This document shows, one piece after another, positions 1-24,645 of a stretch of 24,645 bases of DNA. Every line of letters starts with the position of its first letter. The first letter of the stretch is position 1. The notes below the pieces were generated by a model. The model was given only the letters and a program-made list of their open reading frames with translations, searched no databases and was not told where the DNA came from. This DNA comes from a virus, in IMG/VR virus record IMGVR_UViG_3300042868_003621, positions 1 through 24,645 of that record. One strand, given 5' to 3'. Made by a program: the position numbers and the translations under genes.

Positions 1-159
1 GTCCGGCAGTGCGTTGTTGGACCATTTGTCCCGAAAAGCCTCCAGCCTTTCACGCTTCACTGCTTCTTCGGGCGAAGACACTTCGTTCCTCGCCTTAATT
101 TCTTCCACGCGCCCTTGCAGGCGCTCGTCTAAATCTCGTGTAATTCGATTGTTAGCCAT
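1..159 (-). CDS. Hypothetical protein next to the scaffold gene, partial (C-terminus off the left edge)
   Basis: The first 53 codons of a minus-strand gene read from an ATG at 157-159 to the window edge without a stop. An AGGGG ribosome site lies a few bases upstream. The visible part is highly charged and probably a helical coiled coil, ending in FRDKWSNNALPD. Its position just after the scaffold-like gene, where capsid or head-completion genes are usual, suggests a virion role. The Trp-x-x-x-ALP end vaguely recalls small conserved proteins of T7-like phages, but I cannot name it. The function is unknown; that the frame is coding is fairly sure because start, ribosome site and spacing fit the operon. 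Confidence 0.6.
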   Translation of the reverse strand, partial: MANNRITRDLDERLQGRVEEIKARNEVSSPEEAVKRERLEAFRDKWSNNALPD

Positions 160-169
160 GTCTTACCCC

Positions 170-1177
170 TTATTTCGTTACTCGGTTCTTACGGTCAAAA
201 TCTGCGTAGCTTCGGATTGCTTTAGCACGCTTGGATGGGTCGTCCCACATCCCTGCGTCTTTAAGCGCCTGCACGCGGTCTCTGCTCAGTGTGAAGGTGT
301 TCTTTACAGCACTACCACTCACGTCTGTGCGACCACTTGAGGTTCCGCTACGGCGGTTACGGTCTCCGCCTGACATTTTGCTCGTGTACCGGTGGGGTAA
401 ACGTTCTTTCAATCGATTGTCCAACTCGTCCCAATACTCTGGGTCGGCCGGGTCCCAACCTTCGCTAGCCAGCGCGTTGTCAATTACCTTGGCAATGCGG
501 CTGTCTGTGTCTTTACCACTGGGGTCATACCAACGGTTTGAATTCAACCATTGCGTTGCGTTTTCCTGAACAACCTCAGTTGCAGGGTTCGGCACGTTGT
601 TACGGGGCTGTTTGGCCTCTTCCAACTGACGCTGTTTGAGCAGTTGCACTTGCGCCAATTTTGTTTTGGCGTTGTGGAACTGCTCCATGTATTCCATTTG
701 CTCGGCCACGTTGCCCGCCTGCGCGGCCTGCGTTGCCTTCATCTTTGCGTACTCAACGCGCGTTGCCTCGTCTTCCAACAGGCGGTCGATCTGTGCAAAC
801 TGGAATCCTACTGCGGCGTTTTCCACTTGGGCCAACCGGCGCTCAAGGGTCTCGTTGCGGCGTTCCAGCGAACTGATCTTATGCTTTGCGCTAACCTCGC
901 GTTGCTTCGTCAGGTCCTTCTTTAGGCGTCGCTCTTCACGACGCGCGGCTCGAAGGGCCTCTCTGTCTTCTTCGGTGTCACCATCAACATCGCCGCCTTC
1001 GGCCATGCTTTGTGTGTCACCATTCTCATCTTCGTTGTCTTGAGATGAGTCTTGATCATCCGAACCCTCAAACGGGTCTACATGATCTTCCATGGCCGCT
1101 AATGCGCTACCATCATCACGTTCTTTAATGGCGATGTCTTCGCCAGCTTGCATTTCTGCTTTTTGCACTGATTTCAT
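170..1177 (-). CDS. Putative head scaffolding protein
   Basis: This 335-aa protein probably acts as the internal scaffold on which capsid subunits assemble before packaging. Three regions are visible: an acidic segment (about residues 28-72, rich in Asp, Glu and Ser), a long charged helical region likely to form coiled coils (about 72-190), and a C-terminal part with a Trp-rich block (around WLNSNRWYDP and EYWDELDNRL) and a basic end. Acidic N-terminus, coiled-coil middle and basic C-terminus is the usual composition of podovirus scaffolds, whose basic tail contacts the capsid. It lies 11 bp after the GroES-like gene and before a partial gene. The call rests on composition and position, not on a catalytic motif. 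Confidence 0.65.
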   Translation of the reverse strand: MKSVQKAEMQAGEDIAIKERDDGSALAAMEDHVDPFEGSDDQDSSQDNEDENGDTQSMAEGGDVDGDTEEDREALRAARREERRLKKDLTKQREVSAKHKISSLERRNETLERRLAQVENAAVGFQFAQIDRLLEDEATRVEYAKMKATQAAQAGNVAEQMEYMEQFHNAKTKLAQVQLLKQRQLEEAKQPRNNVPNPATEVVQENATQWLNSNRWYDPSGKDTDSRIAKVIDNALASEGWDPADPEYWDELDNRLKERLPHRYTSKMSGGDRNRRSGTSSGRTDVSGSAVKNTFTLSRDRVQALKDAGMWDDPSKRAKAIRSYADFDRKNRVTK

Positions 1178-1188
1178 AACGAAATCCT

Positions 1189-1617
1189 TTATTCAACAAA
1201 TGCGGGGAACATTGTCCTCGCGGTTTCAAAATTATCAATTGAGCAAATAACCTCGCGGTCTTGCAAAATGATAAACACAACCTCGCCGTCGCCGTGTGGA
1301 ACTGCCCAGCGGTCGCCGCCGTACTTGATCACACGAACAAGATCTCCGGGTTCTGCCCATGCGCCTTCTGGCCACGGTTGCAGTGTGTTGAGATCTCTGT
1401 ATGCCAAGGGGCCTACTGCCACCACCTTTGCAATCACCTCGTTCCATTTTTCGGTGGCCTTTGTATCATTAACTAAAATGATGCCGCCTTTTGAAACGTC
1501 TTTGGCTTTTCGCAATTGAACTACGATTCGGTTGCCTTTAAGCTTGATTCCCGGATCAACGGCCGGAAAACAGTCAGCTTCACTCCGACCATCTACTTGG
1601 TACTTGCTCTCTGTCAT
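1189..1617 (-). CDS. GroES-like co-chaperonin
   Basis: This 142-aa protein matches the chaperonin-10 pattern. It has a short N-terminal extension, then GNRIVVQLRKAKDVSKGGII (residues 28-47), where the Gly-Gly-Ile-Ile-Leu stretch (44-48) corresponds to the GroES mobile loop that docks on GroEL. The beta-barrel segment VIAKVVAVGP (61-70) and a GDLVRV motif (91-96) follow. Family members cap host GroEL and help fold phage capsid proteins, as T4 gp31 does. The ATG at 1617 is preferred over a GTG 30 nt upstream because GAGGAATCTGAC precedes it. Its first 38 nt overlap the preceding small gene. Its place in the head operon supports a role in capsid folding. Confidence 0.8.
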   Translation of the reverse strand: MTESKYQVDGRSEADCFPAVDPGIKLKGNRIVVQLRKAKDVSKGGIILVNDTKATEKWNEVIAKVVAVGPLAYRDLNTLQPWPEGAWAEPGDLVRVIKYGGDRWAVPHGDGEVVFIILQDREVICSIDNFETARTMFPAFVE

Positions 1618-1801
1618 TGTCAGATTCCTCGTCCTCTTGCAGGACACTGTTGATAATATCCAAAGCCTCTTTCAGACCTTGGCCTCTTCCTACTAGCTGG
1701 TTGTATTTGTCCCAGCTATCGACCCCATTCAAAACGCCGTCTTGCAATAACAAAACAGCTTCTTTGATCTTGAAGATCGATTCATACAACGGGTCTTTCA
1801 T
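1580..1801 (-). CDS. Hypothetical 73-aa protein of the head operon
   Basis: A small helical protein with a polar, acidic tail. Visible elements are an amphipathic N-terminal segment (KDPLYESIFKIKEAVLLL), a central GRGQGLKEALDII stretch and the acidic ending ...QEDEESDN. Similar short proteins sit among structural genes of other phages and may be head-associated, but I do not recognise a defined family. The ATG at 1801 has AAGGAGG upstream and is preferred to the adjoining in-frame TTG. The 3' end overlaps the GroES-like gene by 38 nt, so the two are probably translationally coupled. Between it and the preceding 58-aa gene lies a perfect 11-bp hairpin. Confidence 0.7.
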   Translation of the reverse strand: MKDPLYESIFKIKEAVLLLQDGVLNGVDSWDKYNQLVGRGQGLKEALDIINSVLQEDEESDNDREQVPSRWSE

Positions 1802-1820
1802 CAAAAACCCTCCTTATAAC

Positions 1821-1846
1821 TAAGTACACACAAAAGTGTGTACTTA
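1821..1846. repeat. Perfect 11-bp hairpin between two head-operon genes
   Basis: TAAGTACACAC and its exact reverse complement flank an AAAA loop. On the transcribed minus strand the stem-loop would lie between the 58-aa gene and the ribosome site of the 73-aa gene. No T run follows it on either strand, so it is not a typical intrinsic terminator. A transcript-processing site, an mRNA-stabilising hairpin or a protein-binding palindrome are possible. The sequence is seen directly; the role is unknown. Confidence 0.7.
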
Positions 1847-1855
1847 CGCCCTAAC

Positions 1856-2032
1856 TTATTTCTTTAAACCGCGACTATTTACGGGCGGTACTTGGTACAA
1901 GGGTGCCTTAGGGGCCATCTTTGAACCAGAGGGTCCTTTTTCTACGGGTGAACCGGGGCCACCTGCGTAGCCGGGCTTGCCTGTCATCATGTAGCTTTTA
2001 CGAAAGCCGATGTTGCTGTTATCTGTTGCCAT
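1856..2032 (-). CDS. Small Gly/Pro-rich protein following the portal gene
   Basis: A 58-aa ORF starts at the ATG of a TAATG overlap with the portal stop (1-nt overlap) and ends at TAA 1856-1858. The portal gene's end (AGGAGCACAG) supplies a good ribosome site 5' of the ATG. The product is basic, rich in Gly, Pro, Ser and Lys, and lacks hydrophobic segments (RKSYMMTGKPGYAGGPGSPV, then APKAPLYQVPPVNSRGLKK). It is probably unstructured. Coupling to the portal suggests a virion or assembly accessory, which is inference. No family is recognised. The same TAATG coupling joins the portal to the gene before it. Confidence 0.7.
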   Translation of the reverse strand: MATDNSNIGFRKSYMMTGKPGYAGGPGSPVEKGPSGSKMAPKAPLYQVPPVNSRGLKK

Positions 2033-4788
2033 TACTGTGCTCCTGTTGGTTGTTGTGCTTGTTGAACCGCTTGGGCCAACTGTTGTTGCGCCTGCATCGC
2101 CGCATCGTGTGCACGTTGCTCTTCTGCTTGCGCTTGGTCTAGCCCATGCTTACGCAAATCCGCGTACGCTTGGCTTTCTGCTTCCAACGCAGTCATCTCT
2201 TGTGAATGCTGTTGTTTAATTTGTTGTGCGCTCAACGCTTGGTCTGAGTTGATCATGGCCACACGCTCTTTGGAAGAGTTGTTAATGTCCGCAATCGCCA
2301 CCTTGGCCGCGTTGTCTTGGTCGGCTAACTGTTGCTGTAGTCCAAGCTTGGCCTGAATCTCTGCCAACTTGGCCTGCATGTCACGCACCTTGTCCGCCAT
2401 CTCGGCTTCCATCTTCTCGCGCTCCAACTGGAAGCGAGCCTGCGCCTCTTCTGTCTTGCGCTTTGTCTCGGCCATTTGTGTTTGCATCAACGCCTGAGAC
2501 GTTGGGTCTGCCATTACGGCCATTTGCATCTGGGACTGTTTAGCCTGTTGCATCTGTTGCACCAACTGCTGGATAATCGGGTTGATGCCTTCAAACGTCT
2601 TCTCTGCGTCTTGGTTGACCAACTGTGCGGCCATGGCCAACGCCTCTTGGGCGGCTTGGTCCAACTTGCGCTCTTCGTTCAACTTGAATGCGTCCTCACC
2701 ACCGGCGGCGTGCGACACGTAGTTGCGCATAGACTGTAGGTAGTGCAGTGTCAGGTGTTGCTTGATGTGTTCCAACATCATGGGCGTCACACCGGGGCTG
2801 ATGAGCGGGTTGCCGCCGTACGCGGGGTCCATCATGTACGCCAAGTGCACCTTCAGGTGGTCAATGTGGCTTTGGTCTGGGAACGCGGCGGCCGCGTGGC
2901 CCATGGTCATCTGCACGTTCTCCAGCGCGGGGTTACTTTCAACCGAGCCCTGTGGGTTAGGCATGACCTTCTCAATGTCAGGCACCTTCATCAACTTCAT
3001 CACGCGCATGTGCGCCTCACGAATGTTGTACAGTTGCGGCGCTTTGTCTGCCAACTGCATTACCAACTGCGCCTGTGTTAAGCGCTGTGTTTCGCTGAAG
3101 ATGTTAGGGTCAGAGATCGGGCTGACGTCTGAGTTGTCTTCAAAGTCCTCAACCGCAATCTCGGCGCCGGACTGGTTGTCCATGTCCTCCAAGTACCAGC
3201 AGTTCAGGCGAGACAGAATCTGCAAGCTCTTAGCCTGACTGCGGTGCAGTCGTGCGTGAATGCTTGAGAACACCTTCGAGCCCTGCTCGATCATTGCCTG
3301 CGTTGTGCCAACAGGTGTGTTGCTGTTCATGTCAGCAATACGGCCCTCGCTGGTCTTCACAACACCTTTAGCCGCGTCAGTCAACCAACCAAGCAGGTTG
3401 TACAGCACCGAGGACGGTGGGTTGAACGGCAGTGGCATGGCCAGCTTGCGCACGTCGTCCACGCCGGGCGAACCCTCGATCTCCATGACCTGTGTTGGCT
3501 CAATGCGGTCCGTCTGTCCACCAATGCGTCCGCCTTTTAGCTTCAGCATGGTCTGGCTGTTGTTCACGTGAGCCGCGTCCATCAGGGCGCGCAATGAGCC
3601 AGTCAGTGCGGCAGACAGGCCACCAATAAGGTGTGGCATGCCAATCGCGTAGGCGCCGCGCCAAGGAATAAATTTGTACTCGACCATCCAATCAAGCTTG
3701 CGCATGCGTGTGTCGCCAGCCGCCCAATTACGGTACAAAGCAACAACCTTGCCGCTTGTCTCGTCGATCGTCATAATGTACGGCGCGCGTGCGCCCTCTG
3801 TCAGAGGGTCGTCGTCCAAACGCAAGAACGTTGTGATCTCGTACACACGGCGCAAACCGTCCACGTTCTTAGACGGCTCTGTGATGCCCTCGATCTTGTC
3901 GTTGGCTTTTTTGGCCTGTGTCTGCTCGTCCACGTTGACGTCGGTTGTGTACAACTCAATGTCAACGTACTCACCCATCTCGACACGTTGCTTGAACATG
4001 TCCTCTGTGATGTCTTGCTGTTCTGTAATGCGCGCGGCTGAGTAAAAATTCGTAGACGCAAACGGCAACAGAATGTTGTCAATCGGCACCCACTCGGGCA
4101 CTGGGCGGTTGAGGTCTTTATCAAAGCGCCATTTCAAATACTGTGAGCCACCAAGGGGAAGCTGTGTGAACAACTGCTCCATCTCGTCGCGGTACTCTTC
4201 AACCTGCTCGGTCAACTGCCAGTTCAGGAAGTTGGCCTTACGCTGTGCTGTGTCCAAACGCTTTTGGTCTGCCTTACCCTTGATGTACGTGCGCACCAAA
4301 CCGTCGGCGGGCAACAACTCTTTAGACGCGTTGGCCGCAAAGTCAACGCAGGCCTCTGCCATGATAGGGTGCACAACCTTGGACGCGCCTTGGAACGTTG
4401 CGCCACCGGGGGCGTCGTTGCCCAGACCAGTGCGGCGAATGCCCTCTTCGTACTGTTTGTCACGCTGTTTGCGTGACTCGCGGTCCACGTCGATAAGGTC
4501 CAAGTACTCTGAAGACAAAGACTGAAGAACGCTGTCTTCCATCTCTTCTGCCAAGTTGGCATAAAACTCTGGGTTCTCTGACGGCTTTTGTGTGTCCAAC
4601 ATGTTGACCACAACCGAGCCATCCTCCAACTCAATAATCTCGGACTCCACGTCGTCAATGTCCAAGTCCAGCGCGTTGGCCAGATCCTGAACTTCTTGTT
4701 CCGTGTCTACCTCTTTGGTTGTCTCGTTTTCTGCGTAAGACAACGCGGACAGGTTACCGCCCTTTTGAATTGGGATAATTGGTTGCAT
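2032..4788 (-). CDS. Portal (head-tail connector) protein
   Basis: This large 918-aa protein is most likely the portal, the dodecameric ring at the packaging vertex. After an acidic N-terminal segment comes a region typical of podovirus portals (GATFQGASKVVHPIMAEACV, FLNWQLTEQVEEYRDEMEQL, QYLKWRFDKD, then PWRGAYAIGMPHLIGGLS and GSLRALMDA). Roughly the last 220 residues are rich in Gln, Ala and Glu and should form a long helical coiled coil, like the extended C-terminal barrel or crown of large portals. The size exceeds classical T7-type portals (about 530 aa) and is nearer to the larger P22-type portals. The gene is coupled to both neighbours by TAATG overlaps. Position between terminase and scaffold genes supports the call. 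Confidence 0.85.
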   Translation of the reverse strand: MQPIIPIQKGGNLSALSYAENETTKEVDTEQEVQDLANALDLDIDDVESEIIELEDGSVVVNMLDTQKPSENPEFYANLAEEMEDSVLQSLSSEYLDLIDVDRESRKQRDKQYEEGIRRTGLGNDAPGGATFQGASKVVHPIMAEACVDFAANASKELLPADGLVRTYIKGKADQKRLDTAQRKANFLNWQLTEQVEEYRDEMEQLFTQLPLGGSQYLKWRFDKDLNRPVPEWVPIDNILLPFASTNFYSAARITEQQDITEDMFKQRVEMGEYVDIELYTTDVNVDEQTQAKKANDKIEGITEPSKNVDGLRRVYEITTFLRLDDDPLTEGARAPYIMTIDETSGKVVALYRNWAAGDTRMRKLDWMVEYKFIPWRGAYAIGMPHLIGGLSAALTGSLRALMDAAHVNNSQTMLKLKGGRIGGQTDRIEPTQVMEIEGSPGVDDVRKLAMPLPFNPPSSVLYNLLGWLTDAAKGVVKTSEGRIADMNSNTPVGTTQAMIEQGSKVFSSIHARLHRSQAKSLQILSRLNCWYLEDMDNQSGAEIAVEDFEDNSDVSPISDPNIFSETQRLTQAQLVMQLADKAPQLYNIREAHMRVMKLMKVPDIEKVMPNPQGSVESNPALENVQMTMGHAAAAFPDQSHIDHLKVHLAYMMDPAYGGNPLISPGVTPMMLEHIKQHLTLHYLQSMRNYVSHAAGGEDAFKLNEERKLDQAAQEALAMAAQLVNQDAEKTFEGINPIIQQLVQQMQQAKQSQMQMAVMADPTSQALMQTQMAETKRKTEEAQARFQLEREKMEAEMADKVRDMQAKLAEIQAKLGLQQQLADQDNAAKVAIADINNSSKERVAMINSDQALSAQQIKQQHSQEMTALEAESQAYADLRKHGLDQAQAEEQRAHDAAMQAQQQLAQAVQQAQQPTGAQ

Positions 4789-6419
4789 TATTGGTTAAAG
4801 CCTCTGTATGCTTTACGAATTGGTTGAGCCATTGGCAACATACCCAGTGCGCTCATGCCAACGCCAACTGGATCGCCTTTGGCCAAATAGTGTCCTGTTT
4901 CTGACGCGTACATTGGGGCCACGGCCATGGCGCCAGCGGGGTTGAGTGTTGCAATGTCGGCCAAACCAAAATTGCCGGGCAGGTTGCTAGAAGGGCCACC
5001 AACTACAGTGTCAGCCATCTTGCGTGCCTTGTAGCGGCCCATGCCAGATTTCTCTAAGAACTCTTGGCCTAGTGAAGAGATGCGCTCACGTGGCGATGCT
5101 TTGTACTCGCTCATGGACGGCTCACGGCGCTCCATGTTGCGCATCAACACCTCTTCAGCCGAGGTGCCCATTCTTGAGCCGCCACTGCGAATGTAGTTTA
5201 GTATGTCCTCTTGTGTGGGCTCTTGTGTGTACCCACCCCCAGCGTAACCGCGGACCATCATCTCGGCCTGCATGTCGCGGGGTGACTGCATGTAGCCGCC
5301 CTCTGCCTTGCCTTGAACGGCACGGCGGCGCTTGTCTTCCAACTCTTGCATCTGCCAGTCTTGCGCAAACGGCGCACGCTGTGCTGGCTCGGTGTCGAGC
5401 AAATAATCACGTTGTTGTTGTGGCTTCCAGTCCGACGGGTGCTTAGTCACCACCGTCTCTGGCAGACCAGACATGCGGGCCTCGTCACGCCACGCGTTCA
5501 TCTCTGCGGTTGCTGGGCCACGGCCCTGCATAGGGCGTTGAGCAATTGGGTTTACGCCAGTGTAGTTGTGGCGCATGGGGTTAATCATCGCGTTGATCGC
5601 GTTGACAATGTCTTCTTGGTCTGGCTCAATGCCGCGGGCCTTGAAGTCAGCGACCACCTTGTCCACCAAAGCGCCGTGCTTACCCAACAACATTTCGTCT
5701 GTCAGTTTTTCCAGTCCGGGACCCTCAAGCTGTGCTGAACGTTCAGCAAACGGCGCGCTGGCGCTGGTCATCTGCGGAATGTCGCCCTCTGTTGCACGAA
5801 TGGCACCCAAGCCACCCATTGCGTCGTCTGACAGGTCCATTGCCTCTTCACCCAACTGCTGGCGTGTTGCCAACTCTTCAGTCGACGGTGTAAATGACTT
5901 GTTCCATGTGCGGTTGGACGTGCGTCCTGTGTTTGCCATGGACATGAACTCGTCTTCAGGGAACGCGTTCTGAAACTGACCCTTGGGGTACGCACGCGCC
6001 TTGATGTTCATTGGCGTCATGTCAAACTGGCTCGGCACACCTTGGAACGGGCCAATTGTCTCGCGTGTTGTCATGCCCTTGGCACGCTCTGGGGTGATTG
6101 TGCGGCCCTCTGGTGTGGTCACTGCGGGGTACGGGCGACCTGAGGCGTCAACAAGCTGGTTTGAAAACGGTGTTTGCTGTTGTGTGCGCGCCATTGTCTG
6201 CGGCGCGTTGCCTGTGGGCTTAGAAAGCGACCTAATGTGGTCTTCTAGTTGTTTTACTTCTTCGGCAGAGGGCGGCTTACCCACGGCCTTTGTGTATTTG
6301 CGAATTGCGTCTTGGATTCGGCTTGCAAACTGACCAACAACATCACCGCCCTTGCCGTAGTGCGGTATTCCGGCTTGTTCATACATCATTTGTGTCGGTG
6401 TTTTAATTGGATTAAGCAT
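4788..6419 (-). CDS. Uncharacterised 543-aa protein with repeated Gly-Gly motifs, likely virion-associated
   Basis: I do not recognise a defined family. The protein is polar, Gln- and Pro-rich and probably loosely folded over most of its length. Short Gly-Gly motifs recur at residues 22-26 (GKGGD), 371-376 (KAEGGY) and 392-397 (YAGGGY). The C-terminal 484-530 region is rich in Ala, Gly and Met (for example AGAMAVAPMY and VGVGMSALGMLPMAQP) and could insert in or contact a membrane. It sits between the terminase block and the portal, coupled to the portal by a TAATG overlap, so a virion-internal or head-assembly role is likely. Such Gly-Gly motifs are frequent in large proteins of aquatic phages, but what they do is not known to me. 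Confidence 0.75.
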   Translation of the reverse strand: MLNPIKTPTQMMYEQAGIPHYGKGGDVVGQFASRIQDAIRKYTKAVGKPPSAEEVKQLEDHIRSLSKPTGNAPQTMARTQQQTPFSNQLVDASGRPYPAVTTPEGRTITPERAKGMTTRETIGPFQGVPSQFDMTPMNIKARAYPKGQFQNAFPEDEFMSMANTGRTSNRTWNKSFTPSTEELATRQQLGEEAMDLSDDAMGGLGAIRATEGDIPQMTSASAPFAERSAQLEGPGLEKLTDEMLLGKHGALVDKVVADFKARGIEPDQEDIVNAINAMINPMRHNYTGVNPIAQRPMQGRGPATAEMNAWRDEARMSGLPETVVTKHPSDWKPQQQRDYLLDTEPAQRAPFAQDWQMQELEDKRRRAVQGKAEGGYMQSPRDMQAEMMVRGYAGGGYTQEPTQEDILNYIRSGGSRMGTSAEEVLMRNMERREPSMSEYKASPRERISSLGQEFLEKSGMGRYKARKMADTVVGGPSSNLPGNFGLADIATLNPAGAMAVAPMYASETGHYLAKGDPVGVGMSALGMLPMAQPIRKAYRGFNQ

Positions 6420-6609
6420 CGTAATCTCGGTTTTTCAAAATTTTGTTGTAGTTTTCAAGGTCCCCGCCCCTAACAATGTCTTTCAACATGCTCCGATACC
6501 CTGCTCTAACCTTGCCCCACACAGAAAATGACTCGCTACGTGCTCGAATACCACGACACATTCGACAACCACACTGCCTGATCTCTTTTGCGTGCGATGA
6601 ACTGTGCAT
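6412..6609 (-). CDS. Small basic Cys-motif protein between terminase and structural genes
   Basis: This 65-aa basic protein has CGCRMC near residues 13-18, followed by GIRARSESFSVWGKVRAGYR. The clustered cysteines with nearby His and Arg suggest a small metal-binding or nucleic-acid-binding unit, which is inference. An excellent AGGAGG precedes the ATG. The 3' end overlaps the 543-aa gene by 8 nt. A 54-bp gap separates it from the terminase stop. It might be packaging-related given its place, but no terminase small-subunit hallmark is visible and I do not name it as such. Confidence 0.65.
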   Translation of the reverse strand: MHSSSHAKEIRQCGCRMCRGIRARSESFSVWGKVRAGYRSMLKDIVRGGDLENYNKILKNRDYDA

Positions 6610-6663
6610 TCAAGGGCCTCCTATAACCAATCACCCATAAATCAGGGTGTTTGTGCCCGAAAA

Positions 6664-8109
6664 TCACGCGGCATAAGGGTTATAAGCCCTGTTTCGCGCT
6701 ATGTCGTCTGCGTGTGCGTAGTCTCTTGGTGGTAGTGGGTCCAACTGGAGCCACCCTGAGTCGCGCAAGACGCGGAGGGCCTGAGATAATGCGTCAACGT
6801 AGTCGTCGTGGCCCTTTGCTTCGGGAAAAGAACACACTTGGCGGATAAAACGCTTGGCCCATGGGGCTACCTCGCCCGGGTTTTCTGGGTCTTCGGGGAT
6901 ATACACCCGTCCTTTTGCAATCAGCGGCGCCACAATGTTCATCCTTTGCACCTTGTCTGCTCGTCCGGGGTTGTATGACCTCACCGGCAGGTGCGCGGCC
7001 TGCAACTCTTGGATCAAAGAGATGCCCGCCGACTTATCTTCCATGAGGATCAGGTCCGTTTTCTTGCCTTTTGCGAACGTGTTGTCCGCGCCGTACACAA
7101 CTTCCTTATAGTCCTCAATCACCTTGCGGCGCAACTCGGGGTACGACAGGTGGTTGTCCCACGCGTCAAGCAATATGCAACTTGTCGCGAAGTCATCTTG
7201 CTCGAACACACCTAGCGCGATGCACGCGGTTGGGTCGTTGTGTGTTTTCTCACTTGTTGCTGGGTCGTATGACACCAGCACGTACTCCAGTGTTGGTGTC
7301 GCCTTGTGCGCTGGCCAACTCCTGAACCACCTGCGCTTGACAATACCCGCGTTCTCGGGGTCCAAGATCTCGCCGTAGATCTCCTGCTTGCCCAAGTCTG
7401 TGCCCTCGTAGGCCTCAAGCTGTTTGAAGAACGTCGACGACAGGTTGGCCCTGTTGTCGTATGAGGAGGCTCTGGACACGTACACGTCGCCGCCCACCTT
7501 GCCCTCGTTCAGGTCTGTGATAAGTTCCAGTGGTTTTGGCGTGGTGGTGATGATCGACTGCACACGGGCTATGCGCGGGTCAGTCAGGCGCAGTGTGAAC
7601 TGAATCTGGTCGTACGCGTCGTCAATGTACTCGAACGCGCACAACTCGTCTGCCCACATGCCGTGCCACTGTGTACCCCGGAAGCGCTCTGGCTCAGACG
7701 CCGGGATGCCGCGGATCATGCTTCCATTCTTCAACGTCAACTCAAACAGCGACTTGTTGTAGTCCTTGATCAGCGAAGAGGGTATGATGTTCAAGAGGCC
7801 CGAGTCACCCTCGAAGCACGTTGCCCGAATGTCGTTTGATGTTGGCGCCGTCACCAACCAGCGGGTCTTGTCGTAGATTGCCGCGCGCAAGCCTAACCAG
7901 TTTGACGCCGTGTGCGTCTTGCCCGAACCCCGGCCGGCTAAAAGCAAGAAGGTATCGTACTCCCCGTCGTCCGGCTCTCGTTGGTGGGGCAGGGCTGTTA
8001 GCTCCCACCTCACCCGCCACAGTGCCAGATCCAGTTGCTCTTTGGGCCACCCCTTGTTCTGTTCGGCAAACGCCTTGAGTAGTTTTTGCTGTGTGTCGTT
8101 CATAGGCAT
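6664..8109 (-). CDS. terL: Terminase large subunit (packaging ATPase-nuclease)
   Basis: This 481-aa protein is the motor that pumps DNA into the head and cuts it. ATPase domain: Walker A AGRGSGKT (residues 58-65), Walker B MWADE (151-155), coupling motif ITTTPKP (187-193). Nuclease domain: acidic residues in VLVSYDPA (Asp282), LMEDKSAG (Glu357) and GHDDYVDA (Asp435/436). Length and motif order are normal, with no intein inserted. Translation could begin at 8109 (MPMNDTQ) or at the ATG at 8103. The latter forms an ATGA overlap with the upstream Hint-like gene and may be the real start. The long Hint-like ORF immediately upstream is unusual. Confidence 0.95.
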   Translation of the reverse strand: MPMNDTQQKLLKAFAEQNKGWPKEQLDLALWRVRWELTALPHQREPDDGEYDTFLLLAGRGSGKTHTASNWLGLRAAIYDKTRWLVTAPTSNDIRATCFEGDSGLLNIIPSSLIKDYNKSLFELTLKNGSMIRGIPASEPERFRGTQWHGMWADELCAFEYIDDAYDQIQFTLRLTDPRIARVQSIITTTPKPLELITDLNEGKVGGDVYVSRASSYDNRANLSSTFFKQLEAYEGTDLGKQEIYGEILDPENAGIVKRRWFRSWPAHKATPTLEYVLVSYDPATSEKTHNDPTACIALGVFEQDDFATSCILLDAWDNHLSYPELRRKVIEDYKEVVYGADNTFAKGKKTDLILMEDKSAGISLIQELQAAHLPVRSYNPGRADKVQRMNIVAPLIAKGRVYIPEDPENPGEVAPWAKRFIRQVCSFPEAKGHDDYVDALSQALRVLRDSGWLQLDPLPPRDYAHADDIARNRAYNPYAA

Positions 8110-8972
8110 ACTGTCAGGTACCCCTCGCTAACTAGGAACGTGTTGTTTGGGTCTGCGGTTTTAATGTGCACGCAGGGTCTAATGTCCACACTGGTAACGT
8201 GGGTAACCCTGCGCATCTCCTCGTACTGAGGCCGACGCACCGGCATTTGGTCTTCGACCAGTTTTAGGTTTGTCCTGAACACCATGTGGTACTGGTGTTG
8301 GTGTTGTGCAATCTCTGTCCTGATACCAAGGGACTCTGTCAAATTGTGGATTGACCTGAACAGCCTCAGGTTTTTAATGTTGAACCTGAACTTGGCTGAG
8401 ACGCGGCTGTGGCACTTTGGCCTAGATGCACATACCCCTCGGAGTATAGCCAAGCGTTGCTCAAACGACGAGAACAGGTACTCTTCTGGAATGTGGTCTG
8501 GTATTTTGCCGTACGACTCGATCAGCTTGGATGTGACCTTTGTACGTTTGTCTCTGTGCGGGTCCCCTATCCACATCCCCATGTCGTAGGGGTGCAGGGG
8601 TAGCGGTTTGGCTGTGGGCCTGATCGGGTAGCACGTTGGCATCCTACACCACCCCGTCTCAACGGTTGATAGGTTCTGTGGTGCGTAGATAGGGAGAATG
8701 TAATCTTCTCGGGTTGGGACCTTGCGCCCCCACTTGGACAGTGTGAAGAATGCTTTACTGTCGTACACCGGAATGCCGGTGCGGCTATCCACCACCAACG
8801 TCAGGCCGTCCTTGGTCCAAATCTTATGACACACCACCGGCGTGTACTCTTGGACAGAAACAACCTTGACTGGCAGGCCCGTGTAATCAAAAACCTCATC
8901 CCCCGGTTTGATGAACCGCGCTAACTGCCATCCGGCAGTGGTGGGAATGGGGGTACGTGCGTCGATTCCCAT
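8100..8972 (-). CDS. Free-standing intein-derived Hint/LAGLIDADG-like protein upstream of terL
   Basis: This 290-aa protein reads like an intein without exteins. Residues 3-28 (IDARTPIPTTAGW, then KPGDEVF) match splicing block A, and the end FLVSEGYLTVCL matches blocks F-G. The middle resembles a degenerate two-motif LAGLIDADG homing endonuclease (YDMGMWIGDPH at 129-139 and QRLAILRGV at 172-180, followed by a LFRSIHNLTESLGI-type helix). The usual splicing residues are missing: Gly2 replaces the N-terminal nucleophile, VVDS replaces the block-B T-x-x-H, and the C-terminal His-Asn pair is absent. Protein splicing is therefore unlikely. It is the first gene of the minus operon and overlaps terL, with only a weak AGGG ribosome site. 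Its present function is unknown. Confidence 0.7.
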   Translation of the reverse strand: MGIDARTPIPTTAGWQLARFIKPGDEVFDYTGLPVKVVSVQEYTPVVCHKIWTKDGLTLVVDSRTGIPVYDSKAFFTLSKWGRKVPTREDYILPIYAPQNLSTVETGWCRMPTCYPIRPTAKPLPLHPYDMGMWIGDPHRDKRTKVTSKLIESYGKIPDHIPEEYLFSSFEQRLAILRGVCASRPKCHSRVSAKFRFNIKNLRLFRSIHNLTESLGIRTEIAQHQHQYHMVFRTNLKLVEDQMPVRRPQYEEMRRVTHVTSVDIRPCVHIKTADPNNTFLVSEGYLTVCL

Positions 8973-9053
8973 GTCTAACCCTAATTACCCATGTACTTGG
9001 CTGTTTGTGCCCTACTCCAGTGGGGGGAGTATGTTGGCCCAAAAGTGGTGTTT

Positions 9054-9189
<136 letters not shown>

Positions 9190-9387
9190 TTTTTAAAATT
9201 GAGTACCCATGACGTCACAAATAACCACGCTGACAGTAGGGTTGCTATACTCCCGGGGGTATATTGTAAAAAAATTTAGGGAAAGCACTTTTCGGCGGAT
9301 TTGTAAAAAACTTGCTGTCTGTAGGGGCCCCCCGCCCCGGTTACCCGATGGGACCCTAAATGGGGTGTCGCTAAAAAACAACGCCCC

Positions 9388-9670
9388 CTAGCAAGTATCA
9401 TGCCAACTTGGACAGCATACCCATACTGGTAGGGGTACCCTGCATACCCTACTGGGTATAGTACCCACTCAGCGCGATACCCTACTGGGTATAGTACCCA
9501 CTCAGCGCGATACCCTACCCAGTACAGTATGCAGGCCAAGCAGGCACGGATCTTGCTAGCCAAGCAAGAAGCATGCCAACGTGGACATGGCACCGATCTT
9601 GCTATTAGCAAGAAGCATGCCAAGGCACACTGGCACGTATGTTGCTATTAGCAAGAAGCATGCCAACGTG
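9388..9670. repeat. Cluster of tandem and nested inverted repeats
   Basis: Two repeat families lie together. First, a 33-bp unit beginning ATACCCTACTGGGTATAG occurs at 9444-9476 and 9477-9509, with an 11-bp partial third copy at 9510-9520. Each unit contains the self-complementary stretches TACCC/GGGTA and GGGTATAGTACCC. The block is bracketed by an inverted pair, CCTGCATAC (9439-9447) and GTATGCAGG (9527-9535). Second, a unit of about 43-46 bp with the hairpin CTTGCTATTAGCAAG followed by AAGCATGCCAA starts near 9552, 9598 and 9641, with a diverged half-copy (GCAAGTATCATGCCAA) at 9391. It could be a structured RNA, an origin or a repressor-binding array. Confidence 0.75.
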
Positions 9671-9689
9671 GCAAAGTGCATGAAACTTT

Positions 9690-9708
9690 AATGAGAATGA
9701 TTCGCATC
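9690..9708. promoter_or_regulatory. Fur-box-like operator
   Basis: AATGAGAATGATTCGCATC fits the 7-1-7 Fur site. On the opposite strand TGCGAAT-C-ATTCTCA matches 11 of the 14 half-site bases of TGATAAT-n-ATTATCA. It overlaps a possible -10 hexamer, TTTAAT, at 9687-9692, and lies about 155 bp upstream of the first early gene. Fur is the host iron-responsive repressor. Control of a phage early region by Fur would be unusual, so this is a sequence resemblance only. Confidence 0.4.
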
Positions 9709-9717
9709 TAGGATGCG
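9703..9717. repeat. Short inverted repeat beside the Fur-like site
   Basis: CGCATC and GATGCG flank TAG, making a 6-bp inverted repeat that shares bases with the Fur-box-like sequence. It may be a second operator half or a small hairpin. There is no further support. Confidence 0.45.
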
Positions 9718-9751
9718 CACGCGAGGCCTATGTGGTGGTCTAGCGTCTTAC

Positions 9752-9769
9752 TCTAGTTGGCCAACTAGA
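9752..9769. promoter_or_regulatory. 18-bp perfect palindrome, candidate operator
   Basis: TCTAGTTGGCCAACTAGA is a perfect 18-bp palindrome in the leader of the early region, followed by a smaller one (GAACTAGTAGTTC near 9778). Perfect dyads of this size in a control region usually bind a dimeric repressor or activator. No repressor gene is recognised in the window, so the binding protein is unknown. Confidence 0.5.
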
Positions 9770-9807
9770 TGTTGTTGAACTAGTAGTTCGTCAACTGCGG
9801 ATACCAA

Positions 9808-9836
9808 TTCACCCCCAATTGACCATAGTAGTATCA
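9808..9836 (+). promoter_or_regulatory. Cassette leader, copy 1
   Basis: First of eight near-identical 28-29 nt elements (core CCCCCAATTGACCATAGTA, then GTATCA). It lies 55 nt before the ATG at 9863. The others start at 10055, 10401, 11087, 11875, 12293, 13133 and 14397. No correctly spaced sigma-70 -35/-10 pair is present. The TTGACCATAGTAG part distantly resembles SP6/T7-type phage promoters. It may be a phage promoter, a recombination-prone cassette boundary, or an RNA leader element. Confidence 0.75.
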
Positions 9837-9862
9837 GCAACCAAACCCCCAAGGAGCACAGC

Positions 9863-10054
9863 ATGCGCAAGATAGCAAACACAATCAACACAGCAACAGG
9901 CCACGAGACACGCGTCTATAAAGACGTCGAATGGAATGAGTACCGCGTCAAGCACTATGTCAACGGCCAACACTTGGTCGAGGCAGACTACCACACAGAC
10001 GACAAAGAAGAGGCCCTGCACCATGGTGCTGTGTGGCCGTTCAAGCCAAACTGA
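9863..10054 (+). CDS. Hypothetical 63-aa protein, first early cassette gene
   Basis: A small soluble protein with AAGGAGCACAGC before its ATG. The segment DVEWNEYRVKHYVNG followed by EADYHTDDKEEA resembles short phage proteins that I have seen without a known function, with a likely two-strand beta hairpin followed by a helix. No catalytic or metal motif and no membrane segment are visible. It follows cassette leader 1 and its TGA is directly abutted by leader 2. Being first after the control region, it is probably among the earliest expressed genes, which is inference. Confidence 0.75.
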   Translation: MRKIANTINTATGHETRVYKDVEWNEYRVKHYVNGQHLVEADYHTDDKEEALHHGAVWPFKPN

Positions 10055-10083
10055 TTCACCCCCAATTGACCATAGTAATATCA
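10055..10083 (+). promoter_or_regulatory. Cassette leader, copy 2
   Basis: Begins at the first base after the TGA of the preceding gene and lies 48 nt before the ATG at 10103. It has GTAATATCA where most copies have GTAGTATCA. AAGGAG follows. Confidence 0.75.
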
Positions 10084-10102
10084 CCAACCAAAGGAGCATT
10101 CC

Positions 10103-10360
10103 ATGATCACACTATTCAAGACAACATACGTGCCTGCCACTGACACAGAGGCCTGCTATTTTTTAGTCCAACGCATGGACGATTGGAGCAAGCCAGTGCG
10201 TTACTCTTACGAGTACAGCGCCAAGAATGCCGCACGTGCCGCGGCCTACCTGTGCGCGTCTGACCGTTCACCCGATTGGGCTCCAAACGACGAAGACGGC
10301 CTAGAGTATGTGGGCGCAGAGAAAGACGGCCTCACCTGCTATTTTGCAGTGAGCAAATGA
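10103..10360 (+). CDS. Hypothetical 85-aa protein
   Basis: A soluble mixed alpha/beta protein of unknown function. It has an AAGGAG site 7 nt before the ATG and is the only gene of cassette 2. Visible features are SAKNAARAAAYLCASD (probable helix), followed by the acidic stretch WAPNDEDGLEYVG and an ending TCYFAVSK. No family is recognised. The stop codon is followed at once by the 61-bp duplicated hairpin-plus-leader segment. Confidence 0.7.
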   Translation: MITLFKTTYVPATDTEACYFLVQRMDDWSKPVRYSYEYSAKNAARAAAYLCASDRSPDWAPNDEDGLEYVGAEKDGLTCYFAVSK

Positions 10361-10420
10361 TTGATGCGTGATGGCCTGCGTGCAGGCCATTGCAGATCAA
10401 TTCACCCCCAATTGACCATA
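10360..10420 (+). repeat. 61-bp direct repeat, copy 1 (hairpin plus leader start)
   Basis: Bases 10360-10420 recur exactly at 11046-11106. The segment carries the hairpin ATGGCCTGCGTGCAGGCCAT (10371-10390, 9-bp arms), then the first 20 bases of the cassette leader. The hairpin follows the stop codon of the 85-aa gene and could terminate or pause transcription, although no T run follows. An exact duplicate suggests recent duplication or recombination between cassettes. Confidence 0.85.
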
Positions 10421-10429
10421 GTAGTATCA
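10401..10429 (+). promoter_or_regulatory. Cassette leader, copy 3
   Basis: Consensus-type copy, partly inside the 61-bp direct repeat and 49 nt before the ATG at 10450. AAAGGAGCAAACC follows as ribosome site. Confidence 0.75.
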
Positions 10430-10449
10430 CCAACCAAAAGGAGCAAACC

Positions 10450-10659
10450 ATGAAAAACCTTATCGCATTTTCTCAGCGCATGCGCGCAATAGCCCACTAC
10501 TACCCAACCGAGTATGAAGTGGCTATATGGAATCCAACAACGCGACAGTGGTCAGGCATTGCAGTAAATTGCGATACCTGCTACGAAAAAGAGTTGGCCG
10601 CGGCCGCACTGGCCGACGGTGGCCGCATTTCCCGTCGCAACGGTTTCTTTACAAACTAA
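10450..10659 (+). CDS. Hypothetical 69-aa protein
   Basis: A small soluble protein. The start is the ATG after AAGGAGCAAACC. A longer in-frame ORF would run back through the cassette leader and is rejected. The sequence contains NLIAFSQRMRAIAHYYPTEY, then EVAIWNPTTRQWSGIAVNCD and an Ala-rich helix. The strand-turn-strand around the Trp residues suggests a beta hairpin, but no family is recognised. The next gene follows 10 nt after its stop, so the two probably share one transcript from leader 3. Confidence 0.7.
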   Translation: MKNLIAFSQRMRAIAHYYPTEYEVAIWNPTTRQWSGIAVNCDTCYEKELAAAALADGGRISRRNGFFTN

Positions 10660-10669
10660 GGAGCACAGC

Positions 10670-11050
10670 ATGATTAAATTCAGCAAGACAGTGCCGGACG
10701 GCCGGCACGTTACAGAGGCGCGTGATTGCACAGTGCGCGCACTGGCCCACGTGGCCGACATACCCTACAGCGAGGCACACGCGACCATGGCCGCATTCGG
10801 CCGCAAGCCACGCAAAGGTGTGCCTCGCATGGACGTGATCAGGGCCTACGCAAGCAAGGGCCTGACATACATCAAGCGCAACGACAGGCCAACATTGGCC
10901 CAATTTATGCGCGAGGATGGCGCCAAGCATGAGCGCCTAGTGATCAACAAAACCGGCCACGTGTTTGCCCTGATCAACGGCACGCAGTTGGACATGGCCA
11001 AGTGCGGACCACGTACCCGAGTGCAAGGGTATTACGTACCCGCAAATTGA
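10670..11050 (+). CDS. Papain-like cysteine-protease-fold protein (putative)
   Basis: This 126-aa protein shows a pattern common to small phage proteins of papain-like fold. Residues 19-26 DCTVRALA carry the candidate nucleophile Cys20 at the start of a helix. TGHVFALINGTQLDM (96-110) supplies candidate His97 with a polar residue (Asn103 or Asp108) in the following strand. The GRKPRKGVPRMDVI segment lies between. If active it would cleave a peptide or isopeptide bond, but many such phage proteins have no known substrate. The ATG at 10670 follows AAGGAGCACAGC. The 5' extension overlapping the previous gene is rejected. It is the second gene of cassette 3. Confidence 0.5.
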   Translation: MIKFSKTVPDGRHVTEARDCTVRALAHVADIPYSEAHATMAAFGRKPRKGVPRMDVIRAYASKGLTYIKRNDRPTLAQFMREDGAKHERLVINKTGHVFALINGTQLDMAKCGPRTRVQGYYVPAN

Positions 11051-11106
11051 TGCGTGATGGCCTGCGTGCAGGCCATTGCAGATCAATTCACCCCCAATTG
11101 ACCATA
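11046..11106 (+). repeat. 61-bp direct repeat, copy 2
   Basis: Exact duplicate of 10360-10420, including the hairpin ATGGCCTGCGTGCAGGCCAT at 11057-11076 and the start of leader 4. It begins within the last codons of the papain-like gene, whose stop (TGA 11048-11050) is supplied by the repeat. This again places the repeat boundary at a gene end. Confidence 0.85.
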
Positions 11107-11115
11107 TCAGTATCA
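11087..11115 (+). promoter_or_regulatory. Cassette leader, copy 4
   Basis: Variant copy reading CATATCAGTATCA at its 3' end. It lies 44 nt before the ATG at 11131, followed by CAGGAGAAACC. Confidence 0.75.
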
Positions 11116-11130
11116 ACAGGAGAAACCACC

Positions 11131-11874
11131 ATGAAAAAACCCACTGGCTTTGTTATTTATCGCGGACCCTCTTTGCTCGACGGCACACCCATTGTGGCCA
11201 TTGCCCTGCTGGGCTCCAGTAACCGTAAGACAGGCAATATGGTGCAGACATACATTCTGCGCGACGACATGCGTCCGACCTTGGCAGTGCAGACAGGCGC
11301 AGACAGCGCGATCTGCGGTAACTGCAAGCACAGACCATCGCTTGGTGGCGCGTGCTACGTGGTCGTGGCCCAAGGTCCTACAGTGGTGTTCAAAACCATG
11401 CAGGCAGGCAAGTACCCTGACGCACTGCCTGAAGACGTCGGCACACTGGTGGCCGGTCGCATGGTGCGTCTTGGCACGTATGGAGACCCTGCCGCAGTGC
11501 CTGCCTACGTGTGGCAGGACCTTACAGCACAGGCCGCAGGCCGCACAGGTTACACCCACCAATGGGCAAACGAGGCCCTGCCGATGGACCATCGCGCAGA
11601 CATTGCCAAGTTGACAATGGCCAGTGCGGACACAGTGGAAGAGGCCCAACAGGCACGCGCAAACGGCCTGCGATATTTTCGCATTCGCTTGGCCACCGAG
11701 GCCCTGCAAGATCGCGAATTTATCTGCCCTGCCTCAGAAGAGGCCGGCAAGCGCAAACTGTGTGACACATGCGGAGCATGCAATGGCACGACCAAGAGCA
11801 CAGGCGCAAGCCCAGTGATCATTGTCCACGGCAACAAGGCCCGACGTTTCAGCGAACAGCGCGCAAGCGCTTAA
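11131..11874 (+). CDS. Conserved phage protein with two cysteine clusters (DUF7227-like, tentative)
   Basis: This 247-aa protein is the largest in the cassette region. Visible marks are KTGNMVQTYILR (33-44), a first Cys group ICGNCKHR...GGACYV (Cys62, 65, 75), the stretch VVAQGPTVVFKTMQAGKYP, and a C-terminal group CPASEEAGKRKLCDTCGACNG split over Cys199, 211, 214 and 217. The C-x2-C-x2-C arrangement suggests a zinc or iron-sulfur site. The combination matches a widespread uncharacterised phage family that I recall as DUF7227; the number should be verified. Start chosen at the ATG after CAGGAGAAACCACC; an upstream in-frame start would cross the leader. No activity can be assigned. Confidence 0.65.
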   Translation: MKKPTGFVIYRGPSLLDGTPIVAIALLGSSNRKTGNMVQTYILRDDMRPTLAVQTGADSAICGNCKHRPSLGGACYVVVAQGPTVVFKTMQAGKYPDALPEDVGTLVAGRMVRLGTYGDPAAVPAYVWQDLTAQAAGRTGYTHQWANEALPMDHRADIAKLTMASADTVEEAQQARANGLRYFRIRLATEALQDREFICPASEEAGKRKLCDTCGACNGTTKSTGASPVIIVHGNKARRFSEQRASA

Positions 11875-11903
11875 TTCACCCCCAATTGACCATAGTAGTA
11901 TCA
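11875..11903 (+). promoter_or_regulatory. Cassette leader, copy 5
   Basis: Starts at the base after the TAA of the preceding gene. It lies 42 nt before the ATG at 11917, with CAGGAGAAAACC between. Confidence 0.8.
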
Positions 11904-11916
11904 ACAGGAGAAAACC

Positions 11917-12105
11917 ATGAAGACAATCACAATCACAGAGAAACAGTGGCGCGACCTAAACGTCAACCTGCTGTATGAAATGGCAGACTATTTGCTGACA
12001 GAGCACAGCGAGGCCCTGACACGCGAAGAGAAGACCGACACGCGCAACACGCTAAACGACGCGTTGCACCAGTACAGAAAAATCAAGGAGGCATTCAAAG
12101 CATGA
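11917..12105 (+). CDS. Hypothetical 62-aa helical protein
   Basis: A small, charged and apparently all-helical protein (ITEKQWRDLNVNLLYEMADY, then REEKTDTRNTLNDALHQYRK). No metal, catalytic or membrane motif is visible, and no family is recognised. It is the first gene of cassette 5 and couples by ATGA to a 31-aa membrane peptide that begins before its stop codon. Confidence 0.7.
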   Translation: MKTITITEKQWRDLNVNLLYEMADYLLTEHSEALTREEKTDTRNTLNDALHQYRKIKEAFKA

Positions 12106-12197
12106 AGTACCTTAGAGAATTTATCGAGGCCCTGATACTGGCCGCCATCATTGGTGGCCCGTTTTTCTACTATTTACTGTACGTAATGAAACCATGA
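12102..12197 (+). CDS. 31-aa predicted membrane peptide
   Basis: An ORF begins at the ATG of an ATGA overlap with the previous gene and ends at TGA 12195-12197. One hydrophobic segment, about residues 9-29 (EALILAAIIGGPFFYYLLYV), would span the inner membrane, with charged residues before it and a short KP end. AAGGAGG lies upstream inside the previous gene. Small membrane peptides of this type in phages may act in lysis, superinfection exclusion or host takeover, but nothing here decides. It couples by ATGA to the next small gene. Confidence 0.6.
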   Translation: MKYLREFIEALILAAIIGGPFFYYLLYVMKP

Positions 12198-12292
12198 AAA
12201 ACTGGCCATTCCCCCCATTCCCAAACCCCAAAGACAAGGGCACCAAAGTGCCCCGATTCAACCCCGATAATTTCGAGGACGCGCCCTTTTAA
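12194..12292 (+). CDS. 32-aa proline-rich protein ending in an SSB-like C-terminal tail
   Basis: Starts by ATGA overlap with the membrane peptide; its TAA is abutted by leader 6. The protein has a Trp/Pro/Phe-rich start (MKNWPFPPFPNP), a basic middle (KDKGTKVPRF) and ends FEDAPF. An acidic residue followed by x-Pro-Phe at the very C-terminus is the hallmark of bacterial SSB, whose tip DDDIPF binds many repair and replication proteins. A second cassette protein ends EEFEDIPF. The tail could compete with or imitate SSB for host partners such as exonuclease I, RecO or PriA, which is inference. The protein is too short to be an SSB itself. Confidence 0.6.
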   Translation: MKNWPFPPFPNPKDKGTKVPRFNPDNFEDAPF

Positions 12293-12321
12293 TTAACCCC
12301 CAATTGACCATAGTAGTATCA
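12293..12321 (+). promoter_or_regulatory. Cassette leader, copy 6
   Basis: Starts directly after a TAA stop and reads TTAACC instead of TTCACC at its 5' end. It lies 47 nt before the ATG at 12340, with CAGGAGCACACC between. Confidence 0.8.
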
Positions 12322-12339
12322 ACAACACAGGAGCACACC

Positions 12340-12615
12340 ATGACACTGCAACCATACACAAGCCACGTCAATGGCTTTATCCACTACAAGCACATGGCCG
12401 AGACGGCCGCCAAGGCCGCAAACAGTGCCGCACATGGCGTGTGCGTTACTGTGGACTACTTCAACGGAGAATATAAGTTCGTCATTTGGACCTTGGCGCC
12501 CAAAGTGCGCGACGGCCTGATTAAGCACGAATTATTCGCAGAGACCACAAACCAAGAGCGCCTAAATGCGCACGTTATTGGTTTTGCCCAACAATACGAA
12601 AGACACTTACCATGA
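12340..12615 (+). CDS. Hypothetical 91-aa protein
   Basis: A soluble alpha/beta protein: an Ala-rich helix (HMAETAAKAANSAAHG), a strand pair (VCVTVDYFNGEYKFVIWTLA) and a C-terminal helix. No known family is recognised. The start follows CAGGAGCACACC; an in-frame ATG within the leader is rejected. It ends in an ATGA overlap with the next gene and is the first gene of cassette 6. Confidence 0.7.
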   Translation: MTLQPYTSHVNGFIHYKHMAETAAKAANSAAHGVCVTVDYFNGEYKFVIWTLAPKVRDGLIKHELFAETTNQERLNAHVIGFAQQYERHLP

Positions 12616-12806
12616 GAAAATTTCCACTGTACATCATTGACAGAGCAGGCCAGTTCACGACGCAAGAATTCCCATCGTACGAGGAGCAGTGCGCGGCCGC
12701 GGACAAGTGGGAGGCCGATGGCCACGAGACCTACTTTAACTACCTTAACGCGGTCCTGCGTTACGACCACTACAAACGATTCGACAAAGCACAAGGAGCA
12801 AAATAA
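12612..12806 (+). CDS. Hypothetical 64-aa protein
   Basis: A small acidic-to-neutral protein (KFPLYIIDRAGQFTTQEFPS, then YEEQCAAADKWEADGHETYF and a basic end). It is tightly coupled: ATGA overlap at its start, and a TAATG overlap at its end that shares one base with the next gene. AAGGAG near the end serves the next gene. No motif or family is recognised. Confidence 0.65.
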   Translation: MRKFPLYIIDRAGQFTTQEFPSYEEQCAAADKWEADGHETYFNYLNAVLRYDHYKRFDKAQGAK

Positions 12807-13132
12807 TGAACGCGCACCAATCAGCATACGAGCAGGGCAAGATGGACAAGTGGGACCGCATCACGCGCACCATGGACGAAGTGAGAGCACACCACGAGGC
12901 CGGCAAGTACGTGGTGATTTTCGAATCCCTGTCTTACTGCCCCTACACCGACGCGCCCATGGGCACCATGCCCCACGTGCTCAAGGCCTGCAAGACACGT
13001 AAAGAGGCCGAGGCACTGGTCAACGACTACTTTGAAGAGAATATCGACCACGACGTGTGGGACGTTTACATCTACCCAAAGTACAAAGCGCCTAAACAAT
13101 CAACAGAAGAATTTGAGGATATCCCTTTTTAA
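12806..13132 (+). CDS. 108-aa protein ending in an SSB-like tail (EEFEDIPF)
   Basis: The N-terminal part (about residues 1-95) is an unrecognised alpha/beta domain with an AYEQGKMDKWDRITRTMDEV helix, the strand YVVIFESLSYC and a KTRKEAEALVNDYFEEN helix. A charged linker (KYKAPKQST) then leads to the C-terminus EEFEDIPF, nearly the tip of E. coli SSB (DDDIPF). The codons differ from those of the FEDAPF tail at 12272-12289 (for example GAT versus GAC and CCT versus CCC), so protein-level constraint is plausible. The tail may recruit host SSB-binding proteins. The stop is abutted by leader 7. The start follows AAGGAGCAAA. Confidence 0.7.
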   Translation: MNAHQSAYEQGKMDKWDRITRTMDEVRAHHEAGKYVVIFESLSYCPYTDAPMGTMPHVLKACKTRKEAEALVNDYFEENIDHDVWDVYIYPKYKAPKQSTEEFEDIPF

Positions 13133-13160
13133 TTCACCCCCAATTGACCATAGTAGTACA
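13133..13160 (+). promoter_or_regulatory. Cassette leader, copy 7
   Basis: Starts directly after the TAA of the SSB-tailed gene. It is one base shorter at the 3' end (GTAGTACA) and lies 50 nt before the ATG at 13183, with AGGAGCAAACC between. Confidence 0.8.
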
Positions 13161-13182
13161 ACCAACCAAATAGGAGCAAACC

Positions 13183-13536
13183 ATGAACAGAACATATTGG
13201 ACAGGCCAAGGCCGCTACCAAGCGCAGGCCGACGCGTTAGAGAAGCTTCTGCCCATCGTGGGCGAGGTGGAGGACGGCAAGGGCGCCAACAAGCACCTAG
13301 AGGCATTCAGGCGCGCAGTTAACTGCTACTATGACCTGTACAACAACGGCCTGTGCAACAGGGCACGTGAGTTCAGCACAGTGTTCAAAATTACAGGCGT
13401 GGCCAAAGAGATTAAAGCACGTCGGTGGATGGACAGCATGCTATCGATGGACACACAAGAGCGCATCGAGGACAAGATGGGCCTGTTTATACTGGCCGCG
13501 TTTCAAGAGCAATTTGCAGAGGAGACAACAGCATGA
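13183..13536 (+). CDS. Hypothetical 117-aa helical protein
   Basis: Mostly helical and soluble. Visible stretches are YQAQADALEKLLPIVGEVED, HLEAFRRAVNCYYDLYNNGL, and EFSTVFKITGVAKEIK, followed by an amphipathic C-terminal helix (LFILAAFQEQFAEE). The pattern resembles small conserved phage proteins without assigned role. It follows leader 7 and AGGAGCAAACC and ends in an ATGA overlap with the next gene. No catalytic residues stand out. Confidence 0.7.
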   Translation: MNRTYWTGQGRYQAQADALEKLLPIVGEVEDGKGANKHLEAFRRAVNCYYDLYNNGLCNRAREFSTVFKITGVAKEIKARRWMDSMLSMDTQERIEDKMGLFILAAFQEQFAEETTA

Positions 13537-13775
13537 GCACGACCAAAGAAAATGTTGTGGTGTGGTTTGGCATGATGACACATGGCCAGTTTGGCGTGAC
13601 AGAGCACGACATTGAGCCCATGGTGATCATTCATTCAATCGACAACAAGGCCATCATGGACCCCGACGAGATCGAGGACTACATGGCCCTGCGCCATTAC
13701 GACAGTTATTTAATCCCGTCCCAGTTTGTGGGGTACGTCACATATTCGTCAGACTACATAAGGAACCTACCATGA
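13533..13775 (+). CDS. Hypothetical 80-aa protein
   Basis: The start is the ATG that overlaps the previous stop; a longer in-frame reading from 13425 is only open reading in the preceding gene. The product has a beta-rich N-terminus (NVVVWFGMMTHGQFGVTEHD), an acidic middle (DPDEIEDYMALRHYD) and a short beta end (VGYVTYSSDYIR). It is probably a small beta-domain protein. No family is recognised. AGGAGAC lies ahead of the start, and it ends by ATGA overlap with the next gene. Confidence 0.7.
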   Translation: MSTTKENVVVWFGMMTHGQFGVTEHDIEPMVIIHSIDNKAIMDPDEIEDYMALRHYDSYLIPSQFVGYVTYSSDYIRNLP

Positions 13776-14101
13776 TTAAAGTAGATAAATACAACGTGCG
13801 CATTGTGCGCGCAGGCGACCGGTACGGCCGCGATTTTTGCCTGACCCACGACAAAGAGGACCAACCATTGGTCGAGTTCTATGACAGCCGGTACCCTCAC
13901 ACCGAGTACGGCCAGTTTGTCAGCCGGTACTACGTGGCAACGATCCTAGGCACCGACCGGTGGGGCAGTGGCGAAGGCGCCCTGATCCTAGACGGTGGCA
14001 ATCGCGCCCAATGGACGGTCAGCGAAGAGGACATGAAAACAGTTCGCAATTATTTAAAAGAGGAGACGAGCGATGCAAATCATTCATATTACGGGGCCTG
14101 A
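13772..14101 (+). CDS. Conserved phage protein of unknown function (109 aa)
   Basis: Recognisable elements are VEFYDSRYPHTEYGQFVSRY, followed by YVATILG, ALILDGGN and the ending WTVSEEDMKTVRNYL. The GQFVSRYYV and WTVS...M..V..YL pattern recurs in short phage proteins of unknown function, which I recall only in general terms. The predicted fold is beta-rich with a C-terminal helix. It starts by ATGA overlap and overlaps the next gene by 29 nt, longer than usual here. The next gene's AGGAGACG site lies inside it. Confidence 0.7.
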   Translation: MIKVDKYNVRIVRAGDRYGRDFCLTHDKEDQPLVEFYDSRYPHTEYGQFVSRYYVATILGTDRWGSGEGALILDGGNRAQWTVSEEDMKTVRNYLKEETSDANHSYYGA

Positions 14102-14396
14102 AAAGCAGACAGTGGCCTACAAGCATTTGGTCGACCACATGTTGGCCAAGGGTTTCACCATTTCAGTGTTTGATGGTGAGGAGTGGCAGGTTAAGCGATC
14201 GACCGACGCAAAGGCCATCGACGAGGCCATTCTGTCGGTGGAGGAGGCCGAGTTGTCGATTCGCGACAAGGACAACAAGAGCCAAGGGTGGGCGCGAGTG
14301 AGTGCTTACGGGCTTGAGCCGGACGAAACGGTCATGGACAACACCATGACTGACGCAATGAACGAGTGGGACGGTGCGTACGACGCCATGCCCTAA
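14073..14396 (+). CDS. Hypothetical 107-aa protein, last of cassette 7
   Basis: An acidic alpha/beta protein (IIHITGPEKQTVAYKHLVDH, then MLAKGFTISVFDGEEWQVKR, and an IDEAILSVEEAELSIRDKDN helix). The KHLVDHMLAKGFTISVFDGEEW segment looks like a helix-strand-strand unit. The C-terminal part (ETVMDNTMTDAMNEWDGAYD) is strongly acidic. No family is recognised. AGGAGACGAGCG precedes its ATG inside the previous gene. Its TAA is abutted by leader 8. Confidence 0.7.
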   Translation: MQIIHITGPEKQTVAYKHLVDHMLAKGFTISVFDGEEWQVKRSTDAKAIDEAILSVEEAELSIRDKDNKSQGWARVSAYGLEPDETVMDNTMTDAMNEWDGAYDAMP

Positions 14397-14424
14397 TTCA
14401 CCCCCAGTTGACCATATTAGTACA
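14397..14424 (+). promoter_or_regulatory. Cassette leader, copy 8
   Basis: Most diverged copy (CAGTTGACCATATTAGTACA). It starts directly after a TAA stop and lies 40 nt before the ATG at 14437, overlapping the ribosome-site region AAAGGAG. It begins the longest cassette, of ten genes. Confidence 0.75.
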
Positions 14425-14436
14425 AAGGAGCAAACC

Positions 14437-14691
14437 ATGAAAAAGTTACAGAAATTTATCAAAGCAGAGAATGATTGGCGCAAGTTGTTTGGCAACAGCG
14501 AGTTGTCAATTGACACCCCCGAGGGCAGACAGCAGGTGGCAGAGTTGATCGACATTCAACTAAGCCCCGAGAACCTGTACTGTGATGGCGAGATCAGCCA
14601 CACAGAGGCACAGATGAAGTACCGCATGTTATCAGGCGCGGCCAAAGACCTGATGAAGATCGACCCCAACGTAGTTATTTATGAAATCTAA
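14437..14691 (+). CDS. Hypothetical 84-aa helical protein
   Basis: Start at the ATG after AAAGGAGCAAACC; an earlier in-frame ATG would run through the leader. A small helical protein with LQKFIKAENDWRKLFGN, DTPEGRQQVAELIDIQ and a C-terminal HTEAQMKYRMLSGAAKDLMK helix. No motif is recognised. The next gene begins 10 nt beyond its stop and its AAGGAGCAAACC spans the stop codon. Confidence 0.7.
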   Translation: MKKLQKFIKAENDWRKLFGNSELSIDTPEGRQQVAELIDIQLSPENLYCDGEISHTEAQMKYRMLSGAAKDLMKIDPNVVIYEI

Positions 14692-14701
14692 GGAGCAAAC
14701 C

Positions 14702-14968
14702 ATGAACAGCAATGAATTAGCGTCTATCGTGGCCGAGTCAAACGGCCGTTTTGTCAGCGTCGTGTTTATCAAGAAAGACGGCACACAGCGAGCCATGCTC
14801 TGCCGATTGGGTGTTACAAAACACCTAAAAGGTGGCGAGTCAAAGCTGAACGCGGACCAGTACTTAACTGTGTTCGACGTGCAGAAAGAGGCCTACCGAG
14901 CCATCAACCGCGACACAATAGTGTCGGTCAAGTTGGCAGGCACGACATACACACAGGAGGCCACATGA
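14702..14968 (+). CDS. SH3-barrel-like conserved phage protein
   Basis: This 88-aa protein closely resembles a widespread family of short phage and prophage proteins. Shared elements are NGRFVSVVFIKKDGTQRAM, CRLGVTKHLKGGESKL, YLTVFDVQKEAYRAINRDT and IVSVKLAG. The alternating beta pattern is compatible with a small SH3-type barrel that could bind nucleic acid or protein; the activity is unknown. Start after AAGGAGCAAACC. It ends by ATGA overlap with the next gene. The family resemblance is from memory and the fold is inference. Confidence 0.7.
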   Translation: MNSNELASIVAESNGRFVSVVFIKKDGTQRAMLCRLGVTKHLKGGESKLNADQYLTVFDVQKEAYRAINRDTIVSVKLAGTTYTQEAT

Positions 14969-15186
14969 TCGAGTACAAGATTGATAGAACCTGCGACGGC
15001 TACGACGTGTTCTTTGACGGCCGGCCTGTTGGGTGGATGTCATTTGGCGACCTGAGACAGTTACCCGACGACAGGCGCCCTGTGACCATGTTACGCATGG
15101 ACAAGGGCACCAAGTACCATGCCAGTTTATCTGCCGCAAAACAGTACATTGAGACAGTTTACCAACGAGAGGAGCAATCAACATGA
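14965..15186 (+). CDS. Hypothetical 73-aa protein
   Basis: A small alpha/beta protein with a beta-rich start (YKIDRTCDGYDVFFDGRPVG), followed by FGDLRQLPDDRRP and a C-terminal helix (SAAKQYIETVYQREE). No family or catalytic motif is seen. CAGGAGG precedes the ATG, which overlaps the previous stop. It ends by ATGA overlap. Confidence 0.7.
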   Translation: MIEYKIDRTCDGYDVFFDGRPVGWMSFGDLRQLPDDRRPVTMLRMDKGTKYHASLSAAKQYIETVYQREEQST

Positions 15187-15524
15187 CAGTAGTAGCAAAA
15201 CAGCACCAAGACAACCGCGTGGAGGTTTTGGTCGGCAAAGACAACGGGTGGGTGGCAGTGCACCTGTCATTGGGCACACTGTGGGTGGAGGTGTACGACC
15301 ACAACGACAACCCGATCCACATTTACAAAGAAGAATGGCCCGAGGCGCCCAAACGCAAGTTCAAGGTGCGCGCGTCGTACAGTGCCATGTGTGAGGCGGA
15401 GATCGAGGCCAACAGCCTAGACGAGGCCTACGAGTTGGCCAAGAAGTTAGACGGGTCATCATTCGACACACACTGCGACCCCGACGACTGGCACATCGAA
15501 GACGTGTGGGAGGCACAACGATGA
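15183..15524 (+). CDS. Hypothetical 113-aa protein with a DpnD/PcfM-like C-terminal half
   Basis: The N-terminal half is beta-rich (NRVEVLVGKDNGWVAVHLSL, then TLWVEVYDHND). The C-terminal half, KFKVRASYSAMCEAEIEANS then LDEAYELAKKLDG and DWHIEDVWE, has the strand-helix-strand pattern of short DpnD/PcfM-type domains, in which a repeated beta-alpha unit covers about 45 residues. The match is weak and no activity follows from it. AGAGGAG precedes the start and it ends by ATGA overlap with a basic 53-aa ORF. Confidence 0.65.
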   Translation: MTVVAKQHQDNRVEVLVGKDNGWVAVHLSLGTLWVEVYDHNDNPIHIYKEEWPEAPKRKFKVRASYSAMCEAEIEANSLDEAYELAKKLDGSSFDTHCDPDDWHIEDVWEAQR

Positions 15525-15682
15525 AAACCCACATTTTGAAACATGTACGTTCACTTTTCGTACGCGAAATGGTACCTATGAGTACCGCAAGGCACAACAT
15601 GCGCCAGTGGGTCCGCTCGGTGCGTTTGTTGGGTGACAAGCATTTACTGGCCGTCAAAGTGGCCAAGAAGGAGAAACCATGA
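15521..15682 (+). CDS. Small basic protein (53 aa)
   Basis: The ORF opens with an ATGA overlap and closes with an ATGA overlap to the next gene. It is strongly basic (KTHILKHVRSLFVREM, then RHNMRQWVRSVRLLGDKH and KVAKKEKP), so it probably binds nucleic acid or an acidic protein surface; this is inference from charge alone. It has about four Met residues that could act as alternative starts. No family is recognised. The ribosome site is weak (GGAGG upstream in GTGGGAGG). Confidence 0.55.
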   Translation: MKTHILKHVRSLFVREMVPMSTARHNMRQWVRSVRLLGDKHLLAVKVAKKEKP

Positions 15683-15891
15683 TCATTAACGACGTACCGA
15701 CACACTTTACAAATAATCACGCAGTCAGCATGACCCTGCGTGACTACTTTGCGGCGGAGGCCATGAAGCCGTTGACGCAGAGTTTTCTTGACAAAGACAT
15801 GGACATGCTCGACCCCAATGGGTGGATGGATGGCCTTGCTATGGACGCATACTCTATGGCAGACGCAATGATGAAAGCGAGGACAGAATGA
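15679..15891 (+). CDS. Conserved small phage protein (RDYFAA family)
   Basis: This 70-aa protein has VSMTLRDYFAAEAMKPL followed by AMDAYSMADAMMKARTE. The combination T-x-R-D-Y-F-A-A-x-A with a C-terminal A-D-A-M-x-x-A-R helix is frequent in short proteins of many phages and prophages. Its role is unknown. AAGGAGAAACC precedes the start, which overlaps the previous stop, and the end overlaps the next gene by ATGA. Confidence 0.75.
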   Translation: MIINDVPTHFTNNHAVSMTLRDYFAAEAMKPLTQSFLDKDMDMLDPNGWMDGLAMDAYSMADAMMKARTE

Positions 15892-16106
15892 GATCGTTAG
15901 AAGACTACAACATTCGCGACGTGGCCGAGTACCTGCGCGACTGGGGTTACGTGGTGACGGCCCCTGCCGACGCAGGTGACGGCCTGTGGGTGAGCCAAGA
16001 GCAGTTGGCAGACATTGAGCGCCTGCTAATCTGCGGCCAAAAAGAGGCCGCGCAGAACGACATGTTTGACTTATTAGGGAAAACCCTTAATAGGAGTATG
16101 ACATGA
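15888..16106 (+). CDS. Hypothetical 72-aa protein
   Basis: A small acidic helical protein (SLEDYNIRDVAEYLRDWGYV, then WVSQEQLADIERLLICGQKE and AAQNDMFDLLG). The order helix-turn-strand-turn-helix might be a compact alpha/beta unit. No motif is recognised. The start overlaps the previous stop and is weakly supported by GAGGAC; the end overlaps the next gene by ATGA. Confidence 0.65.
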   Translation: MRSLEDYNIRDVAEYLRDWGYVVTAPADAGDGLWVSQEQLADIERLLICGQKEAAQNDMFDLLGKTLNRSMT

Positions 16107-16321
16107 TGAAAGAACCCACACGATTCACACTGGAAGACCAAATCATGGAGTGTTGGGGTGTCGTGGACGACCTAGACATGATCTACAGCACCGAGGCCCT
16201 GTACGAGGACCAAGACCGCATGATGAACGTCCTGCTAGGCATGCAGGAGTTGTACAAGATTCGTTTTGAACGTTTGTTTAACACATTTGAGCATTTAGTC
16301 CATGAAGGGAAGGTCACATGA
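16103..16321 (+). CDS. Hypothetical 72-aa helical protein
   Basis: Helical and acidic (FTLEDQIMECWGVVDDLDMI, then LYEDQDRMMNVLLGMQELYK and FERLFNTFEHLVHEG). Long amphipathic helices suggest a coiled-coil or small helical bundle, like many short phage proteins that count or bind other subunits. No family is recognised. The ribosome site TAGGAG lies 8 nt before the start. Confidence 0.65.
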   Translation: MMKEPTRFTLEDQIMECWGVVDDLDMIYSTEALYEDQDRMMNVLLGMQELYKIRFERLFNTFEHLVHEGKVT

Positions 16322-16473
16322 TACGCATACACGTCGCTTATAACGCTGTGGCAGAGCAGTGGGTGGTTTGGGCAGGGTCAGGCCCACAGTACTTTGGAAA
16401 CTCGCGCCTAGAGGCCATTGAGGCCTTTACGGCCCATTTACCACCCGAAACACCGGTCAGGGTGGTGTACTGA
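16318..16473 (+). CDS. Small hypothetical protein (51 aa)
   Basis: The ORF starts at the ATG of an ATGA overlap and ends at TGA 16471-16473, which overlaps the next ATG. The product is mixed (IRIHVAYNAVAEQWVVWAGS, then RLEAIEAFTAHLPPE and a VRVVY end), compatible with a beta-strand pair, a helix and a final strand. GGGAAGG precedes the start. No family is recognised. ATGA coupling at both ends is the main evidence that it is coding. Confidence 0.6.
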   Translation: MIRIHVAYNAVAEQWVVWAGSGPQYFGNSRLEAIEAFTAHLPPETPVRVVY

Positions 16474-16571
16474 TGGTACTAGCAGGCTTATTTGGCGTAC
16501 TGGCCCTGTGGGCGGCCCAACAACCGCGGTGGGCGGTGGTTTTACTGGCTGTGATCTGTTACTTTGACTAA
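16473..16571 (+). CDS. 32-aa predicted membrane peptide, last gene before element copy 2
   Basis: Starts within the stop of the previous gene (TGATG) and ends at TAA 16569-16571, directly before the inverted-repeat element. Two short hydrophobic stretches (MVLAGLFGVLALWAA and WAVVLLAVICYF) are separated by QQPR, so it could be a helical hairpin in the membrane. No family is recognised. Confidence 0.55.
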   Translation: MVLAGLFGVLALWAAQQPRWAVVLLAVICYFD

Positions 16572-16572
16572 A

Positions 16573-16708
<136 letters not shown>

Positions 16709-16722
16709 GCGAGGACCAAAAC

Positions 16723-16932
16723 ATGGCACGACAAGACATTAAAAAGACCGGATGGCCCGAGGGGTTATTGCAGGACGACGATGGTAGACTGAGCAGGTGG
16801 TTTGCAAGCAGGCCCGACGCGAGGTATGTATTGAAACGAAATTTGGAGAAACAAAATGAAACTGAGAAAAACGAGCGAGGCGTTCCGAGTGGCCAAGAAT
16901 TACCTGAACAAGGGCAATCAGGACAAGACTGA
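16723..16932 (+). CDS. Hypothetical 69-aa protein, first gene right of element copy 2
   Basis: The ATG follows GCGAGGACCAAAAC, a modest ribosome site. The N-terminal part (RQDIKKTGWPEGLLQDDDGR, then LSRWFASRPDARYVLKRN) looks like a small basic protein. The last 25 codons lie inside the next gene in another frame and are low-complexity Glu/Gln/Gly-rich, so that end may carry little information. The 77-nt overlap is unusual for this genome. No family is recognised. Confidence 0.5.
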   Translation: MARQDIKKTGWPEGLLQDDDGRLSRWFASRPDARYVLKRNLEKQNETEKNERGVPSGQELPEQGQSGQD

Positions 16933-17173
16933 CTATATCTGCGCGGCTATTGGTGACGCAGAGGACGACAAATTAGTGACAATCAAGGCGGCAAATCACG
17001 CAAGGTGGGTAATTGGGTCACGACTGAGAGACAACGCGACGGTCACGAGTTGGTTAAAAGAGCAAGGGTTTATACCTAGATACCAAAACTCCTACAATAA
17101 CAAGCAGGTACAAGCCTACCGACACCGGTGGCTTGATGCCCTGATTAAAGAGTTTGAAGCAAAGGGAGACTGA
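16856..17173 (+). CDS. Hypothetical 105-aa protein
   Basis: A soluble basic-acidic helical protein. Stretches include KTSEAFRVAKNYLNKGNQDK, YICAAIGDAEDD, HARWVIGSRLRDNATVTSWL and a C-terminal helix RHRWLDALIKEFEAKGD. The SEAFRVAKNYL start and RHRWLDALI end look like small phage proteins of unknown function. The start follows TTGGAGAAACAAA. It ends 1 nt before the next gene's ATG. No catalytic motif is seen. Confidence 0.65.
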   Translation: MKLRKTSEAFRVAKNYLNKGNQDKTDYICAAIGDAEDDKLVTIKAANHARWVIGSRLRDNATVTSWLKEQGFIPRYQNSYNNKQVQAYRHRWLDALIKEFEAKGD

Positions 17174-17174
17174 C

Positions 17175-17582
17175 ATGACAGCAACATACAACCAACCACA
17201 TTGGGAGGTGCGAAACTACCTATACGGGTGGGTGTGCGCAAAGATTGACCAAGGGGTCATAGTACAGAGGTACCCGTTTCAAACCTATGAATGGGCCGTG
17301 CTGTGCAAACAGTCCATGGACCGACACGATGCGTTCTTAAACGAGCGCAGGTGGGGCGGCAGTATGGGTACACTGATAGCAGGCTACCAAGGCCAATTGA
17401 CGTCGTCCTTTAACTTTACAATGACCCACTGGCAGTTAGAAAACAAACCCATCGTGGTGTGGGACCATAACAGGCAGGTGGTCAAGTTTGACATACCGGC
17501 CCTTGTGTGGATATGGTTAAAGACCACGTGGGTACCCAAAGCATACAAGCGCCTCATGTGGGGCGAGAAAGGCAAGCAATGA
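17175..17582 (+). CDS. Hypothetical 135-aa Trp-rich protein
   Basis: The start is the ATG after AAAGGGAGACTGAC; an in-frame ATG 21 nt upstream lies in the previous gene. The protein is unusually rich in Trp (13) and aromatic residues: HWEVRNYLYGWVCAKIDQGV, WAVLCKQSMDRHD, FNFTMTHWQLENKPIVVWDH, and a hydrophobic LVWIWLKTTWVPKAYKRLMW end that might associate with the membrane. I do not recognise a family. It overlaps the following gene by ATGA. Confidence 0.65.
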   Translation: MTATYNQPHWEVRNYLYGWVCAKIDQGVIVQRYPFQTYEWAVLCKQSMDRHDAFLNERRWGGSMGTLIAGYQGQLTSSFNFTMTHWQLENKPIVVWDHNRQVVKFDIPALVWIWLKTTWVPKAYKRLMWGEKGKQ

Positions 17583-17812
17583 AGAGATGGCACGACCTAG
17601 ACAAGGCGATACTAGGGACAACCCTAACGTACCAAAACGGTGAGCGTGTGCCTGTGTTTGTGTACAGCGGTGAGGAAATCGTAAGTGTACTTATGAACCG
17701 CGACGACATGACACGAGACGAGGCACTGGAATTTGTGGACTTCAACATAGAAGGCGCGTATACTGGCAAAGACACCCCACTGCTAATGTGGCCAATAATG
17801 GAGGAACTATGA
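17579..17812 (+). CDS. Conserved small phage protein (77 aa)
   Basis: VFVYSGEEIVSVLMNRDDMT followed by RDEALEFVDFNIEGAYTG and KDTPLLMW matches a pattern often seen in short phage proteins: a Tyr/Val-rich strand, M-x-x-D-x-M-T-x-x-E-A, FNIEGAY-x-G-x-x-TP and a terminal strand. The role is unknown. The ATG overlaps the previous stop (ATGA); a longer ORF from 17507 is only reading within the previous gene. Confidence 0.75.
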   Translation: MKRWHDLDKAILGTTLTYQNGERVPVFVYSGEEIVSVLMNRDDMTRDEALEFVDFNIEGAYTGKDTPLLMWPIMEEL

Positions 17813-18165
17813 TTTATACAGACGAAGACGACGAGTTTAACAGGATCGAACGTGAGTCCAAACTGCGCATGGAGGCCGTCTACCAAGAGGTCCAAAAGAG
17901 CAACAGGGCCATGGAGCGGGAGTACGAGGGTGTACTGTACCGGCCGTGGATGGTGTTCAACGTGGGGTGCATTGAGTGTGGCGTGAGTTCTGCTGTTGTG
18001 GGGTTTTACAGAACACAGGAGGAGGCCGACCAAGTTGCACAGGCGTGTGAAGACGAACTACACTGGCGTGAAGGCGGCCAAAACAGTTTTGAGGTGTTTA
18101 ACCTAGTTACCCCACAGGCCCAAGAGTACAAAGACGTTATTGCCAAGATGAAGGAAACAAAATGA
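17809..18165 (+). CDS. Hypothetical 118-aa protein with a C-x-x-C pair
   Basis: A long charged helix (DDEFNRIERESKLRMEAVYQ onward) leads into a compact domain with GCIECGVSSAVVGFYRTQEE, ADQVAQACEDELHW and FEVFNLVTPQAQEYK. The single C-x2-C plus further Cys and His residues could bind metal, but the set is incomplete. GGAGG precedes the start, which overlaps the previous stop by ATGA, and it ends by ATGA overlap with a 55-aa gene. No family is recognised. Confidence 0.65.
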   Translation: MIYTDEDDEFNRIERESKLRMEAVYQEVQKSNRAMEREYEGVLYRPWMVFNVGCIECGVSSAVVGFYRTQEEADQVAQACEDELHWREGGQNSFEVFNLVTPQAQEYKDVIAKMKETK

Positions 18166-18329
18166 AACTATACGACGTACCGAGAAACAGCACGATCATT
18201 TTACAAAATGGCGAGGAGTTGGAGTTCAAGCACATTGACGGCATGTACTCTTACTGTGTGACCAAAGAGGGCAACGTGGTGCACTTGGCCGCGTGGTCCG
18301 AGGTTAAAGTTAAAGAGCCTGAACAATGA
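18162..18329 (+). CDS. Small hypothetical protein (55 aa) before the sigma factor
   Basis: The ORF opens in an ATGA overlap with the previous gene and ends in one with the sigma factor gene. AAGGAAAC precedes its ATG. The product is a short beta-rich polypeptide (YDVPRNSTIILQNGEELEFK, then MYSYCVTKEGNVVHLAAWSE), looking like a minimal SH3-like or Sm-like beta fold, which is a guess. Translational coupling to the sigma gene may make it part of that expression unit. Confidence 0.6.
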   Translation: MKLYDVPRNSTIILQNGEELEFKHIDGMYSYCVTKEGNVVHLAAWSEVKVKEPEQ

Positions 18330-18850
18330 GACGACAGCTACTGACAGCGCAGGAGGAGATCGACCTACACCACAGGATCGTGCAGGGTGACGAGGAGGCC
18401 CACGAGGCCTTGGTGGAGGCCAACATGGGCCTTGTGGTGTACATTGTGCAGAAGTTGCCGCAGTGGGACATGACGGGGAGCATGACACGAGACGACCTAC
18501 TGCAGGAGGGCTACATTGCCCTGATGAAGGCCGCACACAGGTGGAAGCCGCAGGGAAGGTTTGCAAGCTACGCGCGCACACTGATCAAGAGCCAAGTGCT
18601 CAGAGCCATTGAGAACAAGGCCCTGCTGATCCACGTGCCGGTGGCGGTGCAGGAGGACCTGCGCAAGATCAAGCGGGTGGAGACCGAGTTGGCCCAAGTG
18701 CTCAACAGGGAGCCAACCACCAAAGAGGTGGCCAAGCTGACAGGTTTGTCAGAGCAACGCGTGCGTGATAGACTGGTGGTGAGTCAGAGGCAACCGGTGT
18801 CACTAGACGCGTACAAGAAAGACCAAGTAACGGAAGAAGACTATGATTGA
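18326..18850 (+). CDS. Phage RNA polymerase sigma-70-family factor lacking region 4
   Basis: This 174-aa protein has region 1.2-like sequence at residues 6-40 (LTAQEEIDLHHRIVQGDEEA), region 2 at about 40-100, including DDLLQEGYIALMKAAHRW and GRFASYARTLIKSQVLRAIE, and a region-3-like segment at about 105-155 (VETELAQVLNREPTTKEVAK, then LTGLSEQRVRDRL). There is no region 4 helix-turn-helix for the -35 element; the protein ends with an acidic tail. It should bind host core RNA polymerase and recognise -10 or extended -10 DNA, steering transcription to phage genes, as phage sigma factors such as that of phiEco32 do. The start overlaps the previous stop. It overlaps the next gene by 8 nt. Confidence 0.9.
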   Translation: MRRQLLTAQEEIDLHHRIVQGDEEAHEALVEANMGLVVYIVQKLPQWDMTGSMTRDDLLQEGYIALMKAAHRWKPQGRFASYARTLIKSQVLRAIENKALLIHVPVAVQEDLRKIKRVETELAQVLNREPTTKEVAKLTGLSEQRVRDRLVVSQRQPVSLDAYKKDQVTEEDYD

Positions 18851-19100
18851 CAGAATGATACAACTGGCGGAGGCCTACAAACGGTCGTACGAGTTGGAGA
18901 GGGCAAGGGCCGACCGACTTGTGGACGACGCCATGTTGGGCCGGTACCTGCGGCCCCTGTTCACCCAACAAGGTAACACGTGGACCATCAACACGGCCCT
19001 GACAGGCCCGTCGCTAGACGACGCGATATGGAACCCCGAAGCCCACGATCAACTAGACAGCCTAGCGGCTGAGATGGAGAAAAGGCATGAAACTAATTAA
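18843..19100 (+). CDS. Hypothetical 85-aa protein
   Basis: The ATG lies 8 nt inside the sigma gene's end; GGAAGAAG supplies a weak ribosome site. The product is helical and charged at the start (MIQLAEAYKRSYELERARAD, then RLVDDAMLGRYLRPLF) with a polar middle and a helical DQLDSLAAEMEKRH end. No family is recognised. It overlaps the next gene by 14 nt. Confidence 0.6.
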   Translation: MIDRMIQLAEAYKRSYELERARADRLVDDAMLGRYLRPLFTQQGNTWTINTALTGPSLDDAIWNPEAHDQLDSLAAEMEKRHETN

Positions 19101-19419
19101 AACCCTCATCCTCATTGGGTGCGCCACTTTTGAAGTGAGTGCTCACTCTCAACAGTTAACGATCAACAACCTGCGTGATGCACTGCGGGACCAGTACACA
19201 CCCGAGGCGGTGAGGGCCACTGGGTACATCATGGGAGCCTACGACGCCATGGAGGGGATCACGCACTGCCCCACGGGCATGGCGCCCACGGTGGCGCAGT
19301 TGGTGGCGCGGGTGCGCACTGGACTGGCGCAGTACAAGGGCCCTGACAGGGGAGCCGACCACCTACTGGCGGCCGTGTTCGCGAGCACAGCGCCCTGCGG
19401 CCGCAAGGGGGTGGTATGA
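19087..19419 (+). CDS. Secreted Rap1a/Tai-type protein (putative)
   Basis: This 110-aa protein begins with an export signal (MKLIKTLILIGCATFEVSA; a possible VSA cleavage at 17-19, or a LIGC lipobox at Cys12). The mature part follows the Rap1a/Tai pattern: GYIMGAYDAMEG (46-57), conserved Cys61 in THCPTGMAPTVAQLV, then ADHLLAAVFASTAPC with Cys104. Tai/Rap1a proteins include periplasmic immunity proteins against type VI amidase effectors, and relatives of unknown role occur in phages. A periplasmic disulfide Cys61-Cys104 is plausible. Exclusion of rival phages or protection of the infected cell is speculation. AGAAAAGG precedes the ATG, and the end overlaps the next gene. Confidence 0.65.
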   Translation: MKLIKTLILIGCATFEVSAHSQQLTINNLRDALRDQYTPEAVRATGYIMGAYDAMEGITHCPTGMAPTVAQLVARVRTGLAQYKGPDRGADHLLAAVFASTAPCGRKGVV

Positions 19420-19631
19420 GTAGGGAAAGCATTATTCGCAAAGCTGAAGAAGATGGTGAGATTGAGCTAATTCAGTTCGTAAAATTGGCCATCTTACAAG
19501 AGCGCGAGATGTGTGCCGGACTGCGTAAAGAAGTAGAGTTGCAAGGCAAACATACCGCGGATTACGAAGAGGGTTTTTGGGACGCATTAAAGAAGTACGA
19601 AGACTTAATCCGAGCAAGGGGAAACGTATGA
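19416..19631 (+). CDS. Hypothetical 71-aa protein (EREMCA/IRARG type)
   Basis: A small helical protein with VKLAILQEREMCAGLRKEVE and the ending DLIRARGNV. Short proteins with ...EREACA...IRARG are common in phages of proteobacteria, and the next gene has the same two features, so they may be distant paralogues. The DNA is richer in A/T than the neighbouring Gly/Ala-rich genes. The start is ATGA-coupled to the Rap1a-like gene. No function is known. Confidence 0.7.
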   Translation: MSRESIIRKAEEDGEIELIQFVKLAILQEREMCAGLRKEVELQGKHTADYEEGFWDALKKYEDLIRARGNV

Positions 19632-19825
19632 CACAAAACGAAATTACTAAGATAGCAAAAGAGGTTGGATTTTCTGATGAGGAAATTGATAAATGTCAAT
19701 TGATGTTTGAACGCTTTGCCAAGTTAGTAGCACAGCATGAGCGTGAGGCGTGTGCAAAGTGGCTAGAAGATGTAGTGGATGCCCCAAATTGGGCTAATGT
19801 TATCCGAGCAAGGGGACAAGCATGA
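19628..19825 (+). CDS. Hypothetical 65-aa protein (EREACA/IRARG type)
   Basis: Start at the ATG that overlaps the previous stop, after AAGGGGAAACGT; an earlier in-frame ATG lies within the previous gene. A helix-rich protein containing DEEIDKCQLMFERFAKLVAQ, HEREACAKWLED and the end VIRARGQA. The E-R-E-A-C-A segment followed by I-R-A-R-G is shared with the previous gene and many short phage ORFs of unknown function. The A/T-richer codon choice again differs from neighbours. Confidence 0.7.
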   Translation: MTQNEITKIAKEVGFSDEEIDKCQLMFERFAKLVAQHEREACAKWLEDVVDAPNWANVIRARGQA

Positions 19826-19998
19826 AAGACCAAGACATGAGCAAACCCAAATATGACGACGACGACATTCAGGACTACGTGCGCCCATGGAGGGGTGTGT
19901 CAGAGCGCGAGATACCTGACATTTACATTGGCGACGTGGCGTTTTTGCACGGGGTCAAATGGGCAGAGGCTAAACTGAAGGAGCGCAACCATGGCTAA
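19822..19998 (+). CDS. Small acidic protein (58 aa)
   Basis: Starts by ATGA overlap after AAGGGGACAAGC. Starts with a charged segment including four consecutive Asp residues (PKYDDDDIQDYVRPW) and ends with a helix (YIGDVAFLHGVKWAEAKLKE). No family is recognised. It overlaps the next gene by 8 nt, whose ribosome site GAAGGAG lies in its last codons. Confidence 0.6.
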   Translation: MKDQDMSKPKYDDDDIQDYVRPWRGVSEREIPDIYIGDVAFLHGVKWAEAKLKERNHG

Positions 19999-20224
19999 AG
20001 GTGATATCAGGGACGTGTGGGCAACCAACCAAAGGCGCCTAGAGCGCAAGCGGGAGAAAGAGCGCGAGTGGGCTAAAAACAACAGAGACAAAATGAACGC
20101 GTACAAACAGGCCACAAGGGCCAAACAGAAGGCCGAGCAAGAGGCCAACAAGGTCAAGCCGTCCTACCACGCAGACTGGCACGGCACCACCTACACCTGC
20201 CCCGAACTAGCGTACAGGAGATAA
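19991..20224 (+). CDS. Basic coiled-coil-like protein (77 aa)
   Basis: Dominated by a long, highly charged helix (RRLERKREKEREWAKNNRDK, then MNAYKQATRAKQKAEQEANK), ending in a short tail (PSYHADWHGTTYTCPELAY). The Arg/Lys/Glu pattern predicts a single coiled-coil or a nucleic-acid-binding helix. No family is recognised. The start follows GAAGGAGCGCAACC. Confidence 0.65.
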   Translation: MAKGDIRDVWATNQRRLERKREKEREWAKNNRDKMNAYKQATRAKQKAEQEANKVKPSYHADWHGTTYTCPELAYRR

Positions 20225-20226
20225 GC

Positions 20227-20394
20227 ATGGACTGCTGTGACTACGAGTGTAACGAGGGGCACAACTGCCCAATCAGGGGGTGGAGCAAACACCAAACAAA
20301 CGAGACCGACAAAGACAGAAAAAAGGTGTGCCCACCATGCCATGGTGACTGCAGACAGGGACGCGACTGTCCGGCAAACAAGGAGCTGGCATGA
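20227..20394 (+). CDS. Small double zinc-knuckle-like protein (55 aa)
   Basis: The product has two Cys-rich halves: CCDYECNEGHNCP (residues 3-15) and CPPCHGDCRQGRDCP (35-49), each with Cys and His spaced for zinc binding. The C-x-G-x-C-x-Q-G-R-x-C-P arrangement resembles small phage proteins that I recall by sight with no assigned role. A nucleic-acid or host-protein binding role is inference. The start follows AGGAGATAAGC, and it ends by ATGA overlap. Confidence 0.65.
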   Translation: MDCCDYECNEGHNCPIRGWSKHQTNETDKDRKKVCPPCHGDCRQGRDCPANKELA

Positions 20395-20576
20395 AACGTG
20401 CTAAGATGCTACAATTGGCAGAGAAGGCAGGTTTTATCCTATGGTCCGATGAACCGTGGAAGCCTAAGGGCGCCACGATAGACTGGGCCTGTAATTACGA
20501 CAAAGAGTTGAGAAAGTTCGTTAAGTTGGTAAAGGCAGAATACAGTAGACCCCATAAGGTCAAAAAGAAGGAGTAA
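20391..20576 (+). CDS. Hypothetical 61-aa protein
   Basis: Basic protein with MLQLAEKAGFILWSDEPWKP followed by ELRKFVKLVKAEYSRPHKVK and a Lys-rich tail. The LAEKAGF start and F-x-x-L-V helix are common in short phage proteins of unknown function. AAGGAGCTGGC precedes the start, which overlaps the previous stop. Confidence 0.65.
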   Translation: MKRAKMLQLAEKAGFILWSDEPWKPKGATIDWACNYDKELRKFVKLVKAEYSRPHKVKKKE

Positions 20577-20580
20577 GAGT

Positions 20581-20724
20581 ATGAGCGGGTGGCTAATTGC
20601 CCTTACGGGGCTAATTTATGCGGGTGTGGCCTTTGAGCAGGGGCTCAAGGGCAACACACCCATGTGTCTAACGTACCTAGGTTACGCGTTTGCGAACGTG
20701 GGCCTGTACAAACTAGCGAGTTGA
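20581..20724 (+). CDS. Small membrane protein (47 aa), two predicted membrane segments
   Basis: The ATG follows AAGGAGTAAGAGT. Two hydrophobic segments, WLIALTGLIYAGVAFEQ and MCLTYLGYAFANVGLY, are joined by a short polar loop GLKGNTP. This arrangement is familiar from short phage membrane proteins that lack a known role. It could alter host membrane properties, but no evidence bears on it. The next gene starts 2 nt beyond its stop. Confidence 0.7.
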   Translation: MSGWLIALTGLIYAGVAFEQGLKGNTPMCLTYLGYAFANVGLYKLAS

Positions 20725-20726
20725 TT

Positions 20727-20918
20727 ATGATTTCAGAAGTTGACATTAAAGATTTTGATTACATCAGGGTGGAGCACGTCAAAGAAAACGAGGATGGGTC
20801 CTGTGACTGCAACATCAACATGGGGCCACTGGCAACCAAGTACCTGCTAAATTTTGCGTTCGTTAGCGTGCTCAAAACCGCCATTGCTGAAGGCAAAACG
20901 TACACACCTAAGGAATAA
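20727..20918 (+). CDS. Hypothetical 63-aa protein
   Basis: Start at the ATG 2 nt after the previous stop; an earlier in-frame ATG at 20664 would run out of frame inside the membrane protein gene and is rejected. The product has an acidic start (DIKDFDYIRVEHVKENED), a small Cys pair (CDCNIN) and a helix (YLLNFAFVSVLKTAIAEG). No family is recognised. Confidence 0.6.
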   Translation: MISEVDIKDFDYIRVEHVKENEDGSCDCNINMGPLATKYLLNFAFVSVLKTAIAEGKTYTPKE

Positions 20919-20921
20919 GAC

Positions 20922-21254
20922 ATGACAGACAACGAGCGCGTGCAATACGAAGCCAACCTAAAAATGCTACCGCCCGAGAAGGCCGCGCAGTGGACTGAAG
21001 AAGTTAGGGAGGCGTGGTTACGTGTGCGACGGGCGAGAAAGGCGTGGCGCGCAACGCGCACACCGGCCACACGTTGTCTAGGATCAGTCAAAGAGGACGG
21101 GCGCCTAACGCCCCTGTTCATTCCAAACACAGAGTACATGCGCTACGAAGAGGCATGGGTCGACTACACGCAAAACTACCAACCCAAATACATTTTCGAG
21201 GACCGTGCACGTGCGGGAGAAGATGACGACGGCTACGACTGGAGCAAAGCATGA
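20922..21254 (+). CDS. Hypothetical 110-aa protein
   Basis: A charged protein with an N-terminal helix (NERVQYEANLKMLPPEKAAQ), a basic stretch (RVRRARKAWRATRTPATR), YMRYEEAWVDYTQNYQPKY and an acidic end (AGEDDDGYDWSKA). No catalytic motif is seen and no family is recognised. Moderate AAGGAATAAGAC precedes the ATG. It ends by ATGA overlap. Confidence 0.65.
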   Translation: MTDNERVQYEANLKMLPPEKAAQWTEEVREAWLRVRRARKAWRATRTPATRCLGSVKEDGRLTPLFIPNTEYMRYEEAWVDYTQNYQPKYIFEDRARAGEDDDGYDWSKA

Positions 21255-21457
21255 AGGCAATACTTGAGTTCGAGTACCCCGACGACGAGGACAAACTGCG
21301 ATACGCACTGCACGGGCAGGACGCGATCTTTGCGTTGCTGGACATATCGGAACAACTGCGACTGCACTACAAGTACGAGGCAGACGGCAACCAAATACTA
21401 GCCAACATCAACGAGTTGGTCATCGAGGCCTTAAAACTGTGTCAGGAAATGGGATGA
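21251..21457 (+). CDS. Conserved small phage protein (68 aa, KAILEF type)
   Basis: MKAILEFEYPDDEDKLRYAL followed by HGQDAIFALLDISEQLR and a LANINELVIEALKLCQEMG helix. Short phage and prophage proteins often begin with KA-x-LEF-x-x-P-x-D and contain a long DI-x-x-x-LR helix. The role is unknown. The start overlaps the previous stop. The next gene overlaps by ATGA. Confidence 0.7.
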   Translation: MKAILEFEYPDDEDKLRYALHGQDAIFALLDISEQLRLHYKYEADGNQILANINELVIEALKLCQEMG

Positions 21458-21810
21458 AAAAAATCATTTACGCAATCTATTTGTTTGGCGCCATACTGGC
21501 GTCGGTGGTTGGGTATTTTTTGGACCCCATCACAGCACTGGCCATAGTGCTAGTCATGCCTATGGTGGTTATCACCATACTGGAAATGCAGGGCGTCGTG
21601 CAGTTTGGGTACAGGAACGTGGAAGAAGACAACAGCATTTTGAACAAGGTCGTGCAAGAGGACATGACAGCACACGAGGCCGCAGAGAAGTACGGGCAGG
21701 CGATCGTCAACGAAATGGACGAGCAAATTAAGGAGGTTGAAATGAACCTAATGGAAATGAAACAGGCGCGCAACATAGCCTCAGAAGTTGTGAGGGGGGT
21801 GCACAAATGA
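21454..21810 (+). CDS. Membrane-anchored 118-aa protein
   Basis: The N-terminal half carries two hydrophobic segments (IIYAIYLFGAILASVVGYF and ITALAIVLVMPMVVITILEM), followed by a cytoplasmic-type charged helical domain (VVQEDMTAHEAAEKYGQAIV, then EMDEQIKEVEMNLMEMKQAR). It probably anchors a helical domain at the inner membrane. No family is recognised. The start is the ATG overlapping the previous stop; an upstream in-frame start is rejected. It ends by ATGA overlap. Confidence 0.7.
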   Translation: MKKIIYAIYLFGAILASVVGYFLDPITALAIVLVMPMVVITILEMQGVVQFGYRNVEEDNSILNKVVQEDMTAHEAAEKYGQAIVNEMDEQIKEVEMNLMEMKQARNIASEVVRGVHK

Positions 21811-22175
21811 GAGTGCGAGTACAAGTTGAATACAAAGGGAACCCACGCAACCAAATGGTGTTGCAGTACTCCTCTTTACGTGAGGCGGCACGTGTGCTAA
21901 ACTGCGACCGCAAACACTTGGCCGAGATGGTCAAGGGTACAAGACAAAACATAAATTCACCACTTGGAAACATCATAAAGGTAGAGGCACATGAACAAGC
22001 CAACAGCACTGTCGGTTCAATTCGAGAACATCCCGATCAGCCTGAAGAAAATCTCCCGTTGGGTTCTATGGAGATTGGTCGAGGTTGGAGAAGGGTCGAG
22101 CAAGCGGTGGTCAAAGTTACCACTGCAGTCAAATGGGTCGTCAGCAAGTTCCACAAACCCAACAACATGGTGTGA
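21807..22175 (+). CDS. Putative helix-turn-helix (NUMOD-like) protein overlapping the primase gene
   Basis: The ORF opens in an ATGA overlap. Residues 17-55 (MVLQYSSLREAARVLNCDRK, then HLAEMVKGTRQ and SPLGNIIKV) resemble a helix-turn-helix of the kind seen in NUMOD1/intron-endonuclease repeats, in which S-x-R-E-A-A-R-x-L precedes a recognition helix. The last 61 codons overlap the primase start in another frame (185 nt). That stretch is polar and perhaps non-functional run-on. Whether the functional protein ends earlier by mutation is unresolved. Confidence 0.45.
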   Translation: MRVRVQVEYKGNPRNQMVLQYSSLREAARVLNCDRKHLAEMVKGTRQNINSPLGNIIKVEAHEQANSTVGSIREHPDQPEENLPLGSMEIGRGWRRVEQAVVKVTTAVKWVVSKFHKPNNMV

Positions 22176-24306
22176 TTTTCTCCATGCACAAGAGGCTTAT
22201 CAAACTGGCCGCTTCGATGGTGTTGGTTTTGTCTTTGATGGTAGCGACGGCATCATGGGGATTGACTTGGACGACTGCGTGGATGCCGTTCAGGGTCCAA
22301 CGTCTCTTACGCCTGAAGCGCAGGCCATTAAAGACGCGGTCCTAGGCTACGCGGAAGTAAGCCCCTCAGGCACCGGCATCAAGATATTCACACGGGCGCA
22401 GTTGAATGCCGCGCACGTGGACCACGAGAAGGGTTTAGAGATATACCCAAAGGGCCGTTACTTCACAGTGACAGGCCACAGCCTTGGCGGCAACATTCCT
22501 GATCAGGAACAAAACCTTGAAAGTATTGTCCCTGCACGCAGAAGTTACCGGTCGGGGGACTCGTTTGCAGACTACAGCCCTCCCCTAGACGGGTGGGACT
22601 TGGCCCGTGTCGAGACCGACCTGCTCACACTGCTAGACCCCGACTGTGGCTACACAGACTGGTTGGCCGTGGGCATGGCACTGCACCACCAGTTTGGTGG
22701 CGACTACGAGGCACTGGAGTTGTGGGACCGGTGGTCTGATAACGACGGTGCCTGCGGGGCCTACGCGGCCGGCCAGTGCGCGGCCAAGTGGGACAGCTTC
22801 GGTGGCACAGGCGGAACGACCCTCCGGTCACTGGTGTTCAAGGTCAACAAGACCAAGGAGGCCGCGGTGGTGGCCAACGGTGAGAAGGTGCTCACAGGCG
22901 GGCCACTGAACCACGCCAAAGAGTTCTTGTCAAGCCAGTTCACGTGCGAGGAAGGCACGTCGTTGACCACGTACGCGGGAGACATGTTCCAGTACAGGGG
23001 CACGCACTACCAAGACATTGAGGAGGCCACAGTGCGCTCCATGCTGTACACGTTCTTGGACCGGTGCAAGAAGTACGACAAGAAGCAGAACCTGATGCCG
23101 TTCAACCCAACACCCGCGCACGTGTCTGCGATCCTAGACGCGGTGCACGCTGTGACGCACCTGCCTAACACGGCCAACACCAAACCACCGGTGTGGCTTG
23201 AGGGGTACGGGAGCAACAGGCCAGACCCGAGCAAACTGGTGTCGCTTGAGAACGGCATTTTTCACACCGAGCAAAACATGCTGATCCCACACAGCTTGGG
23301 GTTCTTTACGCAAAACAGTTTGCCGTTTGCGTACGACCCTGACGCGACGTGCCCAACATGGGAGCGTTTCTTGCAGGACATTTGGGGCGACGACCCTGAG
23401 AGCATTACCTGCCTGCAGGAGATGTTCGGTTACATTCTGAGTGGTGATTCATCACAGCAGAAATTCTTTAACATCATTGGCCCACGCCGCTCTGGCAAGG
23501 GAACGATCAACAAGGTGCTCGTAAGCCTCTTGGGGCAACATAACACAGTGGCGCCACAACTGGATGAGTTATGCGATACTTTTGGACTTCAACCATGGCT
23601 AGGAAAACTGCTAGCGAGTTTCACGGACGCACGAGCACCGGAGCGCAACAGGGGTGCTGTAGTGAGCCAGTTACTCCGGATTGTTGGCGGGGATACTGTG
23701 ACTGTGAACAGAAAAAACAAGGAAGCTTGGAGTGGATATTTGCCAACGCGCATTGTGATCTACTCTAATGAGGCCTTGCAGTTAACAGAAAACTCAAACG
23801 CGTTAACAGGGCGCATGATTGTGCTGAAGATGAGCAACAGTTTTTATGGCAAAGAGGACACACTGTTAGCCGACAAGTTGGCTAAAGAGTTACCCGCCAT
23901 TTTTAACTGGGCCATCGCAGGACAGCAACGACGCATGGCGCGTGACGGGCAGAGGTTCCAACAACCAACAACAGGGCGCGAGTTACTGGAGTTGATGGAG
24001 GAGCTAGGCAACCCGATCGGCTCGTTCGTGACAGACGCACTGGACTACGACCTAGAAGCGCATTCGCAGAAGGACGACGTGTTTGTGTGTTGGCGCAAGT
24101 GGGCCACTGCAAAGAACATACCGCCCGGCAGTGACATGGCGTTCAAGCGCAGGTTTCTTGCGGCAACGCAGGACCACCGTGTGACAGCGTCAAGGATTCG
24201 CGTTGACGGGGAGTTGACCAACGTGTACCTTGGCATCAAGCTGAAACCGAAAGCGCAGAAGTACGTGGACAGTATCAGCAACTTTGAACGCGAGGAGATA
24301 TTTTGA
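21991..24306 (+). CDS. Primase-helicase: PrimPol-like N-terminus, PriCT-2, SF3/D5 helicase
   Basis: This 771-aa protein probably primes and unwinds DNA at the phage origin. Residues 16-60 hold the LKKISRWVLWR start and a SSTNPTTW motif. Residues 77-163 carry AEP-type motifs: GIDLDDC (90-96, catalytic acids Asp92 and Asp94), SPSGTGIK (124-131) and GRYFTVTG (155-162). Residues about 200-285 match PriCT-2 (YTDWLAVGMALHHQFGGDY, ALELWDRWS). The C-terminal SF3 part has Walker A GPRRSGKG (497-504), Walker-B-like LLASFTDA (540-547) and motif C IVIYSNEAL (588-596, Asn593). AGAGGCAC precedes the ATG. Size and domain order match phage/plasmid primases of the P4/D5 type. Confidence 0.9.
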   Translation: MNKPTALSVQFENIPISLKKISRWVLWRLVEVGEGSSKRWSKLPLQSNGSSASSTNPTTWCDFLHAQEAYQTGRFDGVGFVFDGSDGIMGIDLDDCVDAVQGPTSLTPEAQAIKDAVLGYAEVSPSGTGIKIFTRAQLNAAHVDHEKGLEIYPKGRYFTVTGHSLGGNIPDQEQNLESIVPARRSYRSGDSFADYSPPLDGWDLARVETDLLTLLDPDCGYTDWLAVGMALHHQFGGDYEALELWDRWSDNDGACGAYAAGQCAAKWDSFGGTGGTTLRSLVFKVNKTKEAAVVANGEKVLTGGPLNHAKEFLSSQFTCEEGTSLTTYAGDMFQYRGTHYQDIEEATVRSMLYTFLDRCKKYDKKQNLMPFNPTPAHVSAILDAVHAVTHLPNTANTKPPVWLEGYGSNRPDPSKLVSLENGIFHTEQNMLIPHSLGFFTQNSLPFAYDPDATCPTWERFLQDIWGDDPESITCLQEMFGYILSGDSSQQKFFNIIGPRRSGKGTINKVLVSLLGQHNTVAPQLDELCDTFGLQPWLGKLLASFTDARAPERNRGAVVSQLLRIVGGDTVTVNRKNKEAWSGYLPTRIVIYSNEALQLTENSNALTGRMIVLKMSNSFYGKEDTLLADKLAKELPAIFNWAIAGQQRRMARDGQRFQQPTTGRELLELMEELGNPIGSFVTDALDYDLEAHSQKDDVFVCWRKWATAKNIPPGSDMAFKRRFLAATQDHRVTASRIRVDGELTNVYLGIKLKPKAQKYVDSISNFEREEIF

Positions 24307-24645
24307 ACAACGCGTATTTTCATGTTGACGTCGGGTTCTTTCCGGTGCCTGTAAAGATGTGCTTTACATCACAGGCGTTCTACAAGGTGCTGAAGGACCA
24401 CGGCATAACAGCACAGCCTGACATGGCGCCACTGGAGTTGGGCATCGCGGAGACACACAGCTTCTCTACAAACAAAGAGGCTATTGTCATCGTGGTGTTC
24501 AACCTGATCGAGTGTGTTGACAACGCGGCCCTGCTGGCCAGCGTGGTGGCCCACGAGGCCACGCACGTGGTGGCAAGGGTGCTCGAACACATTGGTGAGG
24601 AGGTGGAGGATTTTGGTGAAGAGTCAAGGGCCTACCTGACCGAGT
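24303..24645 (+). CDS. Putative HEATH zinc metallopeptidase-like protein, partial (C-terminus off the right edge)
   Basis: The ORF begins at a TTG that overlaps the primase stop (TTGA), 7 nt after GAGGAG, and remains open to the window end (114 codons). Near residue 88, VVAHEATHVVARVLEHIGE contains the H-E-x-x-H zinc signature. A later Glu in FGEESRAYLTE could be the third ligand. Similar phage proteins with HEA-x-H...E-x-E-AY are seen without a known substrate. No ATG start gives a suitable ribosome site; an internal ATG at 24358 would remove the first 18 residues. Confidence 0.65.
   Translation, partial: MNNAYFHVDVGFFPVPVKMCFTSQAFYKVLKDHGITAQPDMAPLELGIAETHSFSTNKEAIVIVVFNLIECVDNAALLASVVAHEATHVVARVLEHIGEEVEDFGEESRAYLTE

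Follow-up and report, generated by a model that had tools for sequence, protein, structure and literature searches.

A repeated two-part element ahead of early-region gene cassettes of a phage: a candidate promoter and leader module

The element and its gene cassettes

The stretch of DNA analysed here (the window, 24,645 bp of a virus record) belongs to a phage group that is probably podovirus-like and lytic. Within positions 9807–14425 it carries eight copies of an element of about 31 nt, ATTCACCCCCAATTGACCATAGTAGTATCA, every one on the + strand, and no further copies were found elsewhere in the record. The element is made of a left block and a core, and the features of the locus are the following:

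9752..9769, + strand, hairpin TCTAGTTGGCCAACTAGA, upstream of element copy 1
9807..9836, + strand, element copy 1, left block ATTCACCCCCAA, core TTGACCATAGTAGTATCA
9863..10054, + strand, gene behind copy 1, 63 aa, phrog_7884
10054..10083, + strand, element copy 2, begins on the A of the preceding TGA
10103..10360, + strand, gene behind copy 2, 85 aa
10360..10403, + strand, first copy of a hairpin unit with ATTGAT/ATCAAT as outer stem, a 2x2 internal loop and a GGCCTGC hairpin inside, from fold and covariation
10400..10429, + strand, element copy 3, hairpin unit just before
10450..11050, + strand, cassette of two genes (69 aa and 126 aa, the latter phrog_3754) behind copy 3
11046..11089, + strand, second copy of the hairpin unit, same structure as the first
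11086..11115, + strand, element copy 4, core variant CATATCA, hairpin unit just before
11131..11874, + strand, gene behind copy 4, 247 aa, phrog_2554
11874..11903, + strand, element copy 5, begins on the preceding TAA
12292..12321, + strand, element copy 6, ATTAACCCCC, begins on the preceding TAA
13132..13161, + strand, element copy 7, begins on the preceding TAA
14396..14425, + strand, element copy 8, CCCCCAGTTGACCATATTA, shortest leader, the conserved block ending where AAGGAG starts
18326..18850, + strand, gene of a phage sigma-70-family factor with regions 2 and 3, stopping short of region 4; a factor that may read the core

The cores lie at 9812, 10059, 10405, 11091, 11879, 12297, 13137 and 14401, with 0–2 mismatches each, and 100 dinucleotide shuffles gave a chance expectation of 0. 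All eight positions named in the original prediction were thus recovered. The prediction had also placed the element 40–55 nt before gene starts with a ribosome site, and an ATG does follow at this distance at all eight copies, with AGGAG or GGAG between. Finally, it had described five copies as beginning at the preceding stop codon, the A of which continues the repeat: the same five (10055, 11875, 12293, 13133 and 14397) start on a TGA or TAA, and the last A of the stop codon, base −5 of the element, is invariant in 82 of the 82 copies compared in the window and related contigs. The final base, +24, is A in the same 82 copies, conservation spanning about 31 nt.

Cassette shuffling, hairpins and hammerhead ribozymes

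The modular units originally proposed (leader, ribosome binding site, gene or genes, stop) behave as such in the relatives, where cassettes are gained, lost and swapped. The cassette of the 247-aa gene is found elsewhere in the order in most relatives, and the cluster-17 gene is likewise differently placed among them. The comparison of cassette order, suggested along with the prediction, gave reordered blocks with many breakpoints at the element or at a hairpin, in line with the analogy that had been drawn to the promoter-plus-stem-loop cassettes of T4-type phages.

The hairpin unit ahead of the copies at 10401 and 11087, perfect at both, had gone unmentioned. It directly precedes these two of the eight copies in the window, as well as many of those in relatives, and in its alignment 98% of the cells are paired, with compensatory change at 4 pairs; hairpin and element are found independently of each other. 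In several relatives, CTAGACGATCGTCTAG is found near the position of the TCTAGTTGGCCAACTAGA hairpin. The window hairpin matched no Rfam family at curated cut-offs and, as it has no CUGANGA/GAAA core, was rejected as a hammerhead. A pairing of TGATGC, ahead of the hairpin, with GTATCA of the core, seen in the fold of copy 3, was also discarded, being impossible at copies with no hairpin.

More distant relatives carry hammerhead ribozymes at the corresponding cassette border, with three stems around CUGANGA, GAAA and UH; the 11 copies are 100% paired, and compensatory changes occur at 10 of the 16 pairs. These were found by core search and pair counting, while Rfam with default filters missed them, and their match to RF03152 (E = 0.9) falls under the family cut-off.

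A conserved core and a genome-specific left block

The right half of the element, TTGACCATAGTAGTATCA, is common to phages with terminases up to about 23% different. When sites were selected by core and Shine-Dalgarno (SD) sequence only, and not by the left block, the identity of the left 13 nt was 0.95 within a genome vs. 0.41 between genomes; for the core the values were 0.89 and 0.80, and for the sequence upstream of the left block 0.31 and 0.26, respectively. A left block that is nearly uniform per genome and divergent between genomes is expected of sites read by a phage-specific trans-acting factor. Among the window proteins examined for a regulator binding this block, no clear DNA-binding family was recognised. 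The exact 16-nt core ACCCCCAATTGACCAT is retained in three of three copies in the distant relative G012/G017, which compares with the window phage at 60% for the sigma factor and 85% for the terminase, and most early-region genes of which have no match to those of the window.

In the window and in the relatives the element occurs on a single strand throughout, directly ahead of SD and ATG. An exception in spacing is copy 3 of G017, where the ATG comes almost immediately after base +24 and the upstream ORF reads through the element. The T+G fraction falls from about 0.6 at the variable core columns to about 0.1 past the core, where the leader is A/C-rich and SD-bearing, and such a switch of composition directly after the core is as expected at a transcript start. 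Moreover, in the shortest leaders AAGGAG immediately follows the invariant A (+24), so that a start further downstream would lose the SD.

All strong core matches of G000, G003 and G012/G017 fall within the first (early) operon, and the scan of these genomes gave no strong match before replication, sigma or structural genes; weak matches near threshold at structural genes (two in G003, one in G017) were taken as chance. The window copies, too, are restricted to the first operon past the divergent regulatory region, the usual place of early genes. Bacterial genomes scanned with the element gave two matches, neither in a plausible context, and unrelated viral contigs gave isolated matches in different contexts, with no SD and ATG downstream.

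Sigma factor, RNA polymerase and known promoter systems

The sigma factor gene at 18326–18850 had been overlooked in the original prediction. A sigma gene is present in every large contig tested that has the early-region element; it was not found in the two reference relatives RW and MW202545, in which no element copies were seen. In G027, G030 and G034 the sigma gene is present and the core is altered or unseen.

Two negative statements of the prediction proved correct: the window holds no RNA polymerase gene, and no correctly spaced sigma-70 motif, since between 8950 and 17000 we found 0 sigma-70-type promoters where 6.3 were expected from shuffles. A host sigma-70 promoter (TTGACA, 16–18 nt, TATAAT) was therefore discarded: TTGACC is present, with no partner at the right spacing. 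Within the core, CATAGT or TAGTAT are candidates for a −10, neither being unambiguous. The suggested likeness to SP6/T7-type promoters, instead, was not upheld. An RNA polymerase gene (PF00940) was not found in the relative records searched (fragments, up to the 53-kb G003) while the T7 positive control worked, which speaks against a promoter of this type as far as such fragments allow; the large G003 genes scanned were all assigned to other functions, and the resemblance to SP6 comes down to a few bases. The element shares with T7/SP6-type promoters the contiguous signal, but the conserved base at its end is an A instead of a G, and no single-subunit RNA polymerase gene was found in the relatives searched. 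In T7-like phages, the upstream promoter half varies between phages and the start-site half is retained.

Other known systems are similar in part. The phage sigma factor of phiEco32/7-11 reads a contiguous 9-bp motif, TAATGTATA (PMC4331800), and has in common with our case a phage-borne sigma-70-family gene and a contiguous motif without −35 ahead of genes (PMC4331800); here, by contrast, the motif is of about 31 nt and two-part, the sigma factor is a candidate reader, and strong matches lie in the first operon only, not before middle or late genes, where a phiEco32-like promoter would also be expected. In T4-type phages, the cassettes named PeSL, for promoter early stem-loop (Arbiol 2010, Comeau 2014; described in PMC4503421), are promoter and stem-loop modules linked to gene shuffling. 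The likeness concerns a multi-copy promoter-like signal and a stem-loop among small variable early genes, with modular shuffling; in contrast, our phage is not T4-like, has no sigma-70-type promoter at the element, shows a genome-specific left block and a promoter role that is predicted, and has the hairpin directly before only 2 of 8 window copies, the others abutting a stop codon. The intergenic repeats of halovirus HF2 are promoters by reporter assay (PMC8707807), and are similarly short, with positions that are conserved across a virus genus; HF2 is, however, an archaeal virus with AT-rich promoter motifs, and the abstract on it mentions no genome-specific block (PMC8707807).

Proposed mechanism and alternative explanations

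From sequence comparison, we give a somewhat better than even probability (about 0.55) to the element being a phage promoter/leader module, in which host RNA polymerase with the phage sigma factor would read the core and a phage-specific partner would read the left block. The promoter reading is favoured because strand, position before SD and ATG and core conservation are kept in relatives, and because the 8 kb lack sigma-70 promoters while a sigma gene accompanies the early-region element. RNA polymerase would use the right half, TTGACCATAGTAGTATCA, transcription would begin at about the last base of the element, the invariant A (+24), and the transcript would open with a short A/C-rich leader carrying the SD site. 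The left 13 nt would serve as the phage-specific address for a DNA-binding partner encoded by the phage; host core RNA polymerase with the phage region 2–3 sigma factor would be the likeliest reader, the partner substituting for sigma region 4. One small cassette would be launched from each copy, the border hairpin (the hammerhead ribozyme in relatives) may process or end read-through RNA, and the repeated borders would permit cassette swapping.

The restriction of the core to the first operon is odd for a promoter depending on a phage sigma factor. Immediate-early genes normally require the host sigma. The site of early genes would rather suit an early promoter read by the host, in which host RNA polymerase, with a housekeeping or alternative sigma, uses the core and a host- or phage-specific activator the left block, the phage sigma being left to late genes. 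The resemblance of TAGTAT and CATAGT to a −10, and the early promoters used by T4-type PeSLs, would agree with this; we nevertheless hold it doubtful, given 0 sigma-70 matches in 8 kb against 6.3 expected, and a left block that, unlike a −35, varies among related phages. It is unlikely, in turn, that the element works within a polycistronic mRNA, as a processing or translational-regulator site with no transcription start: it is directional and near the SD, relatives have RNA-acting hammerhead ribozymes at cassette borders and an upstream ORF is able to read through it, but the copies folded show no consistent fold of the element, its composition is sharply unlike that of the following leader, and hairpin and element occur independently.

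The asymmetry, single orientation and genome-specific consensus among related phages are also features of the stoperators of Cluster A mycobacteriophages (PMC6550527). On this analogy with L5-type stoperators, a repressor or anti-superinfection protein on the left block would silence competitors or time expression. We consider it very improbable: the present sites stand at gene starts, strictly coupled to SD and ATG, and adjoin a common core, both of which demand a second function; moreover, the phage looks lytic, and no integrase or repressor was recognised among those of its proteins that were scanned. Least credible of all is that the repeats are functionless, spread by cassette duplication and homogenised by gene conversion. 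Cassette breakpoints at the repeats and element variants common to the copies of one genome could be so explained; however, past the left block the flanks of copies in one genome show only background identity, between genomes the core stays and the left block changes, and the element is carried by non-homologous cassettes.

Significance

Returning to the promoter/leader module, we suggest, only tentatively, that a universal core and an address turning over in concert per genome are read by a truncated sigma factor and a co-evolving partner, which would separate the transcription of co-infecting relatives while cassettes, bordered by the promoter and by self-cleaving or structured RNA, shuffle. 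A phage that has no RNA polymerase gene depends on redirecting the host enzyme, which raises the question of how the specificity of many promoters can change in step. In dozens of related contigs, one half of the present signal is kept and the other is exchanged as a whole from one genome to the next, so that regulator-site co-evolution becomes directly testable by comparative binding assays. The locus also offers a non-T4 case of modular shuffling of the promoter/stem-loop type, in which hammerhead ribozymes can take the place of the other cassette borders.

The repeated leader and the phage that carries it

The window is a portion of a phage related to the 53-kb contig G003, whose replication genes (DNA polymerase A, ribonucleotide reductase, Enc34-type SSB, exonuclease, SNF2-type helicase, D5-type primase) and packaging and structural genes (T4-type terminase, portal, capsid, internal virion and collagen-like tail proteins) make a lytic phage probable. 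The nearest cultured relatives are the Caulobacter phages RW, GB2A, RLK and KcrB (capsid 65%, terminase 41–42%), and a terminase-based search recovered phages with terminases 77–89% identical. A 290-aa ORF preceding the terminase gene (8100–8972, minus strand) matches terminase PHROGs, is 44% conserved in the distant relative G012 and, on visual inspection, resembles what is left of a free-standing intein (Hint).

The eight copies of the element in the original prediction are present and non-random. They lie on a single strand, each 40–55 nt upstream of the ATG of a short gene and followed by a Shine-Dalgarno (SD) site; five indeed start on the upstream stop codon, two are preceded by a hairpin unit, and no further copy was found when the whole record was searched. 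With base 0 placed at the first C of CCCCC, the conserved stretch spans about −6 to +24, and bases −5, −1 to 5, 8–14, 18, 20 and 24 are invariant in 82 copies from the window and related IMG/VR contigs; since these were picked at ≤4 mismatches in bases 0–18, invariance outside that interval is the stronger evidence.

Features of the window around the cassettes
9054–9192 and 16570–16708: 139-nt inverted repeat (91%) enclosing the entire cassette region
9380–9680: divergent intergenic region with iteron-like repeats (ATACCCTACTGGGTATAGTA..., AGCAAGAAGCATGCCAACGTGG), a candidate replication origin
10360–10403 and 11046–11089: hairpin unit
18326–18850: sigma factor gene

Each arm of the inverted repeat is a hairpin around a 27–28 nt poly-A/T run, with TTCAGGGTG repeats. 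Almost every close relative has this inverted repeat too, and has it at both ends if its contig extends that far. Similar iterons occur in G012.

A shared core and a genome-specific block

In the relatives with 77–89% identical terminases, the early genes share this leader type, except that its left half differs.

Left block (left 13 nt of the element) by genome
Window: AATTCACCCCCAA
G013: AATTCACCCCGAG (5/6 copies)
L161: ACCCCCACCCGAA
L164: ACCCCCCTGCCAA
L170: TAAATGGTGCCGT
L172: TAAGCCCTACAGT
L212: TTACATGTACGGA

With sites chosen solely by the core and a downstream SD, and the left block taken as the 13 nt left of TTGACC, block identity was 95% within genomes versus 41% between them, compared with 89% versus 80% for the core and 31% versus 26% for the DNA upstream of the block; the block difference of 0.54 stands against a maximum of 0.115 in 1000 label shuffles. 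The distant relative G012/G017 (two overlapping contigs, sigma 60% identical to that of the window) has three exact ACCCCCAATTGACCAT copies upstream of early genes, most of them without a match to window genes. In the still more distant L174, L176 and L184, TTG is gone and ACCA-AGTA-like cores are kept, each with its own left blocks.

L093/L094 (G012) and L128/L129 (G017), two same-sample IMG/VR contigs with a 123-nt overlap, look like pieces of one genome. The second element copy of G012 (21409–21467; L094 10409–10467) falls within an inverted repeat of 25 nt (TGGTCAA / TTGACCA), and TTGACCAT therefore faces both directions there.

Cassette rearrangement and border RNAs

With cassettes numbered by gene family (6 for the 247-aa gene at 11131), the order in the window, G007 and G010 is [element]5, [element]1-2, [element]6, and in the other relatives spanning the stretch [element]5, hairpin only, 6, [element]1-2. 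Cassettes 17, 20 and 18/24/21, and the element upstream of genes 4 and 8, vary in presence by genome. The window-homologous blocks end at 11029/11876, 11872–12292, 12288–13132, 13163–13172 and 14387–14392, mostly at a leader or hairpin; because shared repeats attract BLAST ends, this is supporting and not decisive. The reordering and the gain and loss of cassettes, with ends mostly at these sites, support the proposal of modular units.

The hairpin unit, which in relatives also stands without the element upstream of gene 6, covaries in its outer stem (ATTGAT/ATCAAT to AATAAT/ATTATT) and exchanges pairs in its inner stem (GGCC to GCCC/GGGC), with 98% of cells paired and 4 pairs doubly changed. 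At the corresponding places L174, L176, L182, L194 and L197 (terminase ~79%) carry hammerhead ribozymes, immediately upstream of the SD or of the element; the 11 copies have complete catalytic-core bases, 16/16 pairs intact and compensatory changes in 10 of those pairs, and with Rfam they fall below cut-offs or go undetected.

Hammerheads of L174
Reverse complement, 9815, 10141, 10965, 11256 and 11687: upstream of early phage genes

Hammerheads are described from all domains of life (PMC3088659), and in these relatives they seem to mark cassette borders. From its position, the window hairpin may do the same job by another route, e.g. RNase III cleavage.

The element as a probable promoter

We favour, at a probability of about 0.55, the reading of the element as a phage promoter whose core would be read by RNA polymerase with the phage sigma. 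The window encodes a sigma-70-family factor of 174 aa with regions 2 and 3 (Pfam E 8.5e-11 and 6e-11; PHROG 351, 1e-31); in a predicted model (pLDDT 80) it matches sigma factors of known structure, and it stops at the expected start of region 4. This factor is the presumed reader of the core. The element is directional and coupled to gene starts; past base +24 an A/C-rich stretch runs until the SD, T+G falling from ~0.6 in the variable core columns to ~0.1. Leaders are shortest at copy 8 and its orthologues, where AAGGAG directly follows base +24 and any start further downstream would therefore remove the SD. As originally predicted, correctly spaced sigma-70-type promoters are absent: 8950–17000 is depleted of them (0 found, 6.3 ± 2.4 in shuffles), thus another start signal is needed. 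Against the promoter account, the core is restricted to the first operon, and a search of the window proteins found no reader of the left block.

A search of records of relatives, in which T7 served as the positive control, turned up no T7-type polymerase gene, and the element was therefore not filed as a T7-type promoter. Nor was it filed as a promoter early stem-loop (PeSL) cassette of T4-type phages, since a test for the sigma-70-type early promoter did not find one. A different repeated leader motif, TGCAACTAA..GCTTGCAA, precedes early genes in Caulobacter phage RW (L217), which has no sigma gene.

The genome-specific block recalls stoperators (PMC6550527), whereas the coupling to gene starts is unlike them. 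Phages phiEco32 and 7-11 are a precedent, combining a sigma factor of their own with a motif that is contiguous (PMC4331800). As a putative promoter, the element would work like phage-sigma promoters and like PeSL cassettes.

Follow-up and report, generated by a model that had tools for sequence, protein, structure and literature searches.

The early protein P108 (108 aa) of an uncultured virus ends in a short acidic tip of the kind that terminates bacterial SSB (SSB-Ct), and coding-sequence comparisons indicate that this tail is held by purifying selection. We consider it rather probable that P108 is a functional SSB-Ct mimic on a non-SSB scaffold which acts in trans; its tip probably grabs or distracts the host DNA-repair machinery.

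Genomic context of the P108 gene

The window (the whole stretch of DNA analysed, a 24.6-kb uncultured virus record) contains a terminase gene whose product shows 53% identity to Manatee Spring caudovirus and 40–42% to Caulobacter phages. A P4-type primase-helicase precedes its right end. At a divergence point near 9.7 kb the gene orientation changes, with structural genes running leftward and early genes rightward. The early genes are grouped in cassettes, many of which are opened by the near-identical element CCCCAATTGACCATAGTAGT; it is present in eight copies in the window, where none would be expected by chance. The features of the region around P108 are listed below by window position.

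12102..12197, + strand: 31-aa hydrophobic protein, probably single-pass membrane; stop/start overlap with the 32-aa ORF; conserved in relatives
12194..12292, + strand: 32-aa protein WPFP...NPDNFEDAPF; SSB-like tip not conserved; outside the proposed mechanism
12298..12317, + strand: cassette element CCCCAATTGACCATAGTAGT, 5′ of the P108 cassette
12340..12615, + strand: 91-aa gene, the first gene in the P108 cassette
12612..12806, + strand: 64-aa gene immediately 5′ of P108, same cassette, with stop/start overlap
12806..13132, + strand: P108, 108-aa early protein; ORF with an AGGAG ribosome-binding site; orthologues in syntenic position
13079..13108, + strand: variable linker 5′ of the tip (residues 92–101), from the alignment; pN/pS 0.60
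13109..13129, + strand: SSB-Ct-like tip EFEDIPF (residues 102–108); conserved as [DE]F[DE]D[IL]P[FY]; pN/pS 0.12
13138..13157, + strand: cassette element 3′ of P108, opening the next cassette

The 64-aa gene upstream of P108 is a conserved neighbour (pN/pS 0.10). The original prediction had placed SSB-type tails on two early proteins, encoded at 12194 and 12806. Both C-termini are present as described: the ORF at 12194–12292 ends NFEDAPF and that at 12806–13132 ends EEFEDIPF, and the two are written with different synonymous codons (F TTC/TTT, D GAC/GAT, P CCC/CCT). The additional statement that each gene is the last of its cassette applies to the window, where both stop codons abut the next element (12298–12317 and 13138–13157), but not to the relatives L002 and L003, in which the element is gone and a ribosome-binding site directly follows the 108-aa gene.

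Several further features of the window were recorded. The sequence TTCACCCCCAATTGACCATAGTAGTATCA opens early cassettes about 30 nt 5′ of the first start codon (8 copies at window positions 9809–14425; L001–L006). Inspection by eye revealed no sigma-70 −10 sequence at the usual spacing from TTCACCCCCAATTGACCATAGTAGTATCA, which may be a phage-specific promoter or an mRNA leader. A sigma-70-like factor with regions 2 and 3 is encoded among the early genes (18326–18850), and may read the cassette element. The hairpin GATGGCCTGCGTGCAGGCCATTGC (−22.8 kcal/mol, z −4.1) is found at 10360–10401 and 11047–11088; at these two window sites, and at many sites in relatives, it lies immediately 5′ of the cassette element and is perhaps a terminator or processing signal adjoining a start signal.

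The stretch at 9276–9691, between the divergent gene blocks, is repetitive (repeated PVGYRAEWVLY / HACFLL-type reading frames), possibly a tandem-repeat region. Among the structural genes, that for a 152-aa protein (1189–1647, − strand) gives a weak Cpn10 (GroES) match (E 1.2e-5), and a phage co-chaperonin is possible. A 290-aa ORF (8100–8972, − strand), overlapping the terminase gene at its start, has a Hint/intein-type look by eye and is without a Pfam match.

Conservation of the P108 tail

Composition alone would give about 2e-5 of proteins an acidic (≥3 of 6) x-P-F C-terminus, so that a single example among about 60 genes is already unlikely; the decisive test, however, is conservation. 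The comparison comprised 12 distinct P108 sequences, the orthologues being 50–96% identical to P108 and taken from close relatives spanning the locus. The tip [DE]F[DE]D[IL]P[FY] is kept in all 12, in the forms EFEDIPF, EFDDIPF, DFEDIPF, DFDDIPF, DFDDLPF and, once, DFEDIPY (L005). Near-invariant are the proximal Phe, the Pro and the terminal Phe, while the variation consists of Asp/Glu and Ile/Leu exchanges. The tip retains this pattern even though the linkers vary in both length and sequence and identity in the body drops to about 50%.

In the tail, pS is 0.65 and pN 0.08 (ratio 0.12), compared with 0.41 and 0.18 in the body (ratio 0.45). Neighbouring genes served as controls. The tails of p117, p91 and p95 are relaxed (ratios 2.0, 0.6 and 0.7), while p84 and tm31 are conserved through the C-terminus as well. 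The protein-level constraint that had been claimed for the 108-aa tail is thus borne out by codon statistics. In L002 and L003 the downstream cassette element has been lost and the P108 tail is recoded yet kept, which argues against the tail being a by-product of the element DNA. This origin was also rejected on a second ground: TTTTAATT, which is common to the two genes, is absent from the other copies of the element.

We regard it as highly improbable that the tail is accidental and functionless. A similar-looking end can indeed be accidental, as the 32-aa protein illustrates, and conserved C-termini exist in some neighbours too; but the constraint on the P108 tail far exceeds that on the body, it persists through synonymous recoding next to a freely varying linker, and the tail is kept in two remote lineages (see below). 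The conservation itself already makes chance unlikely.

Replacement of D by E or of I by L in the SSB-Ct octapeptide DFDDDIPF is tolerated by ExoI and RecO or is favourable (PMC10143822). The substitutions in the 12 P108 tips match those that the two proteins tolerate (PMC10143822), with one F-to-Y exception; the SSB tip of the host is assumed.

The 32-aa protein

The orthologues of the 32-aa protein keep WPFP...P[KR]FNPDNxEDAP. The last residue is F only in the window, L006 and L110; otherwise it is M (L001–L004), L (L005, L010, L095, L109), I (L027) or R (L011, L097, L100). With pN/pS of 0.34 in the last six codons and 0.25 in the body, the end is no more conserved than the rest of the protein. 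Judged from these alignments, there is no constraint on the terminal Phe, the defining residue of an SSB tip. The SSB-type tip attributed to this protein thus failed the conservation test, and with a terminal residue of F, L, M, I or R among orthologues it was rejected as a second SSB mimic. Conservation of the tails among homologues, set beforehand as the test that could refute the prediction, was found for the 108-aa protein and not for the 32-aa protein.

The WPFP...(P.FNPDNxE.AP) module occurs as the stand-alone 32-aa protein and also as the C-terminus of 45–82-aa proteins in related phages. It ends the longer proteins L069, L071, L073 and L144 and was also noted in L030 and L165; some of the longer proteins carry EAGKGDSQRPTDH..YAENYDKIF.

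Predicted structure of P108

An AlphaFold (AF2) model of P108 based on 11 sequences has a pLDDT of 83, with 55–66 in the tail. It contains a helix (residues 3–31), a hairpin (35–62), a second helix (65–78) and a strand (84–90), followed by the low-confidence tail; P108 is thus predicted to fold into a small alpha/beta domain from which a disordered tail extends. A core motif, [YF]CPxTDA, is conserved. P108 gave no Pfam match even at E 0.1, and hence neither PF00436 nor PF10991, and no convincing PHROG match. Searching BFVD and the PDB with the model by Foldseek returned no match at E ≤ 0.001; the top hit of VIA-align (Z 4.5) was to a designed protein and is uninformative. The absent Pfam match and the predicted model are consistent with the original view that the protein has no OB-fold. 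P108 was not found in bacterial genomes or plasmids. A reading of the tail as a beta-clamp motif was discarded, as no QxxLF-like sequence was seen there by eye.

P108 might be an unrecognised ssDNA-binding protein of non-OB fold which has acquired an SSB-type tail. Many of the assignable tail-bearing phage proteins are ssDNA-binding proteins, but P108 is acidic overall (pI 5.1; 13 K+R versus 20 D+E), and the lack of a Pfam, a convincing PHROG and a significant fold match also speaks against this function, which we consider improbable.

The SSB of the clade

Neither the window nor 32 related records yielded a PF00436 SSB, and a canonical SSB for the P108 clade was rejected; the SSB of the clade belongs to PF10991. 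The near-complete relative G008 encodes such an SSB (Enc34/T7 gp2.5-type; 11030–11602, L172, E 8e-65) and also a DUF2800 PD-(D/E)XK nuclease, a family A polymerase and an SNF2-type helicase. A search for a phage SSB with the same tail as P108 led to a PF10991 protein in relatives with a different one: most of the 46 homologous ORFs end SAAxDFAV, possibly a docking motif of its own. It follows that P108, rather than the phage SSB, carries the SSB-type tip.

Remote homologues of P108

A tblastn search with a P108 orthologue identified gp201 of the Tunturiibacter jumbo phage Tunturi_5 (E 9e-6, 51% over 46 aa). This protein of an acidobacterial phage has the C-terminus SREDYCPF, without the I/L. 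When IMG/VR was scanned with only the tail pattern, at least 119 stretches matched. Among the matches listed, the mutually identical L195 and L199 have a body homologous to P108 (30% identity) including the core [YF]CPxTDA. The protein is 121 aa long, is encoded on contig L304 and ends LDFDDIPF. Its gene immediately precedes two others, one YqaJ-like (E 8e-4, barely under the curated cut-off) and one of the RecT family (E 1e-9). Since L195 was picked up through its tail, the independent evidence it offers is confined to the similarity in the body; for gp201, picked up through the body, it is the tail that counts as independent. Taken together, these alignments link the P108-type domain with an acidic P-F tail across three phage lineages.

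P108 was not detected in the more distant relatives G012, G025 and G029, which have the same type of primase and SSB. This indicates an accessory protein, and suits a host-interaction or anti-host role better than that of a core replisome adaptor.

The acidic Phe-ending tails of T7 gp2.5 and gp4 dock on the phage's own machinery. The P108 tail could similarly dock on the phage family A DNA polymerase, primase-helicase or annealing protein, which would make P108 a replication or recombination accessory factor. Such a role would fit the SSB-type tails on T7-type helicase-primases and gp2.5-like SSBs elsewhere, the YqaJ/RecT-type genes that adjoin the homologue on L304, and the occurrence of a family A polymerase with an Enc34-type SSB in the near-complete relative. 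It is nevertheless unlikely, given the three relatives in which the same primase and SSB type are found and P108 is not detected, and given a phage SSB that ends SAAxDFAV and has no IPF tip.

SSB-type tips on other phage proteins

Among the IMG/VR matches listed, the tail pattern ends canonical and gp2.5-like SSBs, small ssDNA-binding proteins annotated by PHROG, T7-type helicase-primases and several unknown families. Also among the matches listed, the phage-borne canonical SSBs L212, L258 and L194 end in heptapeptides identical to P108 tips, and the gp2.5-like SSB L189 ends DFDDIPF. With SSB-type tails at the end of several other phage protein families, the initial claim of a wholly new strategy was too strong.

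Seven helicase-primases (L196, L198, L210, L224, L244, L272, L302; 540–551 aa) end EFDDIPF or DFDDIPF. L196 has the T7-type combination of DnaB_C plus Toprim, an instance of an SSB-type tip on a helicase. Proteins of 69–88 aa (L206, L214, L216, L204, L218, L263) that start like YDNTNRG...KN...TG...VDG.EY.. also end in SSB-type tips, and L206 matches PHROG ssDNA-binding families.

The census suggests SSB-type tails on several uncharacterised phage protein families, and the tip may thus serve as a search handle for host-takeover and recombination factors.

Proposed mode of action

In E. coli, at least 17 genome-maintenance proteins have their main docking point in the last residues of SSB (PMC10018359). 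The I-P-F of SSB-Ct is bound in one pocket, to which ExoI and RecO add a second spot for the proximal Phe/acidic segment (PMC10143822). A phage recombinase can be recruited by a PF-type phage SSB tail, as in the case of NDYPPF of the HK620 SSB and Sak4 (PMC5928155).

We propose that in P108 a folded alpha/beta domain with the [YF]CPxTDA core is joined by a flexible linker to the tip [DE]F[DE]D-I/L-P-F. We infer that on SSB-binding proteins this tip would occupy both the pocket for IPF and the second, Phe/acidic site, candidate partners being ExoI, RecO, PriA, RecQ, RecG, Pol III chi or a phage annealing protein. P108 could then be a two-ended adaptor: the domain would hold one partner, and the tail would bring an SSB-binding enzyme or remove the enzyme from SSB. 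The adaptor is favoured because the folded core, besides the tip, is conserved across three phage lineages.

It is only slightly favoured over a pure competitive decoy, which we place second. As a decoy, abundant early P108 would fill the SSB-binding pockets of ExoI, RecO, RecJ, RecQ and PriA and so block them, the domain only stabilising the protein. P108 has suitable properties, being small, acidic (pI 5.1), accessory and encoded in the early region, with a tip of the type that ExoI and RecO bind. Single SSB-Ct peptides, however, compete for ExoI and RecO with an IC50 of about 5 µM (PMC10143822), so that a decoy would need high expression; this micromolar affinity of a single tip would be set against host SSB with several tips. 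Conservation of the [YF]CPxTDA core over three lineages also goes beyond the need of a passive carrier, and on balance a decoy appears somewhat unlikely.

For P108 as a mimic acting through its tip, a wider proposal is more tentative and open to doubt: P108 may be the founding member of a family of stand-alone mimics of the SSB tail, comprising small non-SSB effectors in unrelated phages that would redirect or disable host repair and recombination enzymes via the SSB hub. Carried by a phage on an unrelated scaffold, the tip would demonstrate exploitation of this hub during infection as well. P108 is a small, easily expressed protein in which a one-residue deletion would test the tip, and SSB-tip mimics are under study as antibacterial leads (PMC10143822).

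Comparison with known systems

The SSB-type tip is already known as a docking device in phages. In the part of the open-access literature covered, we did not find an SSB-Ct mimic described for any non-SSB phage protein, and a non-SSB early protein family with such a tip, conserved across unrelated phages, appears to be undescribed in the open-access literature searched.

With bacterial SSB (PF00436; E. coli DFDDDIPF), P108 shares the acidic residues, the proximal Phe, the terminal I/L-P-F and the disordered linker. It differs in having no match to the SSB profile, a predicted model without OB barrel (helix-hairpin-helix-strand) and one acidic residue fewer than the E. coli tip between the two Phe. 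P108 is unrelated in sequence to the Enc34 ORF6 / T7 gp2.5-type SSB (PF10991), which in this clade has the tail SAAxDFAV. The HK620 phage SSB tail (NDYPPF), which recruits Sak4, is likewise PF-ending, as is Tunturi_5 gp201 with EDYCPF; in HK620, however, the tail is carried by a true SSB bound to ssDNA, whereas P108 is no SSB by profile tests. The T7 gp4-type helicase-primases (L196, L198) are, like P108, non-SSB phage proteins with an SSB-type tip, but P108 is small, without known domain, and encoded outside the replication module.
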